This document shows positions 1 to 64,000 of a DNA stretch of 64,000 bases, piece by piece; position 1 is the first letter of the stretch, and each line of letters opens with the position of its first letter. The DNA is from Paramacrobiotus metropolitanus (taxonomy: Eukaryota; Tardigrada; Eutardigrada; Parachela; Macrobiotidae), in the NCBI RefSeq assembly GCF_019649055.1, contig NW_026570371.1:1-64000 (forward strand). Direction: 5' to 3'. A program made the position numbers and the translations under genes. The notes below the pieces were generated by a model, which searched no databases, was not told the origin of the DNA, and saw only the letters and a program-made list of their open reading frames with translations.

Positions 1-1240
1 TCGAACACGTGGGGACTTACGGCACGCAGGTCGGGCCCCAAGGGCAAATGATGCCAAATCAGATGATGCCAAACCAGATGATGCCAAACCAAATGATGCC
101 AAATCAGATGATGCCGAATCAAGGAATGATGGGACAGAACTTCCCATTCCAGCACCTCACAGATGTATGGCCAGAATATGCCCATGATGAATCAAGGTCA
201 ACCGATGCGAAGGTCAGTTCGGATATGGCGGAATGGCCCCATTTCCGAACCAGATGCAAGGATTCCCTAATCAGATGGGATTTAACCTCAGCAAGGCCAA
301 GGGCTATTTCGGACACCAAAACCGTCAAAAGGTCATCGTTTCCCGGAGATAGACAGAACACACCGCGAAGGGGCGGTCAGCCGTTTACTCCGAGGGCGTC
401 GACGAGTGGCCAGGGAACGAGAATGGAGATCCCATCACTTACACCAGTCCGAATCCACTCGCCAAGATCGACTGGAAGTATTCCGTGGGCAGTGTTAAAT
501 GCACCCAGATTCAACGACCCGATCACAGAAACGGATCCGCAGTACAACATTGTGATGGATCCAAAGGTCACCCTCACAGAGGAGGAAAAGAAGGCTGTGG
601 CGGAGTTTAATGAAAAATGCCGCGAGTTCGTCCAGCTGCATAACGATATCAACGATAATCAGGATCAGTACAGGACGGCTCGAAGAACTCACAAGATAAC
701 CAGGGGAACCCACCTCCACATGAAACTGGATAAACACGAGGCGGAAGAGTTGAGAAAAGAAAGAGGTGTTGAAATCAGAACACTGAAGAACAGTAATCCA
801 GTGCTGCGCAACAGGGAATGGCCAAGCGCAGTAAAGACGATACTGATCTTCATGAACCTTATTCCCCCGGAACCAAAAGAAGAAGAACAGGAGAGAGGAG
901 TTAAAACTCCGGCCGAGGAGAGCCCCACTAAGGAAGAGCATACGGCCAAGCGAACGAGGAATGACCCGTTTCAGCCTCCGAGTGATCCGTTAGTAACTCG
1001 GGAAAGAGAACTGTTGAGAGAAAGGGATAAACTCGACAGAGAAATCATGGAATTGAGGTCTCGTACGGCATCGGCAGTACAATCAGGATCATCGCGTACC
1101 AGCCCGGCGAGAGAAACTAAACCGAAACTGAAATATGAAAAGGTCAACTCCCGGTGGAGGAAGGTCACACCGGTCGAGAAGAAAAACCGAAAGGTCATCC
1201 TGGCGCGAGCACGCGAAGGGGCGCAGCTCGAGAAACAAAG
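1..1240 (+). CDS. Partial, frame-broken charged protein, 5' part of the 1-8 kb coding block
   Basis: The frame is open to the window edge, so the true start lies upstream. Six 15-nt units (about 48-122) encode a Met-Met-Pro-Asn-Gln repeat. A similar Met/Asn/Gln-rich composition then continues in other frames: frame 1 at about 163-205 and frame 2 at about 209-330, after which the first frame resumes near 330 and stays open to 1,292. The later part is Lys/Glu/Arg rich with predicted coiled-coil stretches (about 560-720 and 960-1,080). The product is intracellular-looking, with no signal peptide or membrane segment. I recognise no family. AAAGGTCA occurs at 328, 563, 1139 and 1190. Either the gene has decayed through indels or translation changes frame; the sequence alone does not decide. 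Coding nature is likely, function unknown. Confidence 0.5.
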
Positions 1241-2977
1241 TGTAGATCGCACACCAGAGTTTTCCGGCTTAAAAATAAAACGGAAGGAGTAGTCAGCGCA
1301 TTCCTAGTCCATAGAGACACTGATCAACCAATTCCATCAATGGGGGAAGGAGCTGACCGAGCCGCATATCAGCTGATGTGCAAAGAAGCCAGCGATACAG
1401 CAGAGCAAGCGATTGGTGAACTCATTAAGTCAGAACGGAATAACCCGACCATGATAGGAAGAATCCTGAGAGACCTGTTGAGAGAAACAGCATTCAAAGA
1501 GAAGGCGAATATCATGGTCACAATTGATGCGAAGGGTAGAATGGAGAAACAACTCTATAACCCGCAAGGCGAAAAGATTGATATGCTCTCGCATGGAGCA
1601 TATCCGGCGTCAGGTGCGAAGGGGCACGAGGCGGAAGAAGAAGGAGAATGGGAAGATGTAGAAGATGAAGAAAAACCGCCATACAGAGAGACGGTGTGCA
1701 GATGTCTAAAGGTCAACTATCACATGGCAGACGGAGACGAAGGTTATGTCCACGGCTTTATTATCGATCCGACAACATACATGCCGATCCCCACAGCAGG
1801 AACGAATGCGACTCCTGAAGAAGTGGAATGGCAAACACAGAAGTCGTATAGTGACCTTAATAAGATACTCAATCTCCTGCCAGAGGACCAGCGGAATGAC
1901 ACTGCTGCGAATATACAAGCAGTGATGAGTATCCTCAGGCACAGGGCCGAAGAAGACCGAGCCTATTTGGTAGTCTTTTGGAAAGATGACGAAGGAAAGT
2001 GGAAATCACTCTTCGACTCCAAGGGCAAAGGGCTCTATTTTCCGGAAAACTTCCAATTTAACCCGACGGCGGAAGAGCACATTAAATATTACTCTGGTGA
2101 CCCGCCGGCCCAAGCCGAAGCCATGGAGACTCAAGAAGAAATCGATAGGGGATCACCATGTCGACGCATCGACTATAAATTCATGAATCAAGAAGGAAGA
2201 GAAGGGATCCTCAGAATCGAAGTGGTCGATCCTCAGACGGGACAAATGGTGTCAAACGCAGGCTTCACTCCAGAAGAGGAAGAAGAGGAAACATCAAAAC
2301 TTATGCAAGAGGTGGAGCAAGTACTGCAGGTCCTGCCACAAGAGGAAGAGCGCGAAGAATTCGAAGCCATAACCGAAGTATTGGTTAACGTCATGATGCC
2401 AAGAGCACGCCAGGACGGAGCATACATGCGCTTGACCCATATTGACCCTTTCCATGGAGAAGTGTACAAGCAGCTTTACACTTCGAGAGGCGAGACACTG
2501 ACCAAGCTGTCGGGGGCGAAAAAGGTCAGGAAACCGGCTGAGAAGGGTCAGCCCGAGCAAATTAAAGCAGAAGAGAAAGGTTACGAAGAGAAGAAAGAAA
2601 CGAAAGGTCAAGAGACTAAGGAAAAATCGCGAGAACGGGAGATCAAGAAGGAGGAACATCCGACTCCCGTAAGAAGCGCGGAAAGGGTCAAAGCGATAAT
2701 TGCCGGAGAAGTTCAACCGCACTCATGCAACGACCCTAAATGTGAAAGATGTCAGAAAGACGAAGAGAAAAAGAAAGAAGATCAGAAGAAGAAAAGGAAA
2801 CCAGTAAAGGTCACGGCACGAGAAGGTAGCGCCGGTGAAACTTTTGTCAGACAGCCGAAGTTACTGGGAGTTATGAATCGGACTCTGAGCCAGAACAATT
2901 GGCTATCAACGCAAAAGCAGGGTCGTCACAAGCCGAGACCGACGAAGAGAAGGACAGAGGTCAATCACGCAAGGTGA
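1241..2977 (+). CDS. Protein with a 115-residue domain repeated three times, then a Lys/Glu-rich tail
   Basis: The frame is open from 1,154 to 2,977. Three tandem domain copies start at Cys codons near 1,241, 1,697-1,703 and 2,159, about 152-154 residues apart, and end near 1,588, 2,038 and 2,500. Each copy has a Cys-Arg start, a strand ending in Asp, a PIP- or MVS-like turn followed by Gly, a long helical stretch with Leu and Arg spacing, then an Asp...Gly...LY/LF...Gly ending. Acidic linkers separate them. The tail (2,510-2,960) is a charged helix with repeated Lys-Gly-Gln/His triplets and a His-x-Cys-x4-Cys-x2-Cys cluster near 2,720 that might bind metal. The copies are diverged, so the triplication is old. 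I know no family with this pattern. The true start is unclear because the upstream frame enters near 1,140-1,240. Confidence 0.6.
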   Translation, partial: CRSHTRVFRLKNKTEGVVSAFLVHRDTDQPIPSMGEGADRAAYQLMCKEASDTAEQAIGELIKSERNNPTMIGRILRDLLRETAFKEKANIMVTIDAKGRMEKQLYNPQGEKIDMLSHGAYPASGAKGHEAEEEGEWEDVEDEEKPPYRETVCRCLKVNYHMADGDEGYVHGFIIDPTTYMPIPTAGTNATPEEVEWQTQKSYSDLNKILNLLPEDQRNDTAANIQAVMSILRHRAEEDRAYLVVFWKDDEGKWKSLFDSKGKGLYFPENFQFNPTAEEHIKYYSGDPPAQAEAMETQEEIDRGSPCRRIDYKFMNQEGREGILRIEVVDPQTGQMVSNAGFTPEEEEEETSKLMQEVEQVLQVLPQEEEREEFEAITEVLVNVMMPRARQDGAYMRLTHIDPFHGEVYKQLYTSRGETLTKLSGAKKVRKPAEKGQPEQIKAEEKGYEEKKETKGQETKEKSREREIKKEEHPTPVRSAERVKAIIAGEVQPHSCNDPKCERCQKDEEKKKEDQKKKRKPVKVTAREGSAGETFVRQPKLLGVMNRTLSQNNWLSTQKQGRHKPRPTKRRTEVNHAR

Positions 2978-4042
2978 TGGAGGAAGCGATGACGATGCAG
3001 CCGATCTATGCGTCGACGATGAAAGAACGCAAGGACAAGGCTGATAAAGAGAAGAAGAAAAGGGATACTTCTGTCGAATCGGCGAAATCGGCGAAATCGG
3101 AAGTCAGCGTCGCATCGTCGAAGTCGTCAATAAAAGAGAAAGATACAAGAAAGAAAGGTCAGAGAGACACAAGAAAATCTGACCCCAGCTTGGCAGATTA
3201 TATGGATGCACAGAAGAAACCAAAGGTCACTGCCAGGAACACTCTTATCGGACGAGTCGATGCAGCTGACATCGTGAACTGGAGACCTGTTGAAGGGGAC
3301 AGCGAATTGGATTACACGGACGACGAATACGATGACCGATTCTTCGTCTGCGAGTCTAACGAACAAACAACAATCGAAGAAATTGACGAAATCCTCATCG
3401 GAGCAACAGCAGATTGGGGAAAGGCGACGAGATCAGTTACATCGAAATTCAGAAAGGACGTCAAGGCGTATTGCGAAGAGACGAATAAAAGACTGCCGCA
3501 GAGCAAGTACAACGCCGTCCTGGAATACGCAAGGAGCACAGGAAAAGTCCTCCAGAAACATCCGAAATATGGTTCCAAAGCGAAGCTGTACATCACCGGG
3601 AACAATAATGAGCGGAAGTTGGCTACAGCAAACGCAGATATCCGAGAACGGATTGAACGCGCCATTATCGGGATGTGCAGTCCGATGGGCACGACGAAAC
3701 ACCGTATGGCGCAGTTCATTAATGGAGTCTGGAGCAAAGAGAAAGGAAATGCTTCAATCATCGAAAGGTCACGGAAAAGCGTTAACACAGATGGTAGCGG
3801 AAAACAAGCTGCACACCACAAACCCTCACAAAGGCGTGACTATCAGATACAGTTCACTGAATGCTGTACCAGAAGAGCTGAGACAATACAAGAAGGAAGA
3901 GATGAGCGAAGATACGACCATTATATTGGATCCCAGACTCGATGCGGAATGCCCCATCTTGAGTCAGATCAAATTGACAGTGAAAAGCGACAACTTCATC
4001 GAAAGAGAAAGAAGAGCAAATAGAGGAATCAATGGTCGTTGA
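2899..4042 (+). CDS. Charged unknown protein with a folded middle section, frame change near 3,764
   Basis: Frame 1 runs from 2,899 to 4,023 and overlaps the preceding frame by 79 bases. The N-terminal part is Ser/Lys rich (SAKSAKSE-type repeats, 3,080-3,130). A more ordinary globular stretch follows (about 3,240-3,760), with acidic Asp-Tyr-Thr-Asp-Asp and helical segments. From the AAAGGTCA at 3,764-3,771 the better coding signal moves to frame 2 (to 4,042), with VTIRY- and IILDPRLD-like segments. From about 4,005 an acidic coil continues in frame 0 to a TAG at 4,075-4,077. No family is recognised. Continuity of coding character through frames points to one original long reading frame that is now interrupted, or to unusual decoding. 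Confidence 0.45.
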
Positions 4043-4126
4043 AGAAAATGTCGTTGAAGAAAAGAGGCAGAAACGGTAGAGAAGGGGTGAACTGCATGCG
4101 CCGAAATCGGCTGAAGAGCTATTGCG

Positions 4127-4939
4127 TTGGTGGGACCACCGAAACCGATGTCGGTACAGGAAGCACTTGCCGCCGTACGTAAGTGGATCCAGTTCAGCAG
4201 TGGATACCCAAAAGATCCACCGATCGACAACAGCACTGACATCTTAAAGGCAGCACACGAACAAGCGACGCAAGGAAAAAACGACGTTAAAGGTCATGCT
4301 GCGGAAGAAACAGCTAAAGGTCATCAGACTTCAGCGCAAAGTGGAGTCGAGGAGAAAGGTCATCCGAGCTCAAGTCATGGAAAGATGGGGCAGCCTACTG
4401 ATCGCAACCGCCGGTAGAAGCTACAGCAAGTGCAGTCCCCATCGCAGAAAGAGGAGACGGACGACGAGCTAAACGAGAGTAACGTCCCGTGGATGACAAT
4501 TTACGCTGCGATCGGTGCAGCCCCGTCGAGAGAAATGGATAAGACGGATATTTCAAAAGCAGTCGGCGACGCCGGAGTCAGCAGGACACAAGTCAACAAG
4601 CTCATAAAAAAGAGCGTATAAAGAAGGACGAACACGAATCAACCGAACTATTACATTCCTCCGGCGGAAGAACAACGAAAGCAGAGACCGAAACCAGGTC
4701 CCCAGGCTTGGAAGGACGCTTTGACTCAAGATGCCATGCAGAACATAGGCGGGACTAACGGGTTCACCGCAGAAGACCTCTCCAATTACATGGCAGTTCA
4801 GTATGATTCCGGCCAAGAAAATATGAACGGGGATCGGTTCAAGATCCAGAACGCGTTGGACAGTTTGGTCAAAGACGGAACCATCAGAACATGGAAGAAG
4901 GATGGAGTCGACCAATACGACTGGATCGCGAAAGCGTAA
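4127..4939 (+). CDS. Two winged-helix-like modules with in-frame stops
   Basis: Frame 2 carries three open pieces (4,127-4,417, 4,430-4,621, 4,721-4,939) separated only by TAG at 4,415 and TAA at 4,619; the sequence between the pieces is still protein-like. Module one (about 4,480-4,618) has a helix, then a KTDISKAVGDAGVSRTQVNK-type recognition-helix pattern, as in Z-alpha/winged-helix domains. Module two (4,721-4,936) has helix, Gly-rich turn, helix, ALDSLVKDGTIRTW helix-strand, then Asp-Gly wing and Tyr-Asp-Trp, the usual winged-helix ending. Three Lys-Gly-His triplets at 4,289-4,362 come from AAAGGTCA motifs. Nucleic-acid binding is inferred from fold pattern only. Two nonsense codons suggest decay or separate small genes. 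Confidence 0.45.
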
Positions 4940-5379
4940 ACGGAAGAACATGTGTGGGAGGAAGGTCCACCACACAAAAAGAAGAATCAGAATCAGAAAA
5001 GAGAAAGAAATGAGCAGACCGTAGTTCTCAAATTACTTTCGAACCACACTCTGCAAAAAGAGTTGAATTAGCGAAGGGGCTATTTTACTTAGCGAATGGG
5101 CTAAGATGAGAAAGGTCACCATACAGTTGAGAATGGTTCAGTTAAAGAAGGATGACAAAGGTCACCATGAAACAGCGAGAAAGTCTCAGCTCAGCACTGC
5201 ATAGCCTAGTTACCATAGGCGTAAAAATAGGCGTTGAGAAGGGTAACGTAAAGGTCATAGCATTATAATGTTTGAGATTGCAGGCTGAGACATCAAAATG
5301 ACTGAACGGAGCCAATCCAACCAGAACGCGGCGAAAAAAGGGACAGCGACCAGCTGTAAAAAAGGTCACGGGAGACCCT
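4940..5379 (+). other. Spacer between coding pieces, four AAAGGTCA copies
   Basis: No standard open frame longer than 60 codons is convincing here. Frame 2 stays free of TGA to about 5,150 but has TAA/TAG at several points. AAAGGTCA lies at 5,111, 5,157, 5,250 and 5,361, the densest set outside coding sequence, so the motif is not merely a codon effect. Confidence 0.5.
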
Positions 5380-6890
5380 TTGACGAATTACAACGAGGAC
5401 TGCCCGGACTGTAAACGAAACAACATCCTATCGAACGAACGTTTCCCATGCTGGACTTGCGTGGTGGCAGTACCGAACCAAGCAGTGGTGGTACCAGAAG
5501 AGGCGAGAAGGGGGGTAACCTCGATGTGTTCCGGCATTTGGTTACGGGAGACACATGGATGAAACTGTCACCAGAAGACCGGATGATTTTGGAAGATAAG
5601 TACAGAATGTGGGTCGGACGTAGACCGGGTTGGGATATCACCCTTGAACCTCCGAAAACACCAGAAGCGGATGCGTTCAGAAAGAAGTTTGAAGAAGACA
5701 CGATGAGAATGGTACAGGAAAAGCGCGAGGCAGAGCGAAAGCGGCTAGAAGAAAAGGAAAAAGCTGCGGCAGAGAAGGGTTTAGCCGAAGCAGCTAAAGG
5801 TCACGCACCTACCCCATTCGCGATATTGAAGAAACAAGATGAAGGAGAAGCAGCTGTAATCAGACAGTCGCTGATACAGCAGATTGACATCATCTTGCAA
5901 GATCCTCTCGCGGTATCGAAAGAGGAATACAAAATCTTCCTGGATGAAAAGGTCAACCTGACGAAAGGAAATAGACCGTCCCAGGTTATCAAAATTGCGA
6001 TCGAAGAACGAATCGACAGGATGAGAAATTTCCGAAAACGGGAGAAAGATGTGGTTGAGGCCCTTCGGAACTTCAAGAAAGAGGAGTTCAAACGCCCAAA
6101 ATCACCTCAAAGAGATGATCGCAACCGCGGCTATGAAAGGTCGTCAGACCGCTCCCGAGAAAGGTCATGGGACAGACATCATAACGACCGATACAGTGGA
6201 TACGCGAGAGATACGCGTACGTCGGAGCAAAAGAGAAGGGATGAAGAACGTATCCGACGTGAAAAAGAACAAAGAGAAAAGCGCCGCCAAGAAGAAGCGG
6301 AAGAAAAGCGCTTGGCGGAGGAATACAGGAAAATCAACGAAACCTGTAATAGGCAGCAGGAGAAGGAACGGGCTGCTAAGGAAACGCAAAATCGCGATTT
6401 ACAGAATCGAGAAGGAAGAAGTGAAGGCTCGAGTAAATCAACATCCTCAAAGGGGCCATATGATCAAGAGTGGGTCCAGGATAACCTGAACATGGCTGAT
6501 TATGAGTTTGGAGACAAATCCTACAACAGCAAAAGGTCATCCAGCTCAGAAAGCCACCGCACGCCTAAGAGCCCGCGCAGAATGCAGTCAGTAGTCCATT
6601 CTGTTTGTTCAACGTTCAAGTCAGCCGAGAAACAACCGGAAAAGCAATTGGACGAGGTCATGGAATGCAGCCCGTCATCCTCGAATGTCATTGAAGTTCA
6701 CGGAGACGAGGATATGCGACCGTCAAGACGAAACATCATCTTCGATCTTGAGCATCAGCTTACAAGCGCGGAGATGGCGAGTAATGCACCGCCAGAATCA
6801 GATTCAGAGAAGGGCGACCAGAAAGGTCAATCAAAGGTCACCGCTCCGAGGAGACATTCCTCCAAACCATCGAGCTGGTATATGAAATGA
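5380..6890 (+). CDS. Zinc-ribbon-like N-terminus plus long Arg/Glu/Lys coiled-coil protein
   Basis: The N-terminal part is read in frame 1 from about 5,380 and has two CxxC pairs (CPDC and CWTC, 15 residues apart), a zinc-ribbon-like start. At a run of six G (about 5,511-5,516) the coding signal passes to frame 0, open to 6,890. It contains a helical domain (5,560-5,760), an Ala/Glu/Lys coil, a helical section (5,830-6,060), an Arg/Asp/Ser region resembling RS-type linkers (6,100-6,240), a long Arg/Glu coiled coil (6,230-6,400), then a Ser-rich acidic tail. Likely nuclear or RNA-associated by composition only. Seven AAAGGTCA copies occur (5,361-6,833). The stop TGA overlaps the next ATG (ATGA at 6,887). 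No family is recognised. Confidence 0.5.
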
Positions 6891-7405
6891 ACGACATCAT
6901 GGAGCAAACGAACGAGATCTGCCGTTCGGTGGGCATCGCGCCAGATAATAAGGATGAATTCGACAAAGTTTATTGGCTTCTCATGAACTTGCGCCAGGTC
7001 ATCAACGACTCGGGATACGCGAAAGAGTACGAGTATGGCCAATGGGAAGACCTGATCATTACGCAAGAATCGGCGAATCTTCATTACTTCCCGACGAGAG
7101 AATGCGGCCTTGTCAGTTTGATCGACCTGAGTCTCTTGGAAACACCGTTGGACACACCGGATCCAACAGGAATGACACAGTTCCAGTATAGAGACATCAA
7201 GGAAAGACGTCTGCACGTGGCACAATTTGTGTTACGCCATGTAAATCCGGCGTTGAGACTCCTCGCAGGAAGGGCTGCGTTAGGATTGTTGGTCAAACCA
7301 GATTCTCCGCCTGATCACCGCGCCACGATTCAGAAGATTTTGCAGCAAGGCTCGGCCATTATGAATCGCATCACCAGCTGCGAAAGAGCGCTCAAAGAGG
7401 TATAG
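6887..7405 (+). CDS. Unknown helical protein, ATGA overlap with the preceding frame
   Basis: A 172-residue frame starts at the ATG of an ATGA overlap. Its frame is already protein-like upstream from about 6,833, right after the paired AAAGGTCA motifs at 6,822 and 6,833, so it may be the continuation of the preceding product rather than a new gene. It has well-spaced hydrophobics, aromatic residues and a globular composition (Trp, Tyr, Cys), with a helical C-terminal half containing an Ala/Leu-rich segment near 7,250. It is followed after its TAG by frame 1, which is protein-like from about 7,392. No family is recognised, and no signal peptide or membrane segment is seen. Confidence 0.45.
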   Translation: MNDIMEQTNEICRSVGIAPDNKDEFDKVYWLLMNLRQVINDSGYAKEYEYGQWEDLIITQESANLHYFPTRECGLVSLIDLSLLETPLDTPDPTGMTQFQYRDIKERRLHVAQFVLRHVNPALRLLAGRAALGLLVKPDSPPDHRATIQKILQQGSAIMNRITSCERALKEV

Positions 7406-7446
7406 AGATACCGCCAGCACTGACCGCGCAAGTTATAAAGCTGGGA

Positions 7447-7998
7447 ATGCCTGTTAAGAACTTTAACTCCTCGGAAACGGCCAAGAGGCAGCTGAAGGAC
7501 GTCCAGAGAGCAATGAATTTCGACGAAAGTCTGAGACGTCAAGCGAAAATGCATGCCCACCGATGTGCGGAAAGAATCAGAATCACGATGGGTACGAGAT
7601 TCATCCAGCCATCCGACTTCGTCTATGATTTCATCCAAGAAATCAGTGTAAATAGAAGCAGCTACCGTCCAGAGCTTGCGAGACAGCCGCAGGAAAATGA
7701 AATGAAACGAAGAGGACGAAGAAACCAACAGCTGCATTTGGACTATGTCGAATTGTGCAAAAGGTCACGGGATAATCCATACGATGAAGGATTAAAAGCG
7801 CGAATGGTCGACGCTCGAGATCATCTGATCCGTATTCAGCGCAGACGTGACCGAAATCGGCACAGTGGTGCTAGCAGCCGGAGCGAAGGAGACGAGCTGC
7901 CTGAGAGGGAAAAGGAACCTCGGGATCGAACGTCTGATCAGAACGAAAAACAAAGACGTTTCGATCGGAACCGCGACAATGGTTCAAATGATCAGTGA
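7447..7998 (+). CDS. Basic C-terminal protein of the 1-8 kb block
   Basis: The frame is open from an ATG at 7,447, but the same frame is protein-like back to about 7,392 (Ile-Pro-Pro-Ala-Leu segment), so it probably continues the previous product after a frame change. The first 110 residues are helical and basic. The C-terminus is an Arg/Asp/Ser-rich tail (about 7,830-7,995) similar in style to the RS-like linker at 6,100-6,240. One AAAGGTCA lies at 7,760. The stop TGA (7,996-7,998) directly abuts the first inverted motif TGACCTTT at 7,999. Function unknown; nucleic-acid binding by charge is only a guess. Confidence 0.5.
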   Translation: MPVKNFNSSETAKRQLKDVQRAMNFDESLRRQAKMHAHRCAERIRITMGTRFIQPSDFVYDFIQEISVNRSSYRPELARQPQENEMKRRGRRNQQLHLDYVELCKRSRDNPYDEGLKARMVDARDHLIRIQRRRDRNRHSGASSRSEGDELPEREKEPRDRTSDQNEKQRRFDRNRDNGSNDQ

Positions 7999-8020
7999 TG
8001 ACCTTTAGGGCATCGCTGAT

Positions 8021-8430
8021 GTGCTAGTTACGGCCACCAGTCGGCAGCACGAGAATGGTAGTGAAGGTATAGTATTAGGGCGAAGGAGACGTAACTTTTT
8101 GAACTGTCATACCGTTCGTGTTTTGTTGTTTTCAGAATTTTGTTGCAGGGGATCAAGGTGATCTGCAGTATGGGGAGTTACGGAGGTCATCCGGCCCTCG
8201 AAGCAGGAAGAGTAACGGCGTTAACCGGCCTTCCTCATTACATTTAAACGTCACTTCTAGAGTGTAGTTGCGGCCTACTTAGTCGGCACACTCTTAAGGA
8301 ATGTCAGAAGCCACAAGGGTGAAAAGAGAAAGAGTTCAAGAAAATAGGGTAAAACTTTCAGATGTTGAGGTTACGGCGATAACCGGCCTCAGAAGAAGAG
8401 GAGTTACGGCGTTAACCGGCCCTCGAACCT
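8021..8430 (+). ncRNA. Array of six related stem-loops downstream of the last ORF
   Basis: Six hairpins share a conserved internal sequence but have different paired stems. Two (8,021-8,050 and 8,260-8,293) have the form stem, AGTTRCGGCC, loop, AGTCGGC, stem, with stems GTGCT/AGCAC and GAGTGT/ACACTC. Four (about 8,174-8,199, 8,207-8,234, 8,366-8,391, 8,399-8,425) have the form stem, (A)GTTACGG or AGTAACGG, about six bases, CCGGC, stem, with stems GGGG/CCTC, GGAAG/CTTCC, TGAGG/CCTCA and GAGG/CCTC. Stem bases change in pairs while the loop stays constant, which is the mark of a structured RNA. A role as protein-binding or packaging signal is inference. Confidence 0.6.
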
Positions 8431-8798
8431 GGTGAGGAAAAGAAGGAAAGTGCGCGTCAATTAGCGCTAAAAGAAAGGAAAGGATGTGCGACAGAAGAAA
8501 ATGGTTGAAAAGATGGATGACCTTTATCAGGGAGGCAAGCAGAATTGCTTGAAAGCCAAAAATCGGCTAAGTCCCTCCATGACCTTTAATATGGAACTTA
8601 TGACAGAAATGGATGACCTTTTGGGTTCGTCACCTCCCAATTGAGTCGCACATCAGACGAGAAAGGATGACCTTTGAGAACTTCACTGCTCAAGAGAGTC
8701 ATCAAGAAAAAGAGAATGACCTTACCAGGGAGGAAGCATTAAGCTTGTCTTTCAAGACGTCCCTCCATGTCCAAGAGGAAGAATCTCATTTTGACAGA

Positions 8799-8926
8799 AG
8801 TCGTACTTTGATACGCAACTAATCCAAAGATGAAGCATCAGTATTCCAAAGTCGTACTTTGATACGCAACTAATCCAAAGATGAAGCATCAGTATTCAAA
8901 AGTCGTACTTGATACGCACCTATTCC
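8799..8926 (+). repeat. 51-bp direct repeat, two and a half copies
   Basis: The unit begins AGTCGTACTTTGATACGC and is present at 8,799-8,849 and 8,850-8,900 with one or two differences. A third partial copy starts at 8,901 and is cut after about 25 bases. It lies in the 3' non-coding part of the 1-9.1 kb block. Confidence 0.85.
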
Positions 8927-9017
8927 TACAAGCGGATCTCATTTGTGATTAAAAAGATTGCTCAAAAGAGCGGAATGGATCAAAGCGGATTACGGTTGAC
9001 AGGACCCAGTGACCTTT

Positions 9018-9880
9018 ACGAGTCGGAGGATCCTAGTCGTTTTGATTATGAATTCTGTTGATATTTTGTACTGTTTTACTTTTGTTTCGAGATCTCTTTA
9101 TTCACACATGTAATTGGAATTTGTGATGTTAAAAGGAGATAAAATCTCGATGTTTTATTATGCGCACAGACGAGCCGTCAAGGATCCCAAGGAATTGGAC
9201 GTGGATTATGCTTCGACGGAGCTCAGCCTCCCTCCCAGAGGCATGTGAGCGCAGGCGTACATGCGTACACCCTCGCTTTGGCAGTCTGTTGTGTTTTGTT
9301 GCACGCCCGCCTACGCGTGGCGAAAGCATAGTGTTCTGCGCGCACCCGCATCATGTGGCGGCTACGTGCGCACTTTTCACGCTTGCTGCAGTCAGCAATG
9401 CGGAGTTGTCCACGAGGAAATTCTATCGAATTTAGTCTGGTTATAAATTTCTAGCAATCACGCCGTTTCTCGCTTTCTGTAGCGTAGGCGTATTTATAGC
9501 ATTGCTAGTCTTTTTGGTAGGCAGAATTCCGTCAATTCTGTTCCTACGCGTGAACCTTCATCAGGTCCACGCTCATAAGGTGAATGCTATAAAGAGGATC
9601 CCCCTGTGCTATAGGTCACATTCAAGTCACAGGGCACTGGGCGGTCACATTCAACTTTTAAGAGCAGCACCTGGACCTTGCTCAGATTGTTACAAAGAAT
9701 CACGAAATTTTGTGATTGTTTGCTAGTCTGATTGAACGAATGTATGACGAGCGGCATTGTGCGTGCAGCCAATCACTCACTCCTGCAAACAATCTGCAAC
9801 CGCCCACAATCCTGCAATTCGCAAAAGAATCGACGACTGTAACGGACTATTACCGTGTGGTGATTAAAACGATTGTATAA
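9018..9880. other. 3' boundary of the octamer block and intergenic sequence
   Basis: The last octamer is at 9,010-9,017. From about 9,060 the composition turns AT/T-rich (Ttt-rich stretch 9,040-9,110) and the purine bias of the coding block ends. The open frames here overlap on both strands and show no domain, signal peptide or splice pattern. I see no gene. Confidence 0.4.
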
Positions 9881-9995
9881 CATTTCACAGCCGGACATTT
9901 CATGACGTGGCATTTCAAGGCGTAACACTTCACAACCCGTGCTTTCGTAACCGCAAGATTTCATGGCCACAACATTTCAAAATCACCGGAACGCT
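9881..9995 (+). repeat. 15-16-bp degenerate minisatellite with CATTTCA core
   Basis: Seven units of 15-16 bp start with CATTTCA or a close variant (CACTTCA, GATTTCA), followed by a variable GC-richer half. On the minus strand an open frame (9,773-9,970) turns this into degenerate five-residue repeats (x-x-Glu-Met-x), which is probably a by-product. Confidence 0.7.
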
Positions 9996-11879
9996 TCGAA
10001 GCTGAAACTTGTATTCCAAAATTAAGAAACTTAATACTTGTACATAAGAACGCATAAATAAAATTAGTTTTTGAATTCTGCTAGAAAACACTGAAACAGT
10101 AGAGAAATCCGCAATTCCGGAATGACGTAGCATATCTTTCAGTGACATTCCAGGAAGTAGTAAATCGATGAATAAATAATCAAGATAGCCACGTATGCCA
10201 CCCCGATTATTAAAGTCCAGCATTTCCCCTTTCCCCAGATTCTTCTTTCTATATCCGTATAATCGTCGCTGACGTACTGGTTCCACACACATTTAGCCAG
10301 AACTGCATACAAAATCTGATTAAAAAAGGCATCAGTATTTTACCTAAAATAGTTACCCATAACTTATGGGTACCAAAAAGTAAGGGGAAGACTCCCCAGT
10401 AGAGACCAAGCAGGTTCCAAAAGAGCAAGTCGCCATGGCAGTGCTTGGACTGTGACACTGAATTTGAGTTGTGTTTTGGAGCATCTTCGCCATCGCCGGT
10501 AAGACGGCCACTTTTTTTGGCAGTCCAGGCTCCAGAGCCCTGGAAAGAATTCATTTTAAAACAGCCAACCAACCCATGTTCACATCATATTTTTGAAATT
10601 CTGAGATGGACATCAAAAATTTTGAAATCTACTTCAAATTGAAAGAAATTAGCCGGAAACGTTTCCGACCGATAACTTGTCGCGATCGTACAACTGCTAC
10701 AAAAACTATGTACTCTAAATTTAGCCGGCAACGGCGTCCCCATCTTATTCAAATTCCAACTCCAACAGCACATGTTATTAGTTTTGTGATAGATACAGAA
10801 ACCGACAGTTATGCATAGTGGTAGTAACACTCGATGTAAAGATAACTTCAGCGCTTGTTAGTTTGCTCGCTTGTTGTCTAATCTAGGCATTTGCTTGTTG
10901 TCGACTCTAGATATTTGCTGTTGGCCTGTTGCAAACGTAATGTTATTCTGAATTTAGGCAGATTATTTCATTAGTTTTCAGTTTTTGGCGCAACCGGATG
11001 AGCCAACTGCAACACCGTCAACGGTGAAGCTCAACATTTGAAGCTGCCGTATATCCTTTTCTTCACCACTGGCAGTTCTGTTTTTGTGAAAACGAGTAAA
11101 GAATGTTTGCGTTCTGCAAACAAAGATAATTTACAGTAAATATATTGGACTGTATTAATGTTCTTCAAGAGAAATCCAGCACGATACGACGCGCGTTACC
11201 AGAATCGGGTAGTTTGCTGTGCGCCCAATATCCGTCCCTATCGCCAATGTACTTCGCGCCCGGTTACCGGGCGCACAGCCAACTGCATCGCACTCAGATT
11301 ATCAAAAAAAAGGAAAAATGTTAAAAAAACCAAAAAGTTTTAAGAGGTCAATCAATACCTTAGCATGACTTTCTGCAAAATCTGGAAGTGCCGCACAATT
11401 ATTTTTATGCACATCTTATTTTTGAAATGCTTAATCGGGGCTTGAGGATGCACCGTGCCTCTCGATTAATCAAATGTGAAGAAACTCTTTACCACGGCAT
11501 GGTAGAGTGTTCAATGAAGTTTGTAATAATATTCGTAATTATTATAATGGTGTACCTGACCTGTTTAATAAATAATAATAAATAAAAGTAATATCACCGG
11601 TCAAGTTTAAAAGGTTTCAGTAATGCGCCAGAAGTATTGATTTACTATCTATCAGCCAATTGCATCATTTTAGTTAGTTAAAAAATAAATAGCTACATGG
11701 CGCCGCGGCAGGCATGCCAACCCACGGTGCATGCAGTGACGCGATGCATTGCGGCAACAGCAACCTGAATGAAATACAGGTCAGCGATCGATGTAACAGT
11801 GAAAAGCTAAAATAGGTTTGATAAGGCTTGAGCCACTTCCGATGTAGACTGCACTATACTCTGTAGTTTTTAATAATTT
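9996..11879. other. Intergenic, no supported gene
   Basis: Short overlapping frames occur on both strands. The minus-strand frame at 10,249-10,572 has hydrophobic stretches but no recognisable family or start. I could not support a gene, tRNA or repeat family here. Confidence 0.4.
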
Positions 11880-12227
11880 GTGTTTGTCACCTCGACGTAC
11901 CTTAGGAATGGAATACAATCCAGAAACAGTTTGTTCTTAAAAATGTCGGTGCATTTTGATTCCTCTGCTGGAGTTTCGTCTTCTAGCAGCCCCACTCCAA
12001 GTATGGAAATTAAAGCCACCACTAGCAGACAAAGCGACACCGGCTTTCTAAAGGGACATATGTGGCAGTTAACAGTCATTAGCAGCTTAGCACTATTTCC
12101 GAATACAGGGCGTGGAGTAGGCAGCGCACAGAATGACAGCGAACAGATAGCGGCCAACAGATTTTCAATTAAATCATTCCTTGATCACGGAGATCGTTGC
12201 TTGAAGAAGGTTGTATGTAACGTATAA
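11880..12227 (+). CDS. Possible small first exon with an eh1-like motif
   Basis: An open frame of 115 codons with a plausible internal ATG at 11,943. The product is Ser/Thr-rich and ends with Asn-Arg followed by FSIKSFL (about 12,160), which resembles the eh1 co-repressor-binding motif (F-x-I-x-x-I/L-L) near the N-terminus of many homeobox proteins. No homeodomain exon follows in the window before the repeats at 12,290, so this may be a chance match. Codon use is ordinary and no upstream promoter was identified. I regard it as a weak candidate only. Confidence 0.2.
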   Translation: MFVTSTYLRNGIQSRNSLFLKMSVHFDSSAGVSSSSSPTPSMEIKATTSRQSDTGFLKGHMWQLTVISSLALFPNTGRGVGSAQNDSEQIAANRFSIKSFLDHGDRCLKKVVCNV

Positions 12228-12289
12228 AATCTGTCACGTTACGTAAAAGGTCCATCAGCTTACTAATACAATATTCAGGCAGTGTTTCA

Positions 12290-12690
12290 GTACCCATGTG
12301 GAAAATACAATGGACTTCATATACCGGCAGGAAGGTGGCTGCGAGTTCATTGGACAGGCATCATCCACCCCCCCATGCTCCTACCGGCTACAAGCTCTAT
12401 TACGCAACTCGATAATCTTAACGCTTCCATTGATAAAATTTAATACCGTAATTACTGAATTACGGCAGAGCCCTGGGTCATAAATATTTACTACAGCGCC
12501 TTATGGAGGGGCTCCAGTTACTGGCCGGAACTCATATTGCGGGGGGTGCTTCTACGTCTTTCTCGAACTAGCATCTTGGCATGGCCTAATAAATCTGAGG
12601 CACATAAAAATCGTAGCTGAGCACTTTCATCGGGAAAAATGCTCGAAAATACAACAACCGTAGTACGACTGCTGGAATTCGTTTTGCCAG
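12290..12690 (+). repeat. Repeat family B, copy 1
   Basis: Shares with the copies at 17,074 and 21,985 an ordered set of blocks: ACCGGCAGGAAGGTGG, TTCATTGGACA, an AT-rich palindrome (TACCGTAATTA...AATTACGG, here 12,450-12,473), GGGTCATAA, a CCAGTTACTGG block and a TATTGCGGGGG block, then a tail with TCGTAGCTGAGCAC and GAAAATACAAC. No coding capacity; a non-autonomous element of about 400 bp. Confidence 0.75.
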
Positions 12691-12764
12691 ATTCTACACG
12701 GGTACAGGCATCGAAATTTAAAGTGTGCTTTAAATACTGTTAATAATCTTTATAACAGCTTATT

Positions 12765-13035
12765 GCATTTTAAGGTAGATGCGAGTTCACTGAACCTGCA
12801 TCATCCATCCACCCACCTTCCTGCCGGTTACACACTCTATTACGCAACCGATTGTGTTCTTGTGTTCACACTAAACACACTTACACTAATCGACTGGTAA
12901 ACCGTAATTATTGAATTACGGCATAAGCCCTGGGTCATACAATATTAATTTATAACGTACGTCTCATGGAGCGGGGGCTCCAGTTACCGGCAGGGGCTCG
13001 AAAGTAGCTTCGAGGCAACTATTTTCCTGGGAACT
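12765..13035 (+). repeat. Repeat family B, copy 2 (shorter)
   Basis: Contains the same order of blocks (GATGCGAGTTCACTGAAC, CCTTCCTGCCGGTTACAC, CCGTAATTATTGAATTACGG, GGGTCATA, CTCCAGTTACCGGCAGG) but lacks the tail seen in the other copies. It lies directly after copy 1 as a tandem. Confidence 0.7.
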
Positions 13036-13910
13036 GGTTTCCGATTTACTATATTTCGGATTTCTAGGATTGGTTGTTACAGCTTTCGTAAACTTCGTAT
13101 AAAACTTTCAAAATAAATAAATAAAAATATTGTAGACTTCAATGGTAAGAATGAGCAATTTTGTAACTTGCCCAACTTGCGCGGCAAGCATTTCTGTATA
13201 TTATGCATTAACCAAGCCGTTTACGATACAAGTCGGTTAACGCAACCGCAAAGTGCGGCTGTGTGTTAAATTATATAATAATTGTTATAGTTATAGTACT
13301 GTGCAACCTGTGTGCTACGATAATTAAAAGATTTACCGTACAAGCATCAAATATTTAATTTTTAGCTGTAATGTACTCGTAATCTTTTAATAATTCAAAG
13401 GACAGAAATCGAATTTAGGTTTTGTTTAATTCTGACAATTGCTTGCCTGTTGTCACGAGGGTTTTCACATTTTTTTATAAAAACACTTTTTCGTTTTTTC
13501 AAATCCCTTATACACAAAAGGGGGTGTGGCCTTCGTGTTTCCGCTATTTTTTATAGCAACTATACTATACCAATCTTTAACATCTCTTCTACTCGTATAT
13601 ATCATTGGATTTCATCTATGTAGATGGGAAAATGCGAAAAAAGTTTCCGAATCACATTGTTTTAAATTTTTTACATACACTAAATGAGGGATATCTCATG
13701 ATCAATAAATTTATTTAGCATAGGGCACTCCGGCACTGATACTTCAGCTTTCGAACATTAAGCAAAGGATGTGTGCTGTTCGAGTACTGTAATATTAAAC
13801 AGGTACCCAAGTTACCCGTCTGCGAATACGTCCGCGAATACCAGCCCGTAATGAAGCTGAGACTTGACATACAATACTCATGTTTACGGAGTAAAATTTA
13901 ATCTTTCGCA
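13036..13910. other. AT-rich intergenic sequence
   Basis: No open frame, repeat or structural signal that I can support. Confidence 0.4.
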
Positions 13911-13914
13911 GTAA

Positions 13915-14520
13915 TTACAGTATTAATTTTAGACTGGAGGCATTCAGCCGTCTTTTTGGTCGAATCAAGAATTTTTTAACGTGACTACCACGAGTACACT
14001 GTAAATTGTTCGCCTCATCTAAAATCAGTCCGTACTTCCCGTACCGGAAGCGGATGCTCGCGGTCAGGCTGGCGGCGATGGTGCTGACCACCAGCTGGAC
14101 CACGCCCACGGCGATGAAGAAATCGGTGAGGGGCTGGTACAGGCAGATGTCGGCGTGGCGCATGATGAATTGTGGGGTGTATAAGTATAAGAAGGGACGT
14201 TGGCCCAGCCGCAGGAGGTGGATGATGTTGAGGGCAAAGAGGGCACCGGCGCCCAGGGCGCTGAGAACAAATGAGGACGATGTAGGCGGTGGGGAGTGCG
14301 GGGCGCCAGTGGTTCTGCTTGCTGTCCTGACTGAGAGCGGGGAGGTGGAGGAAGTGCGATTTGCGCAGCCGGAGCCCGGTGACCCCCGTGGCCAGGAAGA
14401 GCAGGCCCACCCAGACGCTGAAGGACAGCAGGAAGTGGCGCATTTCCGCTGGAAATGCAGCAGAATGATGCCGGTAAGTATGTTGAAAGAAGGTATTAGT
14501 ATACCGGCACGTTTGCAACT
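13915..14520 (-). pseudogene. Decayed duplicate of exon 2 of the four-pass membrane protein gene
   Basis: The minus strand aligns closely with exon 2 of the gene at 37,991-38,853. Identical stretches include MRHFLLSF, GLLFLATGVTGLRLRKSHFLHL and VVQLVVSTIAASLT. A one-base length difference near 14,280 (after the IVL codons) throws the frame; the second half (third and fourth membrane helices) continues in another frame. The splice acceptor used by the intact copy (AG just before the TTACTGG-like start) reads AT here. After the GKYG codons this copy jumps straight to a sequence that in the intact locus lies beyond the stop codon (about 37,850-37,885), so the PPxY tail is missing. It is therefore a deletion-bearing duplicate and probably non-functional. 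Confidence 0.75.
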
Positions 14521-14549
14521 CTGATCTTCGTTATTCAAGAATGTACCCT

Positions 14550-15929
14550 GATCCCGTTTTTAAGCTCCTTAACTTTGAAGAATTACCCAACTTTCGCACG
14601 GCGTTTTCTTTCCAGAATAAACTGTACATTTGCCGCTTGAAGGTTATAAGATCTCAAAAGTGTATGTAGTGTTGCCGTTTTGACTTTTCGTGAGTTTTCG
14701 TATCGTTTTCGTGCGACCTCCAGATGAAACGGACTTCTTGTATAATTATTAAAAAATGGTTTTCGTATTTGCGCCGCTTTTTCCAAAACCAAAATTTTAC
14801 GAGAAGTCCGACCGTTGGGTCGTGAGATAAGATAAGTAACGAAAAGTCAAAACCGCAACACTACAAAAGTGGTACTGAATGGAAACGGACCTTACCGGGC
14901 GACTTGTCAGATAGTTATGTGTTTATTCATTCTGCTAAAAAAAGTCGTAAGAAAAATCCGTTCGCCTTCGCAGTTCGCACATGCTAGTTTATAGACAAGT
15001 TATAATACGAGTATTTCAGCCCTTTTTTAAAATCTGGGGCGAATACCGTATACTGTATGTAGTTTTAATTTTCTACCAGCGTAGGATGATTGCAATGCTC
15101 ACCGTCAACACTGGCTGCAAAAAAAACTGGAGACATGGAAATAATATTAATGTTATATGACAATATAGCGTTTCCCTCAACATATTAATATGTAATTTGT
15201 AATAATAATAATAATGGAGTTTATTGTCCTTGCACGGAGCAGGCACGAGTACATTAAAGGCAACAGCGAACGTTAGTAGTTAGTACTTCTAAAATCGGTG
15301 TCAGTTGGCAAATATAAATTTCTTTGCTTTTTAACTACGGCGTTTATTAGGGAAAAATTTTGCAGACTTCAACCTACCCACCGGCGATAGCGCTATACAA
15401 GTGGGTGGGTATGCGTTAACACCATATTTTGAAGTTTATTATATGTTTCTGTTGCAGCGTTTGGAGTACACGTTATTGGGAGTGAACGCATGACTGGAAA
15501 GGGGCTCAAAAAGGGATCGATAACCCAATTACCTATATACATTCAAGCCTGTTGACAAATTGAGTATTCGCAATTACAGCGAACATCACAAATTGAAGGG
15601 TTACTCTTAAATCCATACTACGGCGTTACGCCGCATTGCTTAAATACGTAACATGCATTTGGCTGGCTAGTGACATGGCGTACGCCAGATATGTGAATGG
15701 GAATAATTGTAATTGCTTGGCGGAAGGAGGGTCTTAAAAACGGTCGGTGCAGTAAGGGAAAATCTAACTGCGTAGCGCAGTTAGGCATTGCGATAAGCGC
15801 AGTACAGTGGCCACCAATCAAGCGCCAACTTCACGTTAAAATCGATGTATCTGTACCTTTACATACTAATTTGTCGACAGGCTTGTACAATACATATTAA
15901 GGTTGTGCTCGGTTCACTGGCGCATATAT
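14550..15929. other. Intergenic, carries a block shared with 39,940-40,070
   Basis: At about 15,190-15,350 the order (TAA)n, then AAAATCGGTGTCAGTTGGCA, then an ACGGCGTTTATTA block matches 39,940-40,070. It sits the same side of the membrane-gene copy, so it is part of a segmental duplication. A short inverted repeat (TACCCACC/GGTGGGTA) is at 15,375-15,411. No gene seen. Confidence 0.55.
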
Positions 15930-17070
15930 TATGCCTGATTAAATCAATCCGGGCTGCTGTCACCGGAAGTCGGCGCCCGGATGTGTGGATATACCGATAT
16001 AGTGATCTGAAAACGAGATAGGTAATTCTGCTGTCAGCCCCGGCGCGCAAACCTCACGAGCGCTTCAACGAATTATATAATAGGGTTATTGCCTCCGATG
16101 CAATAACCCTTTATGTTTATCGATTGGATGCGTTTGTATATCGATTGACTGCGATTGCCTTGCTTTCCAACTGCGAAACGTCTGGATGTGAAGTTAAGGT
16201 CACACCGCGTAAATTTAACCGAACCGGCGATCTGTGAGAAAAAGCTTCTTGCAAACAATTTGCAGCGATACGTTCATTTTCTGATAATATAACTATTACG
16301 GCAAATTGAAATTTCAAAGTGATTGAGCGCTTTGTTGTGCCCAAACAGCCAGTTAAATCCTGTCATCCTAAAACTTTGCGGAAACGCGCAGATGCAGTAA
16401 TTACGAGGATGATTTTAAAATTAAAGTCTTTGTCAAAAATATTTCACACAAATTCCAAAGTAGATTTTAAAATTCTGAAATTTATTTTAAATTCGGAAAA
16501 AATGTCGTAAGTCTCATTTCGGTTCAGATTCGACTTTGTAGCTATATGGCTTAATTCCAGTCAATAGCAGCTTCAAGAAGGTCAAATAAGGTTACTACCG
16601 TGACCTAATTTTTGGTGTCCGACTGTGCTTTGGGAATATTTTCAATCGCCGTTTTATGACAATTGGATGTTACGCACACATGCGCACAAAGCACTCTGGT
16701 ATAAGCCATAAAGCTAAAAAATGCCTGAGAACGCGCGAAAGCGAAATTCTCCATGGATGTATACGAAACGAATTATTTTCCTTAAGAGTTATTAGCGCAA
16801 CTGCAAAAAAAAATTCGATTGAATAACAGAAAAATAATAATGAAAATATATTTAAAATACAAACAATGAATTTTGGAAAATATCAAATGGAGTTAAAAAA
16901 CCATTACGCAAAAGAAATGTGAAGTAGTAACCCAGTTAACTGTAATAATAAAAAAAGAGAATACATGCGCCGCAGATGGACTAATAAAATATGTGTTTAA
17001 ACAAATGCATAAGAATGATTGCGAGTACAATATGTGTACGCAAACTGCGCAGGGATTACAGTGAAACTGC
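15930..17070 (+). repeat. Repeat family C, copy 1
   Basis: Blocks shared with copy 2 in the same order: GGCTGCTGTCACCGGAAG (about 15,953), ATTCGACTTTGTAG (16,525), CTGAGAACGCGCGAAAGCG (16,725), GAATAACAGAAAAATAA (16,820) and TGGAGTTAAAAAACCATTA (16,890). An unshared segment of about 450 bp (16,060-16,520), with a hairpin GGGTTATTGC/GCAATAACCC near 16,084, interrupts it. Confidence 0.7.
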
Positions 17071-17073
17071 AAT

Positions 17074-17500
17074 GTGTTAAGTGCAGCCACAATTCCCTTC
17101 AGAAAAAGCCATATGGATGAGAGCGCGCTTATAACCGGCAGGAAAGTGGATGTGGCTTCATTGAACATCCTCGATCCACTCATTCGCCTTCCTGTCGCAC
17201 ACACTATCACGCAACCCGATGGTCACGAGGCTTCCGCTGATCGATTGGTATACCGTAATTATCAAATTACGGTAAAACCTCGGGGTCATAAGTACCGGCA
17301 TTTAGAACGTCGTATGGAAAGGGCTCTAGTTACTGGCATGGGTTTATATTACGGGTAACCTTGCTACAGATTTTTTGAACCGGCATTCTTGGAAATGGGC
17401 TAATGAATCGGAAACAGGCAAATATCGCGTAGCTGAGCGCTCTTACCGGCAAAAGTGTTTGAAAATACAGCAGTTGTAGCGCGGTTGTTGCAATTTTTTG
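17074..17500 (+). repeat. Repeat family B, copy 3
   Basis: Full-length copy. It starts near AATTCCCTTCAGAAAAAGCC and contains ATGGATGAGAGCGCGC, GGCAGGAAAGTGGATG, the AT palindrome (17,249-17,272) and the tail with CGTAGCTGAGCGCTC. It abuts family C copy 1 through a remnant of a TACAGTGAAACT end at about 17,056. Confidence 0.75.
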
Positions 17501-17859
17501 TCATATTGTACTCCTGTCTGTACAGGAGTACAGGAATTTTTGTCATATTTGTACTACTGTTTGTACTGTACTGTCTGTTGACTTGGTTACCGGAACAGGA
17601 AAGTGATCAAATGTTGCTTAAATGAAAAGAAAACGTGACCAATTGTTCATTACTGTCGAAGTACTTATCTTAAAAATGGAGATTGTTCTAGCAAAAGTTT
17701 AGCCTTTGCTCCGTCTGGTCTTCAAAGTACCCAACCGGACAACCGCTGGACACCGAAAGCCGTTCAACACCTGAATTCCGGTGCCAAACGGCTTTCCAGT
17801 TGGGCATACAATTTTTTAAGCATTTCGCCTCCTAGTTCTTCCTGTTCCCAATCTTATGA

Positions 17860-19065
17860 ACACGATTTAATCGATCCAGGTGGCTGCTGTCACCGTAAAC
17901 CGGAGCTCAGATTTGTGGATGTACTGTATTAATCTGAAAATGAGATGGCTTATAAGGGTTAGGTTCGACTTTGTAGTCATGTGGCTTTCACAGTTTACTA
18001 CGTGGTTCAAAGAGGATTTATACCGTGACTTAATTAAATTTTGTGATGCCCGACAATGCTTTGGATGCATTTTCAACCGCCGTGATTCAGCAACCGCAGG
18101 TTACACATCTGTATAACACGTTTTGGGATACAGTGAAACTCCTCTTAACAATCACCTTCCTATATCATTCACCACTTTACTGCATGCATGAGGCTGAGAA
18201 CCAAACTGTCCGGTATACTATAACACAGGGGCAGTTCTCTGTATAACATTCACCCCCTTTCGGCTTACAGCTATAACATACACCTTTTATGGAACCGGTA
18301 ACAGTTTTACCGGCTTACTTATTCAACCCCTGCGTAACATACGGTTGGCTAGGCTGGTGAAAAACCATTTCGGTGTCTCTAAAAGAAAGTTCCGGCTTCT
18401 GTTTTTAATGTGTTTAGTACCGGATCTTCCAACTCCATGCATACAAAAGGGCAGCAAAACCAACATTTATACCGAATAATGTCCATACCCCGATATTTTG
18501 TTAATGTTTTGGTTGAGTAACACCCTCCGGCCGCTCTGCCCCTAAGCCCTTGAGGGCAGTGCCCCTGGGGGCAGTGCTTCTATATAACATACACCCCTCT
18601 GTAACATTCAGAAAGCCTGGAACGGAGGGTGTATGTTGTAGAGAAGTTTCACTGTATTATACAAGTATATAACATAAAGCTAACAAATGTCTGAGAACGC
18701 GCGAAAGCGAAATTCTCCATGGATACATACGAAATGAACCGTTTTCATTACGAGTTATAGCGCAACCGTAAAAAGTCCGAATGAATAACAGAAAAATAAC
18801 AATAAAAACAATATACAACCAACGAAAATTTTAGGAAAATATAAAATGGAGTTAAAAAACCATTACATAAAGATAATTATGTGAAATAGTAATCAACGTA
18901 ATTACAATAAAAAAAAATACCGTAGATGCGCCACAAATGGAATAATAAAATACTGTACATGCAAGGAAATACTGTACATGCGCCGCAAATGGAATAATAA
19001 AATGTGTGTTCACAATCAAATGCATAACAATTACTATAGTATGTGTATGCAAACTCCGCAGCGAT
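17860..19065 (+). repeat. Repeat family C, copy 2, split by a MITE
   Basis: Matches copy 1 on both sides of the inserted MITE at 18,131-18,654 (17,860-18,128 and 18,657-19,065), roughly 80 percent identical by eye. A 35-bp direct repeat around ACTGTACATGC is present at about 18,950-18,990. No coding capacity. Confidence 0.7.
18131..18654. mobile_element. TA-flanked Tc1/mariner-pogo-type MITE
   Basis: The ends are inverted: CAGTGAAACTcCTCT at the left and its complement AGAGaAGTTTCACTG at the right, each bordered by TA (18,129-18,130 and 18,655-18,656), the target duplication of Tc1/mariner elements. CAGTGAAAC ends are typical of pogo-like families. No transposase frame is present, so it is non-autonomous. 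It interrupts repeat family C copy 2. Confidence 0.8.
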
Positions 19066-19352
19066 TCTAGAAATACGATAAAACCGGAATTAAACGCGCT
19101 GGGTCTGGGTTTTCGAGACCCTCGTCAAAAAGTTTGTTATAAACTGTATCAACATACCTCAAATGTTAAGCCGTTTATCATAAAATGTGCCGACGGCATG
19201 ATTTTGGCAGCAGATCTTATGTAATAATTTATATCAATATGAAAACGTATCGAAGTTACAAAACTTATTCGAAACTCGTATCCGCGTCTTCGCAACAGTT
19301 TAACCAAAACGTTAAACAGAAGCAAACGTAATACAAGAAGAACAAAAGCTTT

Positions 19353-19705
19353 GTCGGTCGACCGACACGTAAACAATATCTCGCTCAGCAAGAAACAATT
19401 CCAGAAAAGTAAAAAAATAAACCAGCCAAATTCCAAAATCCACCACTATGAATCAATTCGTAGTGCCCCCTGTTAATTGCCAACAGTCCCGACGCCGTCG
19501 CGGTTCTGATTTATTGCGAATAACAATGTAAGATATTGCATCTAAAGCGAAAGCTTTGTCGGCCGGCCGACATTGATCGCCTCGCCACGTAATCTAAAAA
19601 GCGATTTTGATCCACGTGTCGCCGTTATAGAGCATCAAAGCTTTTCTGCAGAACCTTGTTATCAAAGGCATAGTTTCTGTGCAGGCACATGATCGGTCGA
19701 CCGAC
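19353..19705. repeat. Three 14-bp palindromes GTCGGTCGACCGAC
   Basis: Palindromes at 19,353-19,366 (GTCGGTCGACCGAC), 19,558-19,571 (GTCGGCCGGCCGAC, itself palindromic) and 19,692-19,705 (ATCGGTCGACCGAC). The first two are both preceded by AAAGCTTT. They lie in otherwise featureless, gene-free sequence (19,066-20,230). Confidence 0.7.
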
Positions 19706-20238
19706 AATAATTATCCTCAAAAGCAAAGTCGCGAAAACGAAAAGGAAAAAATCGCAAAAAGGAAACAAAAGTTTTCGAAACAAAACAAACTGCTCCAATT
19801 TACTTAGTTGGAGGCAAAACATCAACGACAAAATTTTGAGTAATACCTGACGCTGCCCGCGCGGTGGCTGCATTACCTTTGCTGCCGACTACGCTCACTA
19901 TAGGCTACTTTCATGCTGCTTCTGATTAGCTGTATAGCAGTTCAGTGCTCACCGCAAGTCCACGTTCAGCGCCGTTGCGCCCAAGCTGATTTTGACAGCC
20001 AGTTTTGGTAACGGCAATTCTCGACTTTTTTATAACTGTGCTTTTGAAATGGTTTCTGCTATTTTTTTGAATCTTTAAAGTTTTTTTGTTTTATGGCTCT
20101 CGATAGCCAAATTTTATTTAAAACATTTAAAAAAACACTGCTAGTGTTGATATTTATGCGTGGCACTGTCACGCACGGCATGCTTTTGAGAAAAAGTGCA
20201 ACATTCGACGCAGTCTGCAGTGATGCGAGGACCCACAG

Positions 20239-21250
20239 CAATTTTGGACCAGTACGAAGGTAAGAGCTTATCGAACAGTTTACAGTTTAAACGTCATAAA
20301 GATAGCACTTGTTGAATTATTGTGTGCGTTTTTATTTCTAGATCCTTAGGAGGCGCTGTTCGATGGACAAATGTGCATGAAGACATGCAGTAAAGCAAAA
20401 GGTAATCCGATTGTGTAGTAGAGCGCTATTTTTAGCTACAAAACGATAAAACGAATTTCTACTTAAGGGGAATTTTAGTACTTTTTGTTACCTTAAACTT
20501 AAGAAGCGAGCAGAAACTACATTTTTCTCTAAAGAAGTTTTCTTCAAGTATTTTAAAATGCATCACGGACAAGTTCAACGTATTAAAATTTGAGTTGATT
20601 TAAGTCTATTTTATCGCTTATTAGCATGTCGACATGCCTTATTCAAAAGTTGCAGTCAGTGCGTAATTGGTGGTGCGTATATGAAGTGTCCATAACTTGT
20701 TTTTGCCATTTTTCTGATTTTTTTTTAAATAGTAAATTTTTAAAAAATAATAAATAATGAATTTAATGCGTTTTGCTGCACTGTGTTGACCATTGCAGTT
20801 GGCTCATACAAACAATATAGAATGTTTATGTCAGAGTGTCGATTTTTCCATTCGCCTTATTTTATTGGCCAAATGCTCCGTTGACAAAAGCAATAATTCC
20901 TAATTTAAGATTTTTTGTTTGACAACTGCATGTGGACATGCACAACAATTTTATTGCTAGTGTATTAAAAGTCCTAACACACAGCGCTTTTCTATAACGG
21001 ATGACCGTTCTTGAATGCAGTAAATCTGAATGCAGCGTCTGTTGCGTTCAAGTAAAACTTGAGTGCAATTGTTGTGCATCTGAAAATATCATGTTGTAAG
21101 TAAGTTTACCATGCTGATGGTTCAAAATTTAAATGTTTTGCAGGGGAGATGAAGTATTGCTCTCCAGGCCCTTTGCCAGACGCGAAATTAACCGGGAAGT
21201 GCGTGGATGTCGATATCCATGATTGTCCTTGCCATCGTGGCGATAATTAA
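20239..21250 (+). CDS. Possible three-exon small Cys-rich peptide (C-terminal part)
   Basis: Proposed exons are 20,239-20,259, 20,350-20,401 and 21,144-21,250 (stop TAA), with matched phases (0, then 1) and GTAAGA/GTAATC donors. The product ends with a pattern of six cysteines: C-x3-C, then YC, KC and DCPC, in a short hydrophilic chain, as in secreted disulfide peptides. The upstream end is uncertain: an in-frame TGA at about 20,221 means the first exon here must start after it, and no signal-peptide exon was identified. The third exon (21,144-21,250), with a good pyrimidine-AG acceptor after TTTTGCAG, is the best-supported part. Could be a chance array of exon-like pieces. Confidence 0.3.
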
Positions 21251-21984
21251 TTTCTTATGCATTTAGTAGTCGCTAATGCTATCCATGCTGGCTCTTTTGC
21301 AGTTTCTATTGCTCTTGTCAGTTTTCCGTTTATGCTTCTGGCGCATTATCCAAATCGATTTTTTTACTTAATTATGTTGGTGTTTTCATGAGAAAGTATG
21401 TCTCGGATGTTGGTTTTTTTGTGCAAAACTAGTTATGTGGTATATTGCAAAATAAATACAAAATGATCTCTGATATCCATATCTAAATGTTTCATATTCG
21501 TAAGTATTATAAAACAAAGAGATGGTCTGTTATATCTAAGCTTAATTCAAAAGTTGTTATTAAACTATATGATATTTCTGACGAGGGAGAGCTTCGGAAG
21601 GGGCGTTTATTAAGGGGGGCGTCTAATATTCCAAATGGATAACGCGCCCTGAAACTTCAGCTTTAACGACAATAATATTATAAATATCGAAGCATTGGTG
21701 TGTGTACTCACTGTACTGTGTAGTATGTGCCTTGATAATCAATACGATGATTGGGTTAATGTCCATCCTTCATACGTGGTAGTTTGCTAACATTGCAGCA
21801 CAAAGGACTAACAAAGCGGACGCGCCAAAATTTATTAGGCGCCCGGGGGCCGGGGCAACAATTGGGGGGTGGGGGGGCGCTTTATTATTTCGTGACCCGT
21901 CGGAGGAGCGTTTAAAACCGCACGGGGTGTTAATTTCGGGGGAGCGTTGAAATCGGGTTTTACGGTATTTGTACGTATTGAATG
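21251..21984. other. Intergenic with G-rich tract
   Basis: No gene. A G-run cluster at about 21,843-21,880 (GGGGG, GGGG, GGGGGG, GGGGGGG) could form a G-quadruplex. A second G-rich patch is at 21,595-21,625. Confidence 0.5.
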
Positions 21985-22379
21985 TTCAACAGAAATTCCC
22001 TTTAGAAGCAGCCATATGGATGAGAGCGCGCATTTACCGGCAAGAAGGTGGATGCGACTTCATTGAACATCCTTGGTCCACGTTATGCACCTTCTTGCCG
22101 GTTACATGCGCTTTCACGCAACCTGATGGTTCACTTAAGGCTTCCATTGATCAGCTGGTACATATACGGTATACCGTAATTACCGAATTACGGTATAAGC
22201 TTTGGGTCATAAGTACATGGGTCATGGAATGGTCTCCAGTTACTAGCACTGGCTTATATTGCGGGGGATGCCCTTTAGTATATATTTTTCAAACTGGCAT
22301 TCTTGGCATGGACTAATCAATCTGAAACAGGTACATAAATATCGTAGCTGAGCAATTATACCGGCAAAAGTGTTTGAAA
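21985..22379 (+). repeat. Repeat family B, copy 4
   Basis: Closest relative of copy 3: ATTCCCTTTAGAAGCAGCC, ATATGGATGAGAGCGCGC, the palindrome TACCGTAATTACC followed by GAATTACGGTA (22,171-22,194), GGGTCATAAGTAC and the CGTAGCTGAGCA tail. Ends at the palindrome cluster beginning 22,380. Confidence 0.75.
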
Positions 22380-22480
22380 ACATAACAATTGTAGCACGGC
22401 TACAATTGTTATGTTTTGGCTACAATATTTTGTAGCCAAAACATAACAATTGTTTTGGCTACAATATTTTGTAGCCAAAA
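22380..22480. repeat. Chain of three nested palindromes
   Basis: A 16-bp stem ACATAACAATTGTAGC/GCTACAATTGTTATGT (22,380-22,414) is followed by two copies of a perfect palindrome with arms TTTTGGCTACAA/TTGTAGCCAAAA (22,414-22,441 and 22,453-22,480), linked by CATAACAATTG. Cruciform- or hairpin-forming; probably a rearranged transposon end. Confidence 0.85.
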
Positions 22481-23047
22481 GAATTGCATATGTAGGCGTG
22501 AAATCCGTTTGCGTGCGCAACTTCCGGTTGCAGAGTTATCAGGGTAGCAAAATTCTAAAAAGTTTGAATACATTCAGGTGTACCAAAAGTCTCCTTATGG
22601 ACCGTTATCCTTCAGATTTTGAAGGAAGTGCACATAACGATTAAGATCGTTCTTACACCAATCCAGACTTCCAATGATTTTTTTCGAATTTTAAACTGAA
22701 AAATTTATAATTCAAATTCATTTTAAGATTTGAAGAACATGCCAGAATATTAGATCGGTGTGAAAACTAGCTACCTTCATCGTTATGTGCATTTAAGTGC
22801 AAAATTTGAAGGAGATCGGTCCATAAGGAGACTTCTGGTACACCTGGATGTATCGTATTCAAATTTTTTGCATTTTGTTACCCTGATAACTCCAGCAATC
22901 GGATGTTGCGCGCGAAAACGGTTTTCACGCCTACTTAAACAAACCATTTGGCTGCAAAATAACGTAAAGTAATGCAAAAACAAGTGCGCAACAGCGAAAG
23001 TTACTGTGGATCTACACGAATTTGGTCATATGTACCAAATCTCTTAA
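22481..23047. mobile_element. Foldback element family A, copy 1 (left end rearranged)
   Basis: Arms facing each other share GGCGTGAAATCCGTTTGCG-type, CAGGTGTACCAAAAGTCTC-type and ATGGACCG blocks with copies 2 and 3. The right end is TGTACCAAATCTCTTAA, a diverged version of the family end. The left end is replaced by the palindrome chain. Confidence 0.65.
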
Positions 23048-23490
23048 AACATTATTTGGCAACGGCCAAAGAAACGGCTTACATCTGGGCTGACGGCCGG
23101 TTAATCCAACGCGGCTGGACGTTGCAGCGGGCTAGAGCGGCGTTTTAAACATTCATGTTTTAATTTAAAATTCGGAAGTGCTATGCACAAGAAAATTCCC
23201 TGGAGCAGTGGAATATGTATCATTCCAATTGGAATAACAGATAATAAGTACAGTAATGAAATTGTGCAGGTAATGCTAGTGTGCGAAATATTATTGTAAA
23301 CTGTTCCGCTCACTAGCATTATCTATACTGGTCCAGTTTCATTATCTCCACTGGCATTATCTCCACAATTTAAGCTGGGCGGGCAAGTATCTGCAGTTAA
23401 GTATAATTTTGTGGTGTTGTGCGTTTGGCAGTGCGTTGACAGTGTTTTCCTTTTGAAATGACTGCTTTATAGTTTGTGTTACTTAACTAC

Positions 23491-24172
23491 TTAAGGGAAG
23501 TGGCCCGGTACATGGTTCCTAATTCGTGTACATGCACGAGAACTTTCGCTATCGCGCGCTCCCCAACACATTTTTGTTCCAGTTTATGACATTTGTAGCC
23601 AGAAGATTTCTACAGTATACACTGGCGTGAAAACCGTTTGTGCGCGCAACATCCGGTTCGCGAGTTATGGCTGCTCCAAAATTCCAAAAAATTTAAATGC
23701 GTTCAGGTGTAAGAAAAGTCTCATTATAGACCGATCTCTCAAATTTTGCACGTAAACGCACATAACCATGAAGATCGTTTTTACGCCGATCCATTTTTAA
23801 ATTTGAAAATGAATTGTAATATGTTTGAAATTCGTTTTAAAATTTGAAAAACATGCTAAAACAATGGGTCGGGGTAAAAACGTTGTTCGTGGTTATAGCA
23901 TTTACGTGCAAAATTTGAATGAGATCATTCAGATCAATCCATAATGAGACTTTTGGTACACCTGAATGCATTTTAACTTTTTGGAATTTTCTAACAGCCA
24001 TAACTCCCGAATCGGATGTTGAGCGCGCAAACGGTTTTCCTCGCCAGTGTATGCAAATCTTCTGGCTGTCGAATGTCATAAACCGAACAAAATGTGTTTG
24101 GTAGTGCGCGAAAGCGTAAGTTTTCGTGCATGTACGTGAATATGGTGCCATGTGCCGGACCACTTCCCTTAA
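23491..24172. mobile_element. Foldback element family A, copy 2
   Basis: An inverted-repeat element of about 680 bp bordered by TTAA on both sides. It starts TTAAGGGAAGTGGCCCGGTA and ends with the near-complement through CCACTTCCCTTAA. The two arms are complementary along most of their length, and no protein is encoded. TTAA borders suggest a piggyBac-type target site; this is inferred from the ends only. Confidence 0.75.
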
Positions 24173-25619
24173 ACCGATATAGTATTTTCTCAGTCAGCGA
24201 CGAAAATTTAAAGGCGAAGCCCCGAGTATATAGGTTACATCCGACGCAGCTGCACATTATACTCCGCCGTCAATCACAGCTAAAGTTTTCAATGTGTTAA
24301 AGCGTGAGTTACTTGTTTTAAGGTTTACAGATATTATATAGTAATAATTCTTTGCAACTGGAATGTTTAAATAATAACTTTGTGGTAATAGCAATAACTT
24401 TTGTGGGTATCGAACGAGAAAGTATCTAATTTTTCAACAGAGACATGTGTTTCCATTGCCAAAAAAAGTGAACCGCTGCTAAAGAAAACAAAATAGCAGC
24501 GAAATGGATAAATTTTGGCTGGAACCAATCCGTGGTATGCCAGTGGATCAAAGTACCTGTGGTGCAAGAGAGAAGTCCTAGACAATTTTATGCTACAGTA
24601 GAAAGTTGTGTTCTGACTCGCTGCATCCACAATAACACAGTACTCTAGCCACTCCTTTTTAATCCACTTCTGTATCTGTATGGTATTATTATGTATGTGC
24701 GGCCTACGAGTATCATATTCATCGGAGTATGTGCTGCACGTTTACGGAGTTTACCGGTTTTTGAAATGGGTAAATATTGACTCATAGTCAGTCAGCGTCA
24801 GTGAGTAAATACTGTAGTAAGCAGTGATAACGAGCGATGGAAGCGATTCTGATAAATACTCGTACAGGTATATAAGAAGATAAGAAGCGCGCAATTGCAG
24901 ATAAGAAGAGAACGTACATGGCGATTTTCGATGGCTTTTCGTGCCTTTGGCATGCGAGTTATTTGACTGGTTGAACAAAGCAGCTTTTGTGTGTAAGAAA
25001 TTCTTCGTTCGTACCGAAAAATCCCGTTTTGCTTCCTTCCTATTTCACCGTTTTAGTTTGGTGCTTTAACAAGGATTGCGCAGCTGTCGCCTCACGCGTG
25101 AGTTGGAATCGATTTCCTGCTTAAATATGTTGGCTTGTTTTATCGACATTGTCAAGTGTACTTGAAATGCTGTTATTAAATAAAATCCCAAAAAAAATCG
25201 GATGCCTTTTGAGAGGAGAGAAGGTAAAATATGGTGTGGGTGCCTCCCAGCGAAGCCCGTGTATTGCTTTCGAAAACTTCAAATTACATGACCCAGCTTT
25301 TGGTCGAAGTCCATCCACAGTATATAAAATCATCCGCTTTCCTGCCGGATTGCATCCTTTTCTGTTTGAACTAATGAAATGTAATTGCGTTACAGAAACT
25401 ATTAGATACAAGCTGCACTAAAGGCAGATGCCAGGCAGATGCACTTTTTGTTGGTTGTACACGTACAGTAGTACGTGGAGACTGAGTAAAATTATCTGTT
25501 TTCAGAATAATCGTTTACTTTACAGTCCTTACTGGTTAGATATTAATTTTTACCTTATCCTTAACAAAGCTACCTGTATACGGTATTTTACATTGATTCA
25601 AAATAAGAAGGGCTGACAG
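24173..25619. other. Intergenic, no supported gene
   Basis: Only short overlapping frames on both strands. A TATATAAAAT stretch at about 25,318 has no gene behind it that I can see. Confidence 0.4.
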
Positions 25620-25775
25620 TTGCTTAGACAAGCACTCCCTTTACTTGCTGCCATCACCCGACTGGTGTTTTACGTTGTTGATAAAAATGGTGCTTATGTA
25701 GCGCGCCTGATTTAGCCGTATGTGTTGTCGCAACGTCATATCGGGTGCCGAATGCAGGTACAGGTAATCCTTGCC
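25620..25775. mobile_element. MITE family D, diverged copy
   Basis: Internal blocks match the copies at 30,938 and 52,377: TGCTGCCATCACCCGACTGG, TGTTTTACGTTGTT, ATGGTGCTTATGTAGCGCG, GATTTAGCCGTATG and GCAACGTCATA. The outer ends are not recognisable, so it is old. Confidence 0.6.
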
Positions 25776-26311
25776 CAAGCTATTGACAGCGCCTGCTATA
25801 TGGCTGTTGGAGTATAGTTTATACAGCCAAAAGCGCTTGGCGAAAATTCTGGTGGAAGCCCCTCAATGATATAACCTAACTGCACTGTCAAACAACTGAA
25901 GCCGAGATGCCAACGGAGGAAAATTTTGCACTCTTCTAATTCAGTTCAAGACAGTTAGCATCTGGCTGGAAAATCAGCGGCGGCAGGATATTATCCTAAG
26001 GATATATATTTGCATTCGTACTGAATTAAAAGTGGGTCGGCCTACTTTACAATCGAATTTGTTTCTTACAGCAAGTCGTTGCGAAATTAAAATTATCATT
26101 TCGACAGTTGTACTCTGTACAATGGTAGTGTAGGAAGTGATTGCTTTATAACAATGCACTGTAAGAACGAGAATCGCGCGTATGTACTGCTGTACTCTGT
26201 ACCTGTACCTTTGTAGGCTTTACGCAAAAAACTAATTACCCAGTTTGCACAGATTCGCACCTACTCGGACCGCTGATGATCAGCTCAAAGTCACCCGCTA
26301 AGAAAAATTGA
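25776..26311. other. Upstream region of the HTH-array gene
   Basis: No open frame or repeat that I can support; presumably contains the promoter and 5' UTR of the gene beginning at 26,312, but no clear TATA element was found. Confidence 0.3.
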
Positions 26312-29300
26312 ATGGATGAGAAAAAAAGACGGCTGATTTGTGAACTACACAAAGGTGGCTACAAATGGCAGCAAATCATCGATCGCGTAGGCATTAGCCG
26401 TGCCACAATCCTAAAAGTTATTAAAGCTGAAAAATTATCCCGACGACGCACGAAGCTGAATGAAAGCCTCAGAAAAGAGATTCTAGAGTTAGTTCGCAAA
26501 GGAGATCAAAGTACGGCCGAAATAGCGAAGCAGTTCAATATTTGCACGGCCAGCGTGGATCGAATTCGGCTGAAAGCCACCGAATCGCCAGTCACGGAAG
26601 AGCAGAGGAAAATGATCCTTCAAATGTTCCATCGCGGCTGCTCAAGGGCGGATATTATACGTGAGGTTAAGGTTGACGGCGATGCAGCATATGCTGTAAT
26701 TAGAAGTGCTCTGGCCGCGCAGCGGAAACTCTCCGTTAGCCAGTCGCAACAGGAAGAAATTCTGAACTGCTTCGACGAAGGCCGTACTAGGGAGCACATC
26801 TTGAAGAAGTTCGGCATCTCCGAAACGACTTTAAAGCGGGTGTTGCAGCAGAAAGGGAAAACGTTCCAAGAACGTTCCCTAAAAAATTATGAGGAGCGAC
26901 AAGCGTCTGTTCTGAAACTCCGTGCGAAGGGATTAACAATGACGGCCATAGCTAAAAAGCTGAAAATAACCACTGGAGCGGTATTCAATATTCTGCAAAA
27001 GAACTGTGACAAAGCAGTGAAAGCACCCATCGTGGCTGATGGGCTCCCTTTGGGCAGGGTTACCCTTGAAATGGATTCGAGTACTGACGCCGGAGAACAG
27101 GTCGTCCGGAATCCGCCCATTATCGAGAGAGGCGATACCAACATAGCTGTTGGGTGCCGGAGGTCAGCTCGGGTCACAGCCTTGCAACAAAGAAATCCAG
27201 GGTGCAAACGCAAAAGTGTTTACGCAGCACATACTTCCGAATCAGAGGCCTCTGATGCAGAAACCTCTGAAGCAGAAAGCGATGCTTCCGATGCAGTTAT
27301 ATCAGGAGAGGAAACAGAGACTTCTGATGCGGAAATTTCCGAACCAGAAACTGACACTGATGCGGAGGATTCTAATACAGAAACCGAGATTTCCGGTGTG
27401 GGAACTTCCGGATTTGAATCAAGTTGTCTTGGTGATGGTCCGACCGCACAGCAACCTGCAGTTATTGATGGCGCTTCCGTTGGATGCGGTTCTACGCACC
27501 AGGATGGCGAAGCACACCACGGAAATTCTACAGCTCAACCCAAGCATCACAAGATGAACGAGAAAAACAAGCAGCTGATCTGCGAACTTTACAAAAGCGG
27601 CAGTTCATGGAAGGAAATCACAAACCGCGTGGGTATCAACATTATAACACTTCACAAATTTATCAAGGCAGCAAAGTTGCCCAGACGGCGTACCGGGCTG
27701 ACTGAACTTCAGAAAAATGAGATCACAAAGCTAGCGCGCGAAGGAACCCTCAGTCCCGAAGAAATTGCGAAGCGATTCAGCATTAGCGTCCTGACCGTGG
27801 AGAGATACCGCCGAATGACCGTTACTAATGCGCAGAAGAAAAGTATCCTCCAACTGTATCATCGTGGGAGCTCAATAATCGAAATTATGAAAGAGGTTAA
27901 GCTGGGTGAAAAAGTCTGTAAGGCTGTAATTTCCCGCATCTCGGTCCAGCGAAAGAAGATCTCTGTTAGCCGGAAAAAGAAAAAAGAAATTCTGAAATGT
28001 TTTGAAGAAGGCCTCGGTGGACTGTACATCCAGGAGAAGTTTGGAATCTCAGAGAATACTTTAAATTGGATTTTGCTACAGAATGGGAAATCCCTTAAGG
28101 ACCGCTGCCGAAACAGCTACCAGCAGAGACGAGCAGATATTCAGAAACTGCGCGCGGAGGGGTTGACAATGAGAGCAATAGCGAAACAGCTGAAGCTGAG
28201 CGTTCGTACGATAAGCATCATTCTGAAAAAAAACTGGGAACAAGAAGCGATTGCGCCGGAGGTGCTGTTGAGCAGGAAGTCACCTGCGATGGATTCCAAT
28301 AATGTCGCGGAAGAAGAAGTCGACCTGACACCGCGAGTTGATGAGGACGGTGGCAGCAACACGGTCCATGGGCACCGGAGGTCAGCTCGGTTAGCCATGC
28401 AACAGAGAGTTCCAGGCTCTGAATGTGAACGTTGCTGTAATTCCGATTGTGTACATACCTTCGAGTCTAATCCGGACGAAAGAACTAGCAATGAAATCTC
28501 AGAAGAGCCGAGCGTGTGCACTGCCGCTGTAAAAAATTTACCTTCAGCCACAAGTATAAGTCTAGAATCGACCACTACGAACACGCATGGTCTGCAAGAT
28601 GCAAGAACTTCCGAAGCTCATGCACTTGAATCGACGAGGAGTCTCGATAAAAGTCCAATCGCACAGCCAGCGGCAGTTACCGATATGGCCCTGCCAACCA
28701 TGACTGTCGATGACGAAAATCAGGACGATACAGCGTCTCAATGCGGAAGTGCATCAATGGTTACACATAGCGGAGATTCTGTGGCTGGCTACATACAACA
28801 CGGCTCACCAAATTTAGGTTCGTCGGTGTTCGGCAGTGAAACCGCAAGGATGCCGGGATCTGTTGAGGTCAATGAACTGCGTGACATGGGCAGTCAGAAT
28901 GGTATGGCGTATTTTTATAGTGTTATTTTTACAATAAGTGCATGTAGCTTCATGTAGCCGCACTGCCGCGTTATTATGAAGTACATGTAGCTACATCATA
29001 TTTTGTACATGTACAGAGTATGTACATGTAGCTGCAGCCTGCATCTTCCTGTAATACCTGCTGAAATTTACTGGTAATCAAGCTAAACAGACAATCTAAC
29101 AATACGTAGGTTTAAGTTTAATGCGACAACGTTTAAGTTTAACAGTTGTTAGGCATTTTGTTATGTGTAGTGGTTATTGCCAAATAAAAATACGTAAGTC
29201 TCCACACTCGCGAGATGTTGATGATAGCACTTGTACAGCGCTTACTTGTTAGCATCTTCAGTCTTAATTTGCAATCACGAAAGCATACAATCTTTCTGCA

Positions 29301-32300
29301 TCTACATAGCCGCTGCTGCACACAGCCACCATGCAGTAGATATAACGGACCCCCATCAGCCGCTGTCGCGCGCTAATGAAGCGCGTAACGTCACACCATC
29401 CCCTCTACATAACGTAGCAGACAGTGAGCCGCCCATTGTACCAGTCGGGAACATCGCCTTCACAGAAGAATTCTCACTGGACCCCGCAAGCGGACAGCAC
29501 AGTACTGCTGCACGCAACGACCATCCTATAAGCACTGTGCATAACCAGCAGCTGCTGGCGCCTATCGAACCTCGTGACAGCTCTCCAGAACGGCAAAATA
29601 ACGAGCCGCCCATTATGCCAACTAGTAGTGCGCCCAACGCTTTGCCGGACCTGACTGTACAGGAACGAGAAACGGTTACGGATCGGAACAAAAGCCCATA
29701 CCGAGAACTGCAGTCCATCGTTCTGAAACTTCGCGAACACGGGTGTTCTTATGAAGTGGTTAGGCGGAACATTAAAACCTGCTTCCTTTCCACAGCCACC
29801 TCAACGGGAGATGCAGAAATGCCGGGCACCAGCCGTGAAGACCTCCCTCAGGTTAGCCGCATGTTTGGCGTGCACATCGCGGTTGCCATGGCTTGAAAAA
29901 TATATCAAATTAATCTTACTTTATTATTAGTTGACTGCACCGCAAAACTTTCGCGGGAAGGTTACGTAAATTCGGAACGCAGAATACTCTAGCGCTTAAC
30001 GATTTCGTATTTGAAATTCCTTACGCTATACGCAATCTCGTACACTTGCATTTACGACAATATGTTTCATTATTAGGATCGGCCTTCACCCGCTATACAT
30101 GGCCCCGAAACATTCATTCCAACGACAAACGCATTACGCCCGGCTGAAACTGCTGATGTTGCTGATACCGTTCTGCGTGGATCGGTAATTCGGCACACTG
30201 ACAGCTGCTGCGCTAGCGAACGCCATAGAGGTGCAGAAAAATTGAACTGACGTCGAATTGGCTTTTACTGGTTTACAGATACATTTCACAATAATGCTTG
30301 AATGTATAGTAAACAAATTCATTCCGTTTTCTTTAAATGTGGCTCGCGTGCAAGTAACCCAGTTTTCAGTTCTATGCACAAGGCAGAAATTTATACGTAA
30401 CTTACTCGCTTCCAGAAGCTTAACTCTATCGTAGATGTTTTTTGTGATAGAGTCACTGGATTCAAAATATGTTTGCAAATTTCAGAAAGGAGCAGCCATG
30501 ATCTTCCTGAAGTCAGCAGTCACGGCGAGCAGCAACGCAATTCCTGTGATGATGTTTCTAGAAGAAAACAAGACCTAACCAATGCAGGCAAGATCGCGGG
30601 GATAACGGAGAGACGTGTCCGCAGAATCGTCAGATCCGGCCCACGACGCCAGCTGTGTAATCCTCCAACAGCATTTTGTGTTTTGGCATCTAAGCGTGCC
30701 AAGCCTTCCCAACGTCCGAACGGCCCAGCATCTGAAGACAGACGCGCAACCACATCGATACACCACGGAGATTCTATGGCTGAACATACTCCACCCGGCT
30801 CTCCAAATTTATGTCCGCCGGTGTGTCGCAGTGAGAAAGAAGGAGCACCGGGACCTCCTGAGCTAAATGAAGACACCAGTAGCCTGAGCGGTATGTTATA
30901 TTTTGATATTACGGGCCATAGCTGCACAGTACACGAATATAGGGGGAAAAATGAGTCTAGCCGAACAAGTCCCTTGTACTTCTGATGTCAGCCGGCTGGT
31001 GTTTTGCGTTGTGGCTATACATGGTGCTGATGTACCAAGCCTGATTTAGCCGCATGTACTGCCGTAACGTCACATTCCAGGCGGGTGACGGCAGCAGTAC
31101 AGGGAACCGGGCCGAGTAGACTTGTTTGTCCCCCTATAGACACTCTGTGAGGTACACACCTATTGATTAGACTGCACTGCTGCACCGTGCTGCTACCAAC
31201 TAACGTTTTACGAAAGTGTATTCGTGTGAATACCAAAAGACTATTGTTGTCCACAGGCAAGTCTGTTGTGTTAGTTTCATCAATAATTCTATGTTGGGAT
31301 AAGCATAACCTGTAGTGTATGTTAAGTACTCGTACAAAGGTTGTACGAGTATCTCGTGAAATGGATAATGACCTATGGCTAATGTGCCGTAGCAACGGTA
31401 TTGTTGTTGTCCGTTATTGTTGCCATGTCTAGTGTTTAGTTGGTTGTTTGCTGCTGTCCCGAGCGGACATAATAAAAGATTATGCCGTTCGTTCAATACA
31501 TGACATAACCATTTATTTCTTATCCGCATGGTATGTGTGCATTTTAATGAATTCGACCTTATAAAGGTGTAGCTGTGGAATTCTTTAACGTTTACTTGTT
31601 ATTATAACAGAACAGACATTTTCTGCATACATTCAGTAGTGATGTTTCGCCGTATATTGAATACTCGGCAGTGGTTTATTTGAATAGGCCATTTGCCTTT
31701 TGCCTAATGTTTTTCGCCTTATTTTAGTCTCTACTGTGTACAGTCACCAAATCCTGAGCGTCAGCACAATGGATCAGCGGCCGCAACCGGACGATAGCGA
31801 AGCCTGTAGCAGAGCTCCAGAATGTCAGCATAACATGGCAAACAGTGAACCGCCCGTTGAATCCGCCAGCAACGACGCCGTTGAGCAGGATATACACAGC
31901 AGGGAATCACCGGTGACCTTCCCGCTGCCTGTTAGTTAGTTCAAGTGTGCCGACTACTTGTACGATTGCTTGTTAGCTACTTTAAGGCTGCAAAATCAAT
32001 ATCTTCAACCAGGAATAAGACACAGCGAAGACGTTTATTCAGCTGTTATTGGCCACCTCATTTGCTGCTAAGAATGTTGGGCCAAACGCAATAATTGTGT
32101 GGCAGTCTTGCCGTTATTTTGAAATATTCTTCATGTTCATAGACTCAACCTTCCACTGCAATACTTGAGGATGATATATGCGTGACTCCGGTTCCTGTAT
32201 TACATGTATGTCGGTTGGAAGCTGAAGGCGCTGGTAATATCGAGCAGCGATCGGAAGCAGCCGTTGATCACACCAATACGGGGCCGCTTCTATATTCGCC

Positions 32301-34178
32301 CCAACTTGAGCGGATGCCACCTGAGGACCGACAACAACCGCATGTAACTTTAGAGAAGGCGGATTCACTCAACCGTGAAAGCAGGAATGGTGACGCAAGT
32401 TCATTACCAAATGACAACTGCGCTGTCGAAGATCATCCTCCACACTCTGGTAATGGATCAGCAGAAAAAATCACAAACAGCGACGACTGCCGCGCCACTG
32501 AGAGCCAGAAACGTGTGTATTTTGTATGCTGTAATGTTACCTGCACTTGTCCATTAATTTATTTTGCAGTGCGAGCTTACGTACGCTGTTTGAGCCATTC
32601 ACAATTCTATAAAACAGTATACGGCTTACGATACAACACATGGACTGGGAGCCATGTGTGTGATCTGTCAGATCCGGTCCGGATCTGACAGAGGTGCAAG
32701 TCGACCGAACGGATTCATTAAAATAATGACGTAAACTGCAAATTTGTTGAATAAAATTTGTCATGATGTAACCAATTTAAATTGACGATCTCAGCGTGGC
32801 CTACGATTATATAATGGAATTTTATATGACGAGCAATTATTTTACAGAAGTTACGGCTTCAGTGTGTGGGGATAATCGTTGGCGTTCACTCGATGATTAT
32901 TTCGGCATGCGACACTGTCAACAAAACTCTGCGCTTGAGGAAGATTCCGTGGCAACGAAAGTACCGGAAAACATTTTGCGTGGCACAGACACAGAACCCA
33001 GGGAGTCTGCGAATACAGCTACCCATATTCCAAACATATCCGCAGCCGCAGACAACACCGCTTTACAATCGCAGAAGACTACGAACAGGGAAAGCAGTCA
33101 ATATCGAGAAAAGCAGTTCATCGTTCTAGAATTGCACCAAGAGGGATGTTCGTCTGATGCAATGCAACAGCCCCACGATGTTTGCTTCGTGCCCGGTGCA
33201 GCATCCATGCAAGATGGCGGTAGAGTTGTCGAAGGCCAAGACAACAGCGACGATGAAGCATTCGCAACCGGTCAACTCAGTAATGTAAGTGCGGTGCCAA
33301 ACTATATCTTTGTTGATTTTTTGAGGTTAATTCGTACTTGCACGAATACTAGTTACAGTACCACTCAAAAGCGATGTATCCTTTATACAAATTACAATTG
33401 TTAGCGATTAAAGTCGTCTTCAGTTAACAAAATGTAGGGGTGTCAATATAAAGAGTTGCTTTGGCGGTTTATAAGTTGCACAGTTCATAATGCCGTTAAG
33501 CCTTATGAATTGTATAAAATTGTATACCATAAATTTTAACTTTATTTTGAAAATACTTCCTATGTTACGTAGACTCAACCTTCGACTGCATTTCCTAACC
33601 ATGAAACATGCGTTACGCCGGTATTCACATTATGGCCGATCGAAACGGAAGATGCTTTGGATAACGGGCAGCAGCGGTCGGATACAGTCGCAGATCCAAC
33701 TTTTGTGGCCCCGATCGTAGAACCGCCTCGACCTGAGTGCTTGCCAAGTCATCTCCAACAGCCGGATCATTCGTCCGAGCCTATCCCAGAAGTCGGCGTA
33801 GATGTGGGAACTGACACAGCACAATTTCACTCCAGCCACAGTACAGTGCACCCAACTTCCAGTGAATCGCCAATCCGATGCGCGGGAACGGCTCCCGAGA
33901 TGCTGTCACTTCAGCCAGAAAATTCCACCACGAGCAGTGTCCGCGCAAGATATCAGTGTCAGATTTGTCGCTTATCCTGCGAGGAAGAGGACGCATTTCT
34001 GTCCCATCTTGCAAACAGGGAGCATGAGCAGCTTTGTGCAACCGGGGTTTTTCTATATTGTATAGGATGTAAGTTCAAAACCCGGAAACCGGCAACGATG
34101 GGCAAGCATATTGTCAAGTACCAATCGCAAAGTACTTTGCAAATCAGTGATATGCATTCTGTTAAAGCTATCCATTGA
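26312..34178 (+). CDS. Ten-HTH array and C2H2 zinc-finger protein, seven-exon gene model
   Basis: Exons: 26,312-28,901, 29,262-29,834, 30,486-30,890, 31,728-31,930, 32,143-32,512, 32,848-33,284 and 33,573-34,178. Junction phases (1,1,1,0,1,0) all match, giving about 1,727 residues. Exon 1 encodes five predicted helix-turn-helix units (residues about 5-235: patterns such as IIDRVGISRATILKVI, ILKKFGISETTLKRVL), a Ser/Asp/Glu-rich linker (about 305-370), then a second diverged five-HTH array (about 415-645). Each array is followed by an RRSAR...QQR.PG motif. Later exons are Ser/Pro-rich with HTH-like remnants. Exon 7 has a C2H2 finger (C-x2-C-x12-H-x5-H, about 33,955-34,030) and a second lacking its last His. 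Likely nuclear DNA binding; not a known family to me. The HTH units resemble the DNA-binding parts of Tc1/pogo-type transposases. Exon 2's end is the least certain. Confidence 0.55.
30938..31138. mobile_element. MITE family D, copy inside intron 3 of the HTH-array gene
   Basis: About 200 bp with ends TATAGGGGGAAAAATGAGTC and its approximate complement ending GTCCCCCTATA. The middle shares GGTGTTTTGCGTTGTGGCTA and CGGGTGACGGCAGCAGTACA with the 52,377 copy. TA or TATA borders. No coding capacity. Confidence 0.75.
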
Positions 34179-34702
34179 CTAATGTCAAGCGAATCATGTT
34201 TCGGGCACTACAACTGTGACGCATCAGGCACGGATTCATCTTAACAGTGACATTACGCACACCACTGATTGCGGACCTGGGGTTCAAGACGTAGTGCTTG
34301 TTGTTTGTCCAGTTAATTACTAGTATTATTATTATTGATTATTATCACTTATGGGTTCCACAATTGTAGATAAAATAATATATGCAGCCAGCGGATTGCG
34401 GTGTATTTTTGAATAAACACATTAATTGTACACTAAAGTGTCTTTTGTGACAGTTTTGTCAGTTAAAGGAGACCGTTACCATTTCCTGCAGTACAGTCTG
34501 TATTATGCGCCTCTGGCTTTTGTCACATAAAACAAAAAATAAAATTCTTAAAAATTATTTAAACGAGTGTGTGCGTTTGATACATTTGTGAGCATGTCAA
34601 CGTATCAGATCTCTGTGTACTGTACACCCTGCACTTGGAGAAATTTTGTACAGTATGAGCAGTACGGCATTCAGTAGACAGGCGAAAGTAAAGCCGATTG
34701 CG
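34179..34702. other. 3' UTR and intergenic sequence
   Basis: AT-rich, contains the candidate poly(A) signal and a (TAT/ATT)n patch at 34,321-34,345. No gene. Confidence 0.4.
34412..34417 (+). terminator. Candidate poly(A) signal AATAAA
   Basis: The first AATAAA downstream of the HTH-array gene stop (34,178), 234 bases beyond it. Plausible 3' end signal, not proven. Confidence 0.35.
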
Positions 34703-35389
34703 TTAAGGGATTTGGCCCGGTACATAGCGCTAAAATCGTGTACATTGACGGGAATATTCGCTTTCGCGCACTTTCAAACACTTTTTTGGGTTGCTTTTTG
34801 ACATTGTGTAGCCAAATTATTGGTGTACATAGGCGTGAAATCCGTTTTCGCGCGCAACATCCGATTGCTGAGTTATGAGGATAACAAAATTCCAAAAAGT
34901 TTAAATGCATTCAAGTGTACCAAAAGTCTCATTATGGACCGATCCCTTTCAAATTTTGCGCGTGAATGCACATAACCATGAAGATCGTTTTGACACGAAT
35001 CCACTGCTCTAGCATGTTTTTCAAATTTTAAAATGAATTTCAAAAATTTTAAAATTCATTTTAAAATTTAAAAAAAATCGTGGAAGTCTGGATCCGTGTC
35101 AAAACGATCTTCATGGTTATTGTGCATTTACGCGCAAAATTTGAAAGGGATCGGTCCATAATGAGACTTTGGGTACACTTGAATGCATTTAAACTTTTTG
35201 GAATTTTCTTACCCTCATAACTCGCAACCGGATGTTGCGCGCGCAAACGGTTTTCTCATCTAGGTATACAATTCTTCTGGCTACAAAATACCATAAAGCA
35301 ATGCTGAAAAGTGTTTGGGAGCGCGCAACAGCGAAAGTTCCCCTGAATGTACACGAATTTGATGCTATGTACCGGGCCAAATCCCTTAA
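34703..35389. mobile_element. Foldback element family A, copy 3
   Basis: Bordered by TTAA at both ends, starting TTAAGGGATTTGGCCCGGTA and ending with its complement. The two arms (each about 330 bp) mirror each other around an AAATTTTAAAATT centre near 35,050. Little divergence between arms suggests a relatively recent copy. Confidence 0.8.
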
Positions 35390-36912
35390 GCCATTAGCCA
35401 GCAGTCTGCATGCACATTTGCAAGCCGTGTATGTGAGCAGTGAACGCTGTCGCACAATGTACGCGTGGCTGCACAGCTGAAACTTTCTCCGAGTGCAGGG
35501 TCAGGGTGACAGTACAGTATATGATAATTGTCAATCGACTTTTGCCGAAAAAATTAATTTTCAAATTACACTGCGGTAGAATTCAATCTTTCTACGAAAA
35601 ACAATTTTTAAATAAAATTAACCTAAACACACTCGTTCCAAATCGTCCGGTTAAGCGAAAGGTCACAAATGCTGTTGGCGAAAATTATCTTTCAATTTGC
35701 ATGATAATAGCTCTTTTACGCAAACCGACCTTCCATTCCCATCGCACTGCGTTGGCTAATGGCAAGTTCTGCTCGAACTACAATTTTCTTCAAACCGAAT
35801 TCAATGTGGCTAAAAACATTTTGTAACAAAAATACTGTAGTTGAACTCTTTTTTCGATTTGTAAAGGTTGCCAAAACTGCCAAACTGACAAAAATTAATT
35901 TAACCGGCGCGGCATAGCTTCCGCGGTTATTACCTTTGCCAATTTATCAATATTAACATATTGGGAGGAGTGTATTACAGATCCCAGAAGAGCGCTGCAC
36001 CATCCTTGGGTTTGGTCATTATGCCAATATTAAAAAATCGACAACGAGTTACGTACCTTAATTTTTTCTTACGCGGTGGGACACTGATCCCACGCAAAAC
36101 GGTTTTGTCAATATTGACAGAGTATTTCTAAGTCAGCGCGTTACAACGCACGCCTTGCGACGCTGGTCGCCGTTAAGCCTCAATAAAACAATCTTGCTGA
36201 AATACTCCCCAAGCCTCAGAACACTTGAGTCACGTGAGAATATTGTTGTTGTAACCTGTAGACGGAAGAAGAAAATGCCCACGAGCCTCGACGACGTCAA
36301 AATGGGGCAGCTACCAGGCTGTTTCCAAAGCTATACTCTTGCTATTACTGTCCGTGTTGATGCCCGTCACAGGAACGTCGGCGCTTGACGCAGGTGCAGC
36401 TGACTCAGACTCAACAAATAAATCTAGGGACATTTATGCACGTTTAATCTGGGAAATATTCGTGTGTAACCGGCAAATTTTAGACACCCGCAATTCTGAC
36501 TCCATAGTTCTATTTGTAAATAAGGGCCAAGAAGCAGATCATGTTAACCGTTTTAAGATATGAGCGTTTGCTAGCTTTTGCAAGCTTATGCTATGCAAGA
36601 TACGAGCCCGTGTTGCACTATTCACTTATGTACTGTACTGAACAGTACTTGAACCAACTTACCTTACTTCCAACACTTCTGCAGATGCTTTGATTACAAT
36701 CAACTTAAATGTGCACTGCACACTTTACAGTTTTTATATAAATTTTTATTTTACAATACTCAAGACCAATAATTTGGAAACATTTTTCTGAACCCGACGT
36801 TATAAAAAACAGAATTCAGGGTTTGAAATGTCTAAAAAATATGGCTTTAGTGGACCAAGCTTGCTTAAACCTATCGCACAGCCTCAACCGATTACGAAAT
36901 TTCACGGCCTAA
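35390..36912. other. Intergenic, one weak signal-peptide-like frame
   Basis: A frame through 36,318-36,560 encodes a hydrophobic LLLLLSVLMPV stretch followed by small and acidic residues, like a secretion signal, but no in-frame ATG precedes it, so it would need an upstream exon. Nothing else supports a gene. Confidence 0.25.
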
Positions 36913-37311
36913 TCAAACAGAACATTTCGTCAAATTAGCCGATGCTGGTGCTGTTCCCAAGACAGAGGCCGCATTCCCGCGTTGGATTTCAACGCTGATC
37001 TGCTGCATGGCGCAATATTCCGTCGCCGGTACCTCGCCTGCTTCCTCTCGTATCATCTTCCCGACTGCGGTGACCAAGCGAGAAGCCTCCGGTCCGAATG
37101 TTTCGACGTCTACTGCACGGAACATGTAATCATGGGTGATTTCCCGATAGTTTTCTGTTCTGCGCGTGTCGCGGCACCTGCTTGCTTCCATGTTGCTGCG
37201 ATGTGTACCAAAGCTACCGTGCACACCCATGTGGCGTCCCAGGTCAACATTTTTCCTCTTTCCTACGGGACCAGCGTTACTCCATCTGGGCGTTTGCCGT
37301 TGGTTCGGCAT
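36913..37311 (-). pseudogene. 3' fragment of a non-LTR retrotransposon ORF2
   Basis: The minus-strand product has the C-terminal pattern common beside reverse transcriptases of metazoan LINE-like elements: VETFGPEASRLVTAVGK, then EEAGEVPAT, then QQISVEIQRGNAASVLGT near the C-terminus. The reverse-transcriptase and endonuclease domains are absent, as expected for a 5'-truncated insertion. The frame is intact for 132 codons. Family assignment rests on recalled pattern, not on alignment. Confidence 0.55.
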
Positions 37312-37990
37312 ATATTAGTTGGTTCCAGTTCCGTTTTTATGCCGAGTCACCGGCTGAAGCGAAGGCCTGCTTCAAAGTGACATTACTACAGCTGTGTCTG
37401 GGCTTCCGGCCCCGGCTATTTTTGCAGCTGAGGCCATGGTATCCTCGCGCGTCGACCCATTCGCCGCAGTTGCAACGATGGAAAGTGGTGATCGTTAGCT
37501 ACGGTAGATTCCACTAGATCTGTTCGGTAGTTGCCGACCGCTATAGGCTCATTGCCATATGTATTTTATTTTATTTAAAAACTCTAATGGCCTTCCGAAG
37601 CCAAATCCGAAAAGGAGCCAAATCCATTATATATATAAGTACTTTAATTAACTGCCGAGCGCGAATGCCGAGATTCATGTAAATATGTACTGTATATAAA
37701 ATTACTTCTGTGAATGTGAACTGATAAGTGATAACAAACCTTAGTCTTTGCATGTACTTAATCAATCTTCACAGAATAAACTATTCATAAAAGTTGAGAA
37801 TTTTTGACAGGATGCCTCAAGTTGTTTTTGGTCGCATCAGGAAATTTTTCAACGTGATTGCCACGGGCACACTGTAAATTATTCTCCGCAAAAAACCGGT
37901 ACAAACAAGCCCCGCAAATGCAAAATCACAGACTACAACTAAAAAAAGGACAAAAAACAAATGTGCGGAGGACCCAAGCTAAAACATCAA
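37312..37990. other. Region downstream of the membrane protein gene
   Basis: At about 37,840-37,885 lies a block matching the end of the 13.9-14.5 kb pseudogene (minus-strand codons Asn-Asn-Leu-Gln-Cys and Arg-Gly-x-His-Val). It lies past the stop of the intact gene and might be an alternative 3' exon. No other gene. Confidence 0.45.
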
Positions 37991-40900
37991 TCAAAAACTA
38001 GCGCGCGCAATCAGCGGAGCTCCGGACCGGGAACGCGTCATACTGCCAGCCGTGGGAGTGCGGCCGTTCTCCTGCCCGCGCGCCGGCACCCGTTCGCGGG
38101 AGGCGCTGCGACTACGTGACTGCCGCATGCTCCGACACAGATCAATCCCTTCCCAGGCGTCTTCGTAGGACGGAGGTGGCGGCAGCACCGGAATCATCCC
38201 ACTTCCGCCGCTCGTGGCGTAAAACGCCCGATTTCGATTACTGGAAGTCGGGGCGTTACGCAGCGGCACCGGGGGCTGGACCAACGAAGATTGCGAGTAC
38301 GAGCGGACCCTCCGTCCCGTCTCCCCACCGCCGCGTTGGGAACCCAGCGTGGAGCTCGGGTAGTCGATAAAGCTGCGGATGCGCCGCAGGGAGGAGTTAT
38401 TGGAGCGACTCCCGTACTTCCCGTACCGGAAACGGATGCTCCCGGTCAAACTGGCGGCGATGGTGCTGACCACCAGCTGGACCACACCCAAAGCGACGAG
38501 GACCCCGGTGAGGGGCTGGTACAGGTAGATGTCGGCGTGGCGGAGGATGAACTGCGGGGTATAGAAGAAAGGTCGCTGGCCCAGCCACAGGAGGTGGACA
38601 ATGTTGAGGGCAAAGAGGGCGCCGGCGGCCAGGGCGCTGAGGACGTTGAGGACAATGTAGGCGGTGGGGAGTGCGGTGCGCCAGCGGTTGTGCTTGCTGT
38701 CCTGACTGAGATCGGGCAGGTGGAGGAAGTGCGATTTGCGCAGCCGGAGCCCGGTGACCCCCGTGGCCAGGAAGAGCAGGCCTGCCCAGACGCCGAAGGA
38801 CAGGAGGAAGTGGCGCATTTCCGGTTGGAGGTGCAGCAGAATGATACCAGTAACTAAATAAAAATAAGCCGTGAGTGAATTGGCGCCTGTACAACTGTGA
38901 GCCTATCGCCATAATATAAATCGTGCAGATTCCGTGATTTCGTTTTATTTTATCTTTCTATTTTAACTTCAAGGTACTGTAATAATAAGTGTCATTAGAT
39001 TTTATTTATGTACTAGTACATTGACTCCGCTAAAAAGAAGCGCAGAAATACTGTAATCTGTTCGCAAATTGTGGGTTTATTTGCATACATACTCACATAA
39101 TGTGTGTACGAGTACGCTTAAACTGGCTTTAATTACTGTAGCCGCTAGATGAAGTTAGACCACAGAGTCTGGTGTACGGAAAAATGCAAGCCCGATATAC
39201 GGACTTTGCTCCATGCAAAAATGTTTTTGATTTTCCTCTGCTGGTACCAACATTTGACATGTTTTACTGTTCTTTGCTATTTTTTAATTCTTTGCAACGA
39301 AAGATATTTCTTTTAAGAGCACAATGACACAGCTCTGACAGTTTGCTATTTATAAATCTGATTTGTTGTGGTTTCTGGGGTGCCCCTGGCAGGGGCAGCA
39401 CAATACTAAATGCAATGAAAAGTGTGCGCCGCCCGGTGGGAGGAAGGCTCGTGCTCAATGCCTGATGAGTGGAAGGCAGCGCCCGGATCTAACAGTGGTC
39501 TCACTTCATCTAGCGGCTACAGTACTGCATGTAGGAAACTGAAGACGAAGAAATTGTACGTAACACGATGTTGAAATTTAAACAATAAAAAAATTTATTA
39601 ACGAACAATTAACCGTGAAAGCGCATTAAACTGGTGCGATTTATCTGTACCGACAGTACCGTATACGATATATATGATTTTTTACGTAATATTTATACTT
39701 CTACGTATAACAGTACGATTTCTACTTTTATGAAACTAGTACGGTATTTATTTACGATATTTATTTACTTTAAACTAGTGCGATAAATAGTACGACACGA
39801 TTTAATGTCTATTATTAATGTTTTATTGTCTAAATTTTGGCTGTCAAGTTTTGTAGTGTACCAGCGCTCGCAACCGCAGTATACTTAAGAAGTAGTGTAC
39901 TTGGGTGGCTGTTGCGTATTAGAGACAACATAGTATTTATTTATTATTTATTATTACCTAGTTTTAATAATAATAATTAAAGGCAGTAACATGGGGATCG
40001 TACTCGGTAAAATCGGTGTCAACTGGCAAGTAAAAATCTGTTTTCCTTATAGCTGCGGTGTTTATTATGGTACCAACAAGGTACATGACAGTCATGGCCA
40101 AGAGCAGATTTTTCATCCCGGAAACTAGTCATCGTTTTGGTAGCACTTGTAGGGTTAACCAAGCATTTATAATACCGCTTGTGTAATTGTATTTTAATGA
40201 TTTTGCCGGTAAGCAGCTTAATCACCACAGCCACTACTATACTGCCGACAACCTGCGCAAAGCGATGACCGGCTGAAGTGTCTAATGTCTATATATAGTT
40301 ATCAACCAGGGCTACATTCTCCGAAAATTCTAAACGGTTTATCAATATTATGAGTCAAACATAACAGGCATATAGAATTTATCACGCAAGCGTCGTCGAT
40401 TAACGAATAAATGCAAAACCAATGCATCGGACCTTTAATAAGACTTAGTATCATGTCACAAGTACAAACTTAGTACTAGAAAACGTTGCTAAATGCTAAA
40501 TGCTAAACCAATGCTAAATGCTAACCGTTATTATTAAACGCGGTGACAAGGGATAATTTCGATCAATTTAATTACCTTTTTTAAATAGATTAATCTGTTT
40601 TTTTTAAGGAGTGTTCACTCGTACGCGCTCTTGATTACCGCATTCTACTTTACCGGATAAGTGTACGAGTACTTTTCGATTTAAGATTTTAAGCGTATCG
40701 ATCCAGGTTTAGTGAAATGTGTCAAAGAGGCGCCGCCACCCGCGGGCGGAAGGCGGTACATGCTCTTTCTTTTAAACCGTATTCGGGTAAACTGTCGAAA
40801 TTTGCAAATTGATAAAATCGCAATCAATGACAAACGCTGAACTCTATATCTGCTCCAGACATGCTACATAAAATACTGCTTTTAAAGGAAACATACGTGT

Positions 40901-41198
40901 AATTTATTTTATATAATGACCAGTTGACCACCAAAAAATGCATAGACTGTAAAAATGCTGCTTGCAAAATCGGTGGAAAATATATAAAACAAAACATTGT
41001 AAATTTGCACTTACAAATTCCTTGTGTTATCAGGCTGGCGCAGCCCAGCGCGATCTGCAGACCCGACAGAACACGGATTGTCGTCAAAACACCCCAACTG
41101 GAGCTGCTCACCCCCGCACTGAGACCAGCATGGTCATACTGGCGAAATTCGCGCGATGCCGACAATGTCGTCATTGTGACCGGAATTTCAATCATCAA
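37991..41198 (-). CDS. Four-pass membrane protein with PPxY tail, two exons
   Basis: Minus-strand exons are 41,198-41,015 and 38,853-37,991. The donor GTAAGT and acceptor TTTAG join in phase 1, giving about 348 residues. The first membrane helix is created across the junction (LQIALGCASLI, then TGIILLHL). Helices two to four follow: LLSFGVWAGLLFLATGV, TAYIVLNVLSALAAGALFAL and LVALGVVQLVVSTIAASLT. The topology and Gly/Ser/Ala helix content recall MS4A/CD20-like or MARVEL-like four-pass proteins. The cytoplasmic C-terminus is Arg/Ser-rich with a PPPPSYED motif, a WW-domain (Nedd4-type ligase) ligand that would govern turnover. A 387-bp MITE and a duplicated block lie in the intron. A decayed copy is at 13.9-14.5 kb. 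Exact function unknown. Confidence 0.65.
39136..39522. mobile_element. TA-flanked MITE in the membrane-gene intron
   Basis: The inverted ends CTGTAGCCGCTAGATGAAGT and its complement are each bordered by TA (39,134-39,135 and 39,523-39,524), 387 bp in all, without coding capacity. Tc1/mariner-type target site. It is absent from the duplicated segment at 14-15.4 kb. Confidence 0.8.
39940..40070 (+). repeat. Block shared with 15,190-15,350
   Basis: (TAATAA)n followed by AAAATCGGTGTCAACTGGCA and a GCGGTGTTTATTA block, in the same order as at 15,190-15,350. Part of a segmental duplication that includes the membrane-protein exon. Confidence 0.6.
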
Positions 41199-42393
41199 AA
41201 TCGCAACGACCGTTGTTCACTCGGTGGCGTCTTTAAGGAATGCAAATTTTTACAAAAGTTCATTACGCTAAAAAGCGCTAACGTGACATGACAGAAGGAA
41301 AAACTGCAACTACACTGTCAGGTTTACGGGGAAACATGGCGTCGACGGAAATTTTTCTCAACAGCTCCGCACTTGATCCGTCACGCGTAAATGCAAACTG
41401 CACGCGGGTGAGAGAGATAAACTAATCAACGATTGGTGTATAACGACCATCTTTGGCCCGTGTACACTGCAGGCGATTCTCGCATATATGCATTGAGCAG
41501 AAGAGAGAGAGTGAGATGTCGATGTAGTGAAAAACATCAACAAAATGGGGGATATTGTTCGACCTAGTTGAGGCTGCGCGACGCGGTATGGTGTGCGCAT
41601 GGCTGCGGATATTGATCATATTCCTTTAGTATCGAGTGCCGGCGAGCGACAAGGTTAACCTCGCACTCACCTGGGCACTGTGTCCATACAACTGTCGTAC
41701 CGGCGCCGGATGCAGTGGTAGAATCTATGAGTAGCGTATGGAGGAACCGGTTTAATTCACCTCGTACACGGTGCTATACGGCTAGTACAGGTGCCAGAAT
41801 CCTTCGGTAGTGAGTGATACATAAACATGCTTAATCCGCTTCGTACATTTGTAGGATCCACTGCAAACCGGATTTTTGCTGTCCTTCCTGTGCAGCATTA
41901 CACCGTACATACGCACAATACTACAGTACGTAGTGCAGTCATTTAATACCGTACATATTAGTACAGTACTATTAGTAAACCTGCGATTCATTCTGTCGAT
42001 GTTCAATGCTGTTTGTACGAGTACAAGAGTTACTGTAGTGAACCGGTTTTAGTTGGTATGGTACACTTGTACAGCTACGCTCCAGTGGCCGTCAAGACGG
42101 GTCGATCAATTCCCCGCGCTGATGGATACAAGCGGATGGGCAGTGTGGGGGCCATCCGACACTCCGCAGCACTGGCATTGGCACTCATCCGACTGGATAT
42201 GGCTTAAGCCATGTTCCCGCTGTGTTCATGCGCTAAGCGGTCCAGCCGGCACTTACAGTGTGTTACCGGGAAAAGTATGAGTGAATAACATGGAAGATGC
42301 CATGCGCGCACCAAGTGGAACACCTGAATAGTAAACTGTTCGATAAACATACGATCGCAGGCGATACGGATACGTACATTCCAGCGCCTTCTG
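41199..42393. other. Intergenic sequence upstream of the membrane protein gene
   Basis: Short frames only; repeated GTACGAGTAC-type palindromes (for example about 42,016) but no element boundaries. No gene supported. Confidence 0.4.
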
Positions 42394-42720
42394 TACGAGG
42401 CAAGCGGCAACTCTTTCCCATCGCTTTAGTAAATTTTATCACTTTCCCCGCTGCATCTTACCCGTGTGCAGGCGCTCACGTGATATCGTATCTATTCACC
42501 ATTCTAATCAGCGCTTACTTAGCCGGCGATAAAATCTCACCTGCCGTCCTCTTCGCTGTATTCTTTATCAGTCTGCGTAATCAACTATAGCTGCAAACCG
42601 GTTTAGACGTGAAACGGCTGAAATCAAATATCACGTGACCGCCTGCACACGGGTAAGATGCAGCGGGGAAAGTGATAAAATTTACTAAAGCGATGGGAAA
42701 GAGTTGCCGCTTGCCTCGTA
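42394..42720. mobile_element. Foldback MITE with 91-bp near-perfect inverted arms
   Basis: The left arm begins TACGAGGCAAGCGGCAACTC (42,394) and the right arm ends with its complement (42,720). The arms are complementary over about 91 bases with a single mismatch near their inner end. The short middle has no frame. The outer TA on each side would fit a TA target duplication. The high arm identity points to recent origin. Confidence 0.85.
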
Positions 42721-44520
42721 CCAAATTAAACTGTTATACAAATTATTAATTAATTACGAGTCGAATTAAGTACAGATGATACAGCATCTTCGTTAATTAT
42801 ACTGTCATTGCATTTCACTGATGAGAAATTTCTAATCCGGTTTTATTGCCCTGTCAGAGAATTTATGCAACTATTTAGACTGTGGCACTGCAGTACAGTT
42901 TTTATTGGGCAATGAATTTATTTTTATCATCCTGCTTTTTTAATGCAGGAACGGCAAACTGCGCTCTTAAGAAAAGTCAAACAAAAAACTACAAATTAAC
43001 GGAAGAAAATAGAATTACGTCCTTCACAACCCACGCTTCAAGAAACATTTTAACTGTAATTATTTATAGTGGTATGTACGGTACACCGAGTCACCGGAGT
43101 CCAAGAAATCGTAATTTCCAATCCGGCACGATTGCCCAGACTTTAGCGATTCCCGTTTTGACGGGCTTGTTCTCGCCTGCTCCCACCAAACTGTCGATGG
43201 ATAACCGATCAGCAAATCGCAGTGAATTAACAGGCGTTAATTAGCAGTTGAATGGGCCCTGCCAGTGAAAAGGCGCTCTAACGACACTGCCGCACTCCAT
43301 ACCAGCTGGACACGACATGTCTCTGACATGGAGAGGGTATAGTGCAGTGTATGGCGCAATATATAGCCCAAGCTGCTCATTTGGCCTCTGCGTGCCGCTC
43401 CCGCTGACAGGGCCAAGGGGCCGGCCGGGATACAAGGGAGACGACGGGCCGACGGAAACTAATCACGGCCCTCAAAGACTCTCAATGTCGAAATGGCGTG
43501 AGAATCCCCAATAAATTCTCCCGCCATTCGGCATTGTGATGCCGCCCCCGAAAAGACAACAATGCGCGCCGTTGGCCGGTTGCGTGACTGACGATCCCGG
43601 CGCTGCAAGACAGAATGGGTAGTATGGAGCTGAAAATGAATTGCTGCAATTTGTAAGTCATCGTTTTTGTCGCGCGCTGGTGTGAGGATTTGAGGATATG
43701 CTGGGTGTTGTATAATCATGTGTGTGTGCCGACTTAAGGAGTCAATTGTGGACTTCTTTACGATCGTGCAACCGGGAAAACATTTGTTTGCTGGGTCATG
43801 TTTGCAGCACCGCTTCTTTGCTCTATGTTTTTCTTAACAAATGCAGTAAAATCCGGTAAAGTTGGATTAAAATACTTATGATTAATTTTTATGGGAGTGC
43901 TCTTCACAATTAACTTCGGAAATTATTTGGCGAGCTTCGGCGGAGTACGAACAGTAGAACACAATGCTAACACGTTCGTTGTCGCTGAAACTTGCCGGAT
44001 TTTTTCGGACTACCCCGCCTGAAATTCCCCGCAATCTGGGCGCGTTATGACGCGCCAACGCTGCCACCCTCGTTTTGATCTTGTCAAGTTTATTCAGACA
44101 AGTAAACACGCATCTCCAGCAATATCTGTACAGTTAACATACACAGCTGATTTTGGCCATGTGATGTCACAATGGAAGCCGGTATGGGGATACAACGGTT
44201 TGACTGTAAAGCGAGCAAATTGCCTTGATGTTTCTTTTGTGCCGGGTAAATAAGAATGTCTTACGGTAAGCAAATTTCGCCGGTTGCTTATTGTGTCGGT
44301 GTATCAACAACGGCGTGACACTGCGGTATTGTTAGAAGTGATATCGTTTTGATGGAAGCGGCAAACAGCTTTATAAGCGGGACGAAATTCTTCGTACAAA
44401 TGCTGGTGTCGTCGGGAGGTGCGCATCATTTTACATATATTTTTACACACATTCCATTCTGCTTAGTCGGGCGCCATAGATTACTAGAAAATAGTAACTG
44501 CTAATTTTTATCCAATAAAA
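42721..44520. other. Intergenic sequence
   Basis: The frame at 42,882-43,244 lacks any domain, and its composition is like its surroundings. No repeat or gene that I can support; the promoter of the secreted-protein gene should lie at the right end. Confidence 0.35.
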
Positions 44521-46940
44521 ATGTTCGCAATTTCCGCGGTTGTACTGCTTTTGGCCGGTAAGACTTTACAGTTTACTATTATTATATGATTCTCATAATC
44601 CGTAAAATAACGTCTGTTCGCCCTTATTGTTGAAAATAGGCTTTGGCTGGTTTTCTTTTTAGATTTTATACTGCTAACGACAATAATACAATTTCTAAAA
44701 ACAGGCAATATACTCTAAATTTCCATATTTTTTAAATTTTTGCATTTGCTTGCGTACTACGGTATCTGTAATTAGTACAGTTATTCAGCGCTGTGGTTAT
44801 ACGAATTCCTAGTGGATCTAACTATAATAAAATTACGTTAAATAAATTTCGTTTGTTTCTTGCCTCACATCTGTTACTGCTATTTGGCAATGCATTTTCC
44901 TTCCTTGAAAAAATAAAATAGTGATCGGTATTTATTAAATCATACATGCATGATGCCACAATAAATTCGTTTGTAAGCACTAAAAGCTACAAAAAAGCTA
45001 AGTTTGTAAGACATATGGCGTAATGTATACTGTAAGTGCATGTACAGTTTAGCAAAACGTTAAATTGATGGCATATATGGCTTTGCTAGCATATTTTGAC
45101 TTTACTTTATATAAAAAAGCTGTGTTTATTGTTTTGCTTTTTATTACGCTATAACGTTTATTGCTGGACACTGGCGATCAGTATCTCAGATTTTACCGCA
45201 TTCCGTCGATACTGGTTATCGTTAATCGATATATCGACGTATTGCATAGCTGGCGGCTGTCTGAGCCAGACCAACACCACTCCCCGGCCTTCGACGTCAC
45301 CGCCCAACTGCAACTGCCAGATGCCATCGTGGATGACCTCGCAGAACAATAACGGGCAGAATTTCGCCATGCCCAGTCCACCGCCGATCTGCACCAATCA
45401 GAACCGGAATTTCACCAGCATGTGCGATTTGATTAATGCCGGAGCCACCAACCAGAGTAATATTCTTGACCACGCCCAATGGGAGCATTACGTTTAATTG
45501 ATGTATGTTTTGCCGCTCAGATCTGGGATTCCGACCATGTCAGTTCTTTAATTCGTCTAACCAAGGAGGTAAGCAGACTGTTTAAATGATCTTAGTTTCA
45601 CTTTTTCATGACCTTTTGGCTGGCCCAAAATACCGTATTAAAAAAATAATTTTTTACTGAATGCGTTTATTTATTTTTCGTTTATTTATGATTTGCAGTT
45701 TTTCCTGGTCCAATGATGGGCGGCAGTATGAACTTTTCCGCTTCCGGGTTCCCAATGCCGACCTCGAGCGGAGCGTTCCAGCAGTCAGGATTCGGTCAGC
45801 AATACCAAACAACTGGACAAGGTATTATTTATCATAAAACTACATCTGCGGGCACAAAATTTATGTGATACAGTATTCTACAACCTGGCACCCAAAATCT
45901 CTCGTATGCGCAGGATTTAACGGGATGCAAGGAGGACAATTCGGCATGCAAGGAGGACAATTCGGCAATCCAGGTAGAAGTCGTACTACGATTTTTAAAA
46001 AAGCAGACCGAAAAAAACTTATTTGTATTGCAAGTGACTAACAAATTTTTGTCACCCAGTATCCGTAGTTTTGAACGCCACTTCATGAGCCTTTCCCGCA
46101 GCTCGATAAATAATTTTTTGGTAGGTTTCAATGGAATGCAGAGCAGCCAGTTCAGCGCAAATCAAGGTAGGAATCGTAAAAAAATTTTTATACTGCGGTC
46201 GTATGGGTCTGTTAGGCCTAAACATATTATCATCAACAGGCTTCAACAGCGGGAACCAAGGCTTTATGATGGGTCCGCCGCCCGGTAAATCTCACGAAAC
46301 AGCAACGCGCATGTAACGATCACAGCACTGTTTACATCATTCTGACAAATTCACCCATAGCTGGCATGAACGGCGGACAAGGCATGAACGGCCCACCTCC
46401 CGCTGGCATGGGCGGTATGCGGGGCGGGATGATGGGTGGCATGGGTGGGATGATGAACTTCAGTAAAGCCGTGTGCCTAACCAACAATGTTACCATGAAT
46501 AACACCATGCAGGCCATCGACCAGTTTCTGCAGCAGAATCCTTGTAAGTATCACGCTGTACTTGTACAATGCACTAACGTTATGATGATTTTTAGCACAT
46601 ATTGCGCAAATAGCCATTTCCTTGTTGGAAGTTATTGGTGGCGATTCATGCGCATTGGATGAGTTCCTTTTTCACAGTTTATTGACTTCATTTTTTTTCC
46701 AACGGCACGACTTGTATCCCTACCTCTTTTATTCCCAAAATATTAATAATTTATTTCATTTTTCCACTTTTTTTAGTAATTTTTATTTATATGTATTTTG
46801 TTAGTGCGTACTGCAAATGATGCGTTATTTACTTGTCTTCTTTAGCAATCGGAATTCGCTGCAAGACCGCCTGCCCCTGCACTCTTCAGTGCCCACCGGA
46901 CTTCAGCCAATACCCTGGTCCACCTATGATGATGTTCTAA
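44521..46940 (+). CDS. Secreted Cys-rich, Gly/Met/Gln-repeat protein (paralog 1), eight exons
   Basis: Exons: 44,521-44,557, 45,250-45,456, 45,699-45,821, 45,914-45,973, 46,125-46,166, 46,240-46,284, 46,361-46,543 and 46,846-46,940, giving 263 residues. All junctions are in phase 1. Exon 1 plus the start of exon 2 give a signal peptide (MFAISAVVLLLA, then AGGCLSQ). Exon 2 has PPNCNCQ and a C...MCDL pair. Exons 3-7 are low complexity; exons 4, 5 and 6 (60, 42 and 45 nt) each start Gly-Phe-Asn and are repeated micro-exons. Exon 7 ends with an AVCLTN helix, and exon 8 has GIRCKTACPCTLQCP. It matches paralog 2 exon for exon at the ends. Likely an extracellular, matrix- or secretion-type protein; no named family. 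Confidence 0.65.
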
Positions 46941-47457
46941 AAAAACTTAATTTATCTGCACAACGCATTTTCGGCACACCCGACAAACTTTTCGCCCGCT
47001 GCGCTTAATGCTTAATTGCTTTGCAAAAAATGTACCATTAGATTTACTGCTTTACTTGCTTGGTGCCAGAACCATCGCGGTTATGAACTTATGGCATTTC
47101 GGAAGCAGAAAGCAAAATGTGTTGGAAAACAATATACTGCCTCGTTACGGCGATCAGTACGCATGCAAGGTACAAAAACAAATCGTGACCGGAATATGGG
47201 CAAATATTGTAAGATTCCAATCTACACAAAGCCGAGTAAGCAGTCGTCTGTACTTATACGTGTGTTGACATTGACTGTCCGCTACAAATATGGCATCCGG
47301 TGGCATTGATCATCGGTGGGCAAACAAGCCTTACACTAATCTTCCCTCTGATAAAACTGCTCACAATTTCTATATCAAAATACGAAACACAGTTTTCTGT
47401 CTTGCGAATTTCGATTTTCTGAAGAGTTGAAAAAATAGAAAAAAAACACAGAGTAAT
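46941..47457. other. Spacer between the two secreted-protein paralogs
   Basis: AT-rich, no credible frame; must contain the 3' UTR of the first and the promoter of the second gene. Confidence 0.35.
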
Positions 47458-49854
47458 ATGCGTTCCGCTCCGGAATTTGTTTGGATTTTGGCCGGTAAGT
47501 TGAATGATAACGCGGTAAAATTTCGAAAAGTTAAGCGGACACGTTAGGTTTTTTTACTAAATCGTTAAGTGCGTTATGGTCGTGCCGTAGGGATTTTAAG
47601 CGTTCGCGGACAGATTATTTTACGCGACGAAGGTCAAGGGCAACAGCCTGATAATGGCTTTTCCGGCAATACCGCTGTGGGTGGTGCACAGCAACCGCCA
47701 AACTGCAACTGCCAGAATATCGTCAGCCCAGTGTCCGGTTTCGGCCAATCGGGCTTTCCCATGGACAGCGGCAACGATTATTGCAGCAATACCGGCGAAA
47801 CGCTGACCGATCTATGCGATGTGGCCAATAAATTATTTTCCAGTCAGAGTAAGTACAGCAAGACACTGTTCAGCATTCATTCTGAACACATATTTCATCG
47901 TTTGCCGCATTACTGTAGATAGCTCCGCTGTATGAATTTTAAAAGAAGATCATTCATAAGAATTCTAGGGCAACGACAGCACACGAATCATTCTTATCCG
48001 AACTGTATTTTGCTATAAATAGACTGTCTGCAGTTGTTTTAATTTTTTAATGCGCTTTCCTGTTTGTTTTTGTGGAATAAATTTTTTTAGCATAAAAAAT
48101 TTACATGTGCAATAGCGTAGGGAATTTCTTTTCGTGTTGACCAGCATCCTGAGTGCCTTCAAGTAAATTTTGGGTAACGGGTGTTTTATTTACGAAATCT
48201 TAGAGCAGAAGCTATCATAAATGCAACAATCATATGGTTATATATGGAATTCGGACAACATAATTCTATTTAGATTTATATCTTAAAAATGACGAAACAA
48301 AATGTGAGAGCTGGGGTTTTTTTGCACCTGCAGACATGGGACTGCGACCTTGTAGTTCCAGCAATAATTTCGACCAGACATCCACCGACCAAACCGTCCC
48401 TGACTCATCCGCCGAATCAGCAGAAGATCCCCGCCGTCGGAAACGCGCCCCATCCATCACTCGCGTTACGCAAGCCTGTTTATCCAACGGATCAAGCGTA
48501 TCGGTTGATGTGGCAGAATTAATGCAAACAATTGCGAAGAACACCGGTAAAACTGCTCACAGACGCCACTTAAATATGTTTACCATTCACTTTAACTTGT
48601 TTGGATATCAGAACTCGGCGTGCGATGTTTATCGCAATGCCCATGCGAGATCCACTGCCCGATCTCGGCCATCACGGAAACCGGGTACCCGTCCGGTTCC
48701 GGCCACACTAGCAACCCGAATAACTACACACCCGAACTATACACACTGCCACCGGATGGCGGAGAGTCGGACGGCAATATGCCGGACCAATCGGAAGCTG
48801 GCGATATGAATACCGGCGCTTTCGGGGAAGGAAATGGAAACCAGTTCCAGCCGGGCCAAAACCAGCTTGGTGGGAATGGTCAAGACCCAAACATGTTTCA
48901 GTCCGGTTCAAATACCGACCAGTCTAATAGCGGGACGAACTGGCCAAGCGGCAACTCTCAGTATGGGGCAAACTCCAACAACTATGGTGTGCCACAAAAT
49001 TCGAATTATAACGGACAAAATGGGGGTTATGGACAACAGTATCCTGGCTCGCAGTCCGGCTACCAGAATTATGGAATGCAAGGTGTGCTTATCGACGGTG
49101 CTTATATGTTTTTGAGGAATACCTTTTTGTTGCGTGTCAGTGAAGTCGTGTTGCAGAGAAAAACTTGATTACGTAGTCGAAATCTCCGAACTATTCTGAC
49201 CCGGACCACATAATACAAAAAAATCCCTTTTCAGAAGAATCCCGTCTTCGAGTTGTCCCTGTATAGGTAAAATATCACGTTAATCAGCAAAATTTTACCA
49301 TTTTCTGACGTTGGTCCTAATTTGTGTAATGGCAACCACAAAGTGCGGTTGCCATTATCGGATTTAGGACAATGCTCGAAGGCAAGCCCGGCGCGCACAT
49401 TAATCACGTGACAAAACCGTTTCTGTCAGTTCTCCTGAAAACCGTTTTTCTGCGGTATACGTGTCGCGCTCTGTTGCAACCGTACGCATTGTATGAACAC
49501 AGAATTACCTGGGTGCGCATTAAAGATAAATTCTGGCGGAGAGGGAATTTTTTTCAGCATGGATGTTGAAGTTTTTTTACTACTCGTATTGTTTTGACAG
49601 GCATGCCAAATAACCAGAACGGTAATTGGAATTCCGCTCAGCCGGCTTCGCCATACGGCAACACCGGAAACGGAGGAATTTACGGGAATGCAAGGCTGAC
49701 CGGAAATGCGTACACTAACACCAATAGCTACCAAAGCAGCCAGCAGACATATGCCACGCTGGGCCAGAATTCGTACTGGATGTCGGATGGTCGGCGTACC
49801 GGGAATCATGGATTCGGCCGATTTTCCGCGAATAACAATAAATACAACTACTAA
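47458..49854 (+). CDS. Secreted Cys-rich, Asn/Gln/Gly-rich protein (paralog 2), five exons
   Basis: Exons: 47,458-47,494, 47,591-47,848, 48,334-48,546, 48,612-49,082 and 49,601-49,854, giving 410 residues. All junctions are in phase 1; exon 1 has the same length (37 nt) as in paralog 1. Signal peptide MRSAPEFVWILAG, then ILSVRGQ. Exon 2 shares PPNCNCQ and the C...LCD pair with paralog 1. Exon 3 has an RRRKR furin-type site and an ITRVTQACLSN helix matching AVCLTN. Exon 4 begins GVRCLSQCPCEIHCP, matching the last exon of paralog 1, then runs into a long Asn/Gln/Gly-rich tail that paralog 1 lacks. In paralog 1 the low-complexity region lies before this Cys block; here it lies after. Likely processed and secreted. 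Confidence 0.65.
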
Positions 49855-50457
49855 GGAAAATTAATATAAAAATTATTTACCAAATCTTGATGTCTTGACT
49901 TTTGAGTACGTATTAACTTTTGGGACGGCCGGGCGGGTATTACGAGAAGGGTTTTTAACTTTTTCTGTGTTCCTTCCAGCTAAATTATAAGGAAGTAACA
50001 GGTAACTGTTTGGAACGCTACTGCGAAATTATTTCCATTACAGTGTCGAAGAGATTAAAGTGTTTGTCAGGGTTATTGCATCGCACGTGCATCCGCCTAC
50101 AGAATGCTCGGCCGACGGCATTCGGATAGGGATTACTGCAAAACAGTGAAATTATATTAAGTACTAATGCACACTATAAATTTCTCAGTATCAAGTATGT
50201 ATTACGATGAGAATATTTGTGCACTCCACGAGCTGCTTGTGAAAATGGCATCCGACGTAGGCGAAATCAATTACAAAGCGCAGAGAAATAATTTCTGGTT
50301 TCTGTGTGCCACCCAGCTATTATCTGCATCGAGCCGCTGTGTTGGTGCTGGTTTTCCTTTCTTACCGCATCCTTATGAAGGTCGTTAGGGTGTCTTTCTT
50401 AATAAATATAATTTTGAGGAACCAACCCGGTGGAAACGACATTTTTTCGCTAAAATT
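49855..50457. other. Intergenic sequence between secreted-protein and receptor genes
   Basis: A frame at 50,167-50,388 has no domain. A signal-peptide exon for the downstream receptor could be here, but I cannot identify one. Confidence 0.3.
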
Positions 50458-53400
50458 ATGGCAACGCTGTCAGTAACGGACAATTTGGTCAATGATAACG
50501 CACTTCTCAATGTCAGTTTAGTCCTGGTCGGCTTCGCCGTTACCAGTTTCGCTTCGTTAGCGTACGTGGGATCGGCTATCTCGTTAGCGGTGGATGAGGC
50601 ACAACGCCGATACAATCGCACAATGCGTTTAAAGCTACGCCTGCTATACGATCTCTTGCGGCCGACTTGTGGGGATTTAAACGACATTGCTGTTAACTTG
50701 GTTTCCGAATGGCATTACCGGAGAAGGAATGCTAGTAATCTAACGATTTACCTTATCCCGGGTGAGGACATTTAGTTAATTTTGCGTTATATTCAGAATA
50801 CAGAAGAAAGTTACACGAGGAATGTGCTGTGTAGCTTGTGTTGAGAACACCGACTTGCCATATTTCTTCTCCGAGTGGAATACCTTGTGGATATCCACGT
50901 AAGTTTCAGTCTTTTTTACGGTAATAATAAATAGGAACGGCCAACTTCTGTGTGTAACCGATGCCCGTCGGGGTGACGAGGCAAAAAGCGTGCCAGCTAT
51001 CAATTAATCAGCGAACAAAATTAACAACAAATCATAGGATGAGTATGCTGGCGTGCCCGAAAGGAAACTGAACGTCGATTATCGAAATTAAGGTAGAAAA
51101 ATCATGTATAATGCACGATAATGTAAATGTGCTATGACGTGTTATGAGGCTAACACATCATTAAACTTCCAGCTTGGATGTGTTGCTCCAAACACAAAAA
51201 GATTTTGCTGATCTGAGCATTTGCTTAGCATTAAATTACTGTCATCTTAGAAAACTTAATATAATCCTACAACGTAACATGTTTTCGTAACTAAATTACA
51301 AAACCACTGACTTTATACGTATGGAACAAATTTTGTTATTGTAATAATTATGATTTTGCTACCTGTAAAATTGTAGATCAATTTAGTTAATACTTGTGCA
51401 AAAGTACTCAAATGGTAGTTATGTACAAAATCAGTAAGGCACTGCACAGAAAAGAAAGATTTTGTTCATATCGTTTGCCCGCTGGAACTGACGTCGGCAT
51501 TTTGTTTAATTCATTTCTTTTCCAATGCCATCTTTCCCTGCCTTATTTGCAGGGTAGCGGCCAGTTCTAGGATTCGTGATCGGCAATCTTATCCAACTTG
51601 GCTGGCCACCAATTACCTGCAAACATCTCTCTGCTCTGAACTGGTAACGGATCTTCTGAATCGTTACAACTGGACGACCATCTCCATTGTAGTGGACCAG
51701 AACCCCGATGTCCCCTTTTATCCGGTATTAGCGTCGGTGTTTATTAGCGATATGCAACAGCAAAAACACATTGTTGTGGCGGCTATGCGAAACGTTGTAG
51801 CCAAGGCCAACAACTGTTCGGCGGCGAAATTCGCGGAAGTTTTGGATGATATAGCGAAAGTCAGTCGAAGTAGGTTCTCCTGTTATCAACTAGCGACCGA
51901 GGCAGTACTCAGTAGTATTCAGCCGTTAAAAATTTCTTGCTTGCAGTTGTGGTGTATTATGGATTCATGCCATGTTTACGGGATTTCATGGTATCAAGAC
52001 GTCCACATTATGCTATGTACAGTCTGTATCTTATGATATTACAGTATGTACCTACTCCTCAATGTTCAGGGTTTGTTTTAGCTCGCCGCGCATTCCAAAA
52101 ATATGACCAATGGGGAATATGTAAGCGCTGCCTTTTTCGTACATTAATTTATTTGTTTCGCTTTACGCCCTTACCAATTAATGGTGTAGCTTACTTACAG
52201 GTGTACATAACAATTCAAAACAACCTTCGTGGCAACATTCACTGGCGTCGCAATGACAACGAAGATGAGGTATAGGTATTTTCCTTTTATTGGTAATGTG
52301 CAGTATGCGCATTCTACTTTTCGACATGTGTTGAATCGGTATTTACGTACAGTAACCGAAGCCTAATCCATATCTATATAGGGGGCAAAACTAAACGTGT
52401 TCCACGGTTCCCCTGTATTGCTGCCGTCACCCGGCTGGAGTTTTACGTTGTGGCTAAACATGGCGCTTATGTACCGCGCCAGATTTAACCATATGTACTG
52501 CCGTAACGTCACACTCCAGGCGGGTGACGGCAGCAATACAGGGGAACCGTGGAACAGCTTAGTTTTGCCCCCTATATAAAGCCGCCTTTCAAGCTTTCCA
52601 GTCCGTACTCGTTCTGTATCCCGATACGCACGAGTACGACAGCGCCACGAAAACACGCTTCGACAATGCACTGCGTGAGCGAGCCCAACGGGACTACAAT
52701 TTTACGTACAGGGAAACAAACGCCGACCTGGTAACAGCATGATTTCTGTGGGCTAATCTTGTGACTTTTCAACGGCAGTACTGTATGTTTAAACAGGCAT
52801 ATACGTTGTTCGTTGGTAGTTATCTGACAGTGACGGCAGTTTCACAGGTAACACGCCAGGCAAATTAATGTTTTCCATCAACGCAAATACCCGGTACCTT
52901 GTACTGGTTACTGTATGTCGTTGTTTCGTTACAGGTCGTCAATGAAACCGTCACTGAGCTGACAGACCAGGATCAGCGCAGAGGCGCACAATTGGCTCAA
53001 AAGTTGACGAATAGAACATTTTACGACAACAGCTGGGGCCAGTCGATTTATATTGATTTTGTGATGATGTGACATAGCAACGTGTGAACAGCAGCAGCGT
53101 AAGCTGCCAGTATGACTGTGAAGAGCGAAGTGAATAAAAGGACTTTATGAGGACGTGACAATCTGGCGTGAGGAATCGAGCTCATTGCCGTTTAGAGAGA
53201 AAAGGTGTCTACGAACAGTGTGGTCAAGCCTTTTGGAAGTAGTGCAGCCGTGCCGTCGGGAGGAAGGAAGGAGGACATTGGTGGATTGATGAGGTTTGAG
53301 CCAGCCGCGATGACCTGGCGATCCTGGCAGTTTCGATATAAGAACTACGTGGATCTGCACAAGGTCACGGACACGGCCGAGCAGAAAGCGGTACTGTTGG

Positions 53401-55860
53401 ACGCCTTAGGTGTGGAGGCGCTGGAAATCCTTATTTCCATGTGCCTGCCTGGCAGTCCGGACGATTTCACCGGTGGCCAGCTGGCGGATAAGCTGGAGCA
53501 AACGTTTGTGAAGAAAACGCTGAAGGAGACGGAGTGGGCGTTATACTTTAGGATTAAGCAGGAACCTGGAGAGACGCTCCTTGAGGTCTCAAACAGATTA
53601 CGTCGAAAGGCCACGGTGGTGGGGTTTTCGGCGACGGTGTTGGAGCAAAACATGATGGCCGCATTCACCAATGGGCTGGCGAGCGAAAACACCAGACTAC
53701 ACCTGATATCTAATAAATGCCGCACCAAGCTGGAGGAGTGCTTGGAAATTTGCGAGCTGTACGAGCTCGCCCGGGAGACGAAGAAGACACGCCGCGGTGA
53801 CTATATAACGGAGGCGGATGTTACGGATGCGGAGAGCGCGACCACCGCAAGGCCGAATGTTGGGCAAAAGATCTGCGGTGTGGCAACTGTGGCAGGTATG
53901 GCCACATTGCCAGGGCCTGTCGCGCCGACCCGAAGGAGAAAGAGCAACAGAGGGATGGTGCACGGCGCACCAATCTGATAGAAGAAGAGTTTGATGTCAT
54001 ACAGGTCAATGTGGATAGTGATTTTGACTGTATGGTTAAACATCAGCCTAGTCACACCAGGCGAGCGAGCAGCCGCCCTTGGAGATGCAGCAAGGATGGA
54101 GATGCGGTTCTGGATACTGTGCTAGGCGAGTTGGCTGCCTTGCACAAGAAGGTGGACGAAATGGCACGACGGAGCACAGAAGCGACTCCACGATACTGGA
54201 GACCGGTGGAGCATCGGCGATATCAGCCGGAGCAGAACCGGACCGTGGAGGAAGTTGCGACGATCCAAATGGCAGAAGACCACGAAGTTCGGGAAAGCGT
54301 TGTGGCAGTCAGCGACGGCGGAAACACTGACGGGGTCCGTAACGAACAGCCAGAAAATGATTTTCTGCCAATCGGAAGCGTACCCGAGCAGGAAATGGAA
54401 ACGGCTTCGAGCAGTGGACTGTTTAAGACTCGCAGCCAAATGAAGCGGGAGAAGAAACGGAAAAAGAAGGAAGCATTGAAAGATACCGATGATATTTCAG
54501 ATTTATGTTCTGATTAATTTGGTGTTAATTCTGGAATTTTATGTTTCACTTATCGTGCATTTTCTTTAGTGTGTTTCACACACTGGGGAAGGTGTGATGA
54601 TGTGACATAGCAACGTGTGAACAGCAGCAGCGTAAGCTGCCAGTATGACTGTGAAGAGCGAAGTGAATAAAAGGACTTTATGAGGACGTGACAGATTCCA
54701 ACGGACAGCGGCGCCTGGATTTCGTTGTGGCGTATTTCCTACCTTCTGGTTCTCGTTTGGTACGACTGATACTTCGTAGACTCTTAGAACAACCTCAGCA
54801 CAGAATGCGTAGAAATATGCTTATGCATTAACAAGGTCATGTACAATTTATTCTACTACGTACATGCGACTGTCCAACCATTCAGGAAGTTTAATGGGTA
54901 TGCAGCTTTATTAGAACTGACCAGGCGTCAAGGAATTTGCAGTATATCTATGCAAGCTTTGATTTGTGCATTTGGTAAGGTACTGGCCTAACGATAGCAA
55001 AATGTGCCTTTTTTGCGCAGCCGCTTCTGCGCAAAATCGGACGGACAGGTGAATTAGTTCAACTGGTTAACGTCACCCTGTGGGTACGTGGAATGTTTCC
55101 ACCGGCTAATGAGCCGCTGTGCGGATACATGAATCAAAAGCTCGATTTTCAATGTCTTCCTACAGGTACTTACCGTAAAAATGATTATATTTTAAAGTTT
55201 TTGAGCCCTAATGACGTGCAAGTTTGGGCCGGGAATTTTGCGGCACAAAAAGCTATTGACGCCGACTTTGACAAGAAAGTACGACTGTGTAAAGTTTTGT
55301 TGAAACTTTACACAGTCGTACTTTCTTGTCTGGTCAACTGCCTTACTGTACAGTCTCCCACCGCATGAACCACCTTGCGATACGGTATCATTTTTAGGAG
55401 AAGCCAAAAAAAGCCGTTGTAATCGCGCTTACTGCGTCGTTCTGATTGTATAGGACAGAATCGCTGGATCACCATCACTGCTGCTAGTTGCGCTGGGATA
55501 TGTCTTGCTCTTGTCGGATATCTCATGTACGTATTAGTAATCAGTCTCATGCATTGCAAGTATCGATCAACATTGCTTTGTAATCTGGGGAGAATGTTCA
55601 AGCACGTTGTTTTGAATTTAGAAATTAAGTAATCACCCCGTTTTTTTTTTAAATTTTGTTCACACAAGGCCAATAGTTTCGTCAGTGGATACTGTAGACG
55701 AATCTGATACCACACTTCAGTTCGACAAAGTAGTTATGGACGTCAGTTTATTCACTTTATTGCATTCAGATACCGAAAGCGTAAACTGGACGATGAGCTT
55801 CTTTATGGAACCTGGTGGCAAATCCAGCTGCCAGCGACCGCGGCAAATCCGGAAGTGCGA
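50458..55860 (+). CDS. Receptor-type guanylate cyclase, ectodomain to juxtamembrane, disrupted
   Basis: Exons: 50,458-50,761, 50,820-50,898, 51,553-51,869, 51,947-51,990, 52,082-52,120, 52,201-52,269, 52,563-52,730, 52,935-54,759 (split by an LTR element), 55,021-55,165, 55,454-55,526 and 55,770 onward. Every junction phase matches. The product reads as an ANF-receptor-type ligand-binding domain: LAYVGSAISLAVDEA at the start, DRQSYPTWLATN, RYNWTTISIVVD, CLRDFM then NMTNGEY, AAFQAFQSVLVL, NRTFYDNSWGQSIYID, and a final PPANEPLCGY. A membrane helix (about 55,465-55,525) and a basic YRKRKL...W.IQ juxtamembrane segment follow, as in natriuretic-peptide-type receptor cyclases. Kinase-homology and cyclase domains are not seen before the repeats at 56.4 kb. 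With coding sequence interrupted, this copy is probably inactive. Confidence 0.65.
52377..52576. mobile_element. MITE family D, copy at the start of receptor exon 7
   Basis: A 200-bp element with ends TATAGGGGGCAAAACTAA and its complement. The inverted arms (about 63 bp) are almost perfect, including GTTCCACGGTTCCCCTGTAT. The right end abuts coding sequence: the acceptor AG at 52,561-52,562 and the first codons of exon 7 are inside the element. No host acceptor further upstream keeps the frame open. Confidence 0.8.
53060..53160 (+). repeat. 5' LTR, 101 bp
   Basis: Begins TGTGATGATGTGACATAG and ends GAGGACGTGACA; contains AATAAAAGG, which can serve as poly(A) signal. Identical to the 3' LTR. 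Confidence 0.9.
53205..54517 (+). CDS. Gag protein with two CCHC zinc knuckles, frame change near 53,800
   Basis: The capsid-like region is read from 53,205 (ATG; the frame stays open to 53,978). The segment to about 53,790 is helical with a WRSWQFRYKNY-type start and the DALG...L...F pattern of copia/UBN2-type Gag. The zinc knuckles lie in another frame, open from 53,801: C-x2-C-x4-H-x4-C at 53,819-53,860 and again at 53,879-53,920, followed by an acidic stretch and a Lys-rich end at 54,517. Passing from one frame to the other needs a one-base backward shift around 53,800-53,818. I see no classic slippery heptamer, so an indel in this copy is at least as likely. Nucleocapsid RNA binding is expected from the knuckles. 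Confidence 0.8.
54593..54693 (+). repeat. 3' LTR, 101 bp
   Basis: Identical base for base to the 5' LTR, so the insertion is recent. Followed directly by the receptor exon (GATTCCAACGG). Confidence 0.9.
55270..55330. repeat. Perfect 28-bp inverted duplication in intron 9
   Basis: Arms GACAAGAAAGTACGACTGTG... (55,270-55,297) and its exact complement (55,303-55,330), separated by five bases. Too perfect to be old; looks like a snap-back synthesis event. Confidence 0.9.
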
Positions 55861-56432
55861 CAGAGCATCTATGCCACCGTTTGTCAGAGACCGCACACTC
55901 GAGGCGGTAGACACCTCTTGTGGCTTTGCTCTGTCGCCCCCCCCGCACATGGCTACTCCATTCGTGCCGCGCTATTACGCTGCTCACTCAGCGTATACTT
56001 TGTCTACGCTGACCAATCAGCGCATTTCTGCACTCTTGGGGGCGTAGCCCAGCGCCTACGAGCGATTCCATGCTTTACGGCATCAGCTGTTGCATACCTG
56101 CAGCACGCTGTATCATTACCATTTTTACTGACTTGCGCGCTCGCAGCTACTTTTTCCACAGTGATACCGCATTGGTTTTCTGTGTTTGTTTGTGGTTGCT
56201 TTATTGTTACCAATAAAGGCGATATTTGCCCCATTTTCCCATCTGCTTCTGTGTCATATCTGACATGGTAGCAGACTCGCTCGGTTTTCTTTCCTGCGAG
56301 ACCTCTGATTCCCAGTGAAGGCAACACGGTCGAACTACGCTGATCGCCTATAAGTAGGCCAGCCATACCGCGACCATCATCTCCTGCATCATACGGATCT
56401 CACTGGAGATCCGCAGCGCGACGGATTACTCA
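55861..56432. other. End of the receptor remnant and following sequence
   Basis: The receptor frame stays open to 56,271 but loses family likeness after about 55,850. No cyclase or kinase-like domain was found. The inverted-repeat-poor sequence shows no gene. Confidence 0.4.
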
Positions 56433-56645
56433 TACGGGTCAGGTTCATAAGTGGACCTCCCGCAGCTTTGGCTCCCCGCGCAAAAACTGCGTTGGGTACG
56501 TTCCAGCTGACCAAATAAGCGCCCTACCGGGTTGCGTTGATACGGGTCAGGCTCATAAGTGGGCCTCCCGCAGCTTTGGCTCCCGGCGCAAAAACTGCGT
56601 TCGGTACGGTCCTGCCACACCATTACGCCCTATCGGGTGCGCTGC
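56433..56645 (+). repeat. 108-bp tandem repeat, two copies
   Basis: Units start TACGGGTCAGGTTCATAAGT (56,433) and TACGGGTCAGGCTCATAAGT (56,541) and share CTCCCGCAGCTTTGGCTCCC and GCGCAAAAACTGCGTT. Copies differ at scattered positions and at their ends. Confidence 0.85.
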
Positions 56646-56973
56646 GGCCCTCACGGTAGAAGAGGGTGAAGGGGACGACGGAGCAGCACTGTCTGGATCG
56701 AAAAAACGACCGGTAAGACCTGCTGTGGCGTCGTAGGTTTTCGTAGGACTTTCTAAAATTGGAGGTCTCCGCGGAGAACCTACCTAAAAACCTTCATAAC
56801 TCTTCAACCGTTCATCCGATTTGCTTAAAAATAGCTTTTTCGGATTCCTTGAGAAATTCTGCACTAGAGAAGTGTAACAGAACTCTCGAAAAATATTTCC
56901 ATAATTTTTGGCGAATTTTCGGCGAAAAACAACCGCCATTTTGTCCAGCCGGAATTTTCGCGAAAAAGTCGCG

Positions 56974-57046
56974 TGACGTCAGCGTGGTGATTTTCCATAA
57001 AAATTTGACCAATCAGAACGCGTGGGAAACTTCCCCGTGTTATAAT
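56974..57046 (+). promoter_or_regulatory. CRE / CCAAT / TATA promoter ahead of the long gag
   Basis: TGACGTCA (cAMP-response type) at 56,974-56,981, CCAAT at 57,009-57,013 and TATAAT at 57,041-57,046, with a second TGACGTCA at 57,133-57,140. Spacing is that of a pol II promoter, such as an LTR U3, with a start expected near 57,070 and a leader of about 200 bases before the ATG at 57,279. No LTR partner is visible. Confidence 0.5.
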
Positions 57047-57278
57047 AGTCATAGTGACTCATACTTTTTTGCAATTTTTGCTCACGGCACGCTACTCGTG
57101 ACGTAGAGCTTTTTGCAAGACCATTTTGTAACTGACGTCACACTGGTCAGTAACGTAACATAGGGCCATAGGAAGCTAACGCTAAACCTGAGCTCTAGCA
57201 TACCTGACCAGCACCGACAGCGATCCAACCCGTTCCGGTCCGGACCAAGACCAAAGAAAACTTCTAAGTCCCAATACC

Positions 57279-60200
57279 ATGGGCCAAACAGAAAGCGCCT
57301 TGGCCAAGGTGATGCCATACACCAGCCATGAGCAACTCCAACGGAGAATGCTCAGTCCTATGGACAGGCGCCAGCAAAATGACTATGCCAAGCCTCGCGG
57401 GAAGAACTACGCCACGCGCGAACCAACGGGGCCTTACGGGCTTCGTAGCGCCAGGCCAACCAGTTCTGACCCGGACGAGCCAAACTCGGCCGGCTCTACG
57501 AGTTCGGTCGAGGCCAGGGCCAGGCGGGACAAACAAATCCTGCCGGCTGATCTGGAGACCAGCGACGAAAGTCTGGACGCCACCCGGGACGACACATTCC
57601 AGGAAGCGTCCGACGAGTTGTCCGAGGCCAACCAGCCTCAGGACAGCCAACCTGGCGCCGATAGGACGGCCCAGGCCAACAGTGTCCCTCGGGACTTGGC
57701 ACAACAACCGGCCATTCCTGGCTCGGGCCAAGTCCAACTTGAGGCGCCAACGGCGGCCACAAGCGAGGACAAGACACGCACCGATGGACCAGGGCCAAAC
57801 AACTTGGCCCGGTCCAACCTTGATGTCCAGGATCTGACAGCACGTCCAACCCTACCGGGCTTGGACCAGATCCAACCTAAGGCACCAACGGTGGCCAAAG
57901 GTGGACGCAAGGCCAAGGGCCAAGCCAAAAAGGCTGGTCCAAAGGCAGATGACCAGTGCCAACAGCCCGTGAGTCAGTCGCCAATCATGTTTGAGATCGA
58001 TGGCTCAACCCATACAACGCCATCGCCGACCAATGACGTCATCGGCGCGTCTGGCCCGTCCAAACCGGACCGAGAGCCAATTGTGGACCTGGCCCAACTT
58101 AATAGGGCCACAGCCAGGATGGACCTTAACCAGCCCTCCTGGGACACAAGCTGCGCCAACGTCAGCCCGCCAAAGCTGATCCAGGCAACCCGGCCCGAGG
58201 AGATCGACGAAGTCGACCAATTTCGGACCACAGTACGGGACCTGACTAAACAGCTAGCGGACATTGCAGAAGCAGCCCTGCTATCCGAACGCTGGATGCA
58301 GGACGAGATCTGCAAGCACACAGACCTTGCGTCCAAATCGGACGCAGAGGCTAAACGTGTCTCGGCCATACTGGCCCAGACCCAACTTGAGCTAACCCAG
58401 CTCAAGTTGTCACCATGTCCCAATGCTGAGCGAGACCAGCTCGGCAGGACAATCCACAGCCTAGAAATGGCTGTGGCGGGACTCGAAGCCTTGCTCACCT
58501 CTACGAGGGCTGAACTGGCCAAAGCCAAGGACGACTTGACTGCGGCCCGGACCACAATCGACGAAACCGATTCAGAGGCGGACCGCCTCTCGAATGAAAA
58601 TGAGCGTTTTACCGACGACTTGGCCAACCTGCAGGACGAAATCAATCGCCTGCGCAACGGCTATAACCTCCTTTATGAGAGCCATCAAAATCTCATGAAG
58701 ACAATTCAACAAGGAGGACTGTTGAGCCAAACGGTTCAACAGAAGGAGGCACAGAACGTGCAACTCCAGCAACAAATTGTTGCCCTCCAGAGCCAGCTCA
58801 AGACCGAATCAACCATTCGGGTCCAACTTGAGCAAAACAGCGCCATTGGACATCAAAACTTTGTCCAATTGGAGCAGGCCTTCAACCAAGCCAAACAGGT
58901 GATCCAGGGCCAACATGACCGGATCATCACATTGGAGGCCAACAACGCCGGCCTGGTCAAAGATTACCAGGCGGCCACCCAACGTATAACCGAACTCAAC
59001 GAGGACCTGGAAAGGCTAGGCACGGAAAACGCCTGCTTAGACGCGGAGAAATCGCATCTCGAGAACTTACATTCTGAGATGTCCGCGGAACCACCGTCTT
59101 ACCATACCTTTCCGGACCCGGATACACAGCGTCGACAAGAAAAAGTCGACGAGGCTTTGCGGCAGGGCCAACGCTTCTATCGCGAGCCAGTGTATCACCA
59201 ACAGAACTACCATGTTAACATGGCTGTGGAAGGACCATCGGTTGGACATCCCCCAACGGGGCCAACCATACCCACGCCTCCCAGCCAGGTGAACCAGGGA
59301 TCATCCACGGCGACAGTAACGCTGCCGCCACCACCAATCCCGGTCACCACAACAGCCACTATCGGTCCAACGACGATAGTGACACCCGCAACGCAGACTC
59401 ATCCGTCTACGTCAAGCGGGCCAGGCTTTGACCCAAGCCAGGCAATACCCAGCCACAGCTACTTTGGGTCAAGGCCACAGTATCCGTCCTTGTACCCATC
59501 CATATTCCCGAACATGGACTTTAACTTCAGTCCACATCCGGCCACAAGCCAGGCTCACACCAGCGGTATGGATCCAAACCGGACCAACCCGCTGAGCCCA
59601 ATGTCCGGGCCACCAACCACACAAGGACAGATGGGAGGCCAAAGTGGTACACCAACGGTGCAACCACCACTAGTAGGCCAACTAAGCCTATTTGGCCCTC
59701 CTACCACGGCGGCAGCCCCAACGGGCCAAGCTCAGCCACAGATGGGCCAAACCACGCCCACGGGCCAAAACGTGCCCAACCCACCAGGCATACCGCCAAC
59801 AGCGGCCATGCCACCAGGACCAGCAGCCCAACCAGGCCAGGGCCAAAATGCGCCCATGTTGGTCCAGCTCCCGAATGGAGCATACGCATGGATGGCGTCC
59901 AACGGGGCCATCCAGCTTATACCGGGACAGCCAATGTTGGCTCAACCCCAGCAGGTGCCGCAGATACCAATGCAGCTAACACCTGCCCCGTCGCCACCGG
60001 CCAGTCCTTCCCTCTCAACCAGAGAGCAAATCAAGGAAATGGCCCAAGAGATGGGAAAAGCCACCGCGAGAGCTCAAGTCCGCACCGTGTTGCCAAAATT
60101 TGATGGCAACAAAACAATGGTGAAAGGATGGCTTGCACAGGTCCGACGGATCTGTAAGCAGTCGTCCGATCTGAATAAACCAGATCCGGACTTCATGAGC

Positions 60201-60390
60201 CGCATTTACATGGCCCTATCGGACCCTGTAAAAGAATGGTACACTGGCCAAGCCAACCGCGAAGACGAGGACGGCTGGACAGTGGAAGAGTGGCTCCAGA
60301 AATTCGCCACTCGATACGGCGATGATAATCAGCAGGCAACTGCCATGGGAGAAATTACCCATCGGTACTATGATCCAGACTTGGCCCATC
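57279..60390 (+). CDS. Very long LTR-retroelement Gag, 3' truncated
   Basis: Open from ATG 57,279 through 60,482, but the Gag part ends near 60,390. It starts MGQT, an N-myristoylation signal as in some retroviral Gags, implying membrane targeting. It continues as a Pro/Gln/Asp-rich disordered region (to about 58,200), a long coiled coil (about 58,200-59,080), and a Pro/Gln/Thr-rich linker with repeated Gly-Gln-Pro patterns (59,250-60,010). A retrotransposon-gag core follows (about 60,080-60,330: LPKFDGNKTMVKGWLAQV, then a ...SDPVKEWY... segment and an EEWLQKFATRYGD segment). About 1,035 residues before the core ends is far longer than usual. At 60,390 the sequence switches to an unrelated palindromic repeat, so no zinc knuckle, protease or polymerase remains. 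Confidence 0.7.
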
Positions 60391-60560
60391 TTTCAGGTGA
60401 GGTGAAAATTTTTCCCATTTTTCCCAGCCCACCTCATCTTTTAGGTGAAGATGAGGATGAGGTGGGAAAGAGCCGTAGATGAGGTGAGGTGGGCTGAATT
60501 TTTAAAAAATGGGATGAAAATCTTTTATGGAAATGGGCTGAGAATGGGCTGGGTTGCTTC
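60391..60560. repeat. GAGGTGGG-rich inverted repeat replacing the end of gag
   Basis: CCCAGCCCACCTCATC (about 60,424) is mirrored by GATGAGGTGAGGTGGGCTG (60,479), with further GATGAGG units between and CCCATTTTT/AAAAAATGGG outside. Followed by GGGCTGAGAATGGGCTGGG. It marks a breakpoint or an inserted foldback sequence. Confidence 0.7.
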
Positions 60561-60996
60561 GTAATAAAATAAAATTGTAATTATTATCAGCAGTTAATCA
60601 ATTTGTTTCCGGCGTAAGAATTAACGAATACGCTAACAGAAATTCCAATTCCAAGTGTGAAATCTTAACAAATCCACTCAGTCAAGACAACGTTTACAAC
60701 TTTACACTGGTATGCGATCGAACACTGATATTTCGTAAGCCCGCTCGAAGCAGCTGTTCCAATGGCACTGGCACTGTGTCAGTGGTTGAGTATATTCGGT
60801 GCAGTGCGAGGCCGAGCACCTCACAAAGCAAGCTGCAGTTTCAGAACTGCAGCTTTGGACTGTGATTTCTGGGTGATATAGATTAGTTTCGTAACTTGTC
60901 ATTTGGAAGAGAAATGATTGTTCTTACTTAAATCCACATTTCTGAAACCTCCGCCAACCGCTACCAGTTTCGTGCGATCATCTGGCAGCACGGAGC
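60561..60996. other. Upstream region of the hAT gene
   Basis: No gene; a short inverted repeat CTGCAGTTTC/GAACTGCAG sits near 60,832-60,850. Left end of the hAT element was not located. Confidence 0.35.
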
Positions 60997-63940
60997 ATGT
61001 CCAAATCGACAGACACTGTGGAACTGCTGAGCTCCGATGACGAAGGAGATCCGAAGAAACCTGCGAATTCCCAAAAATCCCATCCGCTGGCTGATACTAT
61101 ATCCCCGAAGCTGTTCTACCTGCATCTTTACGAAGGCCATTCGTCCATAAAAGAAACAAGAAACTCACGAACGGGGCAGCTGCACAGCGCGAAATGCAAG
61201 TTCTGCAAGAAGGCCAAAGGGAAGATTGTTAAGGACTTTGAATCGTACGGAAAGTTTAGGATCCACGTTGTTTCTCATCACGCACGGGAGCCAGTAAGTA
61301 AACCGTTTTAGATGTCATTTTTCAATCTTTCCATAAAAATTTCGTAACGTGCGTAATTTTGTACGAGTACTGCGCTTTACATGACGTTCTGTCATAACTT
61401 TCTGCATTAATATCGCAAGAAAGTTAAACACTTTGGTACAGCAAACGAAATGCCCGTAAACTAGTGGAATATCTTATACTTTTTGCTTTAGGTTGTAGAA
61501 GATTTTATAACTGCTCATGGGAAATCCACGTCTGACTTAGCGCAACCAAAGATCGACAGTCTCAAGTGCGTAGAAAAGAAAGTCACGCCGTACAGTAACG
61601 ACCACCGCCAGCAACGACTTCTAAACGAATGTGTGGCGGACTGCCTTTTTTCTACCCTGATTTCTGTGAACGCCATTACAAATCCGTGCTGGGACAGGCT
61701 GGTGAAGAATTTCGACGAACGACTACATGTGAGTAATAGGTATAATTACAATACGAGATGTAAACGGCTGGGGATATTGTTGTTCTACTGCTTTACGTGC
61801 TGTAATGCGCAACAATAATTGTGTATTGGTGACTTGTAGTTTCTAATGAAGTTTCATTTATTTTATAGTGGCCAACACGAAAATACATTGCTCGCCATAT
61901 GATACCGGAATACGATCGCGTATACGTGGATCTGCTGAAGAAAGAGCTAGAGTTCGTCGATTTTGTGGCCATCAACTGCGATATCTGGAGTAGCAAGAAA
62001 CAGCGCGGCTACCTGGGCGTGACTGTTCATTTTATCGACTCGTCGTGGAACTTGCGGAATCATTTACTTGCGTGCACGCGCTTTGAAGGAAAACACGGAG
62101 CGGAGGAAATTTTCAAACTGGTGATTGAAATACTGGAGAAATTTAATATTCGAAAAAAAGTGATTTACGTGGGCACTGATAATGGTGGCAACGTTGTAAA
62201 AGCTTTTGAAGACTGGATGCCTGGTTTTATGGAAGGGTTCTGTGATGGGAATAATACGGACGATGGTCCCATTGAAGCAGTAGGCAATGAGGAGCACGAT
62301 ATCGACTACCTTAGTCCCGAGGATTTGGATTCGGATTCCACTTTAGCTAAGGATGTATGCGGTCTGCTAGAGCAAGAGTGTGTTATCAACGGTAGATCGA
62401 TTCAGGTACAGAAACCAGTGTAAATTAGAGGAAACGGAATCGTAATTAAATAGAAGCGTACGAGTGTTTAGTTAATGCTAAAACGGAACGTATCTGCTGA
62501 AACTGAAACGCTGATGTACAGCGAAATTTTGCTGTGTAAAAACTACTAAATAAATAGCAGTTTTAATACGTTACCGAGAAGGGGAACTTGATACTTAATA
62601 GTTAATACTAAGATGTAGTAGTTAAGTAGTAGTTAATAGTTAATACTTATTACTTTGTAGTTTGTCGCTGTACTGTGTATTGCGTAACAGGGATATTTTA
62701 ATTATTTGCAGTTGCGATGTGTCGCCCATACCATGCAGCTGTGTTTGAAAAACCCAGTAAAAAATTGTGGAAAGTTGAACGCCGTAATTGAGAAACTCGC
62801 AAAGATCGTTACTTCCGCGAAGAAGTCTCCGCAGCAAACGGAGCAGATTGTGAAAGTCTTTGGACGTGAATTTACCAGCCGCTGCGTTACCCGGTGGAAC
62901 ACTAACTACAAGATGGTTCAGGTTGCAGTGAAGTACAACTGGGAAAAAGATGGACTGATATTTAAAGAAAAGCACCGACTCACTACTGAAGATGTGCGAA
63001 TTCTGCAAGATTTTATCAACGTGACGAGCACATTTGAGCAGTTGTTTCTTAAACTGCAGAGCGCGAGTTATCCCACCGTATGTCAAGTTATTCCGGCCGT
63101 TTACCTTCTGCGCAGAAATCTTCAGGTAATTCACAATGGTTAAATAATACATGACGTAAATCATAAATACTGTTCGTAGTTCGTACACTGTGTAACTTCA
63201 TGTATTAGTACTACTATTATAAATACAGTGTATTTTTATTTCATGGAATACGCTCTAACTATTTTAATTTTTATCTAATTTACTTTCAGACATATGCTGA
63301 TAATCCGGCTAGCCTGCTGAAGTCGTATGCTCGCGATCTACTCACCGAAGTTAATACTCGATTCTGTAATACTGAAAGTGACAGTGTTTATATTGCGGCA
63401 TTATTCCTGGATCCGAATTATAAAGCTGAACTGTGCGATTGTGGGTTTGGGACGTTAACGGCGACCGAGATGAAAGCGGTAGTGATTGGCATGATGGAGC
63501 GAGTGAACTTGAATATTTCGCCTGTGGAAGAGCCTGTGTCACTGCCGTCAACATCGTCAAACCTGTTCTCCGTTTTGAAAAAGCCGAAATTATCTGCAAC
63601 TTTACAAACTTCTGCCGGTCAAGTCCTCAGCGTGATTGCAGAGTATGAGATGTATATGTGCGAAGTCGATCAGTCTTTCGGCGTCGAAGTGAATCCTCTT
63701 GTCTACTGGAAATCTAAAGCTGATAAATACAAACGTTTATCCCGGATTGCTCAACAAATACTGTGCGCTCCCGCAACGACAGCAGGAGTGGAGCGGATTT
63801 TTAGTGTCGCCGGATACTTGCTTTCTGAACGTAGACTTCGTACTACGGATTACAATTTCGAAACATTATTGTTTTGCAGTCTGAATCGTGATCTAAAGCA
63901 GCGTGGTGATAAGCGAACCAGTGATGAGATTTCTCGGTAG
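60997..63940 (+). CDS. hAT-type transposase with BED zinc finger, five exons, intact
   Basis: Exons: 60,997-61,293, 61,492-61,728, 61,869-62,405, 62,712-63,125 and 63,290-63,940. All four introns are in phase 0 and give 711 uninterrupted residues. Exon 1 has a BED-type finger (CKFC, then H and HH about 25-30 residues later). Exon 3 has VAINCDIWSS and VGTDNGGNVVKAF, carrying the two catalytic Asp of hAT transposases. Exon 4 has RCVAHTMQLCLKN (insertion-domain Cys/His). Exon 5 ends with the hAT dimerisation region NPLVYWKSK, then GVERIFSVAGYLLSERR, with the catalytic Glu in the ...ERIFS context. Length and domain order are normal for the family. Either a young element or a domesticated ZBED-like gene; terminal inverted repeats were not found. 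Confidence 0.85.
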
Positions 63941-63945
63941 CCGGT

Positions 63946-63951
63946 AATAAA
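63946..63951 (+). terminator. Poly(A) signal AATAAA just after the hAT stop
   Basis: AATAAA begins five bases after the TAG at 63,938-63,940, giving a very short 3' UTR. Confidence 0.5.
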
Positions 63952-64000
63952 ATGTCTGCAGATACAGCGTAGATGTAAGATACACTTCTTTGTTAGGTCA

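Follow-up and report, generated by a model that had tools for sequence, protein, structure and literature searches.

The locus raises the question of what reads an octamer that is repeated in one orientation through almost 8 kb of tardigrade DNA and in the other orientation behind the last stop codon. In the window, i.e. the whole analysed stretch of 64,000 nucleotides from Paramacrobiotus metropolitanus (contig NW_026570371.1), exact-word counting returned 25 copies of AAAGGTCA with starts between 328 and 7760 and no TGACCTTT there, followed by six copies of TGACCTTT and no AAAGGTCA (Table 1), which reproduces without any mixing the counts of the first-pass annotation. The remaining 55 kb of the window hold one AAAGGTCA and one TGACCTTT (35658 and 45609), and no enrichment was observed in this host DNA beyond the element described below.

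The octamer and the element that carries it

With 25 copies against 0.74 expected under a second-order Markov model, AAAGGTCA is the top over-represented 8-mer of the window copy's body, and the pattern is indeed far beyond chance, as had been claimed. Codon use was considered as a source of the octamer and rejected, in agreement with the earlier argument: ORFs of at least 200 aa contain 23 copies, whereas synonymous-codon shuffling (200 rounds) gave a mean of 2.85 and a maximum of 7, these 23 copies use all three codon phases (8/6/9), and four copies lie in the spacer at 4940–5379. The fraction of permitted positions that are used (0.76–0.78 forward in subfamily B copies) was not taken as evidence: the measure is circular, the permitting amino acids being a product of the octamers. 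Genome-wide, the octamer occurs 42,562 times compared to 15,522 occurrences of the reversed word as control, an excess of roughly 27,000 copies in a genome of 170 Mb.

A giant Ty3/Gypsy-type LTR retrotransposon of 24.65 kb reaches into the window with its 3′ part; only this part is present, and the kinship of the window copy to the element rests on its last ORF, 3′ region and LTR. In copy C213 two identical LTRs of 353 bp (13947–14299 and 38244–38596) are flanked by the target-site duplication GTGT, and copy C101 encodes a protease in a 1465-aa ORF followed by RT, RNase H, H2C2 and rve in the next ORF; this protease-RT-RNase H-integrase order together with the LTRs and the target-site duplication identifies a Ty3/Gypsy element. 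At the place of the tRNA primer binding site, TGGTAGCAGAGCC directly adjoins the LTR of C213 and may be a candidate site with a presumed likeness to initiator tRNA-Met. Pfam scans of element ORFs gave protease and pol domains and nothing else, and no env family was recognised in eight ORFs (E 0.05) or in seven ORFs of the window's element (0.01), thresholds which a divergent env would escape. Neither named RNA families (gathering score) nor tRNAs were found in the window.

The body in the window consists of overlapping, broken ORFs on an A-rich sense strand (AT skew 0.30–0.39 per 2 kb). Its 480-aa ORF has at least 92 matching stretches genome-wide, and the last ORF to which it belongs is open over about 900 aa in some kin. 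The start of the 3′ LTR was set by analogy with TGTGAG of subfamily B, its end where the similarity to a kin copy stops.

Table 1 Features of the element copy in the window.
Feature	Position	Strand	Remark
Body of subfamily A copy, giant LTR retrotransposon	1..7998	+	5′ side cut by contig end
Spacer preceding last ORF, 4 AAAGGTCA	4940..5379	+	exact words
480-aa ORF, part of element's last ORF	5448..6890	+	no Pfam family
3′ non-coding region, 6 TGACCTTT	7999..9243	+	exact words
Probable 3′ LTR	9244..9577	+	boundaries inferred
AAAGGTCA	328..335	+	exact word
AAAGGTCA	563..570	+	exact word
AAAGGTCA	1139..1146	+	exact word
AAAGGTCA	1190..1197	+	exact word
AAAGGTCA	1708..1715	+	exact word
AAAGGTCA	2521..2528	+	exact word
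AAAGGTCA	2603..2610	+	exact word
AAAGGTCA	2806..2813	+	exact word
AAAGGTCA	3154..3161	+	exact word
AAAGGTCA	3222..3229	+	exact word
AAAGGTCA	3764..3771	+	exact word
AAAGGTCA	4289..4296	+	exact word
AAAGGTCA	4316..4323	+	exact word
AAAGGTCA	4355..4362	+	exact word
AAAGGTCA, spacer	5111..5118	+	exact word
AAAGGTCA, spacer	5157..5164	+	exact word
AAAGGTCA, spacer	5250..5257	+	exact word
AAAGGTCA, KVT codons near last-ORF start in kin	5361..5368	+	exact word
AAAGGTCA	5796..5803	+	exact word
AAAGGTCA	5948..5955	+	exact word
AAAGGTCA	6160..6167	+	exact word
AAAGGTCA	6532..6539	+	exact word
AAAGGTCA	6822..6829	+	exact word
AAAGGTCA	6833..6840	+	exact word
AAAGGTCA; matching site lost in copy L011, TGACCTTT 11 columns off	7760..7767	+	
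TGACCTTT (= AAAGGTCA on minus strand), directly after stop codon	7999..8006	-	
TGACCTTT, common to subfamily C; subfamily B: AAAGGTCA 24 columns away instead	8518..8525	-	
TGACCTTT, kept in subfamilies A, B, C	8580..8587	-	
TGACCTTT, kept in subfamilies A, B, C	8614..8621	-	
TGACCTTT, kept in subfamilies A, B, C	8668..8675	-	
TGACCTTT, kept in subfamilies A, B, C	9010..9017	-	

C213 carries 69 AAAGGTCA and 33 TGACCTTT, and the site density amounts to about 100 per full copy or about one per 240 bases. The counterpart of the spacer in the subfamily B copies C213 and C205 holds three AAAGGTCA. No regular spacing was observed in C213, the coefficient of variation being as random (1.05 for 68 of the 69 forward sites, with site 24000 left out, and 1.00 for all body sites). 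Its leader contains 15 clustered sites; the leader arrays are periodic at about 29 bp and are probably the outcome of duplications. Bacterial DNA uptake sequences, Chi and KOPS are likewise short, dense and partly oriented words, and a marker of this type had been suggested for the octamer. This proposal was dropped, as it poorly fits a eukaryotic LTR retrotransposon whose surrounding window is unenriched, and both orientations are enriched in subfamily B bodies.

Conservation of the word and its ninth position

Comparison of 29 kin loci with the window unveiled that octamers outlast other 8-mers as the copies diverge. At 70–79% identity, 12 of 14 loci retain half to four fifths of their octamers versus 9–22% of the other 8-mers, and in the 3′ region subfamilies A and B share four octamer sites without any difference, with 348 of 479 columns identical outside the octamers. 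At the level of sequence, this comparison demonstrates that selection keeps the octamer word itself. Octamers are gained and lost by substitution in unlike contexts, and twice a site gives way to a neighbouring one in the opposite orientation. Clustering of the loci by their flanks resulted in 121 forward and 43 reverse clusters. A functionless by-product, spread by template switching, slippage or duplication, would suit the periodic leader arrays; however, the number of flank clusters, the origin of sites by substitution in all codon phases and above all their retention far beyond that of other 8-mers disfavour this explanation, which we regard as very improbable.

The base following the octamer is restricted as well. 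Among the 121 forward loci position 9 is C in 60, T in 32, A in 27 and G in 2, and for the 43 reverse loci the motif strand shows C in 22, T in 17, A in 4 and G in none. Since this avoidance of G is mirrored in both orientations, it points to a protein that reads double-stranded DNA. Genome-wide, G follows 4,042 of the 42,562 octamers, which supports such a reading. The excess of AAAGGTCAG, though rare, over its own reversed control (4,042 versus 2,427) counts against it.

With about even odds (roughly 0.5), we take the octamer for the putative target of a protein that recognises double-stranded DNA, the most likely candidate being an NBRE-type nuclear receptor; about 100 such sites per copy are kept by selection. 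The site would have the form AAAGGTCA followed by C, T or A, the proposed reader would bind AAAGGTCAC better than AAAGGTCAG, and it would most likely belong to the monomer class of receptors with an extended half-site. According to the available part of one report, the NBRE, i.e. the NR4A response element, comprises the same eight bases, AAAGGTCA (PMC7901948), and a JASPAR-derived NR4A2 consensus, AAGGTCAC, has at position 9, in the portion of the source at hand, the C favoured in the element (PMC9067626). The tardigrade element differs from this NBRE description by carrying about 100 candidate sites.

In the genome 63 zf-C4 matches were counted exon by exon; one stretch was closest to NR5A2/SF-1 and another to ERR, so that DNA-binding domains of predicted NR5A-like and ERR-like type are encoded. 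Visual inspection of 12 stretches, covering 13 of the 63 matches, revealed no NR4A, and this counts against the DNA-binding reading. The same holds for the LTR of C213, which has zero octamers; retroviral enhancers usually sit in the LTR.

Orientation of the sites and possible pairing in RNA

The strand orientation of the octamer is only half real: the bodies roughly follow composition, the ends do not. In the C213 body both orientations are enriched (68 AAAGGTCA versus 0.85 expected and 12 TGACCTTT versus 0.17), and the bodies of C205 and C101 contain 12 and 11 TGACCTTT. Compared with octamer-masked first-order composition, the forward/reverse ratio gave p values of 0.27 (C213), 0.65 (C205), 0.17 (C101) and 0.07 (window), and the ratio roughly tracks the A-rich sense strand. 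The body of the subfamily C copy L025, with 22 forward sites and 1 reverse site, shows a slightly stronger bias than its composition predicts (p 0.04), which counts against the DNA-binding reading. At the ends, the C213 leader (0 forward, 15 reverse) and the 3′ non-coding regions (forward/reverse 0/6 in A, 1/6 in B, 0/5 in C) are one-sided against their own composition, with p values of 1e-7, 1.6e-4, 0.018 and 0.0016 for leader and 3′ regions if sites are assumed to be independent. The orientation originally described for the whole stretch thus persists at the non-coding ends, while in coding DNA the bias is not clearly beyond strand composition. The flip exactly at the last stop codon is likewise confined to the window copy and its close kin; in C213 the stop lies at 36796 and the cluster at 37553, ~750 bases apart. 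For a receptor element orientation-independent use is expected, which is consistent with four bodies and is not observed in leader and 3′ region. The one-sided ends argue against a strand-blind protein, unless the arrays were duplicated or have a polarity. The nuclear-receptor monomer site, also named by the first-pass annotation, is the best-supported reading.

The main rival is pairing in RNA, in which UGACCUUU in the leader and at the 3′ end of the genomic RNA (24.65 kb) would pair with the many body copies of AAAGGUCA, either in the same molecule or in a second one, and thereby compact, circularise or mark the RNA for packaging. End and body words are exactly complementary, and the reverse bias of the ends against their own composition recurs when subfamily B is counted by flank-clustered loci (leader 15 reverse and 0 forward, 3′ region 9 reverse and 1 forward). 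Furthermore, among the matches listed, three subfamily A copies (C1:2178583, C1:2498858 and C3:1435009) have paired TGACCTTT ~17–20 kb upstream of the last ORF in the same sense, which probably mark their leaders. The spectrum of forward one-mismatch variants, pooled over four related bodies, is supportive: G-U-compatible changes outside position 1 number 31 versus 7.6 expected, other transitions 11 versus 11.9. By locus it is mixed, with 23 variants over five wobble types versus 5 over three non-wobble transition types among those without a perfect relative, 28 over five versus 13 over three among forward variants with a perfect relative, and no wobble preference for reverse sites (3 over three wobble types versus 12 over five other transitions, all loci). 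The octamer is identical in all subfamilies seen, so no co-variation of complementary words occurs between lineages. Pairing does not, however, account for the avoidance of G at position 9 of AAAGGTCA and of C at position 0 of TGACCTTT. With complementarity and the orientation of the ends on its side and the position-9 rule against it, the previously suggested pairing of 3′ and coding copies is retained as a rather unlikely rival.

The predominance of forward sites in the bodies would also suit a host or Gag-like RNA-binding protein for which AAAGGUCAH in the sense transcript is a multivalent signal for packaging or export. Packaging signals of this kind are plausible in an RNA of such length, and the TGACCTTT of the ends would be a separate matter. 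But TGACCTTT is enriched as strongly as AAAGGTCA in the C213 body and obeys the same position-9 rule, and we give such a protein a slim chance.

The putative reader and known systems

An element-encoded protein, e.g. that of the last ORF, might instead recognise the octamers of the element's DNA or cDNA. The N-terminus of the last ORF carries a zinc-ribbon-like CPxC-x12-CxxC, whose four cysteines are found in six of six aligned family members, its structural model is helical with moderate confidence (pLDDT 74), and the constancy of the word across subfamilies would agree with a reader of this kind. However, the domains found by Pfam are those of protease and pol, no octamer reader was recognised among the element ORFs by Pfam or, for the 1620-aa ORF, by PDB sequence, and the word stays unchanged while the last ORF falls to 40% identity between subfamilies. 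This origin of the reader appears improbable.

Under the preferred nuclear-receptor reading, the retrotransposon would have accumulated sites as leader arrays, in the coding region in both orientations and in the 3′ non-coding region. Binding would most likely keep all 24.65 kb of an inserted copy in open, transcribed chromatin, transcription would be tied to cells with active receptor, and the leader array would act as enhancer or insulator. As a side effect, the extra receptor-type sites may titrate the host receptor and could also affect the host's own regulation. A dual use, with a DNA array recruiting a host nuclear receptor over the provirus and RNA end words pairing with the body, would include the coding sequence in the word repetition and would fold or package the unusually long genomic RNA; we deem this combination unlikely. 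If the receptor reading is true, a single binding word under measurable selection would impose a regulatory code on codon and amino-acid choice, and the means by which very long retroelements remain transcribed or have their RNA packaged would become directly testable.

Transposons carry transcription-factor sites in LTRs or leaders. No description of a comparable element was found in the open-access literature, judged by titles and the beginnings of abstracts among the top matches. As far as the accessible part of the report goes, Burro of planarians and Ogre of plants are giant Ty3/Gypsy-like LTR retrotransposons of 16–30 kb with extra coding DNA, the internal region of Burro (25 kb) being close to that of the tardigrade element (23.9 kb), and octamer saturation is not mentioned there (PMC6431247). 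Compared with this description, the tardigrade LTR measures just 353 bp, and the scanned extra ORFs are without a Pfam match. In analogy to the tardigrade leader, one word is repeated as an array in the leader of Drosophila gypsy, whose 5′ untranslated region carries, in the excerpt available, the Su(Hw) insulator with 12 sites over 340 bp (PMC2374998). The Su(Hw) word differs from the octamer, and the tardigrade sites extend in addition over about 21 kb of coding DNA and into the 3′ end.

Architecture of the element and its octamers

The first base of the window is also that of contig C151 in the 169.8 Mb assembly (a 170 Mbp genome is reported for Paramacrobiotus metropolitanus in PMC11191345), and its copy represents the 3′ part of the element with broken frames; fuller copies were examined as separate stretches. 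C213, a subfamily B copy, is 24,650 bp long with two 353-bp LTRs, which are identical to each other and bordered by the 4-bp repeat GTGT, and TGGTAGCAGAGCC lies directly 3′ of the 5′ LTR. In the fuller copy C101 a retroviral-type protease resides within a 1465-aa ORF, followed by an ORF carrying reverse transcriptase, RNase H and integrase, which is the Ty3/Gypsy order. This pol ORF has 3,242 relatives; the top 120 are proteins with reverse transcriptase and/or integrase domains, those outside the species mostly with 40–48% identity over about one third of the query. No Pfam family was found at E 0.05 in the element ORFs of 1620, 827 and 892 aa. The 480-aa window ORF has at least 92 matching stretches in the genome (89 of 360 candidates scored), and four proteins of the species match a window ORF, the best being 97% identical.

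Coordinates of the features
Feature	Sequence	Position	Remark
480-aa ORF	window	5448-6890	part of the last ORF
881-aa ORF	window	26312-28957 (+)
1067-aa ORF	window	57279-60482 (+)
Tandem repeat	window	47-131	15-bp unit, coding sequence
Tandem repeat	window	8798-8926	51-bp unit, element 3′ region
Conservation test	window	3948-8387	29 kin loci compared
5′ and 3′ LTR	C213	13947-14299, 38244-38596
L046/L047	genome	G000:C27:1303800-1316659	two subfamily A copies head to tail, at contig end
Satellite	genome	G000:C1:2537724-2538368	eight AAAGGTCAG, ~91-base spacing

L046 and L047 both appear to be cut short on their 5′ side; ahead of the first lies a small LTR-like piece in opposite orientation. The 3′ non-coding regions of the window copy and of the loci L033 and L044 contain, in addition to the octamer, repeated TTACGG...CCGGCC blocks and paired GTCGTACTTGATACGCA units.

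The octamer counts of the first-pass annotation were reproduced exactly: AAAGGTCA/TGACCTTT amount to 25/0 in the window body and 0/6 in the 3′ non-coding region. Body, leader and 3′ non-coding region hold 68/12, 0/15 and 1/6 in C213 and 51/12, 0/11 and 1/6 in C205; C101 gave 69/11 in the body, 1/5 at the 3′ end and 2/11 in the leader part, which as cut takes in some coding sequence, and the truncated copy C90 gave 21/2 and 1/6. Genome-wide, 21,195 + 21,367 octamers face 7,593 + 7,929 for the letters read backwards, and this excess of ~27,000 would correspond to some 270 full copies if each carried ~100 octamers. Pairs of TGACCTTT spaced 18–26 bases apart occur 656 + 650 times, compared with 2 + 9 for the control.

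Codon use and conservation

Codon use had been dismissed as the cause of the octamers, rightly so, since the excess survives 200 rounds of synonymous shuffling in all three copies: the forward word was seen 23 times in the window (shuffled mean 2.9, maximum 7), 64 times in C101 (6.5, maximum 16) and 60 times in C213 (7.2, maximum 14), the reverse word 11 times in C101 (mean 0.36) and 9 times in C213 (0.27), with a maximum of 3 in each. In the 21 ORFs taken from elsewhere in the window, neither word occurs.

The comparison with kin loci points to selection on the octamer itself. The 29 kin loci represent fewer independent copies, as pairs on the same contigs overlap (L018/L020, L019/L023, L021/L022). 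At 70–79% identity, 14 loci (L011, L012, L015, L019, L021–L030) kept 4 to 12 of 11–15 alignable octamers, 12 of them at least eight (exceptions L024 with 4/14 and L027 with 4/13), compared with 0.09–0.22 for other 8-mers. In every one of the 15 nearer loci (0.87–0.99), too, retention of octamers exceeded that of other 8-mers, least clearly in L009 (9/15 versus 0.53). Between subfamilies A and B the last ORF shows 40% amino-acid identity; two coding sites are common, the remainder differing via substitutions or gaps in aligned codons. Four sites in the 3′ region are identical across subfamilies A, B and C. The A–B identity of all octamer columns there (46/64) equals that of the rest (348/479), because other sites turned over and one was misplaced by the alignment.

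Orientation and the ninth base

A strict strand code, as proposed in the first-pass annotation, does not hold in coding DNA, although the ends are truly oriented. A first-order composition model with masked octamers forecasts 78–88% forward sites for the bodies, and the observed ratios fit it (p 0.07 for the window, 0.27 for C213, 0.65 for C205, 0.17 for C101); in the subfamily C copy L025 the bias of the body slightly exceeds the forecast (p 0.04). Orientation in the leader and in the 3′ regions runs contrary to their own composition (p 1e-7, 1.6e-4, 0.018 and 0.0016, sites assumed independent). Clustered by flanks, the subfamily B leaders gave 15 reverse and 0 forward sites, and the 3′ regions 9 reverse and 1 forward. 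For the bodies, taking the window together with four B copies, the numbers are 96 forward and 14 reverse. Twice, a site has given way to one facing the other way, 11–24 columns off.

The one-sided ends, whose words are complementary to those of the body, would suit RNA pairing between both, and among forward single-mismatch variants of four related bodies pooled, G-U-compatible changes outnumber other transitions. By locus this wobble spectrum is mixed: 28 over 5 types versus 13 over 3 for forward variants with a perfect relative, 23 over 5 versus 5 over 3 without one, and 3 over 3 versus 12 over 5 for reverse-site variants. We consider pairing the less likely reading; it leaves the ninth base unexplained. 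With element pieces clustered by flanks, and L001, L004, L008 and sites near piece ends excluded, the base 3′ of AAAGGTCA was C60 T32 A27 G2 (121 loci) and the base 5′ of TGACCTTT G22 A17 T4 C0 (43 loci), the same preference on the motif strand in both orientations. Such a mirrored rule, lengthening the octamer by one base, is what a DNA-binding protein produces. Genome-wide, 4,042 of 42,562 octamers are part of AAAGGTCAG, still more than its own reversed control (2,427); the satellite listed in the table carries the otherwise avoided G.

Candidate readers of the octamer

The best supported reading is that the octamers form a dense array of putative sites for a receptor-type DNA-binding protein. 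Extended half-sites of the AAGGTCA type are used by NR5A and ERR. The NBRE, the response element of NR4A receptors, is AAAGGTCA (PMC7901948), and a JASPAR-derived NR4A2 site reads AAGGTCAC (PMC9067626). The receptor zinc-finger family has 63 genome matches, counted exon by exon; among 12 translated stretches covering 13 of these, one was closest to NR5A2/SF-1 and one to ERR, a second appeared ERR-like by eye, and no NR4A was recognised by eye. Alternatively, the putative reader may be encoded by the element itself: the N-terminus of the last ORF contains a conserved CPxC-x12-CxxC, and its predicted structure is of moderate confidence.

In the best supported reading, selection on the element maintains the array, which probably serves to keep the very long provirus transcribed. 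Burro and Ogre are similar in size (PMC6431247) and the gypsy Su(Hw) sites resemble the leader array (PMC2374998); octamer saturation of coding sequence is described neither in the consulted passages of these papers nor in the titles and abstract openings listed in literature searches.

Elsewhere in the window, the 1067-aa ORF lies in a GC-rich stretch with A-over-T skew and has weak, coiled-coil-like Pfam matches, all below cut-off. The 881-aa ORF matches 40 Pfam families at E 0.01, many of them helix-turn-helix (HTH_23, HTH_7 and others), and is apparently a run of such units.
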